A DNA stretch of 64,000 nt from Erythrobacter sp. SD-21 (GTDB lineage Bacteria; Pseudomonadota; Alphaproteobacteria; Sphingomonadales; Sphingomonadaceae). Of this stretch, positions 1 through 64,000 are shown piece by piece. Made by a program: the position numbers and the translations under genes. The number at the start of each line of letters is the position of its first letter. Positions within the stretch are counted from its first letter, which is position 1. The notes below the pieces were generated by a model that worked only from the letters and a program-made list of their open reading frames with translations, was not told the DNA's origin and ran no database searches. The stretch covers positions 1 through 64,000 of the forward strand of contig NZ_ABCG01000007.1 in assembly GCF_000181515.1 (NCBI RefSeq), given 5' to 3'.

Positions 1-549
1 CTCCCCCAGCTGTGTGCGGCGGCCCTGCTCTGCAGCGGCGCCGCCCTCGCGATCCCGGCAGCGTGGATGCCGGCGAAAGCTGCGCTGGCGCAGTTGCTGC
101 TCGAGCACAGCTTCGAGACGAGCCTTGCCGCGGGGACATCCGCCAAACCATGGCCCTGGGCCGATATCACGACGATGGGGCGGCTCACTGTCGACCGGCT
201 GGGAGTGAGCGATATCGTGCTGGCGGGCGCATCGGGCGAAGCGATGGCCTTCGGTCCGGCGGAATTTCCCACCCGGCTGAACCGCCGCCTGACCCTGCTC
301 GCCGCCCATCGCGATTCGCATTTTGCCTGGATGCGCAACCTGGAAGAGGGCGATATTGTTTCGCTCCAGCGCATCGATGGCAGCACGGCCCGGTACCGCG
401 TAACGCACATGCAAACCGTGAAGTGGGACCGCTTTGCCCAACCTGCGCAATTGCACCGGGAGACCCTGCTCCTCGCGACCTGCTACCCCTTCGATGCCGG
501 CAAGCGCGGCCCCCTGAGGCGCGTAGCAATCGCGCAGCGTATCGCATGA
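1..549 (+). CDS. class GN sortase, 5' end outside window
   Basis: Membrane-anchored cysteine transpeptidase of the class GN (marine proteobacterial) sortase type, expected to anchor a dedicated partner protein at the cell surface. The frame is open from base 1 through a hydrophobic Ala/Leu stretch (the end of an N-terminal membrane segment), so the true start lies upstream; the first in-frame ATG in the window is at 67. Sortase hallmarks are visible: the His of AHRDSH (codon at 307), the Cys of ATCYPFDA (codon at 481) and an Arg in GPLRRV (about 517). Family assignment rests on these motifs and their order. The usual partner, a VIT/VWA-domain sortase target, is normally adjacent and would lie off the left edge. 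Confidence 0.82.
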   Translation, partial: LPQLCAAALLCSGAALAIPAAWMPAKAALAQLLLEHSFETSLAAGTSAKPWPWADITTMGRLTVDRLGVSDIVLAGASGEAMAFGPAEFPTRLNRRLTLLAAHRDSHFAWMRNLEEGDIVSLQRIDGSTARYRVTHMQTVKWDRFAQPAQLHRETLLLATCYPFDAGKRGPLRRVAIAQRIA

Positions 550-591
550 TCCGATTGCGCCGCTTGGGGGCGCCGCTTAAGGCTCTCGCCC

Positions 592-1260
592 ATGCGCCGG
601 ATCTCCCTGTTCCTGATAAAACTGTTGGCAGGCTTCATCGGCCTGAGCCTGTTGCTGGTCCTGCTGTTCAAGTTCGTGCCCGTCCCGGTCACTGCCACCA
701 TGGTGATGGACGGCAATGGCATTACCAAGGACTGGGAGCCGCTCGCAGAGATCGACCGCAACATGGTCTCGGCCGTGATCGCGGCCGAGGACGGCAAGTT
801 CTGCAGCCATGACGGTTTCGACCGCAAGGCGATCGAAGATGCCATGGCGAACAACGCGAAGGGCGGGCGCATCCGGGGTGGCTCGACCATCAGCCAGCAG
901 ACCGCGAAGAACGTCTTCCTGTGGCAAGGCGGCGGCTATTTTCGCAAAGGTCTGGAGGCCTATTTCACGCTGCTGATCGAAAAGATCTGGGGCAAGCGGC
1001 GGATCATGGAAGTCTATCTCAACGTCGCGGAGACGGGGATCGGCACCTATGGCGCGGAAGCCGGGGCGCAGCGCTATTTCGGCAAGAGCGCAGCCTCGCT
1101 CGACCCGCTGGAGGCCGCGCGCATGGCCGCAGCCCTGCCCCTGCCCAAGGAGCGCTCGGTCAAGAACCCGAGGGGGTGGCTGCGCGGTCATGGCAGCACG
1201 ATCGCCGCGCGCATGGGCCAGGTCCGCCGCGACGGGCTGGACTACTGCGTATACGACTAG
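592..1260 (+). CDS. mtgA: monofunctional biosynthetic peptidoglycan transglycosylase
   Basis: Glycosyltransferase family 51 enzyme that polymerises lipid II into glycan strands at the periplasmic face of the inner membrane. The 222 residues match the usual MtgA length. One N-terminal membrane segment (about residues 5-27) precedes the GT51 domain. Motif 1, EDGKFCSHDGFD, carries the catalytic Glu66; GGSTISQQTAKN (about 97-108) and KRRIMEVYLN follow. There is no transpeptidase domain, which separates it from class A penicillin-binding proteins. It starts 42 bases after the sortase stop and may be co-transcribed with it. Confidence 0.93.
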   Translation: MRRISLFLIKLLAGFIGLSLLLVLLFKFVPVPVTATMVMDGNGITKDWEPLAEIDRNMVSAVIAAEDGKFCSHDGFDRKAIEDAMANNAKGGRIRGGSTISQQTAKNVFLWQGGGYFRKGLEAYFTLLIEKIWGKRRIMEVYLNVAETGIGTYGAEAGAQRYFGKSAASLDPLEAARMAAALPLPKERSVKNPRGWLRGHGSTIAARMGQVRRDGLDYCVYD

Positions 1261-1445
1261 CCCCAGGCATCACCGCACCGGATTGCCCCATCCCTTCATC
1301 TATTTGCGTCTTGCCCCAGCCACTAAATGATATAACATAGCAGTTCTGATATTCCGTATCAGGTTGATTTTCGTGAATTTTTATTGAAGGCATGCCGGGT
1401 ATTCGCCTAGTCCACGCCGATAAACAGAGGAAAGGACGACAGCGC

Positions 1446-2375
1446 TTGGGCATCGGACACAGCCACGATCATGCGGACGGGCACGACCACGCGCATGGTC
1501 GCGGGCACTGCCACACGCCGGCCGATTTCGGCCAGGCCTTCCTGATCGGCATCGTCCTAAATACGGCCTTCGTCATCGTCGAGGCGGTGTATGGCTGGCT
1601 GTCGGGTTCGATGGCGCTCATCGCCGATGCCGGGCACAATTTGTCAGACGTGCTGGCCCTGCTGCTGGCCTGGGGCGCGAGCGTGGCGGCCAAGCGCCCG
1701 CCGACCGAGCGATTCACCTATGGCTACAAGAGCTCGACCATCCTCGCCGCGCTCGCAAACGCAGGGCTCCTCCTCATCGCCATCGGCGCGATTGCCTTCG
1801 AGACAATCCACCGCATGGCCGAACCCGCGCCTGTAGAGGGCATGACCATGGTCATGGTTGCCGGGATCGGTATTGCGATCAACACCGGGACCGCCCTCCT
1901 CTTCCTGCGCGGGCGCAAGCACGACATCAACATTCGCGGCGCTTTCCTGCACATGGCGGCCGACGCGCTGGTTTCGCTCGGCGTGGTGATCGCCGGCGTG
2001 CTCATCATCGTCACCGGCGCCAACTGGATCGATCCGCTGGTCAGCATCCTGATCGTGCTTGTGATCGCCTGGGGCACTTGGGGGCTGCTCAAGGATAGTG
2101 TAGCCATGAGCCTGCTCGCCGTGCCCAAGGGCATTTCGGAGAGCAGGGTCCGCGGCTATCTCGCCAGTCTTCCGGGAGTGAAAGAGATCCACGAGCTGCA
2201 TATCTGGCCAATGTCGACCACCGAGACGGCGCTGACCGCGCATCTCGTCATGCCGGGCGGCCACCCGGGCGATGGCTTTCTGCGCGAGGTAGCCGAAGAA
2301 TTGCAGCACCATCACCGGATCGGGCACACGACGATCCAGATCGAACATTCCCGCGAATGCACGGGGGGATGCTGA
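1446..2375 (+). CDS. cation diffusion facilitator (Zn2+/Co2+/Cd2+ exporter)
   Basis: Inner-membrane divalent metal/proton antiporter of the CDF family (CzcD/ZitB group), 309 residues. The N-terminus is His-rich (GHSHDHADGHDHAHGRGH), followed by six predicted membrane helices. The HNLSD motif in helix 2 and HMAAD in helix 5 are the expected metal ligands, and the C-terminal domain contains HELHIW. I chose the TTG at 1446 because GGAAAGGA lies 9 bases upstream; an ATG at 1392 in the same frame would add an atypical basic leader. Its stop overlaps the next start (TGATG), coupling it to the sigma factor gene. Confidence 0.88.
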   Translation: MGIGHSHDHADGHDHAHGRGHCHTPADFGQAFLIGIVLNTAFVIVEAVYGWLSGSMALIADAGHNLSDVLALLLAWGASVAAKRPPTERFTYGYKSSTILAALANAGLLLIAIGAIAFETIHRMAEPAPVEGMTMVMVAGIGIAINTGTALLFLRGRKHDINIRGAFLHMAADALVSLGVVIAGVLIIVTGANWIDPLVSILIVLVIAWGTWGLLKDSVAMSLLAVPKGISESRVRGYLASLPGVKEIHELHIWPMSTTETALTAHLVMPGGHPGDGFLREVAEELQHHHRIGHTTIQIEHSRECTGGC

Positions 2376-2944
2376 TGCAGCCAGCCAGTCGCGAAGCACG
2401 CGAACGGCTGAAAGCAGCCATGGAGCGACTGGCATCGGGCGAACGCGTGGCTCTGGAAGATATCTACCGCGCGACCTCGGCGAAACTATTCGGGATTTGC
2501 CTGCGTATCTTGGGCGACGAAAAGGAAGCCGAGGACGCCTTGCAGGACGTCTATATCTCTTTGTGGCGCAAAGCCGATCGCTACGATCCCGAGCGAGCCA
2601 GCCCGATCAGCTGGCTGGCCACCTTCGCGCGCAACCGCGCGATCGACCGGCTGCGCGTGGGCAAGGTGCGCCAGGGCAGCGTGCCCGAGGACGCCGCCGC
2701 ACCTGTCGCCGACAGGGCCCCACTGGCCGAAGCCATACTGATCGACGCCGAGCGCGAGGCCCGCGTCCACACCTGCCTCGACGCGCTGGAGGAAAACCCG
2801 CGCGTGGCGATCCGCACGGCCTTTTTCGAAGGCCGGACCTATGCCGAGATTGCCGAAACGCGCGGCGTCCCGCTGGGCACGATGAAAAGCTGGGTCCGCC
2901 GCGGCCTCAGAAAACTCAAGACCTGTCTGGAGAAGGGCGAATGA
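2375..2944 (+). CDS. ECF-type RNA polymerase sigma factor
   Basis: Sigma-70 family group 4 (ECF) factor of 189 residues. Region 2 is visible around DEKEAEDALQDVYISLW and SWLATFARNRAIDRLR, and region 4 around EGRTYAEIAETRGVPLGTMKSWVRRG. The start at 2375 overlaps the CDF stop and follows GGGGGG with 6-base spacing; an in-frame ATG at 2357 is less likely. The following gene is its membrane anti-sigma factor, overlapping by ATGA, so the pair is translationally coupled. It resembles SigK-type factors paired with RskA-like proteins. Which signal it senses is not visible. Confidence 0.9.
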   Translation: MQPASREARERLKAAMERLASGERVALEDIYRATSAKLFGICLRILGDEKEAEDALQDVYISLWRKADRYDPERASPISWLATFARNRAIDRLRVGKVRQGSVPEDAAAPVADRAPLAEAILIDAEREARVHTCLDALEENPRVAIRTAFFEGRTYAEIAETRGVPLGTMKSWVRRGLRKLKTCLEKGE

Positions 2945-3660
2945 CCGACGATCCCGCTCCCGAAGACATGATGGCCGCCGAATACGCCCTCGGCCTGCTC
3001 GAAGGTGAGGAGTTGCTGGCCGCGCGCGGGCGCGAAGCGCGCGATCCCGAATTCGCTGCCGAGGTCGCGTTCTGGCAGGACCGGCTCACGCCGTTGCTCG
3101 ACGAGGTCGATGCCGCAACCCCGCGCGAGGAGGTGTGGGAAAGAATTTCCGCCGCGCTCGCCGACACTGGCGAATCCGGAGAAGTCGTCTCGCTCGCATC
3201 CCGACTGCGCCGCTGGAAGTTGGCCGCGAGCGTCGCCACCGCCGCTGCGGTTGCCGCCGTCACCTTGCTGGTGGTCTCACCAACGCAGAGCCCCTCGCCG
3301 GTTCCCGCCACTTCCCAAGCCCCGCTGGCTGCTTCGATCCCGATTGCGGACACGCAGCTTCGCCTCGCGGTGACTTATCTCCCCGATCGCCAGGAACTGC
3401 TCGTTTCGGCCAGCGGCCTGACCGCCGATGGCGTCCACGATCACGAGCTCTGGCTGGTCCCGCAGAGCGAGAACACGCCGCTGCTCTCGCTGGGCGTGGT
3501 CGCACCGGGCGAGGAGCGCCGCTATCCGCTCGCCGCCGAAGTCGCGGCGGAAATGGCCGATGGTTCGGGCCTGGTGCTCACCCGCGAACCGCTGGGTGGA
3601 AAGCCGCGCGATGCCGATGCCGGACCGGTGGTGGCCGAAGGGCGCCTGCAAAAAATCTGA
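2941..3660 (+). CDS. RskA-like transmembrane anti-sigma factor
   Basis: Predicted anti-sigma factor of 239 residues that would hold the preceding ECF sigma factor at the membrane. The N-terminal cytoplasmic part (MMAAEYALGLLEGEE...) resembles the zinc-less anti-sigma domain of the RskA group. One membrane segment lies near residues 82-104, and a periplasmic RskA-type domain follows with HDHELWLVP and TREPLGGKP-like motifs. The start overlaps the sigma gene stop (ATGA at 2941). The adjacent secreted fasciclin protein matches the genetic context known for SigK/RskA systems, where fasciclin-like proteins are regulon members. Confidence 0.87.
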   Translation: MTDDPAPEDMMAAEYALGLLEGEELLAARGREARDPEFAAEVAFWQDRLTPLLDEVDAATPREEVWERISAALADTGESGEVVSLASRLRRWKLAASVATAAAVAAVTLLVVSPTQSPSPVPATSQAPLAASIPIADTQLRLAVTYLPDRQELLVSASGLTADGVHDHELWLVPQSENTPLLSLGVVAPGEERRYPLAAEVAAEMADGSGLVLTREPLGGKPRDADAGPVVAEGRLQKI

Positions 3661-3742
3661 AGAGATTTGCATCCGCCGCAGGAGGCGCTTCGTAACTCAA
3701 TGCACAAGTTGGACGGGGCTTGTGAGAAAAAGGAGTTACACG

Positions 3743-4315
3743 ATGACCATTTCCAAGCAGCTCAAGGCCGCAGCGGCCGCATCCGTCCTCGCGATGGGCG
3801 GCCTCGCCCTTGCCACCGGCGCCCCGGCACTAGCACACAACCACAAGGAAAAGCCCGCCAAGGCGCAGGCGAATATCGTCCAGACCGCCAGCGGCACCGG
3901 CGTCCACGAAACGCTCGTTGCCGCAGTGCAGGCCGCCGACCTTGCGGACACGCTTTCTTCGCCCGGTCCTTTCACCGTCTTCGCACCGACCGATGACGCC
4001 TTCGCAGCGCTTCCAGCCGGCACGGTCGACAGCCTGCTTCTCCCCGAGAACAAGCACCAGTTGCAGGACATCCTGAAATATCACGTTGTCGCCGGGCGCG
4101 TAGCCGCCTCGGCCCTCTCCGCCGCGATCACGCGGAGCGGCGGCAGCTACAGCTTCGAGACCGTTGCGGGCGAGACGCTGACCGCGAGCTTCTCGAGCGA
4201 CAACAACATCGTCATCACGGACGGCGCGAACCGCAAGAGCACCGTGACCATGGCCGACGTGAAGACCACCAATGGCGTGATCCACGTCACCAACGGCGTC
4301 TTCCTGCCGGGCTGA
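3743..4315 (+). CDS. secreted fasciclin (FAS1) domain protein
   Basis: Exported 190-residue protein with a signal peptide ending near ALAHNHK (about residue 31) and one FAS1 fold. The FAS1 H1 box is seen as FTVFAPTDDAFAAL, and the later conserved part as KYHVVAGRV and TTNGVIHVTNGVFLP. FAS1 domains mediate adhesion or matrix contact. AAAGGAG lies 8-9 bases before the ATG. It sits 82 bases after the anti-sigma gene, so it is a likely target of that ECF system. A strong terminator follows at 4369-4410. Confidence 0.9.
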   Translation: MTISKQLKAAAAASVLAMGGLALATGAPALAHNHKEKPAKAQANIVQTASGTGVHETLVAAVQAADLADTLSSPGPFTVFAPTDDAFAALPAGTVDSLLLPENKHQLQDILKYHVVAGRVAASALSAAITRSGGSYSFETVAGETLTASFSSDNNIVITDGANRKSTVTMADVKTTNGVIHVTNGVFLPG

Positions 4316-4368
4316 TCAGCCGCTTTCCTCCAGCGCCGCAGGGTTTCCCCCTCTGTCGCGGCGCGACT

Positions 4369-4410
4369 GGCCCCGCCCGCCTTCCAATCCGGCCGGCGGG
4401 GCCTTTTTTT
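4369..4410 (+). terminator. rho-independent terminator after fasciclin gene
   Basis: A 9-bp GC stem (GGCCCCGCC, 4369-4377, with GGCGGGGCC, 4395-4403) is followed directly by seven T. It ends rightward transcription from the sigma/anti-sigma/fasciclin unit before the convergent clpX. Confidence 0.88.
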
Positions 4411-4422
4411 CGAAACCAAGCA

Positions 4423-4458
4423 AAAGCGCCGCGAAATCGTGAGACTTCGCGGCGCTTT
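4423..4458 (-). terminator. terminator hairpin downstream of clpX
   Basis: A perfect 13-bp inverted repeat, AAAGCGCCGCGAA (4423-4435) and TTCGCGGCGCTTT (4446-4458), lies just after the clpX stop. On the minus strand the stem ends in a short T run, so it should terminate clpX; the A/T ends make it potentially bidirectional. Confidence 0.75.
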
Positions 4459-4482
4459 CGTATGGTGTGTGAGAAGGCTGGC

Positions 4483-5739
4483 CTAGGCTGCTTCTTCCTT
4501 TGGTCCGTGAACCTGGATCGGGTTCTTCTTGCCTTCGACCACATCGGCGTCGATCACGATCTCGGTCACGCCGTCCATGTCGGGCAGGTCGAACATCGTG
4601 TCGAGCAGGATGCCTTCCACGATCGAGCGCAGGCCGCGGGCACCCGTCTTGCGGGCGATGGCCTTCTCGGCGATCTTCTTGAGCGCGTCTTCCTGGAAGG
4701 TAAGTTCCACGTTCTCGAGTTCGAAGAGCTTCGCATACTGCTTGCACAGCGCGTTCTTCGGCTCGGTCAGGATGGTGATCAGCGCATCGGTGTCGAGATC
4801 GCGCAGCGTGGCGATCACCGGCAGGCGGCCGACGAATTCGGGGATCAGGCCGAACTTCAAAAGATCTTCCGGTTCGCCCTTTTCGAGCAGTTCGCCGATG
4901 CGGCGCTTGTCCGGATCGGCGACATGTGCGCCGAAGCCGATCGAACGCTTCTGCAGGCGATCGGCGATGATCTTTTCAAGACCGGCAAAGGCGCCGCCAC
5001 AGATGAACAGGATGTTCGTCGTGTCGACCTGCAGGAATTCCTGCTGCGGATGCTTGCGGCCACCCTGCGGCGGGACCGAAGCGGTGGTGCCTTCCATCAG
5101 CTTCAGGAGCGCTTGCTGCACGCCCTCACCCGACACGTCGCGCGTGATCGAGGGATTTTCCGCCTTGCGGGTGATCTTGTCGATCTCGTCGATGTAGACG
5201 ATGCCGTGCTGGGCTTTCTCGACGTTGTAGTCCGACGCCTGCAGCAGCTTGAGGATGATGTTCTCCACGTCCTCGCCCACGTAACCGGCTTCGGTCAGCG
5301 TGGTGGCGTCGGCCATGGTGAAGGGCACGTCGAAGGTGCGGGCCAGCGTCTGGGCCAGCAGCGTCTTGCCGCAGCCGGTCGGGCCGACGAGCAGGATGTT
5401 CGACTTGGCAAGCTCGACATCGCCTGCCTTGCCGCCGTGCTTCAGACGCTTGTAGTGGTTGTGCACCGCGACCGAGAGAACCCGCTTGGCGCGGTCCTGG
5501 CCGATCACGTAATCGTTAAGCGTCTCGAAGATTTCCTTGGGGGTCGGGACGTCGCCGTCCTTCTTGCCCGAGATGCCCGCCTTGGTTTCTTCGCGGATGA
5601 TGTCGTTGCACAGTTCGACGCATTCATCGCAGATGAACACGGTCGGGCCTGCAATCAGCTTGCGCACCTCGTGCTGCGACTTGCCGCAAAAGCTGCAGTA
5701 CAACGTGGATTTGCTATCGGTTCCGCTCAACTTGGTCAT
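4483..5739 (-). CDS. clpX: ATP-dependent Clp protease ATP-binding subunit ClpX
   Basis: AAA+ unfoldase that recognises, unfolds and feeds substrates to ClpP in the cytoplasm. The 418 residues match the family length. The N-terminal zinc-binding domain has Cys15, Cys18, Cys37 and Cys40. Walker A GPTGCGKT is at 119-126, pore loop GYVGED near 152, Walker B VYIDEID at 181-187, and the RSIGFGAHV segment contains the ClpP-contact loop. It lies downstream of clpP on the same strand with a 195-base gap, the standard alphaproteobacterial order. Confidence 0.97.
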
Positions 5740-5934
5740 TTCCTGCTCTGCCCCCGCCTAGCCCTACAATACAGGGATTCGCCGACTCTAGGCCGGTGAC
5801 GGGATGGGTCAATATCTCACTACCAGCTACCCCTTGCCATAAGCTGAAGGCGATAGGGTTGCCCGGTGGCTAGGACAAATCTGCAACAGTCCCCCTGGGA
5901 GACAAACGCGCCCAGGGTTACTGCGGAGTAAAGA

Positions 5935-6660
5935 TCACTCCGGCGCGCCGCCCGAGCCTTTGTCCTCGTCTTTCACCGGCTCGTCGTCGCCCTCATTCTC
6001 GGGGCGCGCTTCGAACACCTTGTCGACGATGCCGAACTTCATCGCTTCTTCCGCTTCGAGGAAGGTGTCGCGGTCCATCGCCTTTTCGATCTCTGTCAGG
6101 CTCTTACCGGTGTACTGGACGTAAAGGTCGTTCATGCGCTTGCGGATCCGCAGGATCTCGCGCGCCTGAATTTCGATGTCCGACGCCATGCCGCGGGCCC
6201 CGCCCGAAGGCTGGTGGACCATGATGCGGGCGTTGGGAAGCGCGATACGCATGCCCGGCTCGCCTGCGGCCAAGAGGAAGCTCCCCATCGAGGCGGCCTG
6301 GCCGATGCACACGGTCGACACGCGCGGCTTGATGTACTGCATGGTGTCGTGGATCGCCATGCCGGCCGTCACCACGCCGCCGGGCGAATTGATGTACATG
6401 CTGATCGGCTTGGACGGGTTTTCGCTTTCGAGGAACAGCAGCTGCGCCACGATGAGCGAGGCCATGGTGTCTTCCACTTGGCCAGTGACGAAGACGATGC
6501 GCTCGCGCAGCAGGCGGCTGAAAATGTCGAAGGCGCGCTCGCCGCGGCTCGACTGTTCGACCACGGTCGGCACCAGCGCCCCGGTGATGGGATCGCGGGT
6601 GAACCGGCCCCCAAAAGCATTGGGCGTGCCGTGTGCTTCGCTGCCGAAGAGGTCGATCAT
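5935..6660 (-). CDS. clpP: ATP-dependent Clp protease proteolytic subunit ClpP
   Basis: Serine protease subunit that forms the degradation chamber for ClpX (and ClpA) substrates. The catalytic triad is visible: Ser124 in GQAASMGSF, His149 in [11 protein letters not shown] and Asp198 in MDRDTF. At 241 residues it is longer than the usual ~200 because of an acidic Glu/Asp/Gly-rich C-terminal tail of about 25 residues and a short N-terminal extension. The acidic tail is common in this bacterial group. It is transcribed ahead of clpX. Confidence 0.96.
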
Positions 6661-6771
6661 GAAAATCCTTCCGTCTGAATATCGAGCGCCTATGTCGCCA
6701 TCGCAGCCGCGATGTTCAAGGGGTTTGATTACGCACCCGGCGAACTACCACCAACAAGCGTGACACCGGCC

Positions 6772-8493
6772 TCAGGCCGCGCGGACGTGCTCAAGGAATT
6801 CCGCGACCTGTGCCCGAAGCACTTCGGCCTGGCTTTCCAGCGAAGTGCAACCATTGAGCACCTGCCCTGCCGCAGCGCCGGTGGCGAGCGCCATGCGGCT
6901 GACCTCGTCCATGTCGCTGCTGACCGCCTCGGTGTTGCGGGCGGCGTTGTCGATGCTGCGGGCGAGCTCCTGTCCCGCGACGGCCTGCTGGTCGACGGCG
7001 GCCGCGATCGAGGTCGAGGTGACGCCGAGCTGGCCGACTTCCTCGGTGATCTTGCGCAGCGCGCCGGCGCTGGCCGAGGACGAACCCTGGATGAGCTTGA
7101 TCTGCGCCTCGACCTCTTCGGTCGCGCGCGCGGTCTGCGCGGCGAGTTCCTTCACCTCGCTCGCCACCACGGCGAACCCGCGGCCCGCCTCGCCGCCGCG
7201 CGCCGCCTCGATGCTGGCGTTGAGGGCGAGGAGGTTGGTGCGCTGGGCGATTTGGCCGATCATTTCGACCACCTGGCCGACATGGGCCGCCATCTGGTCG
7301 AGATCGGAAATCGTGCGATCGGCATCACGGGCCGCTGTGTTGGCCTGTCCGGCCCGATCGGCGCTGGAGGCGGCCTGGCGGCTGATCTCGCCGATCGACA
7401 TGACGAATTCGTCGCTCGCGGCGGCTGCGCCGGTCACGCCTTCGCTGGTTTCTGCGAGGAGGCGCGAGGCGTTGACCACGCGCGCGCTGGACTGTTCGGC
7501 ATTGTCGGCCATGGTCCGCGCCGCGTCCTTGAGCTGTCCACTTGCTGCGGCGACGTCCTGCGCAACTTCACCCACCATGCGTTCGAAGGCGTCGGCGAGG
7601 TCCTGGATCATTGCGACCTTGCGGTTGCGGTCGTCCGCCGAGGCGACCTGGTTTTCGAGCTCGCGATTGGCAGCCTCCCGCGCTTCTTCCTGGATCATGC
7701 GCAGGCTTTCGAGCGCGCGGGCCATCTCGCCGATCTCGTCATCGCGATGGATTTCGGGAATTTCGAGATCGCTCGCGCCCTCCGCCAGAAGCGCGCTGGT
7801 TTCGCCGATGTTGCGGATCGGGCCGACCACGCGGCGAGCCATCAGCTTGCGGCCAAGCAGGACAGTGACCAGCGAGGCGATGCCCAGCAGCACCATCACG
7901 GCGATGAACATCTCGATCTCCTCCATCTTCACCCGTTCGAGGCGATAGAGATGGGCTTCCTCGCGGTTGCGCAGCGAGTTGGAAATCTGGCCGACGGCAT
8001 AGCCATGCTTGAAAGCGGGGATGACCCCTGCGTAAATTTCGTCCTCCGGCGTGGTGTAGAGCGCGGTCAGCGCGGACTCGAGTCCGCTGAGGTGATCCGC
8101 GATACGCTTGATCTCGCCGAGCGCCTGCGGATCGCTGGCATCGAACATGCCGGTCAGCTTCTCGTTCTCGGCAATCGCCCGATCGACCAGTTCGATTGCC
8201 GTATCGAGATCCTGCTCCTGGTTGCCCTCGTCGAGGAAGGTGCCGAGCATTTCCTGCGATGCGTGGACATCGGCGCGAGTGCGCGAAACGGAGAGGACCT
8301 TCTCGGTGATCCCGGTGAGTTCTTCCGAATGCGCCTCGATCCGCTGGAAGCCGAAAGTCGCCACCAGGCAGAGCACGACGACGCCGGCGGCGAAGGCCGC
8401 GAACAGCCCGTTCATCTGGCGCGCGATGGACTTGCCACCACCGGTAAAGCGCTGGGAGGGCAAGCCGTCTTCGTAGTCTTCGGAATAGGACAC
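6772..8493 (-). CDS. methyl-accepting chemotaxis protein
   Basis: Transmembrane chemoreceptor of 573 residues that controls the CheA kinase. It has a short cytoplasmic N-terminus, TM1 near residues 28-50, a helical periplasmic ligand domain (about 50-195), TM2 near 196-218, a HAMP domain, and a long methyl-accepting coiled coil. The signalling hairpin tip is recognisable around [15 protein letters not shown]. There is no C-terminal NWETF-type CheR-docking pentapeptide. The chosen start is GTG; no better ATG lies upstream. No che genes are adjacent, so it is an orphan receptor whose ligand cannot be read from sequence. Confidence 0.92.
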
Positions 8494-8886
8494 GTCTGGA
8501 AACTCGCAGTCTTGGGCGAGGACATGCGGCGACAGGCGCCGACATGCTGTTCGAGGCGTGAACGGGCCGCAGGGCGAGGCGGCAGGAAAACCCTGCGCCC
8601 CTTCCCTGCATCCCCCATTCCACCGCGACCCGCTTTTATGTGTTCGGTTTGGTGGCGGACCACCGAATCAATCCGGCAGCCTCTGACCATGGGTCCTAGG
8701 GGGGCGGGAGTAAGAGAAGCGTTAACTATCCGGCACGCTTCCCTTGCCACGTTGCCATCCTTTCCAGCCGATTGCCGTTCGTCGAGCGCAATGGCCGCTC
8801 GTCGGCTCCAAATAGCGCTTTGTCGACGGCACCTTGGGGCGCTTGCTTACACTTGTAGTTGAAGCGACAGAAATCCGGGAGAGAGA
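8494..8886. other. 393-base intergenic region, divergent promoters
   Basis: Separates the leftward chemoreceptor from the rightward TonB-dependent receptor and must hold both promoters. I see no convincing gene or strong hairpin. GGGAGAGAG just before 8887 is the ribosome site of the TonB receptor. Confidence 0.6.
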
Positions 8887-10977
8887 ATGTCGTATCCAAA
8901 CGCCACGAGCCTGATTGTCCTCGCTTGCGCGCTGTCGCTGCCCTCAATGGCGAAAGCCGAAGACGATGGGGAGAATGACACCGAGGCAGTCCCGGCTTCG
9001 GATGCAGATGCCAGCCGCGTCTTCGAACCTGCCTATTTCGCGCAATTCGCGCCGCGCAACGCGCTCGATATGGTCAGCCGCATCCCCGGTTTCACCATCT
9101 CCGGCGGCAACAACAACGGCCAGCGCGGCCTCGGGCAGGCCGACCAGAATGTACTGGTCAATGGCGAACGCTTTTCCAGCAAGTCGGATTCGCTCCGCGA
9201 CCAGTTGCGCCGCATCCCGGCAAGCGACGTGGTGCGGATCGAACTGGTCGATGGCAACACGCTCGATATTCCCGGTCTCACCGGCCTGGTGGCGAATGTT
9301 ATCTACACCCGCAGCGGCGCGTCGGGGCAGTTTCGCTGGGACTCAGGCTTCCGCCCGCACAACACCGAGGCCCAACTGTATGGCGGCGAGATTTCGCTGA
9401 CCGGCAGCAAAGGCGCGCTCGACTACACCGTGTCGCTTTCCAACGACAACGACCGGTTCGGCGCCGACGGCCCGACGATCATCACCGACGCCGAGGGTGC
9501 CCTGATCGAAGAGCAGTATACGAAATTCTCCGGCGCCTTCGACAACCCCAAGCTCTCCACCGCCTTCGCCTATGATTTCGGCGGCGAGACCGTGGCCAAT
9601 CTGACGCTCAGCTATGGCGAGGACTTCCTGTTCCGCAACGAACCCGAAACGGGTTTCCGCGCCAGCGGCCCCACCCGCTTTCGCGATGTCGAAGTGCGCG
9701 AGAACGGGCCGGAGTACGAAATCGGCGCCGACATCCAGCTCCCCCTGGGACCGGGCAAGCTCAAGCTCATCGGGCTCGAACGGTACGAACGCGACAACTT
9801 CTCCATCACGCTGGTCGACAGCTTCGACGACGGCAGCGACGCTGTCGGATCGCGCTTCCGCCAGACGAACGGCATTGGCGAGCGGATCGGACGCGCCGAA
9901 TACGGCTGGGCGATGCTGGGCGCCGACTGGCAGCTTTCTGGAGAGGCAGCGTTCAACCGGCTCGACCGGGTTTCTTCGCTTTTCGAACTCGCGCCCGACG
10001 GCCAGTTCGTGCAGCTTGCCTTCCCCGAAGGAACCGGCGGAGTGACCGAGGACCGCTACGAAGGCAGCCTCTCCGTATCGAAGGCTTTGTCCTCCACGCT
10101 CTCCGTCCAGGCGATCGGCGCAATGGAATTCTCGCGCATCGAACAGACCGGTGCGGCTGCAAACTCCCGCTCGTTCAAGCGCCCCAAGGGCTCGCTCGCG
10201 ACGACATGGAAGCCGGCGGACGATTTCGACGTCTCACTCACGCTGGCCCGCCGCATCAGCCAGCTTTCCTTCGGCGACTTTCTCGCCAGCGTCTCCCTCA
10301 ACGACGACAACGAGAACGGCGGCAATAACGAGCTCGTCCCCTACCAGAGCTGGAATGTGGAACTGGAAGCCAACAAGCGCCTGGGCCCTTGGGGTTCGGT
10401 CACCTTCACTGCCCGGCAGGCCTGGTTCGAGGATTTCATCGACTGGTTCCCGCTCGAAGGCGGCGGGGAAGCGCGCGGCAATATCGGCGATGCCGAGAGG
10501 CTGCATCTGGAAGCCAACGCCACGATCAATCTCGATCCCTTAGGCGTGAAGGGCGCGCGGCTGGACCTGCGCGGCGTGAAGCGCTGGATGAGCGTCATCG
10601 ACCCTTTTACGGGCGAGGACCGTCCCTTCTCCTACGACCAGCGCGGCTTGCTCGATTTCGGCTATCGCCACGATATCCCCAAGACGGACTGGGCCTACGG
10701 TGCCGGCATTTTCAGCCAGGACGACGCGCCCTACTCGCGCCTCTACGAGGCCGGGCGCAGTTGGGAAGGTCCGACCTTTGCGAGCGTCTTCGTCGAGAAC
10801 AAGGATGTTTTCGGCCTGACGGTGGAGGCAAGCGTCGCCAATGTACTGGGCGCGCGGAACAAGTTCTACCGCACCGTCTACGACACGCCGCGTCCCGATG
10901 GGGAAATCGCGTTCGTCGAGGAAACGGACCGCCGGATCGGGCCGATCTTCCGTTTCTCGGTCAGCGGCGACTTCTAG
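8887..10977 (+). CDS. TonB-dependent outer-membrane receptor
   Basis: Outer-membrane active transporter of 696 residues. A signal peptide ends near AKAEDD (about residue 25). The plug domain is visible around DMVSRIPGFTISGGNNNGQRGLGQADQ and VLVNGERFSSKSD, followed by RIPASDVVRIELVDG. The rest is alternating amphipathic beta strands ending in FRFSVSGDF with a terminal Phe, typical of barrel insertion. No TonB box can be assigned with confidence. The ligand is unknown; the plug resembles a group common in sphingomonads. An amidase with a signal peptide follows 39 bases later and may act on the same nutrient. Confidence 0.88.
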   Translation: MSYPNATSLIVLACALSLPSMAKAEDDGENDTEAVPASDADASRVFEPAYFAQFAPRNALDMVSRIPGFTISGGNNNGQRGLGQADQNVLVNGERFSSKSDSLRDQLRRIPASDVVRIELVDGNTLDIPGLTGLVANVIYTRSGASGQFRWDSGFRPHNTEAQLYGGEISLTGSKGALDYTVSLSNDNDRFGADGPTIITDAEGALIEEQYTKFSGAFDNPKLSTAFAYDFGGETVANLTLSYGEDFLFRNEPETGFRASGPTRFRDVEVRENGPEYEIGADIQLPLGPGKLKLIGLERYERDNFSITLVDSFDDGSDAVGSRFRQTNGIGERIGRAEYGWAMLGADWQLSGEAAFNRLDRVSSLFELAPDGQFVQLAFPEGTGGVTEDRYEGSLSVSKALSSTLSVQAIGAMEFSRIEQTGAAANSRSFKRPKGSLATTWKPADDFDVSLTLARRISQLSFGDFLASVSLNDDNENGGNNELVPYQSWNVELEANKRLGPWGSVTFTARQAWFEDFIDWFPLEGGGEARGNIGDAERLHLEANATINLDPLGVKGARLDLRGVKRWMSVIDPFTGEDRPFSYDQRGLLDFGYRHDIPKTDWAYGAGIFSQDDAPYSRLYEAGRSWEGPTFASVFVENKDVFGLTVEASVANVLGARNKFYRTVYDTPRPDGEIAFVEETDRRIGPIFRFSVSGDF

Positions 10978-11016
10978 CGCACTTGCATTCGCCCGCCTCG
11001 CTGGCAGTGTGCGGCC

Positions 11017-12495
11017 ATGATCGCTCGCACGCTGCCGCTCGCCTTCCTTTTCCTCGCCGCGCCGCTCGCCGCCCAACAGGCCGAGGCGGATACACAGACC
11101 CATCTCGATCGCATCGCGGCCCTTGACGATGCCGGACCGGAACTGAATGCGGTGATCGCGGTCAACCCCGCAGGCCCGCAAGAGGCGCGCGAGGCCGAAG
11201 CGGCGGGCCTGCTGCTACAGGGCCGCACTGTCCTCGTTAAAGACAATATCGAGACGCGCGAACTGCCGACCACTGCGGGCAGCCTCGCGCTCGCCGACAA
11301 TTTGACCGGCCGCGACGCGCCGCTGATCGCCAATCTGCGCGCGGCGGGCGGCGTGGTGCTCGGCAAGACCAATCTGTCCGAATGGGCCAACATTCGCGAC
11401 AATGATTCCACCAGCGGCTGGAGCGGCGTGGGCGGATTGACCCGCAACCCGCACGCCATCGATCGTAACGCCTGCGGCTCATCCTCGGGCAGCGGCGCGG
11501 CGGTGGCCGCGCAATTCGCCTGGGCCGCGATCGGGACGGAGACCAACGGATCGATTACCTGCCCCGCCAGCATCAACGGCGTGGTCGGCTTCAAGCCCAG
11601 CGTCGGCCTTGTCAGCCGTACCCATGTCGTTCCGATCTCCAGCACGCAGGACACCGCGGGACCGATGGCGCGCAGCGTGGCTGATGCCGCCCTGCTGCTG
11701 AGCTCCATCGCGGGCGAGGACCCGGCCGACAGCGCCACTCTCGGGGCGCAGCGCCGCGCGGACTACCACACGGGCCTCGCCGATTTCTCGCTCGACGGCG
11801 CGCGCATCGGCGTGATGCGCAACCAGATGGGCAACCGGGACGATGTGAAGACCGTCTTCGAAACGGCGCTGGCCGATCTGGAAGCCGCGGGCGCCACTCT
11901 GGTCGATATCGAGTTCGAGCTCGACGAGGAGGTCTATGACGCCAGCTTTACCGTGCTGATGTTCGAACTGCGCGAGGAGATGGGCAAATATCTTGCCAGC
12001 CTGCCGGGTGACGGCATGGCGCGCAGCCTCGCCGACCTCATCGCCTTCAACGCCGCCCATCCGGCAGAGGAAATGCGCTGGTTCGGGCAGGACCTTTTCG
12101 AACTTGCCGAAACGACGACCGACCGCGAAGCCTACGAGGAAGCCCGCGCGAAAGCCCTGCGCATCGCGGGCGCAGAAACGCTGGACAGGATCATGGCCGA
12201 AAACGAAGTCGCTTTCCTCATCGCCCCCACGCGCGGCCCCGCCTGGACCAGCGACCTCGTCAACGGCGACAATTTCAACGGCAGTATCGGCTTCGGCACG
12301 CCTGCGGCAGTTGCCGGATACCCGCACCTCACCGTTCCCATGGGTGCCATCGAGGGCCTGCCCGTCGGGATCAGCTTCTTCGGCGGCAAGTGGCGCGATT
12401 TCGAGGTATTGCAACTGGGCGCGGCCTATGAGCGAGTGCGCAGCGCTGTTTTACCGGAACCGTCCTTTCGCCCGTGGGAACCGGCGGCCCTCTGA
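11017..12495 (+). CDS. exported amidase (amidase signature family)
   Basis: Amidase-signature hydrolase of 492 residues with a signal peptide (cleavage near LAAQQ, residue 20), so it likely cleaves an amide in the periplasm. The Ser-cisSer-Lys triad is present: Lys75 in LVKDNIET, Ser157 in GSSSGSG and nucleophile Ser179 in ETNGSITCPAS. Members of this exported subgroup are often annotated as glutamyl-tRNA amidotransferase A by similarity, but the signal peptide and the absence of gatB/gatC argue against that. The substrate is not predictable. It follows the TonB receptor closely. Confidence 0.87.
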   Translation: MIARTLPLAFLFLAAPLAAQQAEADTQTHLDRIAALDDAGPELNAVIAVNPAGPQEAREAEAAGLLLQGRTVLVKDNIETRELPTTAGSLALADNLTGRDAPLIANLRAAGGVVLGKTNLSEWANIRDNDSTSGWSGVGGLTRNPHAIDRNACGSSSGSGAAVAAQFAWAAIGTETNGSITCPASINGVVGFKPSVGLVSRTHVVPISSTQDTAGPMARSVADAALLLSSIAGEDPADSATLGAQRRADYHTGLADFSLDGARIGVMRNQMGNRDDVKTVFETALADLEAAGATLVDIEFELDEEVYDASFTVLMFELREEMGKYLASLPGDGMARSLADLIAFNAAHPAEEMRWFGQDLFELAETTTDREAYEEARAKALRIAGAETLDRIMAENEVAFLIAPTRGPAWTSDLVNGDNFNGSIGFGTPAAVAGYPHLTVPMGAIEGLPVGISFFGGKWRDFEVLQLGAAYERVRSAVLPEPSFRPWEPAAL

Positions 12496-12510
12496 CCGGA
12501 TTAAGCAAGC

Positions 12511-13869
12511 GTGGAGTTCGACCCGCGCATCTTCCTGTTCGTCGTCTTCGGGCTCGGACTCATGCTGGCCGTCACGCTGGAGAAATGGCTCGCGCGTTTC
12601 TGGCTCTCGCTGCCGATCGTCTATGTAGCAGCGGGCTTTGCGCTCTATTCCCTGCCCCTCGACCTGCCCAACATCAATCCGACCTATGACGGCTTCGATG
12701 CGCTGGCGCTCGAATATGTTACCGAGTTCATCGTGATCGCTTCGCTGATGGCGGCGGGGATCGCGATCGACCGGCCGGTGAGCTGGAAGAACTGGAGTCA
12801 GATCTGGCCACTGCTCGTTTTCGCCATGCCGCTGACGATCGCCGCCGTTGCACTTTTGGGGTGGTGGATTGTCGGCCTTGCTCCTGCGAGCGCCTTGTTG
12901 CTTGGTGCAGCACTCGCTCCGACAGACCCTGTTCTTGCGCGAAGCGTGCAAGTTGGTCCGCCAGGCGAGAACAAGCGGCACGATGTCCGCTTTTCGCTGA
13001 CAGTAGAGGCGGGGTTGAATGACGGTCTGGCCTTTCCGTTTACCTATCTGGCCATTGCCGCTGTCGGCATGACCTCGCTAGGAAACTGGACGCTCGAATG
13101 GGCTGCGCGCGACCTGGTCTGGCGGGTTGCCGCAGGAATAGCGGTCGGTTGGGCCGTGGGGCGTGCGGGCGCTTGGTATGTATTCGAGCGGGAAGCCGAC
13201 GCTCCAATGGAAGAAATCGACGAGGCCAGCGAAAGCGCCGACCAGCCCAAGTATTCGACGAGCGAGGGGCTGGTCGTGCTTGGTACACTGCTCCTTGCCT
13301 ACGGGCTGGCCGAACTCGCCGAGGGCTATGGATTTCTGGCCGTGTTCGCGGGTGCTGTCACGGCACGGCAACGGGAAAACCGAAGCCGCTACCACAAGCT
13401 CAGCCACCATTTCATCGATCAGATCGAACAGATCGTGCTCGTTCTCGTGCTGTTCGGTTTTGGCGCCATGCTGGCCAGCGGCGTCCTAGCGAGCCTGACG
13501 TGGGAGGGCGCGTTGCTCGGACTGGCGCTGATCTTTGTCATTCGACCGGTGGCGGGCTTCATCTCGGAATATCCATCGCGCCTGCCGATGTTGGGAACTC
13601 TCGCCGTGGCGTTTCTCGGCGTGCGGGGGATGGGTTCGATCTATTATCTCGCCTATGGCCAGAACCATGGCAATTTCTACAATTTCGACCAGCTTTGGGC
13701 GATCGCGAGCTTTACGATCCTCGTATCGATCGTAGTGCACGGTATTTTAGCGGGCCCCATGATACTCGCGGTCGAGAAGAAAGGCCGACATATTCATACA
13801 GGTGAGGAGGAAGGCCTGGAAAGTCACAGCCCACATGGCACCGTGGCGCCCCGAACAGAGAAACCCTGA
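12511..13869 (+). CDS. CPA1-type Na+(K+)/H+ antiporter
   Basis: Inner-membrane monovalent cation/proton antiporter of 452 residues with about a dozen membrane helices. Two family landmarks are visible: ALAPTDPVLARSVQVG with the conserved Asp in a broken helix, and EAGLNDGLAFPF with the second acidic ion-site residue. A hydrophilic loop near residues 225-245 is acidic, and the C-terminal tail is short and charged. The start is a GTG 15 bases after the amidase stop with only a weak ribosome site. It likely supports pH and sodium homeostasis. Confidence 0.87.
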   Translation: MEFDPRIFLFVVFGLGLMLAVTLEKWLARFWLSLPIVYVAAGFALYSLPLDLPNINPTYDGFDALALEYVTEFIVIASLMAAGIAIDRPVSWKNWSQIWPLLVFAMPLTIAAVALLGWWIVGLAPASALLLGAALAPTDPVLARSVQVGPPGENKRHDVRFSLTVEAGLNDGLAFPFTYLAIAAVGMTSLGNWTLEWAARDLVWRVAAGIAVGWAVGRAGAWYVFEREADAPMEEIDEASESADQPKYSTSEGLVVLGTLLLAYGLAELAEGYGFLAVFAGAVTARQRENRSRYHKLSHHFIDQIEQIVLVLVLFGFGAMLASGVLASLTWEGALLGLALIFVIRPVAGFISEYPSRLPMLGTLAVAFLGVRGMGSIYYLAYGQNHGNFYNFDQLWAIASFTILVSIVVHGILAGPMILAVEKKGRHIHTGEEEGLESHSPHGTVAPRTEKP

Positions 13870-13880
13870 AGAGCCATACG

Positions 13881-13914
13881 GAAGGGGCGGCAGGATCGCT
13901 CCCGCCGCCCCTTC
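13881..13914. terminator. hairpin between convergent antiporter and tig genes
   Basis: A perfect 11-bp stem, GAAGGGGCGGC (13881-13891) and GCCGCCCCTTC (13904-13914), with a 12-base loop lies between two convergent genes. No clear T run follows on either strand, so it is a terminator-like hairpin rather than a textbook one. Confidence 0.5.
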
Positions 13915-13938
13915 GCAATTCTTCAAGCCAACCGAAGC

Positions 13939-15504
13939 TTACTTCTTGGCAGCGGCCTTCTTGGCGGGTGCCTTCTTCTTGGCTGCGGGCTTCTTATCGC
14001 CCTCGTCTTTCTTGGCAGCGGCCTTCTTCGCCGGAGCCTTCTTGGCCGGGGCCTTCTTTGCAGCCGGCTTCTTCTCGTCCTTCTTGTCGTCGGACTTCTT
14101 CGCAGCGGCCTTCTTGGCCGGAGCCTTCTTGGCAGCAGCCTTCTTCTTGGCCGGCTTCTTGGCGGCTTCCTCGCCCTCGTCTGCTTCGATCGCGGCTTCG
14201 AGTTCCTCGCGCGTCACTTCGCGGTCGGTAATCTCGGCCTTGTCGAAGAGGAAATCGACGACCTTGTCTTCATAAAGCGGCGCGCGCAGCTGGGCGGCGG
14301 CCATCGGTTCCTGCTGGATGTACTGCATGAAGCGTTCGCGATCTTCGGGGCGGTACTGCTGTGCCGCCTGCTGGATCAGCATGCTCATTTCCTGCGAGGT
14401 GACCTGGACGTTGTTCGCCTGGCCGATTTCCGAAAGCAGCAGGCCGAGGCGCACGCGGCGTTCGGCGATCGAACGATAGTCATCCTTTTCCGCTTCCATT
14501 TCCTTCAGCATCTCTTCCGGATTTTCCGAACGAGCGGCTTCCTGCTGGAGCTGGGTCCAGATCTGGTCGAATTCCGCATCGACCATGCCCTGCGGCACGG
14601 CGAAATCGTGACCGGCGGCCAGCTGGTCGAGCAGCGAGCGCTTCATCTGCGTGCGGGTAAGTCCGGCGGTTTCCTGCTCGAGCTGGCCTCGCAGGAGTTC
14701 CTTCAGCTTGTCGAGACCGTCGAGGCCGAAGTTCTTGGCGAACTCGTCGTCGATCTTGGTGTCGCCTTCGACCTTCACCTGCTTCACGGTGACGTCGAAT
14801 TCGGCCTTCTTGCCGGCGAGATGCGTCGCCTGGTAATCTTCGGGGAAGGTCACTTCGATGGTCTTGGTGTCGCCGGTCTTCACGCCAACCAGCTGCTCTT
14901 CGAAACCGGGGATGAACATGCCCGAACCCAGCACCAGCGCGGCGTCGTCGGCCTTGCCGCCTTCGAACTCGGTGCCGTCGACGCGGCCCACGAAGTCGAT
15001 GATCAGCTGGTCGCCATCGGCCGCCTTTTTGGTCTTGGCGGCTTCCTTGTAGCTCTTGTTGTTCTCGGCCAGCTTGCCGATCGCGTCCATGACCTCGTCA
15101 TCCGACACGGGAACGGTCAGGCGCTCGATCGCGATATCGTCGGTCGACGGCGTCTCGATTTCGGGCAGCACTTCCAGTTCGATGGTGAGTTCGGCGTCCT
15201 TGCCCGCCTCATAGCCTTCGCCCAGCTCGACCTTCGGCTGCATCGCCGGCTTGAGTTTGTTCTCTTCCATGGTCTTGTCGACCGATTCGCGAATCATCTC
15301 GTTCACGGCTTCGGCGTGGAGCTGTTCGCCATGCATCTTGCGCACGAGGTTCGCGGGCACCTTGCCGGGGCGGAAGCCGGGCATCTTCACCTGCGGGGCG
15401 ATCTTCTTGATCTGCGAATCGATGCGGGCATCGATTTCCTTTGCCGGAATGGTGATCGCGTAGGCGCGCTGGAGGCCGTCGTTGGCGGTTTCTTTGATCT
15501 GCAT
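13939..15504 (-). CDS. tig: trigger factor with lysine/alanine-rich C-terminal tail
   Basis: Ribosome-associated chaperone and prolyl isomerase that binds nascent chains. The 521 residues include the ribosome-binding domain (signature GFRPGKVPANLVRK), the FKBP-type isomerase domain (about 150-240) and the helical C-terminal chaperone arms. The family is usually about 430-450 residues; the excess is a 75-residue Lys/Ala/Pro tail (bases 13942-14166) made of AKKAPAKK and AAAKK repeats, like eukaryotic histone H1 tails. The start at 15504 (MQIKETANDG) is the conserved trigger-factor N-terminus; an open extension upstream runs into the tRNA gene and is not used. Confidence 0.94.
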   Translation of the reverse strand: MQIKETANDGLQRAYAITIPAKEIDARIDSQIKKIAPQVKMPGFRPGKVPANLVRKMHGEQLHAEAVNEMIRESVDKTMEENKLKPAMQPKVELGEGYEAGKDAELTIELEVLPEIETPSTDDIAIERLTVPVSDDEVMDAIGKLAENNKSYKEAAKTKKAADGDQLIIDFVGRVDGTEFEGGKADDAALVLGSGMFIPGFEEQLVGVKTGDTKTIEVTFPEDYQATHLAGKKAEFDVTVKQVKVEGDTKIDDEFAKNFGLDGLDKLKELLRGQLEQETAGLTRTQMKRSLLDQLAAGHDFAVPQGMVDAEFDQIWTQLQQEAARSENPEEMLKEMEAEKDDYRSIAERRVRLGLLLSEIGQANNVQVTSQEMSMLIQQAAQQYRPEDRERFMQYIQQEPMAAAQLRAPLYEDKVVDFLFDKAEITDREVTREELEAAIEADEGEEAAKKPAKKKAAAKKAPAKKAAAKKSDDKKDEKKPAAKKAPAKKAPAKKAAAKKDEGDKKPAAKKKAPAKKAAAKK

Positions 15505-15564
15505 GGGTTGGGACTCGTAAGGTTTCTGTCTGTCTGTGCGAATGGCCTGCGACAGGAGCGGAAA

Positions 15565-15649
15565 TGGTGCGGGCGAAGGGACTCGAACCCCCACATCTTT
15601 CGATACTGGTACCTAAAACCAGCGCGTCTACCAATTCCGCCACGCCCGC
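15565..15649 (-). tRNA. tRNA-Leu (anticodon TAG)
   Basis: The minus strand folds as an 85-base class II tRNA: acceptor GCGGGCG pairs with CGCCCGC, the anticodon arm is CTGGT-TTTAGGT-ACCAG giving anticodon TAG, a long variable arm (ATC-GAAA-GAT) is typical of leucine, and the CCA end is encoded (15565-15567). It lies directly upstream of tig. Confidence 0.95.
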
Positions 15650-15800
15650 AAACCGCAAAAGCATGGGCTGCGCCGACGGTTGCCCGCCGCGCATATAGGC
15701 GCGTGCCTCTAGAAGGATGCGACCAAAAGGGCAAGCGCGGCGACCGCTCAAGGAACAGCCTTTCACGGTGAGGCGTTGATAAGGCGAAAGGATCGCAATC

Positions 15801-16049
15801 ATGAGCGACTACGAAACTCCGAAAGTCCCGCCTGCAACGCCTCCCGCCATCGACCCCGATGTCGATCCCAAGACTGCGGCCGAAATGGAGGCCGACGGCG
15901 AGACCGAAGGCGATGTCCTCGCCGATAAGACCAAGCCCCACGAGATCGACACCGAGGCTGAAAAAGCCATGCGCCCAGCGATGGATGGCGGGCGCGGCGG
16001 CGAAGGCGAACAGGCGCTCGATGCAGCAACCATGCTGCCGCCCGACTAA
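15801..16049 (+). CDS. small acidic hypothetical protein
   Basis: An 82-residue, highly acidic protein rich in Pro, Asp, Glu and Ala with no predicted membrane segment or signal peptide. It looks intrinsically disordered. GCGAAAGGA lies about 9 bases before the ATG. It is the first of three short rightward genes (15801-16615) preceding der. I do not recognise a family. Coding status is supported by the ribosome site, spacing and codon usage similar to its neighbours. Confidence 0.65.
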   Translation: MSDYETPKVPPATPPAIDPDVDPKTAAEMEADGETEGDVLADKTKPHEIDTEAEKAMRPAMDGGRGGEGEQALDAATMLPPD

Positions 16050-16072
16050 TCGCAGCACGAAGGAGACACGAG

Positions 16073-16261
16073 ATGGCGACCCAGCCCACCCCCGACATCC
16101 AACCCACCCCCGATATCCAGCCCGGTGCTCCCCAGGAGATGCCGCCCGGCGGTCCGCCGAACGAGGCGCCGATGCAGGAGCCTCCCGGCTTCGAACCCTT
16201 GCAGCCCGATTACGACGACCCCTCCCCCGCCCCGAACGAGACGCCGCCGCTCCCGGATTGA
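16073..16261 (+). CDS. small proline-rich hypothetical protein
   Basis: A 62-residue protein in which Pro is the dominant residue, with an internal repeat of the PTPDIQ motif near the N-terminus. It is preceded by GAAGGAGA, a near-perfect ribosome site. It starts 23 bases after the preceding small acidic gene, so the two are probably co-transcribed. There is no recognisable domain, membrane segment or signal peptide; it is presumably disordered. Confidence 0.62.
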   Translation: MATQPTPDIQPTPDIQPGAPQEMPPGGPPNEAPMQEPPGFEPLQPDYDDPSPAPNETPPLPD

Positions 16262-16315
16262 GGGCGGCCCGAATGCGCTTGCCGGAAACCGCGCCGCGCA
16301 GTAGAGGCGCGCGCC

Positions 16316-16615
16316 ATGACTGACGACACCAAAGCCGAAGAAACCAAGCCCCAGACGCCCCCGATGCAGCTTTCGGTCAATCCGAAAAGCCAGCATTTCG
16401 ACGTGGACGTCCTCCAGCGCGGCGTGGGCATCAAGTTCAAGGACCGCGTGCGCACCGATATCGAGGAATACAACATCCCCGAAGGTTGGGTGCGCGTGCA
16501 GGCCGGCAAGACTGTCGACCGCAACGGCAACCCGCTGACGCTGAAGCTCAACGGCCCTGTGGAAGCCTGGTTCGAAGACCTCGGCGACAATCCGCCGGTC
16601 GCCAAGGCCGGCTGA
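16316..16615 (+). CDS. DUF3297 family protein
   Basis: A 99-residue protein matching DUF3297, a family of unknown function widespread in proteobacteria. Recognised from PPMQLSVNPKSQHFD and from the C-terminal block with GVGIKFKDRVR and NIPEGWVRVQ. It lacks a signal peptide and membrane segments, so it is probably cytoplasmic. It is the third small gene in the row and is followed by a terminator at 16695-16731. Confidence 0.82.
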   Translation: MTDDTKAEETKPQTPPMQLSVNPKSQHFDVDVLQRGVGIKFKDRVRTDIEEYNIPEGWVRVQAGKTVDRNGNPLTLKLNGPVEAWFEDLGDNPPVAKAG

Positions 16616-16694
16616 TCGCGCCTTTCCTACATCGGGGCATCGATGGCAGGACCTCGGGAATGACCCAGTCCTGCTGCCGGAACCTGCAAAAAAC

Positions 16695-16731
16695 CGCCGC
16701 CTGCGCACCCGTTTCGCGCGGCGGCGTTTTT
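16695..16731. terminator. rho-independent terminator
   Basis: A 7-bp GC stem (CGCCGCC 16695-16701 with GGCGGCG 16720-16726) is flanked by A residues on the left and T residues on the right, so it can act in both directions. It separates the DUF3297 gene from der. Confidence 0.75.
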
Positions 16732-16826
16732 CTTTCCAGGACCGTGTTCCATCCGTTCCATGCTGTTGGATCGGTGTTCCGGCCTTGCCAAAGCCCAAAC
16801 CATCGCCCACCTCGCCGAGCAGCATC

Positions 16827-18266
16827 ATGACCCAAGTCGAGAAACCCACCGTCATCATCATCGGCCGGCCCAACGTCGGCAAGTCGACGCTGTTCAACCG
16901 GCTGATCGGCAAGAAGCTCGCGCTGGTCGACGACCAGCCGGGCGTGACGCGTGACCGCCGCATGGGCGATGCCGAGATTGCAGGGCTCGAGTTCACCGTG
17001 GTCGATACGGCGGGTTGGGAAGACGATGATCCCGAAAGCTTGCCGGGCCGGATGCGCAAGCAGACCGAAGTCAGCCTCGAAGGCGCCGATGCGGCGCTGT
17101 TCGTGGTCGATGCGCGCGCCGGGATCACTCCGCTCGACGAGGAGATCGCCCGCTGGCTTCGCAGCCAAGACGTGCCCGTCGTGCTTGCCTGCAACAAGGC
17201 GGAAGGCAGAGCGGCCGAGCCCGGTATCCTCGAAAGTTACAGCCTTGGCCTTGGCGAACCCATGGGCATCTCCGCCGAACACGGCGAGGGCATCGCGGAC
17301 CTGTTTGCTGGGCTGTGGCCGATCATCGGCGCGAAATCGGAAGCCGCCGAAGCGGCAGCGCAGGCCGAAGCGGAACGGGACGAGGAAGACCTCTCCGGTC
17401 CTCTCAAGCTTGCCATCGTCGGACGGCCCAACGCGGGCAAGTCGACGCTGATCAACCGCCTGCTAGGCGAAGATCGCCTGCTGACTGGCCCCGAAGCGGG
17501 CATCACGCGCGATTCCATCGCAGTCGACTGGGATTGGTTCGATCCCAAGGCGAACGAGCAACGCGAAATCCGCCTCATCGACACCGCCGGTATGCGCAAG
17601 CGCGCCAAGGTCACCGAGAAGCTGGAGAAGCTGTCGGTCGCCGATGCCAAGCGCGCGATCGACTTTGCCGAAGTCGTGGTGCTGTTGCTCGATGCGACCA
17701 AGGGCCTCGAACACCAGGACCTCAAGATCGCCAGTCAGGCGCTCGAGGAAGGCCGCGCGCTGATGGTCGCGATCAACAAGTGGGACATTGCCGAGAACGC
17801 CTCTTACCTCTTCAACGGCATCCGCGAGGCGCTGAACGAGGGCCTTTCGCAGGTCCGCGGCGTGCCGCTGTTCGCGGTTTCGGCCAAGACCGGGAAGGGC
17901 CTCGACACCATGCTGTCGGCCGCCTTCGAGCTGCGCGAGGCGTGGAGCCGCCGTGTGCCGACCGCCGCGCTCAACCGCTGGTTCGACGATGCGCTGGAGG
18001 CCAACCCGCCGCCCGCACCGGGTGGCCGCCGCATCAAGCTGCGCTACATCACACAGGCCAGTGTACGCCCGCCGCGCTTCGTGGTCTTCGGCACGCGTCT
18101 CGACGACCTGCCCAAGAGCTACGAGCGGTATCTCGTGAACGGCATCCGCGCCAAGCTGGGTTTCGATGCCGTGCCGGTGCGGGTGGTCCTGAAGAGTCCC
18201 AAGAATCCTTACGATTCGAACCGCGGAGGGGGCGGCAAGTTCTCGGGCGGAGAGGGCCGTGACTGA
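16827..18266 (+). CDS. der: ribosome-associated GTPase Der (EngA)
   Basis: Essential GTPase of 50S ribosome assembly with two tandem G domains and a KH-like C-terminal domain, 479 residues. The two P-loops are GRPNVGKST (about residue 12) and GRPNAGKST (about 199); the matching G3 motifs VVDTAGWED and LIDTAGMRK and G4 motifs CNKAEG and INKWD are present. The ATG at 16827 is chosen because it gives the conserved start just before the first strand; an in-frame ATG at 16785 would add an unusual Pro/Ser leader. Its 3' end overlaps the DUF2721 gene by 8 bases. Confidence 0.96.
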   Translation: MTQVEKPTVIIIGRPNVGKSTLFNRLIGKKLALVDDQPGVTRDRRMGDAEIAGLEFTVVDTAGWEDDDPESLPGRMRKQTEVSLEGADAALFVVDARAGITPLDEEIARWLRSQDVPVVLACNKAEGRAAEPGILESYSLGLGEPMGISAEHGEGIADLFAGLWPIIGAKSEAAEAAAQAEAERDEEDLSGPLKLAIVGRPNAGKSTLINRLLGEDRLLTGPEAGITRDSIAVDWDWFDPKANEQREIRLIDTAGMRKRAKVTEKLEKLSVADAKRAIDFAEVVVLLLDATKGLEHQDLKIASQALEEGRALMVAINKWDIAENASYLFNGIREALNEGLSQVRGVPLFAVSAKTGKGLDTMLSAAFELREAWSRRVPTAALNRWFDDALEANPPPAPGGRRIKLRYITQASVRPPRFVVFGTRLDDLPKSYERYLVNGIRAKLGFDAVPVRVVLKSPKNPYDSNRGGGGKFSGGEGRD

Positions 18267-18747
18267 CGCCTTGCTGCTTATCCCCGGGATCGAGCTGCTC
18301 GAGCGGACGAGCTCCTCGATCAGGGTCCAGAACGTGGTGCAGCTGTCGATGGCTCCGGCTTTCCTGCTCGCCGGGATTGGCGCGGTCATGAACGTCATGA
18401 CCAACCGCCTGATCTGGGTCGCCAACAAGATCGAGAAGATCCTCAAGGCCAGCGATGGTGACGAAGGCAACGAACTGCTGGTCGAACTCCCGGCGCTGGA
18501 GCGGCGGCGCGTCCTCGCCCAGCGCGCGGTGATGCTGAGCACGGCCTCCGCGTTCACGATCAGCATCGTCATCATGCTGCTGTTCGTCAGCGCGTTCGTG
18601 AAAGCGCCGCTGGGCACTTTCGTGGCTCTCACATGGCTCATCACGATGGGCCTGCTGATGGCCGGTCTTGCCGCTTTCCTACTCGAAACGAGAGTGGCAG
18701 CACGGCGCAATCGCGAGCGGATGGAAGAGCGGACCTTCGGCCCCTGA
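18259..18747 (+). CDS. DUF2721 membrane protein
   Basis: A 162-residue integral membrane protein of the DUF2721 family, function unknown. It has a first membrane segment around APAFLLAGIGAVMNVMTNRL, a charged loop with an ERRRVLAQR motif, then two more membrane segments (about residues 95-140). The start is GTG inside the end of der, indicating translational coupling. The family often neighbours ribosome-maturation or housekeeping genes, but no role is established. Confidence 0.85.
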   Translation: MTDALLLIPGIELLERTSSSIRVQNVVQLSMAPAFLLAGIGAVMNVMTNRLIWVANKIEKILKASDGDEGNELLVELPALERRRVLAQRAVMLSTASAFTISIVIMLLFVSAFVKAPLGTFVALTWLITMGLLMAGLAAFLLETRVAARRNRERMEERTFGP

Positions 18748-18792
18748 ACCTGTCCGACTCGGCGCTGGCGGTTTTCGACCGGGGACGACCCC

Positions 18793-18951
18793 ATGATCGT
18801 CGAAGCGCTGGACGTGCACACCGCCCTGGCCATCGCGGATATCAACCTGCGCAAGGGCAGCGCTGAACTATGGGATGGCGAACGCCGGTTGGGACGCCTC
18901 ATCAAGCATGGCGGCGGTCACGCGACTTTCTGGGAACTCGGCCTGAACTAA
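18793..18951 (+). CDS. 52-residue hypothetical protein
   Basis: A short frame starting MIVEALDVHT and ending in a GHATFWELGLN motif, preceded by GGGGACGA. It overlaps the convergent bacterioferritin stop by 4 bases. Composition is that of a soluble protein. I do not recognise a family; the compact, well-framed gene after the DUF2721 gene supports it modestly. Confidence 0.45.
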   Translation: MIVEALDVHTALAIADINLRKGSAELWDGERRLGRLIKHGGGHATFWELGLN

Positions 18952-19439
18952 CCGTCTTCGCCTTCGCCAGCCGCTTTGGAATTGAGCTGGACGTAATTCT
19001 GCAGCCCCATGCGCGCGATCATGTCGAATTGGGTCTCGAGGAAATCGACATGCTCTTCCTCGCTCGAAAGGATGTCCTCGAATATCTGCCCGGAGGTGAA
19101 ATCGCGTACCGACTGGCAATGCTCGGCAGCCTCCTTCAACAGCGGGATCGCCTCCATCTCAATCGCAAGATCGGCCTTGAGGATTTCCTCGACCGTCTCG
19201 CCGACCTTGAGCTTGTGGATCGCCTGGAAGTTGGGAAGCCCGCCGAGAAAGAGGATGCGTTCGGCCAGCATATCGGCGTGCTTCATCTCGTCGATCGACT
19301 CGTGCCGCTCGTATTCGGCAAGCTTGGTTACGCCCCAATCGGCGAGCACGCGGTAGTGCAGCCAGTACTGGTTGATCGCGGTCAGCTCGTTTGTGAGCGC
19401 CTTGTTGAGGAATTCGATGACTTTGGGATCGCCCTTCAT
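18948..19439 (-). CDS. bfr: bacterioferritin
   Basis: Haem-containing iron-storage ferritin of 163 residues that assembles into a 24-mer and mineralises Fe(III) in the cytoplasm. All ferroxidase ligands are in place: Glu18, Glu51, His54, Glu94, Glu127 and His130, and Met52 is the haem ligand. The C-terminal tail is slightly longer than usual and acidic. It is transcribed in the same direction as, and 123 bases downstream of, the gene for its partner ferredoxin Bfd. Confidence 0.96.
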   Translation of the reverse strand: MKGDPKVIEFLNKALTNELTAINQYWLHYRVLADWGVTKLAEYERHESIDEMKHADMLAERILFLGGLPNFQAIHKLKVGETVEEILKADLAIEMEAIPLLKEAAEHCQSVRDFTSGQIFEDILSSEEEHVDFLETQFDMIARMGLQNYVQLNSKAAGEGEDG

Positions 19440-19562
19440 GGCGTCGCTCTCCGCTCCAGTTCGAGTCGCACGCTTATGCGCCTCGCACGGAGGGCCAGCA
19501 AGGGCACAAGACCGAAAAACGGCGGAATTCCGCCAGTTGCGACCGATTGTCAGTAGCGAGTA

Positions 19563-19757
19563 TTACGCGGTGACGGTGGCCGGTTCGAACGAGAGTTCGC
19601 GTTCCTCAAGCAGGATCGCGTCGGCATCGTCGAGGCAGGTACCGCAGGCAGGGCGCTTGCCTAGCGCGGCGTAGCAGGCCTCGGCATCGCCCGGACACCG
19701 GCGCGCTACATTGCGTAGCTCGTTTTCCCGGATAGCGTTGCAGATGCAGACGTACAT
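19563..19757 (-). CDS. bfd: bacterioferritin-associated ferredoxin
   Basis: [2Fe-2S] protein of 64 residues that binds bacterioferritin and helps release stored iron. It has Cys4 and Cys6 (MYVCIC) and Cys38 and Cys41 (ACGTC), the Bfd ligand pattern. The ATG at 19757 is chosen because AAGGAAG lies about 10 bases upstream and the conserved MYVCIC start begins there. Two palindromes resembling Fur sites lie directly upstream (19773-19820), consistent with the known induction of bfd by iron starvation. Confidence 0.92.
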   Translation of the reverse strand: MYVCICNAIRENELRNVARRCPGDAEACYAALGKRPACGTCLDDADAILLEERELSFEPATVTA

Positions 19758-19772
19758 AACTTGGCGACTTCC

Positions 19773-19818
19773 TTTGCGATTGATTCGCAAAAGCAGATGT
19801 AATGCGACTTATTCGCAA
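19773..19818 (-). promoter_or_regulatory. two tandem Fur-box-like palindromes upstream of bfd
   Basis: Two copies of TGCGA-N5-TCGCA lie at 19775-19789 (extended to TTTGCGA/TCGCAAA, 19773-19791) and 19803-19817, centres 28 bases apart. Read on the minus strand both fit TTGCGAATNANTCGCA. The position directly upstream of bfd and the palindromic A/T-flanked form suggest an iron-responsive Fur operator. Confidence 0.65.
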
Positions 19819-19828
19819 TAGCAAGTCT

Positions 19829-21109
19829 TCAACGCCGCAGAGCGAAGACCCGGCCGTAGGTCAGGCAGCGCCACAGCCACTCCAGCGGGCCATAGCGGAA
19901 CCGCTCAAGCCAGGGCTTCGACCAGGCGAGCATCACGAGCCACGCCGCCAGCACCACGAGATAGAGCTCGCTACGGCCGAGAACGCCGAACAGGTCCAGC
20001 CCCCAATTCCCGAAGACCACCAGCATGACCAACGAGGTCCCGAGGTAGTTCGTGAACGCCGCCCTTCCCGTCGCCGAAACGCGTTCGGCCAGCCAGCCAC
20101 CTGCGCGCGACGCATACGCGGCGAGCAGCGCGACGAGTCCCAACGTCATGAAGAGGCGCGGGAAATGGGACCACCCGAGAAAAGCAGCCAGCACGCCGTA
20201 GTAGGTGAAGCCGCCCTGCATGGTCGCCATGGCGATCCAGGCTGTCAGCCCGCCCCCGACGACAAGCCCCGCCCAGCCCCAGAGCCGCTGCCTGCGCTGG
20301 TCCAGTCTGCCGCTGAATATCCCGAAGCGATAGAGCGCCATCCCGATCAGCATCAGCGGCAGGGTCTCGAAGGCGAAGAGCCAGATGTTCACGAGGGGGT
20401 CGAAGCCGTGCTTGTCGAGCGTGTGCTCCACCAGTTCCGCATAGCTCCCGTCCTGTCGGATTGCGGTTTCGCGCCGACCGTCGGCAAGGTCGGTTTCCGC
20501 CGCCTTGACGAACTCGGAGCGCACCTGGCTGAGCGCCGCGCTGTCCGGCTCCGGCCCGTCGACCGTCATCTGCATGAATATCATGCTGACCCCATAGAAA
20601 ATGCCACCGCAAAGATAGCCCAGAAGCCCGAGAACGAGCTGGGTCTTGGCTTTCATCCCGATGAAGAACGACACGGCGATCAGGCCACTGACCGCGTAGG
20701 CAAACAGGATGTCCCCGCGCCATATCAGGTAGAAATGCAGGAGGCCGAATAGCCCCAGCCAGAGGAGGCGACGAACCTGCAGCCAGCGCGAGGCGCCCTT
20801 GGCCCAAGCTTTTCCCATGAAGAGATAGAGGCCTGCGCCAAAGAGGACTGTGAAGAGCCCGCGCATCTTCCCGTCGATCAGCAACAGCTGCGCAGCCCAC
20901 ATCCAGTCCTCGGCAGCGGAATGCCCTGTAGTGAACGCCTCGGGATACATATAGGCCGTGAAGGGCTGGCCCATCGATACGATGTTCGCCGCAAGTATCC
21001 CCATCACCGCGATCCCGCGAATGAAGTCGAGACTGGCGATTCGTCCCCCTTCCACCGCTATCGGTTGCGGACGGTCGGGTGTTGCGGATGCGTTTTCGCT
21101 GCTCGTCAT
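19829..21109 (-). CDS. DUF418 (YeiB-type) membrane protein
   Basis: Integral membrane protein of 426 residues with around ten hydrophobic helices and a C-terminal DUF418 domain. The N-terminal RIASLDFIRGIAVMGILAAN block is the typical first helix of the YeiB/DUF418 acyltransferase-related family. FTNYLGTSLVM and the final RYGPLEWLWRCLTYGR block are the DUF418 signature. The start at 21109 is chosen over an upstream frame extension with no membrane or family match. Function unknown; proposed roles are transport or modification at the inner membrane. Confidence 0.87.
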   Translation of the reverse strand: MTSSENASATPDRPQPIAVEGGRIASLDFIRGIAVMGILAANIVSMGQPFTAYMYPEAFTTGHSAAEDWMWAAQLLLIDGKMRGLFTVLFGAGLYLFMGKAWAKGASRWLQVRRLLWLGLFGLLHFYLIWRGDILFAYAVSGLIAVSFFIGMKAKTQLVLGLLGYLCGGIFYGVSMIFMQMTVDGPEPDSAALSQVRSEFVKAAETDLADGRRETAIRQDGSYAELVEHTLDKHGFDPLVNIWLFAFETLPLMLIGMALYRFGIFSGRLDQRRQRLWGWAGLVVGGGLTAWIAMATMQGGFTYYGVLAAFLGWSHFPRLFMTLGLVALLAAYASRAGGWLAERVSATGRAAFTNYLGTSLVMLVVFGNWGLDLFGVLGRSELYLVVLAAWLVMLAWSKPWLERFRYGPLEWLWRCLTYGRVFALRR

Positions 21110-21381
21110 CTTCTCTTTACCCCTCGTGCCTAGAACGGCCCCTCGCAGCCCTAGCGGGGAAACGGGCGAGACCCACAGCCCCGCGGCTCGCACTTGCACA
21201 GGTTTCGTTATGCAGGGTGAGGGTCACAAGGGGCGCTTCTGCAAGTGGCAGCAAGCGCTTCCGGGCAAATGTTGAACGATATTAACCCTAAATTAGGGGT
21301 AGTCTGCGATCCCCCTAATTCGAGACCGCCGCACACAAGCGGCAAAACGGATTGATACAGGCGCTACAGGGGGACCTAGCC

Positions 21382-22107
21382 TTGCGTGTACTGGCTTTGG
21401 CATCACAGAAGGGCGGATCGGGTAAGACCACGCTCTCGGGACATCTGGCCGTTCAGGCCCAGCGAGCGGGCGCAGGCCCGGTCGTCCTGATCGACATCGA
21501 CCCGCAGGGGTCGCTCGCCGACTGGTGGAACGAGCGCGAGGCCGAGCTGCCCGCATTCGCGCAGACCACGGTTGCGCGACTCGCAGCCGACCTTGCGATC
21601 CTGCGCCAGCAGGGCTTCAAGCTCGCGGTCATCGATACGCCGCCCGCGATCACCATGGCGATCCAGTCGGTGATCTCGGTGGCCGAGCTTATCGTCGTCC
21701 CGACTCGCCCCAGCCCGCACGATCTTCGTGCCGTGGGCGCCACGGTCGACCTGTGTGAACGCGCCGGCAAGCCGCTGATCTTCGTGGTCAACGCGGCAAC
21801 GCCCAAGGCCAAGATCACCTCGGAAGCCGCCGTAGCGCTATCGCAGCACGGCACGGTTGCCCCGATCACCCTTCACCACCGCACCGACTTCGCCGCCTCG
21901 ATGATCGATGGCCGCACGGTGATGGAAGTGGATCCGGAAAGCCGTTCCTCGGCCGAGATCACCGCGCTGTGGAAGTATATTTCCGATCGGCTGGAAAAGC
22001 AGTTCCGCCGGACCGTGTTCGCCGCGCCCGGCCAGCAGGCCGCAGCCGTGCAGCAGCCCGGTCATCATCGTCCCGCCGGTGGCTTCGGCCGTCGGGTCGC
22101 CCAGTAA
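21382..22107 (+). CDS. ParA/MinD-family partition ATPase
   Basis: Deviant-Walker ATPase of 241 residues related to ParA. The P-loop QKGGSGKTT (signature Lys present) opens the protein, Walker A-prime is seen in DIDPQGSLADWW, and Walker B in AVIDTPPA. The start is TTG at 21382 with AGGGGGA 7 bases upstream; an upstream TTG at 21352 is possible. No parB or parS is visible, so it is an orphan ParA likely positioning a protein or surface structure. The next gene, 32 bases downstream, may be its cargo adaptor. Confidence 0.88.
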   Translation: MRVLALASQKGGSGKTTLSGHLAVQAQRAGAGPVVLIDIDPQGSLADWWNEREAELPAFAQTTVARLAADLAILRQQGFKLAVIDTPPAITMAIQSVISVAELIVVPTRPSPHDLRAVGATVDLCERAGKPLIFVVNAATPKAKITSEAAVALSQHGTVAPITLHHRTDFAASMIDGRTVMEVDPESRSSAEITALWKYISDRLEKQFRRTVFAAPGQQAAAVQQPGHHRPAGGFGRRVAQ

Positions 22108-22139
22108 GAGCAACGTAAGGAAAGGCGGAGGCCAGCCGG

Positions 22140-22877
22140 ATGTCAGACGCCAATTTCGCTTCCCTGTCTTCGACCCTGCTTGCACGCAAGGGCGGCGCCA
22201 AGCCTGCCATGCGTCCTCAGTCGGCAGTGCTGGGACCGGTCGACGGCGTAGCCGCGGCCGCGAACCTGGAAGACCTGGGCTGGAACGACATGGGTGAAGA
22301 TTCGCCCGATGCGATGCCCGCTGCCGCAGCGCCTGCTGCGAATCACGCATCCGCATCGCTCGCCGAATCGAGCCTGATTAAGAAGCCCGCCCTTCCCCCG
22401 CTGGAAGAGCGCGAGGACTACGACGCCTCGGAACTGGAAGTCGGACAGGAGATCGAAGAGCCCCGCGTGGTTCCGATCACCCCGCTCCAGAAGAAGGACC
22501 CGTCTTCGGGCCGAAACCAAGTGCGCGAATCGCTCGATCGCATCGCCAGCCAGCTCGACGACAAGACCTCGGTCGAAGCCGACAACGAGGACAACGAGGA
22601 ATTCGAGGAAGAGATCGAGGAGGCCGCACCGGTCGCCAAGGTCGTCCTTCCCAAAGCCATCAAGCCCGCCCCGGCCCGCTCGAAGGCGGCAGCCAAGGGC
22701 AAGCGCGCAGCCTTCACGCTGCGTCTCGATCCGGAGCGTCACCTGATGCTGCGCCTGGCCTGCACCGTTCGCGGCAGCAGCGCACAGCAGCTTGTGACCG
22801 ACGCTCTTGACGGCCTTTTGGCCGAGATGCCGGAAATCGCCATGCTCGCTGCCCAGGTGCAGCGCGGCCCGAATTAA
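22140..22877 (+). CDS. hypothetical protein with C-terminal RHH-like domain
   Basis: A 245-residue soluble protein following the orphan ParA. Residues 1-185 are low-complexity, acidic and Ala/Pro-rich, presumably disordered. The last ~55 residues (KRAAFTLRLDPERH..., SSAQQLVTDALDGLL) fit a ribbon-helix-helix pattern: a short beta strand then two helices. This would suit a DNA-binding or ParA-stimulating partner, but that is inference. AAGGAAAGGCGGAGG provides a strong ribosome site. Confidence 0.72.
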   Translation: MSDANFASLSSTLLARKGGAKPAMRPQSAVLGPVDGVAAAANLEDLGWNDMGEDSPDAMPAAAAPAANHASASLAESSLIKKPALPPLEEREDYDASELEVGQEIEEPRVVPITPLQKKDPSSGRNQVRESLDRIASQLDDKTSVEADNEDNEEFEEEIEEAAPVAKVVLPKAIKPAPARSKAAAKGKRAAFTLRLDPERHLMLRLACTVRGSSAQQLVTDALDGLLAEMPEIAMLAAQVQRGPN

Positions 22878-22916
22878 ACTTGAAGGACGTGGGATCGCCT
22901 TTTGAGGGGTAATAGA

Positions 22917-24251
22917 ATGAAAAAGAGCAACTCCACTTTCATCAAGCTCGCCGTCACCACGGCGCTTGCATCGACGGCCCTCGCCGGTTGCTCCGGCAAG
23001 GTTGCGCCCACGGCCGCCCATTCGGCCGGCAAGGCAGAGGTCGCCCTCCAGAAGGGCAAGGCCGACAAGGCCTTGACGCACGCCGAAGCCGCCGTGCTGG
23101 CCTCGCCGCGCGATGCCTATTCCCGCACCCTGCTCGGCAACGCCTATCTCGAAGCGGGCCGCTTCGCTTCGGCAGCGCAGAGCTTCGAAGACGCCATCGC
23201 GCTCGGCGACACCTCGCCGCGCACCGTGATCAGCCTCTCGCTCGCGCAGACCGGCATGGGCGACCGTCCCGCCGCGATCTACACGCTCGAGCGTCACGAA
23301 GCCGCGATCGATCCGTCGGACTTCGGCCTTGCCATTGCGCTGGCCGGCCAGCCGCAGCGCGGCGTCCACATCCTTTCGAACACGCTTCGCGCTGGCAACA
23401 ACACGGCCAAGGTTCGCCAGAACCTCGCCTATGCCTATGCGATGAGCGGCCAGTGGCGCGAAGCGCGCCTGATGGTTTCCGAAGACGTTCCGGCCGACAA
23501 GGTTGGCGAGCGCATGGCCGAGTGGGGCGCCACCGCGCATCCCGAACTCTATCGCCAGCGCGTGGCCGGTCTGCTGAAGGTCGACATCGTCGAAGACCAG
23601 GGCCAGCCCGCCATGCTCGCGCTTTCGAACAACCCGAGCGTCGAGATGCTCGCTTCGGAGAATACCGAGGCTGAACAGCCGGCCACCGAACCGGTGATCG
23701 AGCTTGCCGTTGCCGACGAAGCACCCGCCGAAGCGCCGACCGCTCCGCCGCAGCGCATCGTGTTCGACGATCCCTTCTTCAGCGAGCGCAAGGCCGAAGC
23801 CGAAGACGAGGCGCCGCGCGCCGTGATCGTCGCCGCGCTTCCGGAAGAGACCGCTCCGGCCGCCAAGCCCGCTCCGCGTGTTGCCAAGGCCGAAGCTCCG
23901 GCCCCTGCACCGCGCAAGGCTGCGGCAGCTGCCCCGGCGCTCAACCTCGCGGACGGCGACTACAACATCCAGCTTGGCTCCTACTTCTCGATGGAAGACG
24001 CCGAACTGGGTTGGACCAAGTTCCAGCAGATGTATCCCGAACTCGCCGGTGCGGAGCGCGTCATCAGCCGCGCCCGCGTCAACGGCAAGCTCTACTTCCG
24101 CGTGGCCGCCGTTGGCTATGCCAAGAACAGCGCCCGGGCCCTGTGCTCGAGCGTCAAGGGCAAGGGCGGTGGCTGCATCGCCTACGCGCAGGCCAACCCG
24201 CTTCCGGGTGCCCTGCTCGACAACGGAACCGTACGGGTCGCAGCGCGCTAA
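22917..24251 (+). CDS. TPR lipoprotein with C-terminal SPOR domain
   Basis: Secreted lipoprotein of 444 residues. The lipobox LAGC places the lipidated Cys at residue 25. Tetratricopeptide-like helical repeats (GKADKALTHAEAAVLASP, GNAYLEAGRFASAAQSFED) occupy about residues 30-210, followed by an Ala/Pro/Glu-rich linker and a SPOR domain (YNIQLGSYFSMEDAELGW) at the C-terminus. SPOR domains bind denuded peptidoglycan at division sites. GAGGGG lies 7 bases before the ATG. Its place after ParA and the RHH-like protein suggests a cell-pole or septum function. Confidence 0.86.
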   Translation: MKKSNSTFIKLAVTTALASTALAGCSGKVAPTAAHSAGKAEVALQKGKADKALTHAEAAVLASPRDAYSRTLLGNAYLEAGRFASAAQSFEDAIALGDTSPRTVISLSLAQTGMGDRPAAIYTLERHEAAIDPSDFGLAIALAGQPQRGVHILSNTLRAGNNTAKVRQNLAYAYAMSGQWREARLMVSEDVPADKVGERMAEWGATAHPELYRQRVAGLLKVDIVEDQGQPAMLALSNNPSVEMLASENTEAEQPATEPVIELAVADEAPAEAPTAPPQRIVFDDPFFSERKAEAEDEAPRAVIVAALPEETAPAAKPAPRVAKAEAPAPAPRKAAAAAPALNLADGDYNIQLGSYFSMEDAELGWTKFQQMYPELAGAERVISRARVNGKLYFRVAAVGYAKNSARALCSSVKGKGGGCIAYAQANPLPGALLDNGTVRVAAR

Positions 24252-24288
24252 AAACCACACGCGCACATAAAAGTTACCACCGAGCCTC

Positions 24289-24328
24289 GGCCTCTTCCGG
24301 ATCCGTCCGGAAGGGGCCTTTTCTTTTG
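24289..24328 (+). terminator. rho-independent terminator after SPOR gene
   Basis: A 12-bp stem with one G-T wobble (GGCCTCTTCCGG 24289-24300; CCGGAAGGGGCC 24307-24318) is followed by a T-rich run. It ends the ParA/RHH/SPOR transcription unit. Confidence 0.85.
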
Positions 24329-24338
24329 TTTGAAAGCC

Positions 24339-25568
24339 CTAGATCTCGACCGCGACCCCGCCCTTCCACAGGGCGGTAACGCGGCCTTGCGTCGGCTGCC
24401 CGTCGAAGGGCGTATTGCCGGCGGTGGCGGCCATCTTGCTGCTCTGGATTACCCAGGGCTTCTCCGGATCGACCAACACGACATCGGCCTCATGACCCTC
24501 GGCGAGGCTACCCGCCTCGACACCCAGGAGGCGCGCCGGATTGGTCGACACCAGCTCGAAGGCGCGCGTAATCTCTATCATCTCGTCCCGCACCAGCGAG
24601 AGCACCATGGCAAGCAGCGTTTCGGCCCCGGCCATGCCCGGTTCGGCATCGCTGAAGGGAAGCCGCTTGTCTTCCGGCCCGCGCGGATCGTGCCCGCTGG
24701 AGACCAGATCGATCGTGCCATCGGCGATCGCCTCGCGCACAGCGTGGCGGTCGTCCTCGCTGCGCAGCGGCGGCGAAAGGCGGGCAAAAGTGCGGAATTC
24801 CGCCGTTGCGAGATCGGAAAGCATGAAATGCGCGGGCGTCACACCGGCGGTCACCCGCTGGCCCGAGGCCTTGGCGCGGCGCACTAGGTCCAGTCCTGCG
24901 CGCGTCGTCACCTGGCGGAAGTGCAGCCGCGCGCCCGCCATGTCGGCCAGCGCAAGGTCGCGCGCGATGGCAATGGCCTCGGCCTCTACCGGCGCGCTCG
25001 GCAATCCGCGTCGGGTAGCGTATTCGCCTGCCGTGGCCACGGCTTCGCCCACCAAAGCCGCATCCTCGGCGTGCGCGATCACGGGCATGTCGAGCATGGC
25101 CGCGTATTGCAGCAGACGCAGCATCACGCCGCTGTCGCCGATCCACTGGCGGCCCGTTGCCACGCCGCGCGCACCGGCTTCACGCATCAGGGCGATTTCC
25201 GCGATCTCACGACCTTCGAGGCCGCGCGTCGCGGCGGCGAGCGGGTGTACCCAGAAATCGGGTTTGCCGCTCTTAGAAATGTAGGAAACCCGGCTCGGTA
25301 GGTCGAGCGGTGGCGACTGATCGGGCATGAGCGCGGCGCGCGTGATGCCGCCGAAATGAAACGCCGGCTTGTCGATCGCGAAAACGCCGACATCGACGAG
25401 GCCCGGTGCGACCAGCTTGCCGCGGGCATCGATGCTGTTGCCTCCATCGGCATTGAAATCACCCAACGCGGTGATCCGGCCACCTTCCATGCGCAGTGCG
25501 CCTTCGAGCAAGCCATCGGGAGTGACCAGAGTCGCGTTGCAAATCGTGACGGGTGCGGTCTTCTTCAT
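24339..25568 (-). CDS. pyrC': non-catalytic dihydroorotase-like subunit (PyrC'/PyrX)
   Basis: Amidohydrolase-fold protein of 409 residues, usually annotated as dihydroorotase. The metal-binding motif of active enzymes (DxHxH after PGL) is replaced by DVGVF at residues 59-63, and the later catalytic Asp/His segment reads [10 protein letters not shown]. It therefore looks catalytically dead. Such PyrC'/PyrX proteins are known to associate with, and be needed for assembly of, certain aspartate transcarbamoylases. The ATG overlaps the pyrB stop (ATGA), consistent with 1:1 production. An active dihydroorotase should be encoded elsewhere. Confidence 0.85.
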
Positions 25569-26590
25569 GCCGCCTCTTCCCATCCGTCGACCCCGCGGGC
25601 GCGGCGGGTCAGCACATCCAGGCAGGCCATGCGGATGGCCACACCCATTTCCACCTGCCGCGTGATGATCGAGCGGTCGATCATATCAGCCACCTCGCTG
25701 TCGATCTCCACTCCGCGGTTCATCGGCCCCGGGTGCATGACCAGCGTATCCTTCTTGGCCTTTTCCAGCCGCGCCTTCGTCAGCCCGTAAAGGTGATGGT
25801 ATTCGCGTGCCGAGGGGATGAACTGGCCGCTCATCCGCTCGGTCTGGAGGCGCAGCATCATGACGACATCGGCGCCGTCCAGCGCCGCGTCGAAATCGTG
25901 GAACACCTCGGCGCCCATCGCCTCGATCCCCACCGGCATCAGCGCGGGCGGTGCGCAGAGGCGCACGCTCGCGCCCAACGCCTGCAGGCAGAGAAGGTTG
26001 GAGCGGGCGACGCGGCTGTGGAGGATGTCACCGCAGATCACGATGTTGAGGCCGGTGAAGTCCTCCGCGCTTTCGCCGCGCTCGCGCAGGGCGTTGCGCA
26101 AGGCCAGCGCATCGAGAAGCCCTTGCGTCGGGTGCTCGTGTTGCCCGTCACCTGCGTTGAGCACGGGGCAGTCGACCTTGTCGGCGATCAGCCCCGTCGC
26201 CCCGCTCGACCAATGGCGGATGACAATGGCGTCGGCGCGCATGGCGTTCAGCGTGATCGCAGTATCGATCAGCGTCTCGCCCTTCTTCACGCTCGACTGC
26301 GCGGCGTGCATGTTGACCACATCCGCGCCCAGCCGCTTGCCGGCGATCTCGAAACTCAGAAGCGTACGGGTCGAATTTTCGAAGAAGGCGTTGATGATCG
26401 TAAGCCCGGCCAGCGCGTCGACATGCTTGGCGCTCTGCCGGTTTAAGGCCACCCACTGTTCTGCCTCATCCAAGAGGAAGAGGATCTCGTGACGTTCCAG
26501 CTGGCCGATGCCGAGGAGGTCGCGATGCGGGAATGCGAGGCCACCCGCAGGATAACGGGCCGCATGGGGCGAGGTGTCCGAAGGTGTCAT
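25565..26590 (-). CDS. pyrB: aspartate carbamoyltransferase catalytic subunit
   Basis: Catalyses carbamoyl phosphate + aspartate to carbamoyl aspartate, the committed step of pyrimidine synthesis. The 341 residues include the carbamoyl-phosphate loop [13 protein letters not shown], the SSVKKGET loop, [10 protein letters not shown] and the C-terminal [14 protein letters not shown] 26590 is chosen because AAGGG lies 10 bases upstream; an in-frame ATG sits 9 bases earlier. It is overlapped by the non-catalytic pyrC' and has no pyrI neighbour, matching the class of ATCases built with a PyrC-like partner. Confidence 0.95.
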
Positions 26591-26701
26591 TAAAGCCATG
26601 CCCTTAGTCGAGGCCTATCGCCCCCTCAAGCATATTCCTGTGGCGCAAGGCTGCGCCCTTCCCTAGGCTTGCGCCAAGAGTAATACTGGGGACGTAATTT
26701 C

Positions 26702-28582
26702 ATGCATTTTGCAGGCAAGGTCTGGCGCTTGCTGGTCGGCATCAAGGACGGGCTCGTCCTTCTTTTCATGCTGCTGTTCTTCGCGGCTCTTTTCGCTATT
26801 CTCACCGCACGGCCCAGCCCCGCGCAGGTGCGCGAAGGGGCGCTGCTGCTCGAACTCGACGGCGTGATCGTCGAGGAGCGCACACCGATCGATCCTTTCG
26901 CCGCCCTGCTTTCGGGTAGCGCGCCGGTGGGCGAATACCAGGCCCGCGACCTCGTGCGCGCCATCAATGCGGCCGCAAGCGACGAGCGGATCACCGCCGT
27001 CGTCCTCGATCTCGATCGTTTCATGGGCGCCGGCCAGGTCCATCTTGCCGAAGTGGGCGCGGCGCTCGACCGCGTACGCGCCGCCGACAAGCCCGTTCTC
27101 GCCTACGCCACCGCCTACGCCGATGACGGCGTCTTCCTTGCCGCCCACGCCAGCGAGGTCTGGGTGAACCCCCAGGGCGGTGCCTTCGTCGCCGGGCCGG
27201 GAGGCAATCGCCTCTATTACGCCGGCCTGCTCGACAAGCTGAAAGTGAACGCCCGCGTCTACAAGGTCGGCACCTACAAGAGCGCGGTCGAACCTTACAC
27301 GGAAAGCAGCATGTCCGAACCGGCGCGCGAAAACGCGCAGGCGCTTTACGGCGCGCTGTGGGAGGAATGGCAGGCCAATGTGAAGAAGGCCCGCCCCGCT
27401 GCCGACCTCAAACTGGTCAGCGGCGATCCGGCGGCCTGGGTCGAAGCGGCCAAGGGCGACCTTGCCACCGCCGCGCTCAACGCCAGGCTGGTCGACAAGC
27501 TGGGCTCGCGCACAGAGTTCAACGAACGCGTGGTCGAACTGGTGGGTGAAGACGAGTGGAGCGAGCTTCCCGGAGCCTATCCCTCGACCCAGCTCGCCGC
27601 GTGGCTTGAAGATAATCCCTGGCCCCGCGAAGGACGCGAAATCGGCGTCGTCACCATTGCGGGCGAAATTGTCGATGGCGAGGCCGGCCCCGGTACGGCG
27701 GGCGGCACGCGTATTGCCACGCTGCTCGACGAGGCACTTGACCAGGACTTTGCAGGTCTGGTCGTACGCGTCGATTCCCCGGGCGGTTCGGCTCTCGCGA
27801 GCGAGGAAATCCGCAACGCCATCCTGCGCCACAAGGCGAAAGATATCCCGGTGGCCGTCTCCATGGCCAATGTCGCGGCAAGCGGCGGCTACTGGGTCGC
27901 GACGCCGGCCGACCGCATCTTTGCCGAGCCCGAAACCATCACCGGCTCGATCGGCATTTTCGCGCTCATCCCCACTTTCGAAGACGCGGCAGCCAGCATC
28001 GGCGTCAACAGCGACGGCGTGCAGACCGGCCCGCTGTCGGGCCAGCCCGATCCGATCGCCGGCTTCACGCCCGAGGTCGATCGCATCCTGCAGGCCTCGA
28101 TCGAGGACGGCTACACCGACTTCCTGACGCGTGTCGCCAACGCGCGCCAGATGACGCTCGAACAGGTCGACCGCGTCGGCCAGGGCCGCGTCTGGGACGG
28201 CGGCACGGCGCGGCAGATCCGCCTTGTCGACGAATATGGCGGCATGGCCGACGCGCTCGAATGGGTCGCCGCGCAGGCCCAACTTGGCGATGAGAAATGG
28301 TCGGCCGTCTATCTCGGCGACGATCGCAGCACGACGGATACCATCCTGCGCCAGTGGCTGATCGGGGAAGAAGAAGCCGGTGGGCGCGACGTGTTCGCCC
28401 TGATCGCCGCAGATCAACGCGCGAAAGCCGGGATGGTCCTGGCCGACACCCAGCGTCTCCTCGGCACGAGCGGAGCGCAGGCCTATTGCCTCGTCTGTCC
28501 TTCGCCCGCCCGCGCCAGGGTTCAGGGGCAGCGCAGCTTCGACGGCTTTGTGGCCAAACTGGCTTCGCTTTTCTCCGATTGA
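26702..28582 (+). CDS. sppA: signal peptide peptidase SppA, 67-kDa type
   Basis: Inner-membrane serine/lysine protease that degrades cleaved signal peptides, facing the periplasm. The 626 residues form two tandem ClpP-like domains, the long (E. coli-like) architecture. One N-terminal membrane segment lies near residues 17-36. The catalytic Lys193 is in YKVGTYKSAVEPYT (first repeat) and the nucleophile Ser394 in ANVAASGGYW (second repeat). It is divergent from pyrB and directly precedes tRNA-Val. Confidence 0.95.
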   Translation: MHFAGKVWRLLVGIKDGLVLLFMLLFFAALFAILTARPSPAQVREGALLLELDGVIVEERTPIDPFAALLSGSAPVGEYQARDLVRAINAAASDERITAVVLDLDRFMGAGQVHLAEVGAALDRVRAADKPVLAYATAYADDGVFLAAHASEVWVNPQGGAFVAGPGGNRLYYAGLLDKLKVNARVYKVGTYKSAVEPYTESSMSEPARENAQALYGALWEEWQANVKKARPAADLKLVSGDPAAWVEAAKGDLATAALNARLVDKLGSRTEFNERVVELVGEDEWSELPGAYPSTQLAAWLEDNPWPREGREIGVVTIAGEIVDGEAGPGTAGGTRIATLLDEALDQDFAGLVVRVDSPGGSALASEEIRNAILRHKAKDIPVAVSMANVAASGGYWVATPADRIFAEPETITGSIGIFALIPTFEDAAASIGVNSDGVQTGPLSGQPDPIAGFTPEVDRILQASIEDGYTDFLTRVANARQMTLEQVDRVGQGRVWDGGTARQIRLVDEYGGMADALEWVAAQAQLGDEKWSAVYLGDDRSTTDTILRQWLIGEEEAGGRDVFALIAADQRAKAGMVLADTQRLLGTSGAQAYCLVCPSPARARVQGQRSFDGFVAKLASLFSD

Positions 28583-28652
28583 GCCGCTTGCCATTAGGCG
28601 ATTCGCCGCGTAATGGCGCGCCCCTGCCTGGCAATCATTGCCACAAAAGGGC

Positions 28653-28727
28653 GGGCGCGTAGCTCAGTGGTAGAGCACACCCTTCACACGGGTGGGGTCG
28701 CAAGTTCAATCCTTGCCGCGCCCACCA
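28653..28727 (+). tRNA. tRNA-Val (anticodon CAC)
   Basis: A 75-base cloverleaf: acceptor GGGCGCG pairs with CGCGCCC, the anticodon arm is CACCC-TTCACAC-GGGTG giving anticodon CAC, the T arm contains GTTCAATCC, and the CCA end is encoded. The sequence immediately 3' changes to lower-GC accessory genes, so this tRNA may be an island attachment site. Confidence 0.95.
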
Positions 28728-28940
28728 TCTTTTCAATGACTTAGAAGAGATGGCCCGCGTTTCCATGAAAAAAACATGAAAAACATAGGTGGACTTCCGC
28801 GAACATCGGCAGTGGTCCGCGCTCGCTGAGAGTTCGGTCTTCGGCATGGGCGACATGCCAGATTTTCATCACTGAACCAGAAGGTTACCGCTTTTTCACG
28901 ATTGATTGGCATGCAATGCCGACAAGAACCGAGAGAAAGC

Positions 28941-29591
28941 ATGTCAATCCATCAACCGATCCCTCCGACCAAAGCCATCGAGCTTGTGGAATTCAGAAAC
29001 CTCGATGGAGCTGATTGTCTTCTTGCCGATTTTGCTGCTGCCGGTCTGATTAAAACATATGCGCTTAAGCGGGAAGTAAGACCCGTTGGAGGTCCGACAG
29101 AAATGGTGCGCGATGCCCAAATTCCGCCCGAGGATTGGGAAAGGATTATCGCATGCAAGAAGGTCAGCGTCGCATTGAAAGGTGGAACTGTCCGGCTTGA
29201 AGGATCGACTCTCCACGGCGGAACACCTTCGGTGCGAATTACCGGCATCAGCTTTTCCGAAACCTCGCTCGTCAAGGTTCTCGATCGTTACTGCGTCACC
29301 ACGCCTACTAACCTTGCGAAGCGAACCCCCACTCCGAATTTGGACACGACGCTAAACGAACCCTTTCCGCCCTCCAAAAGTTGCAAGCCAACAAACGAGG
29401 ATGTCCAGCCGATAAAGCCAGGAGCGCTGACTGTTTCTGTCGCGCAAGCCATGCAAGCGACTGGATTGGGACGAACCACAATCGATAAGCTTATGCGGAA
29501 CGGCACGCTCCACAGAACGAAAGCCGGCAGGCGCACACTGATTACCGTCGAGAGCATCGAACGATATGTCGGCGTGAAGGTGAGACAATAG
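28941..29591 (+). CDS. excisionase-like DNA-binding protein
   Basis: A 216-residue protein at the left border of the accessory region. The C-terminal ~55 residues (ALTVSVAQAMQATGLGRTT... RRTLITVESIERYVG) match the helix-turn-helix domain of excisionase/MerR-like binders (HTH_17). The N-terminal ~150 residues are of unknown fold and much longer than in classical excisionases. The ATG at 28941 follows GAGAGAAAGC. No integrase is adjacent. Base composition is lower in GC than in sppA, a sign of transfer. It could be a regulator rather than a recombination factor. Confidence 0.7.
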   Translation: MSIHQPIPPTKAIELVEFRNLDGADCLLADFAAAGLIKTYALKREVRPVGGPTEMVRDAQIPPEDWERIIACKKVSVALKGGTVRLEGSTLHGGTPSVRITGISFSETSLVKVLDRYCVTTPTNLAKRTPTPNLDTTLNEPFPPSKSCKPTNEDVQPIKPGALTVSVAQAMQATGLGRTTIDKLMRNGTLHRTKAGRRTLITVESIERYVGVKVRQ

Positions 29592-29881
29592 AACACACTC
29601 GCTGATGTCGCATGATCCTTCCCTCGCAGTCGTTTAACGGCGGCTGCTTTGCGCCCCAATCCAAGACGTAGCCACCCGAGATTTTAGCTCCCAAGAGCGG
29701 ACATTCGCATAGGTCGATGAACGCGGGTGGCCGCGCGGAGAAGGGGGTTGCTAAGATACGATTGTGATTTCTCGTTAAAGAGTTTCGAATTCTTTCTTGG
29801 CCACCCAACAGCGAAGAGTGCGGTGGATCCGCTTGTAGCCCGAGCGAATTTCGATGGCTTCTACGCTTCGACCGCGCGCGC
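29592..29881. other. 290-base gap
   Basis: Separates the excisionase-like gene from the convergent Cap15 gene. I see no convincing gene, tRNA or strong terminator; the open frames here are Arg-rich and unlike the flanking genes. Confidence 0.5.
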
Positions 29882-30598
29882 CTAAACCGTTTGATTAGGG
29901 AGACGATCAAGTGTCAGCGTTCCAGCAGTGTTTATTGAGCGTCGCCATTGTCGCGCTGTCCAGAATGTTCCCTCAAGCTGATCCTTCTCATTATCGTAGA
30001 ACAAGCAGGCTGCTGCATCGAAACTGGGATCATCCGCTTGGTTATCGGTGTCGTTTTGCTGGCTAAAGAAATAGCAGAGCGAGGGCCGTTCAGTTTCCGA
30101 ACGCATGCGCGGCATGACGATATAACTTGTCGAGTTTTTAATCGGTGTATCAGCGCGCGGATTGGTCACTTTGATCTTGATGGACCACCACGATTGTTCA
30201 ATCTCGGCGACCAGTGAGACAGGCAACAACTCGGCAAGCTCGTCCGCTTCGCAAATTCGAGGGTCGAAACTACGTCGCCGATCGGAGGCCGCATCAAGCA
30301 ACTGCATCTGACGCGACCAATTGCTGCGAAGCGTCATAGCCCACTTGCCGTTGAGGTCCGGGAACACGTGGTGCCCGAGATCGGGCAACCAGCCAACCTT
30401 TTTACTCACCGCCCAAACCCATCGCCAGATCGGGTTCCATGTAAGGGCAACACAGATTGCCCAAACGATGCTTGGTATTGCCAGCCTTCGAACTTCGATA
30501 TCGAATGCAGACGTAGCGAATTCTATCGCCAGGAAAACGCCCACGGCCAAGAGTGCCGCAGCGTAGATCAGCGCTTTTACCGGGAAAATTCTGTACAT
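29882..30598 (-). CDS. cap15: CBASS effector Cap15 (2TM + beta-barrel)
   Basis: Predicted membrane effector of a CBASS anti-phage system, 238 residues. Two membrane helices (about 9-28 and 41-62) are followed by a beta-rich domain starting at DLNGKWAMTLRSNW (about 81-94), the pattern of the S-2TMbeta/Cap15 family. Known members sense a cyclic nucleotide with the small barrel and oligomerise to disrupt the inner membrane. ATG 30598 is preceded by AGAGGCG at 8 bases. It is transcribed divergently from the CD-NTase operon with 77 bases between starts, an unusual layout because effectors are commonly inside the operon. Confidence 0.85.
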   Translation of the reverse strand: MYRIFPVKALIYAAALLAVGVFLAIEFATSAFDIEVRRLAIPSIVWAICVALTWNPIWRWVWAVSKKVGWLPDLGHHVFPDLNGKWAMTLRSNWSRQMQLLDAASDRRRSFDPRICEADELAELLPVSLVAEIEQSWWSIKIKVTNPRADTPIKNSTSYIVMPRMRSETERPSLCYFFSQQNDTDNQADDPSFDAAACLFYDNEKDQLEGTFWTARQWRRSINTAGTLTLDRLPNQTV

Positions 30599-30675
30599 TG
30601 TTTGTTCGCCTCTTGATTTCGCTGTAACCTGCCGCATCTCTGTAGGAAAGGCCCGATTGATTTAGGAGTGCCGCC

Positions 30676-31854
30676 ATGACTTTAGCTAACGCGCATGCCC
30701 TATTTGTCGGGCTTCAAAAGAACCCGAGCTATCTTGCAAGCCTCGAGATCGAAGATAACGAGCGGCAGCGCCTCTTAAATGCCCGTCAAACCATCCGCAC
30801 GGCCCTTCGCAATGCAACGCATCGCCTCGAAACAGACAAAAGCTTTTGGCGGCGTGGTTATCTGATCGAGACTGCCAATCGCATCCAGGACGATGTGAAG
30901 GTCAAGTTCATGACGCAAGGCAGCTTCGCGTATAAGACGCTGAATGCTCCAGCGCAGCCGGCTTTGCAGGAGATCGATCTTGACGATGGCATGTACGTTC
31001 CGGTCCGGTTTCTGAGCGACAATCATCCCGCGCTAGCGGCTGGCGCACTGTTTACCTTCGTTGAAGAAGTACTTCGCCCGGTTTGCCGGGCTAACGGCTG
31101 GTCGCTCGACTCCAGCAAGAGCACGTGCGTGCGAATCAGGCTCTGGCGAGGCGCGCATATCGACATCCCGATTTATTCCGTTCCAGAGGAGCGCTTCAGA
31201 ATCATGAAGGCAGCCATTGAGGAAGCCGCCTTCAGCGCGCGCAACCTAACATTTGACAGCGTTCCTGCGATTCCGAGCGACCGCGTGATGCTGGCCCAGC
31301 GCAGCGGAGAATGGGTTCAATCGGATCCCAAACAGCTTCATGACTGGGTTGAAAACCGAGTTGATCGCCACGGCCCTTCATTCCGTCGAATGAGCCGCTT
31401 CTTTAAGGGCTGGCGCAATCATGTCTGGGCCGACAGCCCGCTATCCTCAATCTGCCTCATGTGTGCGATCGATGCGGCTCTACTCGAACTCGGTCAGAGC
31501 GCAGAAAACCGCGATGATAAGACTATACTCGATGTCGCGCGACTGCTTCCGCCGATTTTTTCAGGCGAGATCAAAAACCCGGTGGTTAAGGCGAGCTGTT
31601 TGAACAGCTGGAGCGAGGAAGAGCGCGGAGATGTTCTGGCGGAAACGCGAGCCCTTGCTGCGACAATGGAGGCTGCGCTCGAGCGTACTGGCGACGCCGA
31701 CCGGGTTATCGAGCATCTGCGCGATGCATTCGGACGACGCATTCCCTACAGGCCAGATATCATTGCGATTGAGAGCGACACGGCTGCAGCTGTACGTGCC
31801 GCTCCTGCGGCGACCGTGGCCACACCGCACATTACTAGTTCCGATTCCGGATGA
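30676..31854 (+). CDS. cdnA: CBASS CD-NTase (DncV-like cyclic dinucleotide synthase)
   Basis: cGAS/DncV-like nucleotidyltransferase of 392 residues that makes a cyclic oligonucleotide upon phage infection. The active site is visible as QGSFAYKTLN (GS at 82-83), DLDDG (Asp101, Asp103) and HIDIPIY (Asp163). The overall pattern resembles the DncV clade, which usually makes cyclic GMP-AMP; the exact product is not readable. TTAGGAG precedes the ATG. The Ala/Ser-rich C-terminal tail is the likely target of Cap2-mediated conjugation. Its stop overlaps cap2 (ATGA). Confidence 0.88.
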   Translation: MTLANAHALFVGLQKNPSYLASLEIEDNERQRLLNARQTIRTALRNATHRLETDKSFWRRGYLIETANRIQDDVKVKFMTQGSFAYKTLNAPAQPALQEIDLDDGMYVPVRFLSDNHPALAAGALFTFVEEVLRPVCRANGWSLDSSKSTCVRIRLWRGAHIDIPIYSVPEERFRIMKAAIEEAAFSARNLTFDSVPAIPSDRVMLAQRSGEWVQSDPKQLHDWVENRVDRHGPSFRRMSRFFKGWRNHVWADSPLSSICLMCAIDAALLELGQSAENRDDKTILDVARLLPPIFSGEIKNPVVKASCLNSWSEEERGDVLAETRALAATMEAALERTGDADRVIEHLRDAFGRRIPYRPDIIAIESDTAAAVRAAPAATVATPHITSSDSG

Positions 31855-33527
31855 GGTCGCAAGCCGATCGGTGGCGCGCAATTGCAGCTACGCTTGCGAA
31901 TAAAGGCTTCACCGAACAGCAAGGGGTATCGCCAGAGTTTCGCGGATCGATAAACGTCCATGGCCGTGCGGTCGATATTGAACTGGTTGTTCCAGATTCA
32001 AAGTTTGTGAAGCTACCCATTGTTCGGCTTGTCGATCGCAAGCAACTCCCCACTGGCGCATTTGGACATATAAGCCGTGACGACATCGAAGGCACTGTGG
32101 TTTGCTTTGCCCCCGCAACAGGCCTGCCACTCGACTTTCACAATCCAGGCGGATCCGTTTTGCGCGTGCTCAGACAGGCCGAGCTTTCGCTGGAGAAGAG
32201 TTTTGCCGGGAAAGGCGGCGCCGAAGTTGCGGCCGAGTACCAAGAGTATTGGATAACGAAGGAGCCGCAGTTCCGAGTTCTCGTAAGCCGGGATGGTACT
32301 GCTGGGCGACAAGCCGGTTTGCAATACGCGGTCTTCAAACCTGAAACGGGAAGTCCGTTTTTCGCGATCGCTGATACGATCAGTCTACATGACCACGAGG
32401 CAACCCGATTGTCTGGAGCCGTTGTATTCCATTTCGATGCCGAGTTGGGACCGACCGCTGATCGAGTGGTACCGAACAGCTACTTGTCTCTTGAGCAATG
32501 GTTTCGTGGGCAAACGGCTGTGGTTGCTGATCGCTGGAGCGAATGTGAAAGAGCGCTTCTGTCGGGGAAATTCGTATGCCTCGCAGCAAACAACTGCACT
32601 CTCGGCGTCACAGTTGAACTACCGGTTAACATTGCAGTGGCGGTCCGTGCGAAGAAACTGCGATCTTCGAAATTGCAGCCACTTTTAGCCAAACAGAAAA
32701 CTAAACTCGATATCAAGCGCTCCGGTGGTTATTGGACGGGATTGGCTGAGATCGCTCAACGTAATTTGCACGGGATCAAAACATTGGATGGGAAGGCCAT
32801 CGCTCTTGTAGGTTGCGGCACGCTTGGAAGCCATCTTGCCAAATTCCTCATCCAGAGTGGCGCGGGCGTCAGTGCCCCCCTTACCCTAGTTGATGGTCAG
32901 GTGCTTTCTGCTGGCAATATTGGGCGTCATTATCTCGGTCATTCGCGGATAGGCGAGCCGAAGGCGAGCGCACTGGCTGAGGAGCTAAAATCTTTTCACC
33001 CCCAATGCGATATCCGGGCCACGGTTGGCGATGCGCTAGCTCAAACGACGGTGCTGGCTGACGCCAATCTACACGTCGACGCGACAGGTGATTGGAACAC
33101 GCAATATGCGCTGAATGAACTTTTTTATGAGGACGGCATATCGGCTGATGCCATTTTACATTGCTGGATAAGCGGTAACGGCGCAGCTGTTCAGGCGTTT
33201 CTGAATGTCCGCGGCGATAAGTGCTGCTTTCGCTGTCTGAGGCCGTCTATGGACGCAGGGCCGCGTTTCCCAGCTCTCAAACCGGGGGTCGATGCCAACC
33301 TGGCCCCTGCGACCTGCGGAGATGGGAACTATATTCCTTACTCCGTTGCTGCGCCTGCCACCGCCGCCGGATTAGCTTGCGACATGGCGATAGGTTGGGC
33401 CAACGACAAGCCAGGGGCGCGGCTTCGCACGATCGTACTCGACCACGAACGCGGCATCGAGCGTAAACCAACGTCTCCTTCAGCACACAAAACGTGCCCA
33501 TCATGCCTCGCGAGGTATGGGTCGTGA
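31851..33527 (+). CDS. cap2: CBASS Cap2, E1-E2 ubiquitin-like transferase fusion
   Basis: Type II CBASS accessory enzyme that conjugates the CD-NTase C-terminus to other molecules to prime signalling. Of its 558 residues, the N-terminal third is an E2-like domain with candidate catalytic Cys85 (GTVVCFAPATG). The C-terminal half is an E1/ThiF domain with nucleotide loop GCGTLGSH (321-328), candidate E1 Cys489 (ATCGDGN), and zinc Cys pairs CFRC (459-462) and CPSC (549-552). The start overlaps the cdnA stop. Context and domain order make the assignment firm. Confidence 0.93.
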   Translation: MRSQADRWRAIAATLANKGFTEQQGVSPEFRGSINVHGRAVDIELVVPDSKFVKLPIVRLVDRKQLPTGAFGHISRDDIEGTVVCFAPATGLPLDFHNPGGSVLRVLRQAELSLEKSFAGKGGAEVAAEYQEYWITKEPQFRVLVSRDGTAGRQAGLQYAVFKPETGSPFFAIADTISLHDHEATRLSGAVVFHFDAELGPTADRVVPNSYLSLEQWFRGQTAVVADRWSECERALLSGKFVCLAANNCTLGVTVELPVNIAVAVRAKKLRSSKLQPLLAKQKTKLDIKRSGGYWTGLAEIAQRNLHGIKTLDGKAIALVGCGTLGSHLAKFLIQSGAGVSAPLTLVDGQVLSAGNIGRHYLGHSRIGEPKASALAEELKSFHPQCDIRATVGDALAQTTVLADANLHVDATGDWNTQYALNELFYEDGISADAILHCWISGNGAAVQAFLNVRGDKCCFRCLRPSMDAGPRFPALKPGVDANLAPATCGDGNYIPYSVAAPATAAGLACDMAIGWANDKPGARLRTIVLDHERGIERKPTSPSAHKTCPSCLARYGS

Positions 33528-34060
33528 TCGAGGGCATTCTTGTTGATCATGAAGCTGCAGAAAACATGTTGAAATGTACGCGGCAATATCGCCCTTTAGA
33601 AGCTGGGGGGCTGGTACTTGGGCTGCGCAAGGGTCTCTACCTTCATGTGACTGAGATCACCCGTCCATTGCCCTGGGATCGACAGAGTTCGACGCGCTTC
33701 CAGCGCTCGCCTAAGGGGCACAGAATAGCTGCGCTTAGGAGGTGGCGTAAATCCGGCGGAAAGATGGACTGGATTGGCGAATGGCACAGCCATCCCGGGT
33801 TTTCTCTTAAGCCTTCCTCCATCGATGTACGCAATTGGCAGGGCATCGTTAGGCAGCGCAAGGCAGAGATGATATTCCCCATCTGCGACGGACGAGAAAC
33901 TACCTTTTACCTTCAGTTTTCGGGTGATCGGGGTAAGGTTTTGCTCCGGCAAGTCGAAAAAGATGAGCTCGGCACTTTCTACCTCACCCCCGCTGCCATC
34001 AAGCGTCGTCTGCGCAAAACGGGTAATGAGGCTTATGGTCCAACCGTCGAGTTGCCCTAG
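33524..34060 (+). CDS. cap3: CBASS Cap3, JAB/JAMM isopeptidase
   Basis: Metalloprotease that removes Cap2-made conjugates from the CD-NTase. The JAMM motif is intact: an EAGG Glu, then EWHSHPGFSLKPSSIDV containing HxHP-x6-SxxD. I chose the GTG at 33524 because it makes a GTGA overlap with the cap2 stop and follows GAGG at 8 bases (178 residues). An in-frame ATG at 33503 or GTG at 33494 would add 7-10 residues that could complete the first beta strand, so the start is uncertain. It is the last gene of the cdnA-cap2-cap3 operon. Confidence 0.9.
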   Translation: MIEGILVDHEAAENMLKCTRQYRPLEAGGLVLGLRKGLYLHVTEITRPLPWDRQSSTRFQRSPKGHRIAALRRWRKSGGKMDWIGEWHSHPGFSLKPSSIDVRNWQGIVRQRKAEMIFPICDGRETTFYLQFSGDRGKVLLRQVEKDELGTFYLTPAAIKRRLRKTGNEAYGPTVELP

Positions 34061-34408
34061 CCTAGCGGGCAACCGCAACCACACTTTGCTCTGTTCCTGC
34101 AAACGGCCCACCTCTGCACGAGCGTGGCTATGGCACATTGCGAGCCGCAATTGGAATCAAACCACCACAACAACTCGAGATCTTGAGACTAATCGTAGTA
34201 ACTTCCAAGGACAAACCGAAGTGCACAGCAACGAAAGATGAATCTCCGATCTAAGCGCTAAAGCTGGCAACATGGTCTGGGACGAGACGGCAGCATTCCG
34301 TGTCGGGCTCGTCAACAGAAGACAGTCTGCAACCGGCCCAACAAAGGACCCTACAATGGGGTCAGCCCCTGCATAGGCCCTCGTTTTGCTAATCCCCCAG
34401 TTGCAGTA
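34061..34408. other. 348-base gap after CBASS operon
   Basis: Between cap3 and the convergent alpha/beta hydrolase gene. No convincing coding frame, tRNA or repeat; a short GGGGTCAGCCCC palindrome near 34359 is the only structure noted. Confidence 0.5.
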
Positions 34409-35200
34409 TTATTTCGATTCCGAGATGCTTGTTGCATCCAGTATTACGCGAACGGTCTCCTCTGGCTGATCCCACATCGGGAAGTGTCCGCTACGCTCGA
34501 ACCAATGCACCGTCGCTTCAGGGAAGGCTATGGTCGCGCGATATGCCTGCTGCGGTAGACACAACCGATCCTTACGTCCCCAGCCGATGACCACGGGCGC
34601 AGTCGTTGCCGCAGCGCCCTCCTGCATTGCGCCGTCGGCGAGGTCCTTCACAAGCGAATTGACGGTGCGCGTATCAGCCAATGACTTCAATTCACGCGCG
34701 ACGAATGCCGGGTCGAGCGCCCACGGCCTTGCAGAGAGCTGGGCCATGAGCGCGGTCCGTCCTGCGACATTTCCGGTGATAGCAGGAAGAGCCGGTCGCA
34801 GCGCGCGAACCAGAGCAACTGATGGCGTTATGGTGGCTTTGAAGAAGGTGCGCTCCCACCCCTGCCAGAAGCCGCCCGGATCCAGTGCGACAACCGCGCC
34901 CGCTCGGCCGCGCCGCGCCATCTCGAGCACCAGGCGAGCACCCAGCGAGCTGCCAACCATATCAATACCTGTGAAATTCTCCGCGCCGAGCCATTCGTCG
35001 AGACTGCGCGCGAGTCCTTCGAACGTGCCGCTGTCGGCCTCCTCGCTTGTCTGCCCATGGCCGGGCAGGTCGAGGGCAATCACCTCCCTGACTTGAGAAA
35101 GCGCAGGCGAGATAGTGTCCCACGAGCCGCAGGTTGCCCCCAGTCCGTGGACAAGGAGAAGGGGTTTTCCGCGCCCCGTGCGCGTGTGGTGCATGGTCAT
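34409..35200 (-). CDS. alpha/beta-fold hydrolase
   Basis: A 263-residue cytoplasmic alpha/beta hydrolase. The oxyanion region is LLLVHGLGATCGSWD, the nucleophile elbow GSSLGAR (Ser about 85), and the catalytic His is in RSGHFPMWDQPEET near the C-terminus; an Asp in WGRKDRLC completes the triad. The substrate is unknown; esterase or C-C hydrolase activities are typical of the family. There is no clear ribosome site, and ATGs at 35200 and 35194 are both possible. It sits between the CBASS locus and the unknown-gene block and could be cargo of the accessory region. Confidence 0.85.
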   Translation of the reverse strand: MTMHHTRTGRGKPLLLVHGLGATCGSWDTISPALSQVREVIALDLPGHGQTSEEADSGTFEGLARSLDEWLGAENFTGIDMVGSSLGARLVLEMARRGRAGAVVALDPGGFWQGWERTFFKATITPSVALVRALRPALPAITGNVAGRTALMAQLSARPWALDPAFVARELKSLADTRTVNSLVKDLADGAMQEGAAATTAPVVIGWGRKDRLCLPQQAYRATIAFPEATVHWFERSGHFPMWDQPEETVRVILDATSISESK

Positions 35201-35291
35201 GTAATGGTAACGTCTCGCGCCGACTTATGGGCCCGTGGATGTCTACATTGCCGAAGGTGAAGCCAAGAGCGGACAGTCAGCTACCGGCCCC

Positions 35292-35453
35292 TTAACGGAC
35301 CGTCGGCATGCCGATCGTAAGTAGGGTCGTAATGGTCTGCATATCGCTGAAACAACCAATGTTCGCTCCGCTCCAGTCGACGCTCATCCTGATATTGGTC
35401 TCGAATTTGGCCAGTTCCGGAACCTTTGGATGAGGCAGCGAGGTGAAACTCAT
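35292..35453 (-). CDS. 53-residue hypothetical protein
   Basis: A short frame, MSFTSLPHPK... to TIGMPTVR, with GGAG 6 bases before the ATG, inside the gap between the alpha/beta hydrolase and the next leftward gene. It has no recognisable domain. It may be a real small gene or a decayed remnant. Confidence 0.3.
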   Translation of the reverse strand: MSFTSLPHPKVPELAKFETNIRMSVDWSGANIGCFSDMQTITTLLTIGMPTVR

Positions 35454-35543
35454 CTCAAGCTCCGGGCATCGGTAGGCAGTCTCTTCGGCGATTGGGCGAA
35501 TGCGGATTCAAGAAAATGGGGGCGATCCTTCGGATGCCCCGTT

Positions 35544-36128
35544 CTACCATGTGGTTAGCTGTCGCCGCCTCGCCTGTTCCAACGCCCGCCATGCGGTAAA
35601 GCTAGCGAGCAAGCCACGTCGAATATGCGGCGAGCATGACGTAAGCAGCCAGAAGATCCATGCAGCCTGCGCTTCATCGCCGATCCGCCCAATCCGCTGG
35701 AGCGGTGAGGCGCTCGGTCCGCATATCTCAACGACGCCGATATTCGCTGCGTTGACCAATTGGTCGTGCGGTATGCGAGCATGGATATTTGCTGCCAGCC
35801 CGGACCGGGGCACGTAAGCCAGAAACCGGGATGGCAATGGCATATGCCCAAGTTTGCCTGCTGGCGAGTGCGAAGGCGCTGGAATATGGATCAGCGCCTT
35901 GGTTTCGGGGGTGAACAGCTTGCCGATATCAACGCGCATACGGCGCGGATCGTAGCCCGCACCATATCCGTGGGCATGGGCGGCAAACGCTGCATCATTG
36001 CGCCAGCGCCGGCTGACTATGAACGCGCCGAACCCGAACGGCGCTGCCGGTTCGTGGTGCAGCGGCGGCAGCGCAAGCGAAAGAACGATCACCCTTTCAG
36101 GCAGGTTCGTTGAATAAGGGTATCGCAT
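35544..36128 (-). CDS. hypothetical protein
   Basis: A 194-residue protein without a recognised family. It is rich in Ala, Pro and His, with mildly hydrophobic stretches near the N-terminus (ERVIVLSLALPPL) and near AAWIFWLLTS, but no clear signal peptide. It is the last gene of the leftward block 39768-35544. A perfect 11-bp hairpin (36149-36183) lies just before it, which may separate it from the upstream gene. Coding status is supported by frame length and direction only. Confidence 0.5.
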   Translation of the reverse strand: MRYPYSTNLPERVIVLSLALPPLHHEPAAPFGFGAFIVSRRWRNDAAFAAHAHGYGAGYDPRRMRVDIGKLFTPETKALIHIPAPSHSPAGKLGHMPLPSRFLAYVPRSGLAANIHARIPHDQLVNAANIGVVEICGPSASPLQRIGRIGDEAQAAWIFWLLTSCSPHIRRGLLASFTAWRALEQARRRQLTTW

Positions 36129-36148
36129 GGTAAATCCTCGGAACAGCA

Positions 36149-36183
36149 CAGCGGGCGGCTATCTGTGGAGATGCCGCCCGCTG
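36149..36183. other. perfect hairpin between two unknown genes
   Basis: CAGCGGGCGGC (36149-36159) pairs perfectly with GCCGCCCGCTG (36173-36183) around a 13-base loop. There is no T tract, so it could be a processing, stability or pausing element rather than a terminator. Confidence 0.6.
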
Positions 36184-36218
36184 CATGATTGGTTATATTG
36201 AGTGGCGGTGAAGGCCGT

Positions 36219-37013
36219 TCAGCCGAGATCGATGGTCTCGTCCGAGAAGCGAATGCGCAGGATATGCTCGGTGAAGGCTTGCGCCCCATCGTCGCTTGCG
36301 ATCTTGGCCCAGGCTTCCCACCGGTCGATCCGATGGATCAACCATGCGAACAGGCGGTCGCGCGCGTGCTCGTCGGGGAAGGTCATCGTCCACAGCACGC
36401 GGCCAAGCGGAATGTTCGCGCCTTCGGGCGCGCCGATCAGCTTGATCCCGGCTCGCCGCGAAATCCGCTCGCGCACGAACCGGCCCGGCAGACCAATCGC
36501 GAACGCCTCGCTGATTTTGAACACCCGCTCGCGCTCTTCAAGGGTCTCTCCGCCATCGAGGCCACGCCAAGGCGCGACTGTCGGGAGACCGATCGGAATG
36601 GGGGCTGCGTCACCGCCGCGCGTGCTGGCAAGCGCAACGAGGATTGCCCTTCCCTCCGGGGTCAGGTCACCGGTCAGTCCCTCGGACAGCTGGTGTCCTT
36701 CGAGCCAACTTGAGTAGTTCCGGGCGAGGTCCCAGGCGCCGGCGAACAGGTCGTTCACCTGTTCCTCGATATACACCACGCGCCGGTCGATGGCCGCGAG
36801 CACCGCAAGCAGGAACTCGGTCATGGCGTTAAATTCGAAGTTCGAGCCGCGTGCCATGCCGAGACGGCTGCACCAAATATACTCGCGCAGCGACGGCCAA
36901 CGTCGTCCGTGTTCGTCGATGAGATGCGGGTAGCGATCCGGGTCCGCGATACACCAATAGCCGAAGGGCAGCGCCGCGTTGCGGCGCTGCTCATAAGGAA
37001 TGTCCTGTTCCAT
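36219..37013 (-). CDS. hypothetical protein
   Basis: A 264-residue soluble protein I do not recognise. It begins MEQDIPYEQRRNAALPFGYWCIADPD and is rich in Trp and Arg. Residues ~115-200 (LTPEGRAILVALASTRGG ... ERVFKISEAFAIGLPGRFVRERISRRAG) may contain a helix-turn-helix-like segment, but this is only suggestive. It starts 2 bases after the stop of the preceding gene, so the pair is co-transcribed. The combination with exonuclease genes upstream suggests a nucleic-acid or mobile-element context. Confidence 0.65.
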   Translation of the reverse strand: MEQDIPYEQRRNAALPFGYWCIADPDRYPHLIDEHGRRWPSLREYIWCSRLGMARGSNFEFNAMTEFLLAVLAAIDRRVVYIEEQVNDLFAGAWDLARNYSSWLEGHQLSEGLTGDLTPEGRAILVALASTRGGDAAPIPIGLPTVAPWRGLDGGETLEERERVFKISEAFAIGLPGRFVRERISRRAGIKLIGAPEGANIPLGRVLWTMTFPDEHARDRLFAWLIHRIDRWEAWAKIASDDGAQAFTEHILRIRFSDETIDLG

Positions 37014-37015
37014 GA

Positions 37016-37708
37016 TCAGCGCCCTCCCGGCTTGCCGAGCCGCCGCGGAATCGGGGGCAATACGGGATCGGTGTCGAGAGCGCTGCTACCCTCGATTGCC
37101 TTCAACTGGCGCGCCAGCTTGGTGGTCTCCTCGTACATGTAATCGATGCCGCGGTAGACCTCTCCCTCCTCGCGCGCGAGGACCGGCTTAGAGCCAGACG
37201 GGACCAGATCACCAGGTTTGTCGGCCGCAAAGCCGAACCACCAGGCGTTGTCTGCTGTCTGGTCATCTGCCGTCGGTGCATCGTGCATATAGGCCCGGGT
37301 ACCGAGATGCACATGGCAGACCTGCACCGCCTCGTCCTCGTCACGCGAGCACGCCTCGGCATAGTCGATGCCGCCGTGCGGCGTGAGACCGAGCGCTGCA
37401 GGAATAGCATCTTCCCGGTATCCGTAGAGCGGGTGTCCGGGCACGACCGCAGCGAAGCCTCCCCACACACCCGACGCCTGGCGCAGAAGAATACAGTCGA
37501 GACCAGTCTCGGCATCGCGCCAGGCGATCTTGTCGAACGGCTCGTCCGACCACGGTCCCTGGCCGCTCGGTCGCCGGTCCTTGATGACGTAGAGCTGCTC
37601 GGGCCTGACCTCGTGCTCGCCGATCGTGATGCGCTCGGGCAATTTGGCGAGATTGATGTTCTTCGCGGTCGCGACAGTGCGGCCGGTGCTGGATTTCTTC
37701 TTGGGCAT
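37016..37708 (-). CDS. hypothetical protein
   Basis: A 230-residue soluble protein with a basic N-terminus (MPKKKSSTGR). It contains HEVRPEQLYVIKDRRPSGQGPW, LLRQASGVWGGFAAV and WWFGFAADKPGDLVP. No family is recognised. ATG 37708 is preceded by AAAGGAA at about 8 bases. It follows a terminator at 37734-37764, so it probably has its own promoter, and it is followed 2 bases later by the next unknown gene. Confidence 0.68.
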   Translation of the reverse strand: MPKKKSSTGRTVATAKNINLAKLPERITIGEHEVRPEQLYVIKDRRPSGQGPWSDEPFDKIAWRDAETGLDCILLRQASGVWGGFAAVVPGHPLYGYREDAIPAALGLTPHGGIDYAEACSRDEDEAVQVCHVHLGTRAYMHDAPTADDQTADNAWWFGFAADKPGDLVPSGSKPVLAREEGEVYRGIDYMYEETTKLARQLKAIEGSSALDTDPVLPPIPRRLGKPGGR

Positions 37709-37727
37709 TTTCAAATTCCTTTGGATA

Positions 37728-37764
37728 CGAAAAAAGCCGCTTGTCCGGGATGGACAGGCGGCTT
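37728..37764 (-). terminator. rho-independent terminator (leftward)
   Basis: A 13-bp stem with one wobble pair, AAGCCGCTTGTCC (37734-37746) with GGACAGGCGGCTT (37752-37764), is followed on the minus strand by a run of T. It ends the exonuclease transcription unit upstream of the 230-residue unknown gene. Confidence 0.85.
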
Positions 37765-37917
37765 CAGATTGATCTGCGCTTTCGGCAGACCTTACGTGGC
37801 ACGATGGTTGGTAATCAGGGCGCGTGCCGACCCCCTTCTCTTGCTTGCTAATTCATCCTTTTCCTCCTCATCTCCGGTTACATGATCCTGCCATTTCAAA
37901 AGCAGATTGCGCGTGGT

Positions 37918-38787
37918 TCAGGCAGCGGCACGGTAGACAACGCCTTTTAGCCCGCTGGCGGCTTTCTGGCCTCTCGCCCACGGGGCAAAAACCCGCCGCG
38001 CAAACGCGCTGTTGGGCATTGCTGAAACAGCAGCATCGGCGATTGCCATCACGGTATCGGCCTGATGGCATTCGATGTCGCGGTGAGCGGCAAGATGGCG
38101 CACCGCCAATATGGCCGTGGTGAGGACATCGGCCATCACCTGTTCGCGCACTTTCGACCAATCGCCTGCTTCGCATAGCTTGCCTATTTCTTCCGATGGG
38201 CTCGGCTTGGAAGGTACGCCCACAGCTGTCGCCAGTTCGGGCAGGTGCACGCTATCCGCTTGCACACAGCTTGCACGGCATAGGTCGAGGCGTGCCTTTG
38301 CGTGCGGCGAGCCATCGATCAGCTGGTGCGGCAGCCGGAGATCGTGCGAGGCTGCGGCGCGGCGCAGGACCGCAAGATCGCGCACCTCTCCGCCCCAGGT
38401 CGTGGCGATGGCTGCGGGATCGTTCTCGATTGCTGCAAACAGCGCCGCGACCATGGCGCGCTCGTCCATGTCGTCCGCAGTTAGAAGGCATGGACCTTCG
38501 ATCCGCGGCACGGGTTCGCCGGAGACAAACTCCAGCGACATCCAGCTGATCGCGGCGACCTGGTGGAACGGCCAGCGGATTTTCTCATCTGTCGCTTCTT
38601 TGCCCTCGATGCCCGTGTAGGCATCATGGCGGATGCGATCGAACAGGAACTCCAGATCGAACACGATCCAGCGCTTTGAAGTATTGGACCGGCCGTCACG
38701 CTTACGTTCGACGAGGACCCGCGCTTCGTGTTCGAGTTGACGGGCCAGGCGGTCGAGATCGCTATCCAGCGATACAATGTTGCTCAT
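37918..38787 (-). CDS. predicted DEDD-type 3'-5' exonuclease (PolB-like)
   Basis: A 289-residue protein with a pattern resembling the predicted PolB-type exonuclease family. Motif I is FDLEFLFD (Asp44, Glu46), motif II is TTWGGEVRDLAVLRRAA, and LDLCRA and VMADVLTTAILAV provide further acidic residues, the last with the expected final Asp. Similarity to DEDD nucleases is inferred from motif spacing and is weaker than for the upstream gene. It lies 87 bases downstream of a clear DnaQ-like exonuclease on the same strand, and a terminator follows. Confidence 0.6.
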   Translation of the reverse strand: MSNIVSLDSDLDRLARQLEHEARVLVERKRDGRSNTSKRWIVFDLEFLFDRIRHDAYTGIEGKEATDEKIRWPFHQVAAISWMSLEFVSGEPVPRIEGPCLLTADDMDERAMVAALFAAIENDPAAIATTWGGEVRDLAVLRRAAASHDLRLPHQLIDGSPHAKARLDLCRASCVQADSVHLPELATAVGVPSKPSPSEEIGKLCEAGDWSKVREQVMADVLTTAILAVRHLAAHRDIECHQADTVMAIADAAVSAMPNSAFARRVFAPWARGQKAASGLKGVVYRAAA

Positions 38788-38874
38788 GGTAATTTCCTTA
38801 TGACGCGCGCGATCGGCCCGAGGGTCGAGCGCACGCAGATTTATTTATGGTTTTGAGAAAGCGTCTGTCGCCGC

Positions 38875-39768
38875 TCAGCGATGCCGTTCGTGCGCGGTGA
38901 CGGTCCGGGTGGTCATCGCCGGCAGACCGCTGCGATAGCCCCAAGCCTGTTCGTGCTCGACTTTCTCCGGCAGCAGTTCGATCTGCCAGAACGGTCCGTC
39001 CGGATTCCACCGATAGCCGCGGGCGCGCAGCAGTTCCTTTTTCGCGAACGGCGCGCGTTCGGCCTGGACCATGACCGTCGGGGTGTCGGCAGCCTCGATC
39101 AGGCGCGCGAGATGCGTGCGGATCGGCCCGCCGCCTGGATCGCGTTGGCGGTGTTGCAGGAGCCAGAACAAGGCCCAGACATCTGCCGCTGCCCTATGGG
39201 CATCGCTGAACCACCCCGCATGGGCGAGGAGAGCGCTTTGCGAGCGTCCTTCATAACCCAATTTCAGCCAGTCGATTTCGCTGCACGAGCAGGCCCAGGC
39301 TTTACCTGCAAGATCAGGGTAGCGACGCTCTATAAAACCAGCGTCGAATTTTGCATTGTGAGCGGCGATCAAGTCAGCGCGATCGAGCAGGCCCCGCGCG
39401 ACGGTGTCGTTGATTTTCTGGTTCTTCAAATGCTGTGCGCCGAGACCGGTGACCAGCGTAATTTTTGGGTCCAGTTCTTGCCCCGGATCCTGCAGCCAGC
39501 TGACGGGGCCGAAATGTCCGATCACCTCACCATTATCACCCACAAAGCAGAGCATGATGGCAAGCTCGATGATGACGTCGGTCTCGGCCGAGAGGCCCGT
39601 CGTCTCCGTGTCGACAATGGCAACACATTTTCCATCGGGCACAGGTCCCATGTGCGGCATCGATGGATAGGGTTTCGGCACGCGCCGCAGCACGCGGTAA
39701 TCGCCATGCGTTGCAAGTTCCTGCGCCAGCGCTTCGGCGTCTGGCGACAGGTGGTCTGTATCGATCAT
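38875..39768 (-). CDS. DnaQ-like 3'-5' exonuclease
   Basis: A 297-residue DEDDh exonuclease of the DnaQ/RNase T superfamily. Catalytic residues are visible: Asp53 and Glu55 in IVDTETTGL, Asp142 in HNAKFDAGFI, and His191 and Asp196 in DAHRAAADVWAL. A C-terminal extension (KELLRARGYRWNPDGPFW) is common in plasmid- and island-borne members. It is not the polymerase III epsilon subunit, which lacks this extension. GGAGA precedes the ATG. A long inverted repeat lies in its leader (39788-39852). Confidence 0.86.
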   Translation of the reverse strand: MIDTDHLSPDAEALAQELATHGDYRVLRRVPKPYPSMPHMGPVPDGKCVAIVDTETTGLSAETDVIIELAIMLCFVGDNGEVIGHFGPVSWLQDPGQELDPKITLVTGLGAQHLKNQKINDTVARGLLDRADLIAAHNAKFDAGFIERRYPDLAGKAWACSCSEIDWLKLGYEGRSQSALLAHAGWFSDAHRAAADVWALFWLLQHRQRDPGGGPIRTHLARLIEAADTPTVMVQAERAPFAKKELLRARGYRWNPDGPFWQIELLPEKVEHEQAWGYRSGLPAMTTRTVTAHERHR

Positions 39769-39787
39769 TTGGGTTTCTCCGTTCTGG

Positions 39788-39852
39788 TGAAACCGGCAAG
39801 GCGCGGAGACGCGCTCTTCGCCTCTCCTTTTCCTCTCCCCCTGCCGGTTTCA
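39788..39852. repeat. 11-bp inverted repeat in exonuclease leader
   Basis: TGAAACCGGCA (39788-39798) and TGCCGGTTTCA (39842-39852) are perfect inverted copies 43 bases apart, flanking a strongly strand-biased (polypyrimidine on plus) stretch, just upstream of the DnaQ-like gene. It could be an operator or a leader stem. Confidence 0.6.
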
Positions 39853-40074
39853 AACGGCAGGTCCAAAAAAAGTCTTTTCCGGCACGAAGCTGTCAGCGCA
39901 GGGTCTGCACCTCTTCCAAGGCGTTGCGACGCCGCCCAAGACCGCTGGCGGTCGCACCCCGAGGAGGAAGGCTGCGCCGAGACGACGTGTGAGCGAAGCG
40001 AACTAATCCTTGCAGTACGGAACGTACGAAAAGGCGTTGCAAAGTCATCTGCACGCAAGTGCATATGACTTTGT

Positions 40075-40190
40075 GGTATTGCGCCTCAAAAAGGGCATGC
40101 ACTCGTGCGTCCCTTATTGAGGTATTGCGCCTCAAAAAGGGGTTCAATTTTGCACCCCTTATTGTGGTATTGCGCCTCAAATCTAGGACA
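40075..40190. repeat. three tandem ~45-base hairpin repeats
   Basis: GGTATTGCGCCTCAAA occurs at 40075, 40121 and 40166, giving periods of 46 and 45 bases. Copies 1 and 2 continue AAGGG(G), followed by a variable 12-15-base loop and CCC(C)TTATTG, so CCTCAAAAAGGG pairs with CCCTTATTGAGG over 11 of 12 positions. The variable part is too short for CRISPR spacers. Confidence 0.85.
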
Positions 40191-40237
40191 CTTTTTATGC
40201 CTGATTAGGTCGTTACTTGCCTTAGTAGCAATATTAT

Positions 40238-40667
40238 TTATAGCAAGCGGATAGCTAGCTCGCGAATTCTGCTCAATTGTCCATCGAAAAGCCGAGTTCC
40301 GCGGGTGGGCAGCCGGCAGATGCTCACGGAAAAACCCCTGAGTTCTGCGATTATCTCCAACGCCCAAATTGCATATATAAAGCAACCACCCCTCCGGACA
40401 AATTGCGGGGAATTGAGCGTTCGGATCCATCACGTCCCCATTATAGCAAGCGTGCACCGCGCTCGTCGAAAATTCTGCCCTATAGGAAGCAGGACACCCT
40501 CCGGACATGGACAGAATGGCAGAATAGTGTGGTTTGCGCGATTATAGCAAGCAAAACAAACTCCTATGGTTGCGGAGCATTCCATCCTAGAATCTATCTG
40601 CGGACCTGGTTCGTGCCTCTCAAGCACCGGATCCCGCTGGATATAGGAAACAAGCCCCCCTCCGGAC
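40238..40667 (+). repeat. TATAG-box and CCTCCGGAC repeats
   Basis: TTATAGCAAGC occurs at 40238, 40441 and 40542. A related box (TATATAAAGC, TATAGGAAGC, TATAGGAAAC) at 40374, 40481 and 40642 is in each case followed exactly 17 bases after its start by CCTCCGGAC (40391, 40498, 40659). The fixed geometry marks protein-binding or multiple-promoter elements ahead of the next gene. Confidence 0.8.
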
Positions 40668-40688
40668 GAGGGCGAAAGAAGATTGAAG

Positions 40689-42734
40689 ATGGCGATGAAT
40701 GACGACGAAACCGGCCCAAAGCACGGACCGCACGATGACGATTACAAGGAGTCGGCAGGGCTTGAAGACAGCAGCGATACTGTCGCTCACGGCGGTCCCG
40801 CCGTGTCGGATTCGCAGGGCGGCCCGCCCCCCATGACCGCTTCCGAACAGCGTGCTCAACGACGTGGCCGGCGCCGGCGGATCGAAGAACTGGCGAAGGC
40901 CATGAACATGGATGACGAGGAGACGAAGAGGCTACTCGCACTCATAGCCGAACTCATGCCGGACCCTTCAAGGATGTCGACTGCCGAGCACGTAGGAGAT
41001 CGGCTCAAGCATGCGCTGGACGATCTCAGGGTCCGTCATCCTAAGCTATTCTTCACGCGCAAGACGCGCTCGCCGCTCGACATAACCGACCGCAGGAGGT
41101 TCTTCACCGACAATCCGGACTTCGCTTCATTGCTGGATAACGAAGAAGACATTCTTCGTGCGCTAATCGTGAATGACAGGGCTCGTGCAGGCTATGAACG
41201 ATGGGTCGATGAGCATGACGCAGTGCGCTCCATGCTTCTGCAAGAGCTAGTCAAGCGGCAGACCCTGGACGAGCAATGGAGGCACCTGCTGCCCAAGCCT
41301 ATGCTTCCGATCTATTCGATGATTTTTGCTGCAGGCGTCAGGACAAAGGACATTCAGATCAACTCTCGGCTGTTCAACAGGATGCGGGATCTGTTGGTCG
41401 AATGGTCCGATGGCAAGGTAGATAGGGAGGAGCTTTCCACCGCAGCAAAAAGGACGGAGGACGAGTTCATCTCAGCTATGAAGGAGGATGAAACTGCCCA
41501 TGGGTCTGCCGATGACTCCTTTGCCAGCTGCAAGGAAAGACTACGCACCGCGCTGGCGCAGGCTTGCGCCGATGTAGAGAACCTAGAAGCGTCCGAAGAG
41601 AAATATTCGATGGTCGCTGAGGCCCGGCGACGGGTTGATCACCTGACCCGGGCGGTCGATTTTGATGCCGGCTTGGACGTTATGGGACGGCTGGTTTTTG
41701 CATCGGTCGACTCGTGGATTCACGCGGGGGCGCCGCGCGGTCATGGTGCAAACCTCTGCGAGGAACATGATGTCAGCAGGGCACCAGCGGACCATAATCG
41801 CGACAGCGAGTTCGATAGCAGCACCGAAAACAAGACGGAGAAACAACGAGACGAGACTTTACCGCCGGTAGACCCGAAGACCGTGGCTTTCGACCCTGCC
41901 ACGCTGGATCAAAGGCCATCGGAAAACTTCAAGCTTCGCCGCATTTCCGCCGATCTCCCAAGGTCGACAGGTCTTTCAAGGTCGACATTCGATAAGCCTT
42001 TCACAATGTGGCGCCCAACTATCGATCCAGACCCATTCTGTTTCATGGGCTTCCGCCTTCACCCGGACCTGACTGCACGCGAAGGGAAAGAAGGTCCGAT
42101 CGAACCTGTGGACCTGAGCCGGATGGAGATCGGCGAAGGACAGTGGAAAGCGGCGACGCTGACTGGCCCGTCAAAGGTTCTGGGACTTTCCCATCCGCTG
42201 ATGCTTCCACCGCATTCGCGCCTTTCCTGGTATGGGGAAGCGCTGGGTTGGCCAGAGGACGATATTCGCACACTGAAAGCCTTTGGTTCCCCGGCTAGAC
42301 CCGACACAGTGATCCCCGAAGGCGACGCCGTCATGCTTGCAGATGCTATGCGCGGCGTAGCTGATTTGCGACTTGCCGAACTGGCACGCGAAGTGCCAAA
42401 CCACTTCCTTTCGCAAGCCGAGCGCGGCGCTGCGCGGCGGCGGGAAGCAGCCGAGGATTTGGCCCGCTACTGGATCTTCGTGCTGCTTGCGCGGCATCAT
42501 CAAGACGGCTTCGACAGTCTGTTTGATGACGGTTTCTTCCACGGAATCCACGGACCAGACTTCGTAGTTGATGCGTCTGGTCAAGCCAATTTCGGCTCGA
42601 TCGACAAGTGCAGCCATATCGGAATCTGGTCTCCGAAAATTGTACGTTCAATGCCTGATTTTACCCCTTCATCGCCATTCGTTGGCTATATCGGAGCGGG
42701 TGTAATTTCCGGAATCCGGCGTCCGAGGGTGTAG
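40689..42734 (+). CDS. 681-residue protein of unknown function
   Basis: A large soluble protein I do not recognise. Residues 1-70 are acidic and Gly/Pro-rich; about 55-310 are charged and helical (EQRAQRRGRRRRIEELAKAM; possible coiled coil); about 345-400 are a disordered acidic linker. The C-terminal ~270 residues form a distinct domain with MWRPTIDPDPFCFMGFRLHPD, SKVLGLSHPLMLPPHSRLSWYG and a closing GFFHGIHGPDFVVDASG. It lacks signal peptide, membrane segments and nucleotide-binding loops. ATGs at 40689 and 40695 are both possible. The repeat-rich upstream region is its probable control region. Confidence 0.72.
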   Translation: MAMNDDETGPKHGPHDDDYKESAGLEDSSDTVAHGGPAVSDSQGGPPPMTASEQRAQRRGRRRRIEELAKAMNMDDEETKRLLALIAELMPDPSRMSTAEHVGDRLKHALDDLRVRHPKLFFTRKTRSPLDITDRRRFFTDNPDFASLLDNEEDILRALIVNDRARAGYERWVDEHDAVRSMLLQELVKRQTLDEQWRHLLPKPMLPIYSMIFAAGVRTKDIQINSRLFNRMRDLLVEWSDGKVDREELSTAAKRTEDEFISAMKEDETAHGSADDSFASCKERLRTALAQACADVENLEASEEKYSMVAEARRRVDHLTRAVDFDAGLDVMGRLVFASVDSWIHAGAPRGHGANLCEEHDVSRAPADHNRDSEFDSSTENKTEKQRDETLPPVDPKTVAFDPATLDQRPSENFKLRRISADLPRSTGLSRSTFDKPFTMWRPTIDPDPFCFMGFRLHPDLTAREGKEGPIEPVDLSRMEIGEGQWKAATLTGPSKVLGLSHPLMLPPHSRLSWYGEALGWPEDDIRTLKAFGSPARPDTVIPEGDAVMLADAMRGVADLRLAELAREVPNHFLSQAERGAARRREAAEDLARYWIFVLLARHHQDGFDSLFDDGFFHGIHGPDFVVDASGQANFGSIDKCSHIGIWSPKIVRSMPDFTPSSPFVGYIGAGVISGIRRPRV

Positions 42735-42940
42735 TGTGCGGCCTGAAACTCGGCTTCCCGCAGATCCGATCTGCCCAATAGGGACCGCGTCCTCAATGAT
42801 TGGAGGGCTTGAGTTAGACCGTTGTGTCGGCACTCCACCTGCAACTGAAACGGCCCGACGGTTGGCCCAATCTCGCGAAATCAATCATCTCTGAAACCCG
42901 TAGCCACTCCAGATTCATTGGTCGGTCAGGAGGCTTAGAT

Positions 42941-44281
42941 ATGGACTATGATCTGGCAGTAATCGGGACCGGAACAGCGGCGATGGTATGCGCGATGCGT
43001 GTAGCGAAAGCCGGTAAAAGCGTTGCGGTTATCGATGAGAAACCCTTTGGTGGGACTTGCGCACTCAGAGGTTGTGACCCCAAAAAAATGTTAGTGGCCG
43101 GTGTGGAAGTGATCGACGCGCAGCAACGGATGGCTCCCCACGGAGTTGCAGGAGAAGCCCGAATAGACTGGCCCGAACTTATCGATTTCAAGCGCAGCTT
43201 CACTGATCCGGTGCCGGAAAAGCATGAGCAGCGATACAAAGAGGCTGGCATCGCCACGTTGCATGGCACCGCAAGCTTTTCCGGCTCCAATCGGCTGCGC
43301 GTTGGCGAGCGAGAATTGACCGCCAGCAATTTTCTCATCGCCACGGGGGCCAAGCCAAGGCGTCTCGACATTCCGGGCGAAGAACACCTCGTCGATAACG
43401 AGGACTTCCTCTCGCTGGCGGTCTTACCAAAGCGAATTGTCCTTGTCGGCGGCGGCTACATCGCGGCCGAGTTCGCCCATATCGCTGCCCGCGCAGGGGC
43501 AAAGGTTACCGTGGTGCAGCGTGGGCCCCGAATGTTGACCGGCTTCGAGCCGGAGCTGGTGGACTGGCTGATGGAAGCCTTCGACCGGATCGGAGTTTGT
43601 GTGGAGACCGATTTGGACGTGACTGCGATAGATCAGCGAGGTGACGACTATGTCGTTCACGCCGAAGGTGACGGCAGGGCAATGCAATTCGATGCCGATC
43701 TCGTCGTTCATGCTGCAGGGCGGGTTCCTGCCCTCGATCAACTCGATCTCAAGGCAGCGGGAATAGCTACCGAGAATGGCAGGCTTAGCCTGAACGACTT
43801 CCTGCAAAGCGAAAGCAATACGGCAGTCTATGCGGCAGGCGATGCTGCTTCCAACGGGCCGCCGCTTACCCCGGTATCGAGCCACGATGCGAAGGTGGTT
43901 GCGGCCAACCTTATCGAGGGCAATCACAAGAAGCCCGACTACATCGGGGTGCCAAGCGTCGCTTTCACGCTTCCTCCCCTCGCTCGCGTAGGGTTGAGCG
44001 AAGAGGAGGCGAAAAAGGCGGGCCGAAGCTTTGAGGTTAAGTGCGGTCGCGCCTCGGATTGGTATACCGCAAGACGGGTCGACGAACCCGTTTATGGCTA
44101 CAAGACATTGGTCGAAGGCGATTCGGGTAAAATCCTCGGCGCCCATCTTGTCGGGCCGCATGCGGAAGAGGTGATCAACATCTTCGGCCTGGCGATCCGG
44201 CATGGGCTGACGGTGAAGGATCTTAAGACTACCATGTTCGCATATCCGACGGGCGCATCGGACATCGGCTATATGCTCTAG
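42941..44281 (+). CDS. FAD-dependent pyridine nucleotide-disulfide oxidoreductase (MerA-like)
   Basis: A 446-residue flavoprotein of the glutathione reductase/mercuric reductase fold. The FAD-binding GTGTAA loop follows the N-terminal strand, the redox-active pair is Cys40/Cys45 in GGTCALRGCDPKK, and the NAD(P)H loop is VGGGYIAAEFAH (about 168). It lacks both the N-terminal MerP-like domain and the C-terminal vicinal Cys pair of true MerA, so Hg(II) reduction is doubtful. TCAGGAGGC precedes the ATG. It converges on and overlaps by 4 bases a MerR-type gene, which ties it to the metal module. Confidence 0.86.
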   Translation: MDYDLAVIGTGTAAMVCAMRVAKAGKSVAVIDEKPFGGTCALRGCDPKKMLVAGVEVIDAQQRMAPHGVAGEARIDWPELIDFKRSFTDPVPEKHEQRYKEAGIATLHGTASFSGSNRLRVGERELTASNFLIATGAKPRRLDIPGEEHLVDNEDFLSLAVLPKRIVLVGGGYIAAEFAHIAARAGAKVTVVQRGPRMLTGFEPELVDWLMEAFDRIGVCVETDLDVTAIDQRGDDYVVHAEGDGRAMQFDADLVVHAAGRVPALDQLDLKAAGIATENGRLSLNDFLQSESNTAVYAAGDAASNGPPLTPVSSHDAKVVAANLIEGNHKKPDYIGVPSVAFTLPPLARVGLSEEEAKKAGRSFEVKCGRASDWYTARRVDEPVYGYKTLVEGDSGKILGAHLVGPHAEEVINIFGLAIRHGLTVKDLKTTMFAYPTGASDIGYML

Positions 44282-44682
44282 CGGACTGGCTCCTCCAGCA
44301 TATCGATCACTGCACAGTCGCTCACATGCGAACCGGAACATCGGTCGACGGTGGAGGCCAGCAGCTCCTCGAGCCGCTTGAGGTCTTTTATCTTCCGGCG
44401 CACGTCTTCGAGGTGGTGCACCGCGATATCGCGCACTTCGTCACAACAAGCGTCTTCCGGGCCGCCCATATCGAGCAGCGCGCGAACTTCTTGGGGTGAG
44501 AATCCCAATTCTCGTGCTCGCTTGATGAACTTGAGCGATCGCAGATGCCTGTCGCCGAACACCCTGTGTCCGCCTTCGGTCCGCCCAGATGTTTCAAGCA
44601 AGCCGACCTTCTCGAAGTAGCGGATGGTTTCGATATGCACCCCGGTTTTTCGAGCGAGTTCGCCGATCGACCAATTTGCCAT
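44278..44682 (-). CDS. MerR-family metal-responsive regulator
   Basis: A 134-residue MerR-type activator. The HTH domain (WSIGELARKTGVHIETIRYFEKVGLL) is followed by a dimerisation helix and metal-binding Cys residues: Cys79/Cys80, Cys115 and Cys123 (CSGSHVSDC). These correspond roughly to the MerR Cys82, 117 and 126 set, suggesting Hg(II) or a related soft metal. The ATG at 44682 follows AAGGAAA. It is divergent from the MerT-like gene and would act on the 19-bp-spacer promoter at 44694-44724. Confidence 0.9.
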   Translation of the reverse strand: MANWSIGELARKTGVHIETIRYFEKVGLLETSGRTEGGHRVFGDRHLRSLKFIKRARELGFSPQEVRALLDMGGPEDACCDEVRDIAVHHLEDVRRKIKDLKRLEELLASTVDRCSGSHVSDCAVIDMLEEPVR

Positions 44683-44693
44683 GTCGAATTTCC

Positions 44694-44724
44694 TTGATCC
44701 TGTAGTAGCTACAGGTGGCAATAG
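44694..44724 (+). promoter_or_regulatory. MerR-type promoter/operator
   Basis: A -35 TTGATC (44694-44699) and a -10 like CAATAG (44719-44724) are separated by 19 bases, the over-long spacer typical of MerR-activated promoters. The spacer carries a perfect dyad CCTGTAG-TAG-CTACAGG (44699-44715). It drives the MerT-like gene. Confidence 0.82.
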
Positions 44725-44748
44725 GCCATGGATCAACGGAGTTCAAAC

Positions 44749-45144
44749 GTGACCGACCGAGTTTTTGATGAAATTGAAGCGGCGCAACCGGGCGAGCGCG
44801 TTCTCGCTGTGAGCAGTGCCTTCACCGGTCTGGCCGCATTGATTTCGGGCGCGGCCTGCTGCGTTTTGCCTTTGGCACTGGCAGCCTTCGGAATCGGGTC
44901 GGGGGCTTTAGGCTTTCTCGTCCCCTACCATTGGCCGCTGACCATCGCCGCCCTTATCATCCTCACGCTCGCCTGGGTGTTTCACTTACGAATATCGCGC
45001 AGCTGCGCGATGGATAATTGCGAAGCCTCATCGCGGATCAAAACGACTAGGATCGTCCTGATTGCTGCGACGGTTGTTATCTTGATTTCGGCCTCATGGG
45101 AATTGTTCGAACAACCGCTGATGCGGTGGATTGGAGGCACCTGA
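44749..45144 (+). CDS. merT: MerT-like mercuric ion transporter
   Basis: A 131-residue inner-membrane protein with three membrane helices. The first helix carries the vicinal Cys pair (SGAACCVLP, Cys37/Cys38) and the cytoplasmic loop a second pair (Cys86 and Cys91 in SCAMDNC), the layout of MerT. The GTG start at 44749 follows GGAG at 7 bases; an upstream ATG at 44728 would lie at the expected transcription start of the MerR-type promoter and is rejected. It overlaps the next gene (TGATG). No merP or true merA is present. Confidence 0.78.
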   Translation: MTDRVFDEIEAAQPGERVLAVSSAFTGLAALISGAACCVLPLALAAFGIGSGALGFLVPYHWPLTIAALIILTLAWVFHLRISRSCAMDNCEASSRIKTTRIVLIAATVVILISASWELFEQPLMRWIGGT

Positions 45145-45365
45145 TGCAGATCTGTTCGACCATTACCTGTCCCGAGTGCGGTCGGTCCACGACAGAGAGC
45201 ATGCCGACAAATGCGTGCTGGTTTTTCTACACCTGTCCGCACTGCCAAGTACGCTTGAAACCGCTTGAGGGCGATTGTTGCGTGTTCTGCTCGTTTGGTG
45301 ATGTACCATGCCCGCCGATCCAAGAGGCCCGAGAAGAGGGGCGCGAATCTTCCTGTTGCGGATAG
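45144..45365 (+). CDS. GDCCVxC-domain protein
   Basis: A 73-residue Cys-rich protein with two CxxC pairs (Cys9/Cys12 and Cys31/Cys34), the diagnostic GDCCVFC motif (43-49) and a further Cys in DVPCPPIQ. The family occurs beside mercury-transport genes, and some members are selenoproteins; here all positions are Cys codons. GGAGG lies just upstream, and the start overlaps the MerT-like stop. A metal-carrying or thiol-exchange role is inferred. Confidence 0.85.
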   Translation: MQICSTITCPECGRSTTESMPTNACWFFYTCPHCQVRLKPLEGDCCVFCSFGDVPCPPIQEAREEGRESSCCG

Positions 45366-45386
45366 CAAAGCCGATATTGTGTACCG

Positions 45387-45836
45387 TTACCGTTCAATTC
45401 GGTGGGCTACGGAGCGCGATGCCAGACCAAGCGCGATGAGAGGGACAACGATCCACATTACGATCGGCACTATGCCGATACCGAGAAGGGTGGGCATTCT
45501 CGCAGAATATCTCCACCCCCAAGCTGCGCCCGTTGCGAAGTGCTCCACCACCAGCGTGATGACCAATCCTGTCACAAGGAAGGCGATGACCGGCTTTCGG
45601 TTACGGCTACTTAGCCAATGGCGATCGTTCACGGTCCATGATGCAACGAAATAGGCAAATACCATAATGCCCGCGTCACCGAGTGAAGCGAGGCTGCAAT
45701 TGATGGTTGTTTCCCATGCTGAGAGACGGCCCATCGCATAGAACGGCATCTGCAGCATTTCCCAGAGGAACGCGATCAGGTAGCCGTGAATCGCCAGCCA
45801 GGTTTCGGGTCTATCGAGTTTCTTCACCGCTTTCAT
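45387..45836 (-). CDS. four-helix membrane protein of unknown function
   Basis: A 149-residue integral membrane protein with about four helices (AIHGYLIAFLWEML, LGDAGIMVFAYFVASW, PVIAFLVTGLVITLVV, IVPIVMWIVVPLIALG). It is the last gene of the long leftward metal operon, its ATG overlapping the stop of the copper ATPase (TGATG), so the two are made together. No family name is assigned. Confidence 0.75.
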   Translation of the reverse strand: MKAVKKLDRPETWLAIHGYLIAFLWEMLQMPFYAMGRLSAWETTINCSLASLGDAGIMVFAYFVASWTVNDRHWLSSRNRKPVIAFLVTGLVITLVVEHFATGAAWGWRYSARMPTLLGIGIVPIVMWIVVPLIALGLASRSVAHRIER

Positions 45837-48220
45837 CAGGCGGGCTGTTCTGCGACGCCGTCGCTGGTCGATAATCGCAGACCGCGCAGTCGCAGCGCAT
45901 TGGCAATCACCGAGACTGACGACAGGCTCATCGCTGCTGCCGCGATCATCGGGTTCAGCAATAGCCCGAAAGCCGGGAACAGCACCCCTGCGGCGACCGG
46001 GATGCCAAGCGTGTTGTAGGCAAAGGCGAAAAACAGGTTTTGCCGAATGTTGCGCATCGTCGCCCTTGACAGGACGATAGCTTGCACCACGCCGGTCAGA
46101 TCGCCGCGCACCAGCGTTACGCCGGCACTTTCGATCGCGACATCGGTGCCGGTTCCCATGGCAATACCGACATCGGCCGCTGCGAGCGCTGGGGCATCGT
46201 TGATACCGTCGCCTGCCATGGCGACCCGGCGTCCTTCGGATTTCAGCCTCTCGACCTCGCGGTGCTTGTCTTCGGGCGAGACGTTGGCGTGAACCTCGTC
46301 AATGCCCATTTCCTGCGCGACCGCTTCGGCAGTTCCGCGGCTGTCACCGGTCAGCATGACCACGCGAATGTCGCGCGCGTGCAAGGCCGCGATGGCGTTT
46401 GCGCTGGTGGGTTTGATCGGGTCCGCCACGGCAATCAGACCAGCGGGCTTCCCGGCAAAAGCGACGAACATTACCGTCTGCCCCTTCGTCCGTCCGGCTT
46501 CGGCCGTACCCAGCCAGCTTTCGTCGCTGATCCCGACCCGGCGCATCATCTTTTCGTTCCCGATCGCGACCCGGCGACCGTTCACGTCCGCTTCGACACC
46601 CTCGCCCGTGGTCGAGGCAAGATCGGTCGCGTCTGCTGGCGACACCCCTCGTGACCGCGCGCCCTCGACTATCGCATGAGCCAAAGGATGCTCGCTACCC
46701 ATCTCGACCCCGGCGACCGCGGCAAGAAACTCGGCTTCGTCGATGCCCTCGACAGGATTCACCGCCACCAGATCGGGCTTGCCCATCGTCAAGGTGCCGG
46801 TCTTGTCGACTACCAGCGTATCAATCTTCTCCAGCGTCTCCAGTGCTTCGGCATTGCGGATCAGGATCCCGTGCTGCGCGCCCTTACCCGTCCCGGTCAT
46901 CACCGACATCGGCGTCGCAAGACCCAATGCGCACGGACACGCGATAATCAGGACCGCGATCGCGTTGACCAGTGCATAGGTTAGTGCGGGAGCGGGACCC
47001 CATATCGCCCAGACGGCAAATGTGACGACGGCGACCATCACCACGGCGGGCACGAACCAGCCTGCGACTTGATCGGCCAAACGCTGTATCGGTGCGCGGC
47101 TACGCTGCGCCTCGGCCACCATCTGGACGATTTTGGACAGCATGGTGTCCTTGCCCACGTTGGTCGCCCGCATGATGAACCCGCCGGTCTGGTTGACCGT
47201 CCCGCCGATCACCGTGTCGCCAGCGCCCTTCTTCACCGGAAGCGGTTCCCCGCTGACCATTGATTCGTCGATCGCGCTCGACCCTTCCTCGATCTCTCCA
47301 TCCACGGGAACCTTATCTCCGGGGCGAACACGCAGTCGGTCGCCGGACTCTAGCTCGTCGAGCGGCACCTCCCGCTCGTCACCGCTCCCGAAGATTTTCA
47401 CGGCTGACGGCGGTGCCAACTCGAGCAGAGCTCGCAATGCGCTCGACGTCGAACCGCGAGCTTTCAGTTCCAATACCTGGCCCAGCAAGACCAGCACGGT
47501 GATGACCGCTGCCGCTTCGTAATAAACACCCACCCGTCCGGAATGATCACGGAAGGCCGGCGGAAAGAGCTCGGGCATCGCGGTCGCCACCAGGCTGAAC
47601 AGATAAGCGATCCCGACGCCGATACCGATCAGTGTGAACATGTTGAGGTTGCGTGTTTTCAGCGACTCCCACGCGCGGACAAAGAATGGCCAGCCGCCCC
47701 ACAACACCACCGGAGTGGCGAGCACGAACTGCGCCCATTGCGCCCGGGCAGGTTCGATCAACTGATCGAAACTGAGCCATGGGATCATGTCGCTCATCGC
47801 ATAGACAAAGAGCGGCAGCGTAAGCAGCGCGCTCCACCAGAAGCGGCGGCGCATATCGACAAGCTCGGGATCGGGCCCGTCATCCAATGACACCGTTTCC
47901 GGTTCCAAAGCCATGCCACAGATCGGGCAGGAGCCCGGGCCAGTTTGGCGGATCTCGGGATGCATCGGACAGGTGTAGATCGTGCCCTCGGGCATATCCT
48001 CGACGACGTTCAGGTGCTCGCCCGACAAGTACAGTTCGGGATCTGCACGAAACTTATCGTGGCAGCGCGATGAGCAGAAATAATGCTGGGCATTGTCGTG
48101 CTCGGCGCGGTGCTCGGCGCCCTCGATCGTGACACTCATCCCGCAAACGGGATCGATCGCGACACCGTCGGCCCCGGGGGGCGCCTTGGCGGGCTCGCAG
48201 CAGTTTTCGTGATCAGTCAT
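45836..48220 (-). CDS. copA: Cu+/heavy-metal-exporting P1B-type ATPase with YHS domain
   Basis: A 794-residue heavy-metal efflux ATPase. Instead of HMA domains the N-terminus has a YHS domain ([24 protein letters not shown]) followed by a heavy-metal-binding module ([21 protein letters not shown]). Then come the membrane core with the CPC motif ([13 protein letters not shown]), the phosphorylation site [10 protein letters not shown] and the [10 protein letters not shown] hinge. CPC and the YHS/HMBD arrangement point to Cu+/Ag+ export. It overlaps the small membrane gene upstream by 8 bases. Confidence 0.94.
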
Positions 48221-48497
48221 GTGCGTCTCCCAACCAGTGCCCCATCAGCCGGCGCAGCGGAACGAGCAGCGCCGCGGCCCAAAAACCGTAAATCAGGCAC
48301 CACAGGAGGCCAGCTAGAATGCCGCCGAGAGTCAGCCACTCGAACCCCGGAAGCCAGGGCGACCAGGCGCGGTGCATCTCGAACCCTGCGGGCAGCATCA
48401 GGCCGTAAATGATGCAGGCGGCCAGGCTGAGCATCAGAAACACCGAGAAAGTCGAGCCCCAGATCAGGATGGTTCGGGATATGGAGAGGGGGGTCAT
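48213..48497 (-). CDS. small two-helix membrane protein (DUF5676-like)
   Basis: A 94-residue membrane protein with two hydrophobic segments ([21 protein letters not shown] and the C-terminal [26 protein letters not shown]). The C-terminal block resembles DUF5676 proteins that accompany copper ATPases, but I assign this with caution. It overlaps the ATPase start by 8 bases and is probably an accessory subunit or regulator of it. Confidence 0.7.
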
Positions 48498-48517
48498 GAC
48501 TGGCTCCTTGCCACGGC

Positions 48518-48856
48518 TTACGAGCGGAAATGGTTGGCGCGTTCCACCAGTTGCCGCATCTGGGTTGCAGCATGGATGGTGAGCGGATGCTGCGTTGCAT
48601 CGGGACGCGGCGTGATGAGATCCGCCATTTCGGCAACCCGCTCGAGCTGGGCATCGTCAGCCTCGGACAACAGGCTGAGGACGATGTTTTCCAAAGCGAT
48701 CACCCGGATGCGTAGCTGGATCATTTCGGCATCCGACAGGACGGGGACATCTCCGTCCACGCATGCTGCGGCTAAAGCTTCCTGCGGGCCGCAGGGCAAT
48801 GCTCCGCCCTCATCCTCCCACCGTGAAACTGCGCTTTTTTTCTTGTCGTGTGCCAT
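48518..48856 (-). CDS. hypothetical protein
   Basis: A 112-residue soluble protein with a basic start (MAHDKKKSAVSRWEDEG), a predicted long helix (SDAEMIQLRIRVIALENIVLSLL) and a C-terminal helix. It has no recognised domain. It lies 20 bases upstream of the small membrane gene in the leftward metal operon, which supports it as a real gene. Confidence 0.65.
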   Translation of the reverse strand: MAHDKKKSAVSRWEDEGGALPCGPQEALAAACVDGDVPVLSDAEMIQLRIRVIALENIVLSLLSEADDAQLERVAEMADLITPRPDATQHPLTIHAATQMRQLVERANHFRS

Positions 48857-48928
48857 GTCTATAGCTCCTGATGAAATTACCGTTCTCTGCCTGCGTGATG
48901 CGGGGCGGCAAACACCGCCTCTGCGCGC

Positions 48929-49651
48929 CTATCGCGACGCGGACGAGAACATGTTCTCGAGCTCCTCGCGCAGGGCCAGCACTCCCTCATCCTCGTCCGC
49001 TTCCGGTTTGCCCACCGCGGGCTTGTCATCGATCCACGTTCCGCTCTCGATCGTATCGAGCAGAAAGCCCGCGAGATCGGCGTGGCGGCAGCGGAAACAG
49101 TCGGAGGGCAATTTTCGCGTCTGCGCCTGCGCCGCTCCGCTATAGGGAAGATCGATGAGCCATCCGGGTCTGACGGCTGTCCACCGGACGCCCCGCTCGG
49201 CTTCGAGCATGCGCTCCATGATCCGTATCTGGTCGAGGATGTTCGTCAAGGCCGGAACGACGGTCAGCTGGAACCAGGAGGGAACGCTTGGCTGATGATC
49301 TACGAAAGCGGCGGAGATAACGGCGATCCGGTCGACATCCGCCTGGCCCATCGCTTCAACGATGCGGCGTGTCCCCTCGGAGTAGAGCGGAGGCGGGTCA
49401 ATCGCGGTCGACGGCGCGAACGAGACGCCGAGAGTGGAAATGACCGCATCGCAACCCTTGATCGGATCGGTCAAATCGTCTTCGAGCACGTCGCATCGCA
49501 TATAATCGACACCTGCGATCCGATCGGCCTGCTCCGGCAGGTGATGTTCGAGACCGCGCACACGGTGACCTTTACGCACCGCGCGTTCGAGCAGCAGCGA
49601 TCCGGTTTTCCCGCCTGCGCCGAAGACGGCAAGGGTTAGATTATCGGTCAA
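48929..49651 (-). CDS. NAD(P)H-binding (NmrA/SDR-like) protein
   Basis: A 240-residue Rossmann-fold protein with the dinucleotide loop GAGGKTG at 11-17, DAVISTLG, and WTAVRPGWLID near 160, as in atypical SDR/NmrA-like NAD(P)-binding proteins. The start is TTG at 49651 with AGGAAGG about 6 bases upstream; the frame has no earlier ATG. It may reduce or sense NADPH state; its role in a metal island is not known. Confidence 0.82.
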   Translation of the reverse strand: MTDNLTLAVFGAGGKTGSLLLERAVRKGHRVRGLEHHLPEQADRIAGVDYMRCDVLEDDLTDPIKGCDAVISTLGVSFAPSTAIDPPPLYSEGTRRIVEAMGQADVDRIAVISAAFVDHQPSVPSWFQLTVVPALTNILDQIRIMERMLEAERGVRWTAVRPGWLIDLPYSGAAQAQTRKLPSDCFRCRHADLAGFLLDTIESGTWIDDKPAVGKPEADEDEGVLALREELENMFSSASR

Positions 49652-49735
49652 TAGTCACCTTCCTCTATCGGGCATCTGGAGGGCGGGAGCCCCGCGCAAG
49701 GGAGTTATCGCGCGCGAGGCTCCGGTGTTCTGTCG

Positions 49736-50221
49736 TTACTGGTAGCAGATATTGTAGCCGCGATAGCCCAGTTCGTCTTCCGCAGCCGGGGGAACCACGA
49801 TCATCTCCTGCGTTTGCAGGCCTGCATTGCCTTGGTCGTCAAGCATTCGCGTGGTGACCACGAGATCGCCGCTCGTGAAACGATCCGCACCATCAGCGCC
49901 GACCGGGATCAATTTGCCGTTGAGCTTGATAAAGCCTCGGGTTCCCGTTTCGTAAACGAACACGGGATAGCCGATCTCCGTCAGGCGGAAGACGCAGCGT
50001 CCCTTCGTGCCGCCGATCGCGGCGACATCGGCATCGCTCATCGTTTCGGGCTTCACGATTGCCGTGGCGACGTTCTGCAAGGCGCTGGAAGCAGGTTCGA
50101 TCGCGGACGCTTTCGCCGGCGGATCGAGCTGCGCTTCGCGATCATTGCCGATGGCGGTGTTTTCGTTGCACCCGGCCAGCGTCACAGCCAAACCGGCGAT
50201 AAGGAAAAAATTCGTCTTCAT
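49736..50221 (-). CDS. lipoprotein of unknown function
   Basis: A 161-residue exported lipoprotein with a lipobox LAGC (Cys18). The C-terminal part (GGTKGRCVFRLTEIGYPVFVYE ... GYRGYNICYQ) looks like a compact globular domain with two Cys. I recall it as a sphingomonad family without a known function. Its ATG overlaps the stop of the DUF305 gene (ATGA), so it belongs to the leftward metal operon. Confidence 0.72.
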   Translation of the reverse strand: MKTNFFLIAGLAVTLAGCNENTAIGNDREAQLDPPAKASAIEPASSALQNVATAIVKPETMSDADVAAIGGTKGRCVFRLTEIGYPVFVYETGTRGFIKLNGKLIPVGADGADRFTSGDLVVTTRMLDDQGNAGLQTQEMIVVPPAAEDELGYRGYNICYQ

Positions 50222-50802
50222 TGCACGGCTCCTTCGGGTGTTTCGGCTGGGGTCGGCTGCGTGGCAGCGGCAGAAGGAGCATCGATTCCCTCCGGCAGAC
50301 GCTTCTCGGTGCGCACGCCGTTGGCTTCGATATCGGCGATCAGATATTTCATCTGCGCGATCTCGCGGCGCTGGGCGAGAATGATGTCATGCGCCAGCTT
50401 GCGCACCCGCGGGTCGCGGATATGCGCCCGCTCGCTGGTCATGATCGCGATCGAGTGGTGCGGGATCATCGCCGCCATGTATTCCTCGTCGTCGATCGTC
50501 GTCTGGCTGCGGACCAGCCACAGCGCGAGCGCGAAGACCACCGCGGCCACCCCGAGGATCATGAAATTCTTGGTCCGGTCCTTATACATACCCCACATGA
50601 AGAGCAGCATGACGACCATCATCACTGCGCCCATTACGAACATCATCCAAAAGCGCGTCTCGCTCCAGAAGAGGTGATCGGCATCGAAGGTGTTGGCATA
50701 CATCAGGAAGAACATGAGGACGGTAGAGGTCGAGACCATCGCCATGAAGCGCCAGTAATTGCCGCCCCCTCCATCGTGGTCATGCTGCTTGTCTTGCGCC
50801 AT
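50218..50802 (-). CDS. DUF305-domain membrane protein
   Basis: A 194-residue protein with three membrane segments in the first 100 residues and a DUF305 motif (MIPHHSIAIM 112-121; DPRVRKLAHDIILAQRREIAQMK). DUF305 proteins are ferritin-like helical domains frequent in copper-resistance loci and proposed to bind metal through the HH motif. The start is 1 base after the ion-channel stop and the stop overlaps the lipoprotein gene. Confidence 0.88.
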   Translation of the reverse strand: MAQDKQHDHDGGGGNYWRFMAMVSTSTVLMFFLMYANTFDADHLFWSETRFWMMFVMGAVMMVVMLLFMWGMYKDRTKNFMILGVAAVVFALALWLVRSQTTIDDEEYMAAMIPHHSIAIMTSERAHIRDPRVRKLAHDIILAQRREIAQMKYLIADIEANGVRTEKRLPEGIDAPSAAATQPTPAETPEGAVQ

Positions 50803-50803
50803 A

Positions 50804-51220
50804 TCAATCCTCCTGTTTGCTCATGGTTTTGTAGACGTACTGGGCGGTGCAACTGATCATCAGGAAGCCGGTCAATGCCGCGATACCTGAAATTGCGCGC
50901 ATGTGACCGGCGGGCAGAATGTCGCCCAGCCCGACGGTCGAGATCGTGATCAGCGCGAAGTAGTAATAATCCATCCAGCTATCGATGACGTCCTTTTCGA
51001 GGCTGCCGAGGCCCCAGACCGACGCGAGATACATGCCGCCCGCGAAGATGCCCGCGATGACGAGGTGGCTGGCGAGAACCAGCGACGAGCCGGCCAGCAG
51101 CCGGAGATGGCGCGGATTCTTGCCGGGCGGAGAAATCGCCTTCGCGCCCCGCAGCATCCACATGTGAAAGTAGAGCGAGACGGCGAACAGGGCGAAGCCG
51201 AGAAGTATTGCCTGGGTCAT
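50804..51220 (-). CDS. two-TM ion channel (K+ channel family)
   Basis: A 138-residue membrane protein with an N-terminal helix, a second helix near 43-66, a pore helix/filter (TISTVGLGD, filter 95-100) and an inner helix near 109-130. The filter TVGLGD deviates from canonical TVGYGD only in Leu for Tyr, so potassium selectivity is plausible but not certain. There is no regulatory (RCK or cyclic-nucleotide) domain. ATG 51220 (MTQAIL) is chosen because the open extension before it is not membrane-like. Its presence in a metal operon is unusual. Confidence 0.78.
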   Translation of the reverse strand: MTQAILLGFALFAVSLYFHMWMLRGAKAISPPGKNPRHLRLLAGSSLVLASHLVIAGIFAGGMYLASVWGLGSLEKDVIDSWMDYYYFALITISTVGLGDILPAGHMRAISGIAALTGFLMISCTAQYVYKTMSKQED

Positions 51221-51296
51221 CGCGTGATCGCCGTATCGGAGAGGGATGGAGCGATCTGTCGGTGCGCCGCGACCGGATTTGGTTTTGCAAGGCCGA

Positions 51297-52700
51297 TCAA
51301 TTTTCTGCTCCATTACTAGGAGGTTGGCTTTCATCGCCATTGGCGTCCCGATGGTCGTTCCCATCCGCTACGCGTTTACGGCGCAGGAAGAGGGCTTCGA
51401 GAGCGAAGACGGCGGCGATGAGGACCGCCGCGATCACCACGATGGCGGGGTCGGAATCGAGCTTCACCCCGGCAAAGGCGGCGAGGATGACGCCGTCGGC
51501 CGCGATTGCCGCAAGCAGGACCGAACCCTTGGCCCCGATCTCGTTGCGCAGATGGCGGTACACGCCCCAATGGACCAGGATGTCCATCACGAGATAGAAG
51601 AACGCCCCGAGCGAAGCGATCCGCGACAGGTCGAACAGCACCGCGAGCGTGCCCGCGATCACCACCGTATAGACGAGCAGGTGACCGCGGATCGGTCCCT
51701 TCATGCCGAAATGGCGGTGCGGGATCATCTTCATCTCGGTCAGCATGGTGAGCATGCGCGAGACCGCGAAAACGCTTGCGATCACGCCCGAAGTGGTCGC
51801 CGCAATCGCGATGACGATGGTGAACCAGAAGCCGAGCTGGCCCAGCGCCGGGCGGGCGGCGGCAGCGAGCGAATAATCGCGCGCCTCGACGATCTGGCCG
51901 ATCGTCAGGCTGGACCCGACCGCGAACGCGACGAGCAGGTAAGTGACGACGCAGATCGCGATCGAGATCATGATCGTGCGGCCCACATTGCGATGCGGAT
52001 CGACGATCTCTCCGCCGCTATTGGTGATCGTGGTAAAGCCCTTGAACGCCAGGATCGAGAACGCGACCGACGCCAGGAACGCGCCGCCGCTCGTAATATT
52101 TGCCGGCTCGGCAAACGCGCCGGAGAAAAATCCGCTCGCGGCAATGGCCGCCACAGCGAACAGCGCAATCCCGCCGATCTTGATCGCCGACATGATCAGT
52201 GAAAAGCCGCTGACCGACCGATTGCCGGCCTTGTTCACGATATAGGCGAAGACGATCAGCGCGAGCGCCAAGGCGGACAGCAGGAATGCGTTCTCCTCGA
52301 GACCGAACGGCCGCAATGCGTAAGTGGCGAAGGTTCGCGCGACAAGGCTTTCGTTGATGACCATCGAAAGCGCCATGAGCAGCGATGCCGACGCCGCGAC
52401 GACGCCGGGCCCATAGGCCTTCTGGAGGATCATCGCGATGCCGCCCGAAGACGGCCAGGCGTTAGACATCTTGATGTAGCTATAGGCGGCAAGCGAGGTG
52501 ACGAGCGCGCCCACGATAAACGAGAGCGGGAACAGCGGTCCGGCCAGTTCCGCAATTTGGCCGGTAAGAGCGAAAATCCCCGCGCCGATCATCACGCCCG
52601 TGCCCATGGCGACACCGCCGGCGAGACTGATGGTCCCCCTGCCAGCGGTCTCGAGCTCGTGATCCATCGTATTATCGGCGCCGTGATTCATCGCAGTCAT
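51297..52700 (-). CDS. APC-family amino acid permease
   Basis: A 467-residue membrane transporter with about twelve helices and the APC pattern GTGVMIGAGIFALTG in helix 1. A His/Asp-rich hydrophilic C-terminus (GNDHRDANGDESQP) is notable. ATG 52700 is chosen because GGAGA lies just upstream and it overlaps the DUF411 stop (ATGA). The substrate is not predictable; placement in the metal operon may point to amino-acid supply or metal-complex uptake. Confidence 0.88.
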   Translation of the reverse strand: MTAMNHGADNTMDHELETAGRGTISLAGGVAMGTGVMIGAGIFALTGQIAELAGPLFPLSFIVGALVTSLAAYSYIKMSNAWPSSGGIAMILQKAYGPGVVAASASLLMALSMVINESLVARTFATYALRPFGLEENAFLLSALALALIVFAYIVNKAGNRSVSGFSLIMSAIKIGGIALFAVAAIAASGFFSGAFAEPANITSGGAFLASVAFSILAFKGFTTITNSGGEIVDPHRNVGRTIMISIAICVVTYLLVAFAVGSSLTIGQIVEARDYSLAAAARPALGQLGFWFTIVIAIAATTSGVIASVFAVSRMLTMLTEMKMIPHRHFGMKGPIRGHLLVYTVVIAGTLAVLFDLSRIASLGAFFYLVMDILVHWGVYRHLRNEIGAKGSVLLAAIAADGVILAAFAGVKLDSDPAIVVIAAVLIAAVFALEALFLRRKRVADGNDHRDANGDESQPPSNGAEN

Positions 52701-53302
52701 GTTTTCTCCGATCCGCGATGCATAAGAGGTCTGTCGGCCCCCCACTCAACCGGTGCGCCGCGGACATTCGCGCGCCGAGAGTGGTGAGCCGGTTGAATGG
52801 CAATCACTCCATCGGCCTCAGCTCTACCCCGGTAGCTCGCGAAGACGCTGTCGCCTGCCGGGCCGAAGGCGATGACTTGATACGGTTGCGCCCGATCGCC
52901 AGCTTCCATGCCGGGGGAACCCAGAGGCATCCCTGCAACGGCCAAGCCGGTTACGCCCTTGGGCCGTTCCTTGAGCAGGCGGGCAATCTCGCGCGCAGGC
53001 ACATGGCCCTCGATCACATAGCCTTCCACCTGCATGGTATGGCAGGAGAGCAGGGTATCGGGCACGCCAGCCTCGGCCTTCACAGCGGCCATGGGACGGT
53101 CCTCGCGCACCGTGACCGCGTTATCGAGGCCGCTACGGACATGCTTGGCCCATTCCTCGCAGCATCCGCACTGCGGATCGCGAAACATCACATAAGGGCT
53201 TGCCTGTGCGGCGCTCGTGCAGGCCGCCAGGAGGATCATCGCGAATGTCGTGAATGCCCCGCGCGTCCGGCGAGTGGGGTGGCTGGAATGTCCGAATTCC
53301 AT
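52697..53302 (-). CDS. DUF411 periplasmic metal-binding protein
   Basis: A 201-residue exported protein with a signal peptide (cleavage near AQASPY) and the DUF411 motif MFRDPQCGCCEEWAKHV, a thioredoxin-like CxCC metal site. The later block VPDTLLSCHTMQVEGYVIEGHVPA is also diagnostic. DUF411 proteins bind copper and are common in copper islands. ATG 53302 follows AGGAA; its 3' end overlaps the permease start. Confidence 0.93.
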   Translation of the reverse strand: MEFGHSSHPTRRTRGAFTTFAMILLAACTSAAQASPYVMFRDPQCGCCEEWAKHVRSGLDNAVTVREDRPMAAVKAEAGVPDTLLSCHTMQVEGYVIEGHVPAREIARLLKERPKGVTGLAVAGMPLGSPGMEAGDRAQPYQVIAFGPAGDSVFASYRGRAEADGVIAIQPAHHSRRANVRGAPVEWGADRPLMHRGSEKT

Positions 53303-53313
53303 TTTCAATGTTC

Positions 53314-53706
53314 CTAAATCTCATCGATGTCGTGGTCGGCCATGGAGTCCATGTCATGGCCTGCATGCGGGTCGGAGGTTTCAGCGACTTCGCGCTTCGT
53401 CGGCGTGGGTGCCGGCGCCGAACCGGTTGCCTGCATCCGCGCGGGTCGTGCTGTGCCAGGGCCGGCCGGCACGCGCTTTGGAGCCGAGTTGCCGGCGACC
53501 GGTGCGCTATCGACACTGGCTACGGCCGGACTATCGGCTGCGGCTTCGCTGGGCGACGACGCGGTCAGCGGCGCTGCGGTGTCGAGCGTAGTGGAATCAT
53601 CGATTTCGGCCCTCGGTTCAACCGGTTGATCGCACGCCGCCACACCCGCCAGGGCGGTCCCGAGCAACAGCGCTCCAGCAATTTTCATCGGTTTGAATCG
53701 GTGCAT
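53314..53706 (-). CDS. Pro/Ala-rich lipoprotein
   Basis: A 130-residue protein with a signal sequence and a lipobox-like LAGVAAC, then a Pro/Ala/Ser-rich low-complexity stretch, ending in an acidic His/Asp/Met segment (HAGHDMDSMADHD) that could bind metal. ATG 53706 follows AAGGAAG at 5 bases. It begins inside the stop region of the preceding DUF2231 gene. No fold is recognised. Confidence 0.68.
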   Translation of the reverse strand: MHRFKPMKIAGALLLGTALAGVAACDQPVEPRAEIDDSTTLDTAAPLTASSPSEAAADSPAVASVDSAPVAGNSAPKRVPAGPGTARPARMQATGSAPAPTPTKREVAETSDPHAGHDMDSMADHDIDEI

Positions 53707-53717
53707 CAGGTCTTCCT

Positions 53718-54359
53718 TCATATCAACGAGAAGCCGAGGTGATCCGGCCCGTGAGCGAGTTCCCCGCCGAGGAATCCCTGAAGCAGAATCAGCGCGGCCA
53801 TGGAGAGAAGTCCGGTACGCAGGAGGGTTCTTCCATCCCGCGGCTTGGAGGCAAGTAGAGCAAGCGCGAGGCCCAGCGCAGTGATCAGCATCCCGTTCCA
53901 GCGGTGAAGCTGCATGACCGTATCACCGCCGAACCAGAGGCCGGTATGAATCCAGCCGAACAAGGCCGCGATTACGGCACCGCCCGCGCCGCCGTAGATC
54001 AGTACGCGAACGGCCGGTTCGATACCGGCACCCCGTCCAGTCATAATGAACAATTCCGCCAGCGCCGCCATCAGGAACAAGGCAATGGGGAAATGTATCG
54101 TTGCGGGGTGCAGCTTCTTGACGAAGGCGAGACCTCCCGCATTTGCAGCGCTTTCATGGCCCCCCGACGCTTCGTCGTGCCCTTCCGCAGCATGAGTCGA
54201 CGCGGCCTGCGCCTCGCCCGCACTGGATGCGTCATGGGTTGGATCGGAAGAGGCGGCAGCGCTGGCAGCGGTATCATGTCCCTTCTCGCCATGCGCATAG
54301 GCCGGGCCGACCAACAGAAAACCTGCGCACACGAGCATCAGGAGATGGATGGGTTTCAT
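53718..54359 (-). CDS. DUF2231 membrane protein with His-rich periplasmic segment
   Basis: A 213-residue protein, first gene of the leftward metal operon. A signal peptide (AYAHGEKGH) is followed by a His/Asp/Glu-rich linker (residues ~24-75) and a DUF2231 core of four membrane helices beginning KKLHPATIHFPIALFL. The His-rich linker suggests metal binding at the periplasmic face. It is divergent from the anti-sigma/sensor/sigma operon; the 152-base gap should hold both promoters. Confidence 0.85.
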   Translation of the reverse strand: MKPIHLLMLVCAGFLLVGPAYAHGEKGHDTAASAAASSDPTHDASSAGEAQAASTHAAEGHDEASGGHESAANAGGLAFVKKLHPATIHFPIALFLMAALAELFIMTGRGAGIEPAVRVLIYGGAGGAVIAALFGWIHTGLWFGGDTVMQLHRWNGMLITALGLALALLASKPRDGRTLLRTGLLSMAALILLQGFLGGELAHGPDHLGFSLI

Positions 54360-54511
54360 AATGGCGAATGCTCTTTCACGGTGGGTTCACGAGACCTATG
54401 CTCCTTGATACGCACCGCAAGACGCCTCCCCTCACGAAAATTTATGAGGGCAATGGGCAGACCGGACGTATTGTGAGAACGGCCACCTACTTCAAGGATC
54501 GACCCCTAGCG
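54360..54511. promoter_or_regulatory. divergent control region of the metal island
   Basis: The gap between the leftward (DUF2231...copper ATPase) and rightward (anti-sigma/sensor/sigma/copAB) units. A 6-bp inverted repeat CCCTCA (54429-54434) and TGAGGG (54445-54450) flanks an A/T core. No ECF -35/-10 can be assigned with confidence. Confidence 0.45.
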
Positions 54512-54790
54512 ATGGAACATCAATTGGACCCCATTCTGGACGTGCTTGCCCACGAGACTCCGGTCGGCGTGTCCGGTGGTTTCATGGAAGGCGTGTGGGA
54601 GCGGGTCGGCGATATCAACGCGCGCCGGGAACGCACTTTGCGAAGCGCCTTGTTCGCAGGACTTTTCGCCGTCGGGCTGGGCGCAGGCGCGATCACCGTC
54701 CAAGCGCCTGCCTACGCGAAGGAGCCGACCTATCCGTTGATAAGCGATGTCCGGCTTTCTCCCGCCGCGCTGCTGCATGTCGCTCCATGA
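54512..54790 (+). CDS. CnrY-like small transmembrane anti-sigma factor
   Basis: A 92-residue protein with a cytoplasmic N-terminus (MEHQLDPILDVLAHETP), one membrane helix near residues 46-66 (LFAGLFAVGLGAGAITVQA) and a short periplasmic tail. Size, topology and position just before a CnrX-type sensor and an ECF sigma factor match CnrY/NccY anti-sigma factors. Sequence similarity alone would not identify it. The ribosome site is weak and distant. Confidence 0.62.
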   Translation: MEHQLDPILDVLAHETPVGVSGGFMEGVWERVGDINARRERTLRSALFAGLFAVGLGAGAITVQAPAYAKEPTYPLISDVRLSPAALLHVAP

Positions 54791-55227
54791 AAGACCGGAA
54801 ACTGCAATTAATGGTTGCGGTTCTGCTTGCGGTATTGGCGGGATTCCTTGGAGCCGTTGCCGCCGAACGCTGGTTTGCGCCCACCCAGCCGGGTGGTCTC
54901 CACGAGTTTGTGCACGAACAGCTGGAACTCGATGCGCAGCAGGAAGACCGGCTCGACCGGCTCGAGGAACGCTATGCGATCGAGAACGCGCAACGCGAAC
55001 TGGCGGTGCGGCGCGCGAATGCGGACTTGGCGGCCGCGATCGACAACGAGCATGAATACGGCCCCGAGGTCAGCGCTGCCATCGACGGGGTCCATGCCAG
55101 CATGGGCGAATTGCAGAAGGCGACGGTTCGTCATGTCTTCGCGATGCGCAGCATTCTGAATGAAGACCAGCAGCGCGCATTCGATCAACAGGTCGCCCGG
55201 TCGCTGACCGGACCGCCGCCGCAATGA
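54787..55227 (+). CDS. CnrX-type periplasmic metal sensor
   Basis: A 146-residue membrane-anchored helical-hairpin sensor. A single N-terminal membrane helix (residues 7-27) exposes a CpxP/CnrX-like domain. His39, His43, Glu60, His116 and Met120 correspond one-to-one, with a constant offset of 3, to the CnrX ligands His42, His46, Glu63, His119 and Met123. This is strong evidence that it senses a divalent or soft metal and relays to the flanking anti-sigma. The ATG overlaps the anti-sigma stop. Confidence 0.88.
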   Translation: MKDRKLQLMVAVLLAVLAGFLGAVAAERWFAPTQPGGLHEFVHEQLELDAQQEDRLDRLEERYAIENAQRELAVRRANADLAAAIDNEHEYGPEVSAAIDGVHASMGELQKATVRHVFAMRSILNEDQQRAFDQQVARSLTGPPPQ

Positions 55228-55234
55228 CGCCGGA

Positions 55235-55798
55235 GTGCAGGAGCGGCACGACAGTCAGGAGCGGGAACTGGTTGCAAGGGTCGTGGCTGGGGACCGCCGC
55301 GCGTTCACCCAGCTTGTAGAGCCGCTCGTACCACGATTGCTCGCCACCGCGCTGCGCTTGCTGGGAACCCGCGACGAGGCGGAGGATGCGGTGCAGAATG
55401 CGTTGGCATCGGCATGGATCGCACGGAGCCGGATCGATCGATCACGGTCTTTCCTTCCGCTCCTCACCACGATTACGCTCAACAAATGCCGCGACAAATT
55501 GCGTCGGCGAAAGGCAGCCGACTTTCTTGGCTTCGGCAGGGCTTCGATGCCGGAGCTCGCATCCGATCCCGCGCCTTCGCCCGAGACCGAAGCCGTCGAC
55601 CGCCAGCTTCTCGAACAAACCCGTTCCGAAATCCGGCGCCTGCCCTTGCGGCTTCGCGAGGCCCTGATTCTCGTCGCCATCGATGGTCGAAGTCAAAGCG
55701 AGGCGGCGGAGCTGCTCGGGATTTCGGCCAAAGCGGTGGAGGCCTTGGTCTATCGGGCGCGCAAGATACTGAGAGAAAAATTGCCCAGCGGCGAGTGA
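55235..55798 (+). CDS. ECF sigma factor, CnrH-like
   Basis: An ECF sigma factor of 187 residues with region 2 (GTRDEAEDAVQNALASAWIAR) and region 4 (EALILVAIDGRSQSEAAELLGISAKAVEALVYRAR). Start is GTG 7 bases after the sensor stop, following CGGAG-like sequence. The order anti-sigma/sensor/sigma is that of cnrYXH, placing this as the output factor. Its target is likely the downstream copAB operon and perhaps the divergent unit. Confidence 0.86.
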   Translation: MQERHDSQERELVARVVAGDRRAFTQLVEPLVPRLLATALRLLGTRDEAEDAVQNALASAWIARSRIDRSRSFLPLLTTITLNKCRDKLRRRKAADFLGFGRASMPELASDPAPSPETEAVDRQLLEQTRSEIRRLPLRLREALILVAIDGRSQSEAAELLGISAKAVEALVYRARKILREKLPSGE

Positions 55799-55862
55799 AT
55801 TTGATGAGGGAAGCCGCGCCGGGCTGCGTAGGGTAAGGCAAACCCCGTTCACACAGGACATT

Positions 55863-57662
55863 ATGATGCAATCAATCAATCGGCGGAAATTCCTCGGCTC
55901 GAGTATCGCGGCGGGCGGTCTGCTGGGCGCCGGAGCCGCGATTCCTGCCTGGGCGCGCGGCGGCAATATGAATGGCGCGACGATTCGCCAGGGCTTCGAC
56001 GAAGTGTCCGGCCGGAACATCGATCTGACCATCGCCCGGGGCCCCGTTACAGTACAGGGTCGGCGCGGAATGGGAGTTGCCGTCAACGGCAGCGTGCCGG
56101 GGCCGCTGGTGCGGTTGAAGGAGGGCGCGGCCGTCAATCTCAACGTGCACAACGCGCTGGACGAAGACAGCTCGATCCATTGGCACGGACTGCTGGTTCC
56201 GTTTCAATTCGACGGCGTGCCCGGCGTCAGCTTCCCCGGGATCAAGCCGGGGCAGACTTTCACTTACGAAATGCCCGCGCTGCGGCAGGCTGGCACCTAT
56301 TGGTGGCATAGCCACTCGGGTTTGCAGGAGCAGGCCGGCCATTACGGCCCGATCATCGTCGATCCCGCCGGTCCCGATCCGGTGCAGGCCGATTACGACT
56401 ACGTCATGCTGCTGAGCGAATTCACGCCGATGCATCCCCACACCATCATGGCCAAACTGAAAAAGGGCGAAGCCTATTTCAATTATCAGCAACGCACGCT
56501 GACCGACGGCTATCCGTTGACCGGCGAGGAGCGGCGGATGTGGGCGGAAATGCGGATGATGCCGACCGACATTTCGGATGTATCTGGATCCACCTACACT
56601 TATCTAGCCAACGGACACGGCCCTAAGGAGGGGCTCGAATATCTGTTTGCGCGCGGCAAACGGGTTCGAATTCGCGTGATCAACGGCAGCGCAATGACGT
56701 TCTTCAATGTCCGCATCCCCGGAATGAAGTTCTGGGTGGTGGCGGCGGATGGCCTCAACGTAAGGCCGGTCGAGGTGGAAGAATTCCAGATCGGCACGGC
56801 AGAGACTTACGATATCGTGGTGGAGCCGACCGGCGAAGCGCACACAATCGTCGCAGAAAGCATGGATCGTTCGGGCATGGCACTCGCCACGCTTGCAAGC
56901 CGTCCGGGTGCGCGTGCGCCAGTGCCGGCCCTCCGCGATCCCCCGCTTTTGACCATGGCCGATATGGGCATGAACCATGGCGGCGGTGATATGGCCGGGA
57001 TGGATCCCGGTATGGATCACAGTGCGATGGGCCATGGGACCGAGCCGTCGGGCGAGATGTCCATGAGCGGCATGGATATGCGCGACACGTCGTTGCTCCC
57101 GCCCGATGTGAAGGTAGGCCCCGGTGTCGATATGGTCGCGATGAACCCGGTGGACCGGATGGGCGATCCAGGCATCGGTCTCGACAAGGTTCCGCACAAG
57201 GTTCTCACTTACAAGGATCTGGTCGCGCTCGAACCGAACGACGACCTGCGCACACCGTCGCGCCAGATGGAAATCCATCTAACCGGCAATATGGAACGCT
57301 ACATGTGGTCGTTCGACGGGAAGAAATTCTCGGCCGTCAGCGATGAACCGATCCGGTTCGCCTATAATGAACGCGTCCGCTTAAAACTGGTTAACGATAC
57401 CATGATGGCGCACCCCATCCATTTGCACGGCCATTTCTTCGAGCTCGTCAACGGCGCTCCTGCCGATCGCCAGCCACAAAAGCATACGGTCATCGTGCAG
57501 CCAGGCGGCTCTGCCCAGTTCGATTTGACTGCCGACGAGCCCGGCGATTGGGCGTTTCACTGCCACCTTCTCTACCACATGCATGCCGGAATGTTTCAGA
57601 TCGTGACCGTCGCCAATCGGGCCGGTCAGCCGGATGTGAAGCGCGTGGGAGAAAGCGGATGA
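55863..57662 (+). CDS. copA: multicopper oxidase, copper-resistance CopA (PcoA-like)
   Basis: A 599-residue periplasmic multicopper oxidase exported by Tat (NRRKFLGSS at residues 6-14). The four copper-binding motifs are present: SSIHWHGLL, TYWWHSHSGLQ, HPIHLHGHFFEL and HCHLLYHMHAGMFQIV. A Met/His-rich insert (GMNHGGGDMAGMDPGMDH) near residue 365 is typical of PcoA-type oxidases that bind Cu+. It detoxifies cuprous copper. Its stop overlaps copB (ATGA). Distinct from the P-type ATPase of the same name. Confidence 0.95.
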   Translation: MMQSINRRKFLGSSIAAGGLLGAGAAIPAWARGGNMNGATIRQGFDEVSGRNIDLTIARGPVTVQGRRGMGVAVNGSVPGPLVRLKEGAAVNLNVHNALDEDSSIHWHGLLVPFQFDGVPGVSFPGIKPGQTFTYEMPALRQAGTYWWHSHSGLQEQAGHYGPIIVDPAGPDPVQADYDYVMLLSEFTPMHPHTIMAKLKKGEAYFNYQQRTLTDGYPLTGEERRMWAEMRMMPTDISDVSGSTYTYLANGHGPKEGLEYLFARGKRVRIRVINGSAMTFFNVRIPGMKFWVVAADGLNVRPVEVEEFQIGTAETYDIVVEPTGEAHTIVAESMDRSGMALATLASRPGARAPVPALRDPPLLTMADMGMNHGGGDMAGMDPGMDHSAMGHGTEPSGEMSMSGMDMRDTSLLPPDVKVGPGVDMVAMNPVDRMGDPGIGLDKVPHKVLTYKDLVALEPNDDLRTPSRQMEIHLTGNMERYMWSFDGKKFSAVSDEPIRFAYNERVRLKLVNDTMMAHPIHLHGHFFELVNGAPADRQPQKHTVIVQPGGSAQFDLTADEPGDWAFHCHLLYHMHAGMFQIVTVANRAGQPDVKRVGESG

Positions 57663-58690
57663 AATATCTGATCGCCCTTATCCTCGCCTCAACGGCGACG
57701 CCCGCACTTGCCCAGCATCAGGGCCACTCCATGCCGACGACCCCGCCCGAACCACAGGCCGAGGGGCAGCCAGACGACATCGATGGCGCGGAAGCGGATG
57801 ATCAGGACCAGCCTTCCACAATGCTCATGGATCATTCGAAGATGGACCATTCCGGCATGGAAGAAGACCCATCTACCGCCGCACAGGACACCGGCGAAGC
57901 AATGGATCATGCCGCCATGGGTCACGGGCCTATGGAAATGGATATCCCGTCGGTGCCGCCGCCCGCTGCAGCCGGTTCTGGTCCCCCGCGAGCCGCAGAC
58001 GCGATCTGGGGTGCAGATGCGATGCGCGAGAGCCGCGAGCAATTGCGCGATGAGCAGGGCGGCCAGAACTTCTTCTGGTTCCAGGGCGACCGCGTGGAAT
58101 ATCGCGCCCGCGACGGTGCCGATGGCTATCTGTTCGACGTGCAGGGCTATTATGGCGGCGATCTCGACAAATTCTGGTTCAAATCGGAAGGGGAAGGCAG
58201 CTTCGGCGAAGAGATCGAGAGTGCCGAAATCCAGGCACTTTACAGTCGTGCAATCGCGCCCTTTTTCGATCTGCAAGCGGGGGTCCGCCAAGATCTGGCT
58301 CCGATCGACCGCACGTATGCGGTGGTCGGCATCCAGGGGCTCGCACCCTATTTATTCGAAGTGGATGCAGCCGCATTCCTGTCGGACCGAGGCGATTTGA
58401 CAGCCCGCGTCGAGGTCGAACTCGATCAGAGGATTACGCAGCGCCTGATCGTCCAACCGCGTGTCGAAGCGTCTTTTTCTGCACAGGATGTGCCTGAACT
58501 GGGCATCGGTGCCGGACTGGACTCGGTCGAAGCCGGTCTGCGCCTGCGGTATGAGCTCGCGCGCGAGTTCGCGCCGTATATCGGGATCGATCAGGAATGG
58601 AAAATCGGCCAAAGCGTCGACTTTGCGCGAGCCGCGGGGGAAGACCCGAGCGTGACGAATTACGTCGTCGGCATACGGTTCTGGTTTTAA
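57659..58690 (+). CDS. copB: copper-resistance outer-membrane protein CopB (PcoB-like)
   Basis: A 343-residue protein with a signal peptide, a Met/His/Asp-rich N-terminal linker (DHSKMDHSGMEED) and a C-terminal beta-barrel domain (DKFWFKSEGEGSFG, RAIAPFFDLQAGVRQD, YVVGIRFWF). It is the usual partner of CopA and sits in the outer membrane. The start overlaps the copA stop, so they are translationally coupled. Confidence 0.95.
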   Translation: MKYLIALILASTATPALAQHQGHSMPTTPPEPQAEGQPDDIDGAEADDQDQPSTMLMDHSKMDHSGMEEDPSTAAQDTGEAMDHAAMGHGPMEMDIPSVPPPAAAGSGPPRAADAIWGADAMRESREQLRDEQGGQNFFWFQGDRVEYRARDGADGYLFDVQGYYGGDLDKFWFKSEGEGSFGEEIESAEIQALYSRAIAPFFDLQAGVRQDLAPIDRTYAVVGIQGLAPYLFEVDAAAFLSDRGDLTARVEVELDQRITQRLIVQPRVEASFSAQDVPELGIGAGLDSVEAGLRLRYELAREFAPYIGIDQEWKIGQSVDFARAAGEDPSVTNYVVGIRFWF

Positions 58691-58706
58691 AGGAAGGGAA
58701 ATTTCA

Positions 58707-59270
58707 ATGCATACTACCATTACACGCGGGGCTCTCGCCCTCGTTCTGGCTGCGGTTGCCACACCGGCGATTGCGCAGAGCATGGAAGATCATGCTGCGC
58801 ATGCAGAGAAAGCTGCAACGCAGCCCATGGAGCAACCCGCTCAATGTAAGAAGCATGCTGAGCACATGGCGGCTATGAACGATGATGTCGCCGGTGCAGA
58901 AGCGGTGCTGACCGCTTATCGCAATGCCCTGACTGGTCGCGATGCCGATGCGATGACGGCCCTGTTTGCAGAAGAATCCTTCGTTTACGAAAACGGGAAG
59001 GATGAAGGCAGTTTCACGAATTACATGGAACACCATCTCGGGCCCGAACTCGATGCGATCACCAGTTTTTCCTTTGGTGAGCCGACCATGACGATCACCC
59101 GGATGGGGCACCTGGCCTACGGACGCGAAACCTATACCTACCGGATCGAACTGGCGGATGGGCGCGTGATCGACCGGGAAGGCGTGGCGACATCGGTGCT
59201 CACGCACGACGCCAATGGCTGGAAGATCGTGCAATACCATTCATCGTCCCGTCCTCCCCGCAACCAATAA
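58707..59270 (+). CDS. periplasmic NTF2-like (DUF4440/SnoaL) protein
   Basis: A 187-residue exported protein: signal peptide to PAIAQS (about 24), a His/Met-rich linker with ECHA-like metal residues (MEDHAAHAEKAA), and an NTF2-like domain (AVLTAYRNALTGRDADAMTALFAEESF). The fold binds small ligands or catalyses simple reactions; here it is probably an accessory to CopAB. AAGGAAGGGAAA precedes the ATG. Confidence 0.82.
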   Translation: MHTTITRGALALVLAAVATPAIAQSMEDHAAHAEKAATQPMEQPAQCKKHAEHMAAMNDDVAGAEAVLTAYRNALTGRDADAMTALFAEESFVYENGKDEGSFTNYMEHHLGPELDAITSFSFGEPTMTITRMGHLAYGRETYTYRIELADGRVIDREGVATSVLTHDANGWKIVQYHSSSRPPRNQ

Positions 59271-59276
59271 GACCTC

Positions 59277-60014
59277 ATGGCGTCGGTTCCAGCTCTACGA
59301 AAGCCGTCACGCAAGCTTCGGCTGCACATATTCGGTAGCAAGCTGCACAAGTGGCTCGCGCTGTTTGTCGGCGTCCAGGTGCTCTTGTGGATGGGAACCG
59401 GCGCGATCATGTCCTTTCTCAAGATCGAGCAGGTACGGTCCGAGCACGTCATATCGCGCGAAGCCGAAACACTCGATCCTGAGTTTCCGGCACCGCGATG
59501 GCTGGTAGATCGACAGGGCGTCGTTGCTGTCACAACCAAATCCGTAGCTGGCCGTCCCCTCGTCCAGATCGAGCGTAGCGATGGCTCGATGACGCTTCAT
59601 GAGACCGAGACCGGAACGAAAGTTTTTCCCCTGCCGGTTGCTGATGCCCGAGCCATCGCTTTACGCGCCTGGACCGGACCCGAGACTTCGATCGCCAGTG
59701 TGAAGCTAATCGAGACCCCGATAGGAACAGAGTTCCGCGGTCCATTTCCGGCGTGGCAAATCACCTTCTCCGATCCAGACGGGACGAGGCTCTACCTTAA
59801 TGCCTCAAGCGGCGCGATTCTCGGCGCAAGAAGCGATACCTGGCGCTTCTTCGACTTCGTCTGGGGCTTGCACATCATGGACTGGACCCAGCGCGACCGG
59901 ATCAACAGCTGGTGGCTGCTGCTTTTCGGAATCGGTGGAACGGTCATCGCGGTTTCGGGCTTTATCCTCTTGGCGAACCGGTTCCCGAAACTGCGCCGCA
60001 GAAAGGCCCGGTGA
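59277..60014 (+). CDS. PepSY-domain transmembrane protein
   Basis: A 245-residue protein with two membrane helices (LHKWLALFVGVQVLLWMGTG near 23-43 and LLLFGIGGTVIAVSGFILLANRF at the end), a periplasmic PepSY-like segment between them, and the motif WGLHIMDW near 192. PepSY-TM proteins accompany iron- and copper-handling systems and may act in electron transfer. It starts 6 bases after the preceding stop. Confidence 0.82.
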   Translation: MASVPALRKPSRKLRLHIFGSKLHKWLALFVGVQVLLWMGTGAIMSFLKIEQVRSEHVISREAETLDPEFPAPRWLVDRQGVVAVTTKSVAGRPLVQIERSDGSMTLHETETGTKVFPLPVADARAIALRAWTGPETSIASVKLIETPIGTEFRGPFPAWQITFSDPDGTRLYLNASSGAILGARSDTWRFFDFVWGLHIMDWTQRDRINSWWLLLFGIGGTVIAVSGFILLANRFPKLRRRKAR

Positions 60015-60059
60015 TCTACCCAAGGAAGTATCCGATGATCGCACTAATGATATAAAGGC

Positions 60060-60097
60060 GCAATGTCATCCCTGCCAAGCAATGTCATCCCTGCCAA
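60060..60097. repeat. 19-base tandem duplication
   Basis: Two perfect adjacent copies of a 19-base unit beginning GCAATGTCATCCC (60060-60078 and 60079-60097) lie just upstream of the glucose dehydrogenase frame. It looks like recent slippage. Confidence 0.85.
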
Positions 60098-60141
60098 GAA
60101 GTATCGGTAAAGTTTGCCAAGATCTGACAGCGAGATCCGTC

Positions 60142-62597
60142 ATGAGCAGTTCTGAACAAACCGCACCCTCATCCAAAGTCTCGATCCTACCACGGATAGT
60201 CGCGATTCTGATCGGGCTCATCGGTGCAACACTGTTTGCCGGTGGCATCTGGCTCGCAATCCTTGGCGGCTCGCTTTACTATGGGCTGACCGGCGCGGCG
60301 CTGCTTGCTTCCGCCTATTTCATCTTTCGCGGGAAAGCCTTGGGCGCGTGGATTTACGTCAGCGTCTATATGGTGACCGTGCCTTGGGCATTATGGGAGA
60401 GCGGCAATGATCCGTGGGCGCTCGTGCCGCGACTTGTTGGTCCGACCGTTCTCCTCGCTCTGGTTTCGCCCCGCCTTTATCGGCCAACAAGATGGCCAGT
60501 TGCACTTGCAGGGGCTGGGGGAGCGGTGGTGTTCCTTGCGGTTGCACTCTGGGTTGCATCGGCATCGCGCCCCGATCCGGTGAGGGGGGAACTCCCGATA
60601 CCCCGGGCAGGAATAGAGGTCGAGGATGTGGGCGGTGACTGGCCAGCATGGGGAGGAACCCATTCAGGTCAGCGTTATTCGCAGTTGGATCAGATTACTC
60701 CGGCCAATGTCGGCGGACTGGAGCGCGCATGGATCGCACATACCGGGGATCTGCCCCAAGGTGCGGGTGAGGGCAAATACGCCCCGAGACGACCCCGCTT
60801 AAAATCGGCGACAGTTTGTATCTGTGCTCGGCGATGAATATTCTCATCGCGCTCGACGCGCAAACCGGCGCGGAAATCTGGCGCCACGATCCACAAGTCT
60901 CCACCGCCGCCATCCCCTATTCGGCCTCCTGCCGCGGCGTGACCGCCTACAACCGCCCGCTGGACAGCGGCACACAGCTTTCCGGAGGCACCCAAGGCTC
61001 TTCTTCCCAGAATCGAGGCGCGCCGGTCGTACCTTCGGGAACTGCAGCGAATTGCGCGATGCGCATCATCGAAGGGACGCTCGATGGCCGTCTCATCGCC
61101 GTCGATGCCGAAACCGGCCGCCCCTGTGCCGACTTTGGCGTCAACGGCGAGGTCGATATCAAAGAGGGCATGGGCCAGACATATCCAGGCATGGTGGCGA
61201 TCACGGCTCCTCCGGTGATCGTGCGCGGCAACATCGTGACAGGCCATCAAGTTCTTGACGGGCAGCGGAACAGCGCCCCGTCAGGCGTAATCCAAGCGTT
61301 TGACGCCGTCACCGGTGAGCGTGCATGGGCATGGGATATGGGCCGTCCGGGAGAAAATGGCCCACCCGGACCCGGCGAACAATTTACGCGCGGAACGCCC
61401 AATATGTGGACGACGGCCTCGACGGACGAGGAACTGGGGCTCGTCTACCTACCCATGGGCAACAGCGCGGTCGACTACTGGAGTTCGGATCGCAGTCCAC
61501 AGGAAAACGAATTTTCGACGGCGCTCGTGGCGCTGGACGGCGAGACAGGCGAGCCACGCTGGCGTTTCCAGACCGTATACAAGGATGTCTGGGACTACGA
61601 CCTCGGGAGCCAGGCAACGCTTGTCGATCTGCCGGGCGGAACACCGGCCATCATTCTCCCATCGAAGCAGGGCGAGATCTACATTCTCGACCGACGTACC
61701 GGTCGACCACTGCACACCATGATCGAACGCGCCGTGCCGCAAAGTGGTGTGGAGCCCGCCGAGCGCACCGCCACGCAACCCTATTCGGGCTTTGCGACGC
61801 TGCGCAGGCCCTCGCTCGAAGAGCGCGACATGTGGGGCATGACGCCGATCGACCAGATGATCTGCCGCATCCAGTATCGGCAGTCGGCCTATGACGGCTA
61901 CTATACGCCTCCCACGTCAGATCGCCGGTGGATCCAGTATCCCGGTTACAATGGCGGATCCGACTGGGGATCGGTGGCGATCGATCCGCGCCGCGGAGTG
62001 ATTTACGCCAACTATAACGACATGCCCAACCACAACCGCCTCGTCCCTCGCGCAGTGGCGAACGAAAAGGGCTGGGAGCCGCGCGGCCCGCAGGGCAATC
62101 AAGGTGGCGGTGGTTCTGAAGGTGAGGGCTCGCCTCAGACCGGTACGCCGTTCGCCATCGACGTCAACGCTGGCTGGCGGCTCGGGCTGACCGGCCTTCT
62201 GTGCAAAGAGCCACCTTATGGCGGCATTCGTGCGATCGATATGAATAGCGGCAAGACGCTATGGGACCGGCCCTTCGGTTCGGCGCGCGCGAACGGTCCT
62301 TGGGCCCTCGCCCTTGGCATTCCGTTCACGATCGGCACGCCGAACAATGGTGGCGGTGTCGTAACAGCGGGAGGACTGCTGTTCATTGCAGCGACGACCG
62401 ACAATCTGATTCGCGCAATCGATGTCGAAACAGGCGAAACGGTCTGGTCCGACGTCCTGCCGGGCGGCGGGCAGGCCAACGTAATGACCTACTCTCAGGG
62501 CGGCCGCCAGTATGTCGTGATTATGGCAGGCGGGCATCATTTCATGAAGACACCTGTCAGCGATGCAATAGTGGCCTACGCGCTACCCCGGAACTAG
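60142..62597 (+). pseudogene. gcd: membrane PQQ-dependent glucose dehydrogenase, frameshifted
   Basis: Quinoprotein glucose dehydrogenase that oxidises glucose to gluconolactone in the periplasm and passes electrons to ubiquinone. The first part (five N-terminal helices, then DWPAWGGTHSGQRYSQLDQIT) is in one frame to KYAP (about 60785), and the remainder (PETTPLKIGDSLYLCSAMN... to VAYALPRN) is in another. The join lies in a run of four C (60782-60785) where five would restore GCC CCC GAG. Catalytic and PQQ motifs (WTTASTDEELGLVYLP, DVWDYDLGSQ) are otherwise intact. A sequencing error in the C run is as likely as a real inactivating mutation. Confidence 0.85.
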
Positions 62598-62764
62598 CGA
62601 AGGAGAAATAACTGGGCAGAGGGTTTGTCTGCAAGCATTCCTAAGCAGAACCGGCCGACCCCATCGGCTTGTACGAGATGATCGTGCTAAGTTAAACTAA
62701 AGGAACTCGTCTGCGAGGCAAAGGTTGGATTGGCGTATTCAAAACGCCCGAAGGAAAGCCAACG

Positions 62765-63211
62765 ATGGACCGTGCCAGAATCGATGAGAACCTCTCCCTG
62801 CTGACATTCCCGCCCGCAGCACACGACCTGCAATCTCTTGCGGACGCTGGTTTCAAGTCGATTGTCAATTTGAGGCAGGTCGGCGAGCAGGGCGAAAAGC
62901 TGAACCCGCAGGCAGAAGCGGAAGAAGCGCGCGAGAACGGATTGGAGTACCTTCACTATCCCGTTTCTCCGCCGGATTTGACGGCTGAGAAGGCGCAGGA
63001 CTTCACGGCTAGGCTCGAACAGCTTCCCGGTCCTGTGGCCATTCACTGCGCCAGTGGACGTCGGGCGAGCTTGTTGGGCCTTGCGTCCTGGGCGCGTCAA
63101 AAGGACTGTAATGCCGCCACGGCAGCGAAAAGAGGCCGCGAGTCCGGGCTGGAAATCAGTGAAGGCGATTTATCGCCACTGCTCAATGTAAACGAGGCAA
63201 ATGCGCGATGA
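62765..63211 (+). CDS. beta-lactamase-hydrolase-like phosphatase-fold protein (DUF442/TIGR01244)
   Basis: A 148-residue cytoplasmic protein of the Blh N-terminal family: SIVNLRQVGEQ near 32 and the active-site loop HCASGRRA with Cys95-x4-Arg100. The family is a dual-specificity-phosphatase fold usually linked with persulfide/sulfide detoxification. Its stop overlaps the MBL gene (ATGA), the standard pair. AAGGAAAGCC precedes the ATG. Confidence 0.85.
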   Translation: MDRARIDENLSLLTFPPAAHDLQSLADAGFKSIVNLRQVGEQGEKLNPQAEAEEARENGLEYLHYPVSPPDLTAEKAQDFTARLEQLPGPVAIHCASGRRASLLGLASWARQKDCNAATAAKRGRESGLEISEGDLSPLLNVNEANAR

Positions 63212-63960
63212 TCTTCAGGCAGCTTGTCGAACCGGAATCGTCGACTTACACCTATCTGATCGGATGCGAAAACACGGGCGAGGCCGTTCTGCTCGACCCG
63301 GTAATCGAGACTTGCGACAGGGATATGGAGGCAGTTGCTGCGCTGGGCCTGAACCTTGCTTTCACGCTCGACACCCATATTCACGCCGATCACATCAGTG
63401 GCGCATGTCGGCTGCGTAGCCTGACGGGGTGCGAGGTTGCCTATCCCGCTGATGACAATCTTTCTTGCGCGGATGTTGAAGTGAGCGAGGAAGCGCCTTT
63501 GTCTGTAGGCGATCTGACCATCCGCGCCTTGTTCACGCCCGGGCATACCGATAAGCATCATAGTTACGTAATAGAGCAAGGCGGCCATACGCAGGTCTTC
63601 ACCGGCGATGCGCTGCTCATCGATGGATGCGGTCGCACCGATTTCCAGAACGGCGATTCCGCGACCCTTTACAAGTCAGTTCGCGAAAAGCTGTTCGCTT
63701 TGCCGGAAGACACGTTGGTCTACCCTGCGCACGATTATTCAGGCCGCCGAGTCTCGACGATCATCCAAGAGCGTACCCGCAATCCTCGATTGAACGACGA
63801 AATTTCGCTTTCCGAGTTCCAGCGGATCATGGCCGAACTCGACTTGCCCTATCCCAAGAAGATCGACGTTGCCGTCCCTGCCAATTTGAAGTGCGGTGAC
63901 TGCGTGGAAGAAGCGGTTGAGCATCTGCACGAGATCGGCGGAAAATCGCCGCAGGGCTAA
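63208..63960 (+). CDS. persulfide-dioxygenase-like MBL-fold protein (ETHE1 family)
   Basis: A 250-residue metallo-beta-lactamase-fold protein with the iron-binding motif THIHADH (residues 56-62), FTPGHTDKHH, the FTGDALL Asp and VYPAHDY. The ETHE1-like members oxidise glutathione persulfide to sulfite; a CxxC motif (CGDC) near the C-terminus is an extra feature. It pairs with the DUF442 gene. It ends 40 bases before the right window edge. Confidence 0.9.
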   Translation: MIFRQLVEPESSTYTYLIGCENTGEAVLLDPVIETCDRDMEAVAALGLNLAFTLDTHIHADHISGACRLRSLTGCEVAYPADDNLSCADVEVSEEAPLSVGDLTIRALFTPGHTDKHHSYVIEQGGHTQVFTGDALLIDGCGRTDFQNGDSATLYKSVREKLFALPEDTLVYPAHDYSGRRVSTIIQERTRNPRLNDEISLSEFQRIMAELDLPYPKKIDVAVPANLKCGDCVEEAVEHLHEIGGKSPQG

Positions 63961-64000
63961 TGCCCATCGGTGACCCTTCCTAGCTGTTCACGACGACGAA

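Follow-up and report, generated by a model that had tools for sequence, protein, structure and literature searches.

Gene content of the locus

The window, i.e., the whole stretch of 64,000 nucleotides analysed from contig NZ_ABCG01000007.1 of Erythrobacter sp. SD-21, carries three genes, called here Y, X and H, and directly behind H a copA-copB operon (Table 1). The original prediction had described a small Y, a CnrX-like sensor X and an ECF sigma factor H, followed within 65 bases by copA-copB. This description proved accurate: 64 bases separate the H stop from copA, whose product passes the curated TIGR01480 cut-off of 479 bits. The interval of the feature should best be widened to include the back-to-back promoters at 54409-54470, just upstream of Y.

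Y-X-H, in which the end of Y overlaps the beginning of X, is also the gene order of CnrYXH, the nickel/cobalt system of Cupriavidus metallidurans (pMOL28), which controls the cnrCBA RND pump. The downstream target in the ncc operon is an RND pump as well. Unlike in these systems, the genes behind H are copA-copB and not a cnrCBA/nccCBA efflux pump. The same arrangement is widespread in the host's family and is no local oddity; in Sphingobium sp. SYK-6, for instance, Y-X-H-copA-copB is plasmid-borne. In three annotated alphaproteobacterial records, the members of the trio are labelled "hypothetical protein", "periplasmic heavy metal sensor" and RNA polymerase sigma factor.

Table 1. Features of the Y-X-H/copA-copB locus, in positions of the window.
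Feature	Positions	Strand	Remarks
Divergent genes: DUF2231 membrane protein, unassigned protein, DUF411 protein	52697..54359	-	3' of the reverse promoter
ECF-type promoter GAGGG-N16-CGTA, reading towards the DUF2231 gene	54409..54433	-	exact match; paired divergently with the Y promoter
ECF-type promoter GAGGG-N16-CGTA of the Y-X-H operon	54446..54470	+	exact match
Y, putative membrane anti-sigma factor	54512..54790	+	92 aa; single hydrophobic segment; SPAALLHV tail at the C-terminus
X, CnrX-type periplasmic metal sensor	54787..55227	+	146 aa; N-terminal hydrophobic helix
X H39 and H43 codons	54901..54915	+	aligned to CnrX H42 and H46
X E60 codon	54964..54966	+	aligned to CnrX E63
X H103 and M106 codons	55093..55104	+	invariant in the copper-type clade; Glu/Ala in CnrX and NccX
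X H116 and M120 codons	55132..55146	+	aligned to CnrX H119 and M123
H, CnrH-like ECF sigma factor	55235..55798	+	GTG start; 187 aa; sigma-70 regions 2 and 4
ECF-type promoter GAGGG-N16-CGTA of copA, in the H-copA gap	55806..55830	+	exact match; just past the H stop
copA, copper resistance multicopper oxidase	55863..57662	+	TIGR01480, 752 bits
copB, copper resistance protein B	57659..58690	+	PF05275, 284 bits
SnoaL-like and PepSY-TM proteins, 3' of copB	58707..60014	+	same position in several relatives

The sensor X and its partners Y and H

X matches the Pfam family PF13801 (Metal_resist, E 6.2e-13) and, as a second Pfam match above cut-off, PF07813 (LTXXQ). Its periplasmic domain aligns gap-free with the CnrX chains of the PDB (E 1.3e-16 to 3.4e-15). 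The expectation that H39, H43, E60, H116 and M120 correspond to the CnrX ligands at a constant offset was thereby confirmed, the offset being 3. The fold agrees with this alignment. Indeed, the AlphaFold model of X (mean pLDDT 88) superimposes on nine CnrX/NccX entries with Z 11.3-12.8, 1.6-2.3 Å and 32-38% identity, while the next rows do not exceed 9.5. NccX, from the nickel-cobalt-cadmium system NccYXH (4clv), shares both this fold and the same five aligned ligands. The model also resembles CpxP and Spy (Z about 7.6-8.7), and matches beyond these two groups were treated as generic helical. Taken alone, the five canonical ligands would predict nickel or cobalt, i.e., they speak against a copper reading.

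X differs from CnrX at two further positions, H103 and M106, where CnrX has E106 and A109 and NccX also has Glu and Ala. Neither this pair nor the promoters had figured in the original prediction. The His-Met pair was found in 167/167 distinct X outside the RND-linked set, and Glu-Ala in all five distinct X that are RND-linked; this difference corresponds to a single split in the X tree and counts once. Part of the locus comparison used L032-L204, because L001-L031 cover these places again in shorter form (one of them, G135, was left out). Some weak or fragmentary matches were set aside (e.g., G138 and G057:C2:210567), and at one step the 80 best of 179 confirmed stretches were used. From the residue comparison, L210, L211, L218, L219 and L221-L223 were omitted as duplicates, of which L219 is in fact a non-duplicate of copper type, with copA, copC and copD, that stands outside the counts. 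Five more loci (L215-L217, L343-L344) enter no type count, owing to weak matches, an unusable X alignment or other residues; at the two positions, the weak matches L215 and L343 carry Ala/Arg and Glu/Asp, respectively.

Among 105 non-redundant proteins, the equivalents of H103 and M106 are invariant, as are those of CnrX H46, E63 and H119, while the equivalents of CnrX H42 and M123 are each substituted in three. From this pattern, H103 and M106 would be copper ligands. Tentatively, they could form a second His-Met site, of the soft-metal, Cu(I)-like kind, that sets the copper specificity of the clade, the nickel-type site being partly relaxed; we regard this as possible but rather doubtful. 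E71, proposed as a partner by helix pairing done by hand and Glu in only 93/105 proteins, or residues across the dimer, might perhaps contribute to such a site.

Among solved structures, the best match of H is CnrH (4cxf, E 2.9e-22), followed by SigW (1.5e-14). Its region 4 match stops at residue 178 of 187, and the protein has one Cys and no Cys-rich C-terminal extension. For Y, no Pfam or NCBIfam family was matched. The CnrY/NccY model NF033790, which gives CnrY 139 bits and a relative from Cupriavidus USMAA2-4 132 bits, does not match it, and a profile comparison with CnrY (hhalign) gave a probability of only 1.2%, so that homology of Y to CnrY was not retained. An [AS]PxxLL motif is present near the C-terminus of 118 of the 124 distinct Y. 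From its position, its size and this short motif, we infer that Y acts as an anti-sigma factor.

A conserved promoter before Y and before copA

Within the window taken by itself, three matches to the motif are no more than chance allows, since 1.59 are expected (spacers 15-19) and 21 of 100 shuffles reach three. Single-window statistics were thus dropped as non-significant, and the promoter case rests on the comparison among relatives. In the genome of the strain, the motif has 16 exact matches and its reversal 11, and most of the 16 besides the three promoters lie inside plausible reading frames. A crude ORF check gave no convincing further target in this genome, hence no wider H regulon is claimed.

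The comparison used 125 distinct systems drawn from L032-L204, each distinct X being counted once where Y and H starts were called (Y starts came from a custom script and may be miscalled in a few cases). A relaxed form of the motif precedes Y in 115/125 of them (strict form, 100/125), its reverse copy is present in 110/125 (strict, 102/125) and, where copA is adjacent, it precedes copA in 104/108 (strict, 90/108), whereas control pieces contain it in only 78/5988 cases. The spacer is 16 in 115 of the 117 matches before Y. The motif was found before none of 30 copA genes from X-less genomes, nor is it present before a second copA of the same genome. These 30 genes were taken from 40 copA matches in 60 X-less genomes, out of 118 such genomes sampled in the family. 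Furthermore, a CsoR-type palindrome accompanies 16/30 of the X-less copA genes versus 0/126 YXH loci. On the basis of the X-less copA genes, a chance neighbourhood of the trio and copA was rejected.

Seven loci with copA elsewhere in the stretch were examined. The motif lies directly before copA in two of them, i.e., L070, where copA is divergent from YXH, and L069, where a DUF305 gene intervenes after H; in L088 it precedes a small gene immediately upstream of copA. No such element was seen before the copA genes of L060 and L237, L124 is ambiguous, and the copA start of L080 is cut off. A divergent copC is preceded by the motif in L045, L069, L079 and L085.

CnrYXH has a near-identical -35/-10 pair at the corresponding places, ahead of Y and of the first target gene that follows H; the divergent promoter is an addition with respect to that system. 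In the cnr locus, AGGGG-N16-CGTA precedes cnrY and cnrC, and its CGTA ends 32 and 33 bases upstream of their start codons. The transcription starts mapped 24 and 25 bases upstream of these genes, according to PMC9045368, put this element at the -35/-10 position. The conserved dedicated promoter before copA lends strong comparative support to the proposal that the multicopper oxidase operon is driven by the sigma factor.

A candidate membrane switch for copper defence

We consider it well supported, on comparative grounds, that the trio is wired as a copper-operon variant of CnrYXH. The original prediction had gone further and spoken of a rewired use of the sensor, and this was not established. 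In a phylum sample queried with CnrX, 21 of the 25 matched places are of copper type, two are RND-linked and two are too weak to place; the copper-linked form is thus the commoner one there, and the change may have gone either way.

Our main reading, to which we give a probability of about 75%, is that a CnrYXH-type transmembrane switch senses periplasmic copper, the presumed signal, and turns on copper detoxification via H. By analogy with CnrYXH, Y, a one-helix membrane anti-sigma factor, would at rest tether H to the inner membrane, and the periplasmic domain of X would in turn hold Y. Metal would bind X at H39/H43/E60/H116/M120, probably aided in the copper clade by H103/M106, and the change in X would lead Y to release H. 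Free H would then direct RNA polymerase to the GAGGG-N16-CGTA promoters, leading to more Y-X-H from the promoter before Y, to direct transcription of copA-copB from the one in the H-copA gap, and to expression of the divergent DUF2231-to-DUF411 genes from the reverse one.

X may instead still answer nickel/cobalt, or several divalent metals, as CnrX does, with copAB switched on in a broad metal response. Most copper-type X retain the full set of five CnrX ligands, and CopA, CopB and CopC were up-regulated, according to PMC5557971, in nickel-grown Sphingobium sp. ba1, whose copAB may or may not stand beside a YXH trio. However, for 160 of the 167 distinct copper-type X the stretch read contains neighbours of copper type (copA-D, a P-type ATPase or cueR), and RND-linked relatives differ at H103/M106. 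Moreover, one genome (G887) holds both types, Glu/Ala before cnrC-like genes and His/Met before copA or near cueR/P-type ATPase genes, and we hold this broader metal response to be unlikely.

It is far less probable still that the trio is a mere neighbour, copA being transcribed by read-through or under another regulator. The chance-level number of matches in the window would allow it, but the dedicated promoter before copA in the relatives, its absence before X-less copA genes and the CsoR-type palindrome of many of the latter argue against it. Equally improbable is that X monitors envelope stress in the manner of CpxP/Spy, copper acting only through protein damage: the likeness of fold and the LTXXQ match point that way, but the CnrX/NccX structures score higher and H46, E63 and H119 of CnrX have invariant equivalents.

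The copper switch that we favour can be set beside other regulators. CorE of Myxococcus xanthus is, according to PMC10141476, a copper-dependent ECF sigma factor whose targets, as would be the case for H, are copper genes, among them one for a multicopper oxidase. Its control lies in a Cys-rich C-terminal extension of the protein and involves no anti-sigma factor; H, unlike CorE, has no such extension. In Acinetobacter baumannii, PMC12153292 describes SigAb as a copper-responsive ECF sigma factor, with copA/copB and efflux genes as indirect targets; in its models, AabA binds SigAb as CnrY would, and AabB is a helical protein that partners AabA in the periplasm. Its order is sigma-first, unlike Y-X-H; SigAb-AabA-AabB may be a distant three-part analogue of YXH, AabB being set beside X by description. 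CopRS/PcoRS and CsoR-type control serve the same kind of target genes, but the former is a two-component system and the latter a cytoplasmic repressor, whereas YXH would rely on a membrane-held sigma factor. In the open literature searched, whose limited coverage makes this a weak negative, no description of a copper-operon CnrYXH variant was found.

If this reading is true, two sensor positions would predict nickel/cobalt versus copper wiring from sequence, and the question of where periplasmic sensors get their metal specificity would become testable by a two-residue swap. The locus would also provide a ready promoter/sensor pair for copper biosensors, and the trio of the three annotated alphaproteobacterial records would gain a name. 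Finally, many sphingomonads and their relatives would control their copA-copB defence by membrane sigma release, and not by CopRS or a CsoR-type repressor, which would make it a third route to the copper control of copA.

The Y-X-H trio and the copper operon behind it

Sequence comparison and structure prediction establish, for the locus studied here, the identity of its genes, the metal ligands and fold match of its sensor, a conserved pair of promoter elements, and an invariant His/Met pair. The original prediction, which described a CnrYXH-type trio, i.e., a putative anti-sigma factor (Y), a CnrX-type periplasmic sensor (X), and an ECF sigma factor (H), lying ahead of copA-copB, was correct in its gene calls and in the ligands of X. 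Among solved structures, CnrH is the closest to H. X matches the CnrX/NccX chains with E-values of 1.3e-16 to 3.4e-15 (phmmer) and, when aligned to CnrX, keeps all five metal ligands, each numbered 3 lower than its CnrX counterpart. The structure predicted for X has a mean pLDDT of 88, and fold comparison ranks nine CnrX/NccX entries first, at Z 11.3-12.8, other structures reaching Z 9.5 or lower.

Genes of the YXH locus and exact matches to the promoter element GAGGG-N16-CGTA
Feature	Position	Strand
DUF2231, a second protein, DUF411	divergent from Y-X-H	-
Element	54409-54433	-
Element	54446-54470	+
Y	54512-54790	+
X	54787-55227	+
H	55235-55798	+
Element	55806-55830	+
copA	55863-57662	+
copB	57659-58690	+
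SnoaL-like protein, PepSY-TM protein	behind copB	+

No Pfam or NCBIfam family was found for Y by profile scan, and comparison with the family model leaves it outside the curated CnrY/NccY family. CnrY and Y nevertheless have in common their place, their length (95 vs 92 aa), a single hydrophobic stretch, and, at the C-terminal end, the motif [AS]PxxLL, present in 118 of 124 distinct Y proteins; this motif reads SPFGLL in CnrY and SPSNLL in the RND-linked Y of one genome (G887). By analogy with CnrYXH, Y would bind both H and X, with [AS]PxxLL as the candidate for the part gripped by X, and metal would release H. The neighbor genes and chemistry suggest that this metal would be copper. A response to nickel or to mixed metals is still a live alternative, since a sphingomonad nickel study reports up-regulation of copA, copB, and copC (PMC5557971).

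Further left (42824-48220), the window carries genes for a flavoprotein resembling mercuric reductase, a regulator similar to MerR/CueR, and a copper P-type ATPase; the curated cut-off was reached for TIGR01511 (copper P-type ATPase), MerA, MerR, and CueR staying below theirs. The copper genes may therefore belong to a larger metal-resistance island. Elsewhere, a PQQ-dependent membrane-bound dehydrogenase seems split between two ORFs that overlap and differ in frame, at 59800-60837 and 60816-62597. The latter covers positions 216-783 of the 783 in the profile; a frameshift or an error in the sequence may account for the split.

Sensor residues and spread of the trio

Two positions of X, corresponding to E106 and A109 of CnrX, follow the neighboring genes. 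Among 172 distinct X proteins, 167 carry His and Met there (H103/M106, the copper type): copA is next to 138 of them, 22 have another copA-D, P-type ATPase, or cueR gene in the stretch, and seven have none of the genes sought, four of these (L234, L262, L267, L276) being short stretches with flanks of at most 1.5 kb. The other five carry Glu and Ala (the RND-linked type), as does NccX in the alignment, and all five have cnrC next to them. Both types occur in G887. One locus of this genome (L241, G887:C1:1-7500), which closes a contig, has two X genes head-to-head with some 650 bases between them; an H gene follows one, and the other points to the contig end. Since a single long branch parts the two types in the X tree, which holds only two RND-linked rows, the link between residues and cargo counts as one evolutionary event, not many.

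Thinning to 80% identity left 107 rows, in which H103 and M106 do not vary (105/105), nor do the positions of CnrX H46, E63, and H119; at those of H42 and M123, 3/105 each carry another residue, and M123 is required for CnrX signaling according to PMC7689651. H103 and M106 lie on the same helix as the ligands H116 and M120, 10 to 17 residues off, so that they would make a separate site; they could instead contact Y.

In the family sample, 81 of 199 genomes (own genome counted) carry X. A second alphaproteobacterial family, which Caulobacter plasmid records suggest to be Caulobacteraceae, has it in 41 of 99 genomes, and elsewhere it is thinly spread (8/385 genomes in the class sample; 17/398 in the phylum sample, own genome counted). 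A scan of named genomes gave 79 loci from the best 80 of 179 confirmed stretches, in Erythrobacter, Qipengyuania, Sphingomonas, Novosphingobium, Sphingobium, and others. All these searches lean to the copper type because their queries were the window's X or its relatives. Together with 94 from the family sample, 173 loci were read (the two sets share species), and copA directly follows H in 152. Two X-bearing loci share one contig of an uncultured Sphingomonadaceae bacterium (L126 and L127, CANLQG010000002.1; both Y-X-H-copA), one X being identical to that of the window and the other 83% identical. A record titled Arthrobacter sp. TPD3018 (L192, QDFQ01000015.1) has a Y protein that recurs without change in many Sphingomonas records, which suggests a mislabeled or mixed assembly.

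With CnrX itself as query, 398 phylum genomes yielded 25 places, i.e., 21 of copper type, two RND-linked (both with cnrC-like genes), and two too weak to place. Of 79 plasmid records with a relative, six are from Cupriavidus and the remainder mostly from sphingomonads; among five that were read, Croceicoccus marinus pCME4A9II and Sphingobium SYK-6 pSLPG carry Y-X-H-copA-copB, and Caulobacter henricii pCB4 has Y-X-H amid copper genes with no copA behind H. By the CnrX-query and plasmid counts, linkage to copper genes is the prevalent form. The idea of a rewired use of the sensor takes a direction of change for granted, which these counts do not supply.

In the openly accessible literature searched, no account of a CnrYXH linked to copper came up. 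Copper-linked ECF sigma factors have been described (CorE, CarQ-like, Caulobacter SigF, SigAb), and the accessible passages on them name no CnrX-type sensor. In the SigAb system, AabB is modeled as a helical periplasmic partner of its anti-sigma factor, so that the system may be a distant analogue of the trio.

A conserved promoter element

Three element matches in 64 kb are unremarkable when taken alone, and the own genome holds 16 against 11 for the reversed pattern. In the DNA of relatives, two back-to-back elements upstream of Y (consensus ahead of Y, TGAGGG-N15-GCGTA) and another between H and copA are strongly conserved. The strict form (GAGGG-N-CGTA) stands before Y in 100 of 125 distinct systems, as the reverse copy in 102/125, and between H and copA in 90 of the 108 with adjacent copA, occupying all three places in 57/108; its spacer is 16 in 98/100, 102/102, and 89/90 matches, respectively. 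When the first G may be A and the spacer 15-17, the counts become 115/125, 110/125, and 104/108 (all three, 89/108), against 78 of 5988 pieces of 260 bases drawn at random from these loci. The median distance from CGTA to the start of Y is 29 bases.

A similar motif, AGGGG-N16-CGTA, precedes cnrY and cnrC, where CGTA ends 32 and 33 bases upstream of the start codons; GAGGG proper has a spacer of 17 ahead of cnrC. As PMC9045368 places the mapped starts, both under CnrH control, 24 and 25 bases before the genes, CGTA would lie at about -12 to -9, if the gene starts agree. This match is the best external sign that the element is read by a CnrH-like sigma factor.

Seven loci have copA in the stretch but not directly behind H. 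The element lies directly ahead of copA in L070, where copA is divergent, and in L069, where a DUF305 gene is inserted before it; in L088 it precedes a small gene adjoining copA upstream. It was not seen ahead of copA in L060 and L237, L124 gave no clear call, and the copA start is cut off in L080. A divergent copC has the element ahead of it in L045, L069, L079, and L085.

Putative other regulators of copA

Among 30 copA genes from family genomes lacking X, the strict element was absent from the 1.4 kb upstream (0/30) and the relaxed form from the nearest 150 bases (0/30). A CsoR-type palindrome, TACCC-N-GGGTA, lies within 170 bases upstream of copA in 16/30 (e.g., L300 and L308), and in 0/126 YXH loci within 170 bases behind H. 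Two divergent small proteins next to such copA genes were scanned, and both are CsoR-type repressors (PF02583).

The own genome has a second copA (L353, G000:C15:214841), 68% identical to that of the window. It is followed by a copB-like gene, and a DUF305-like gene is divergent to it; neither the element (1.5 kb upstream) nor the TACCC-GGGTA palindrome was found there. Elsewhere (L351, G000:C17:95924), a CsoR-type repressor gene has this palindrome just before it. Possibly, then, this genome holds three separate copper circuits. At the level of the family, palindrome in one set of loci and element in the other, one copper operon seems to stand under two unrelated kinds of regulator.
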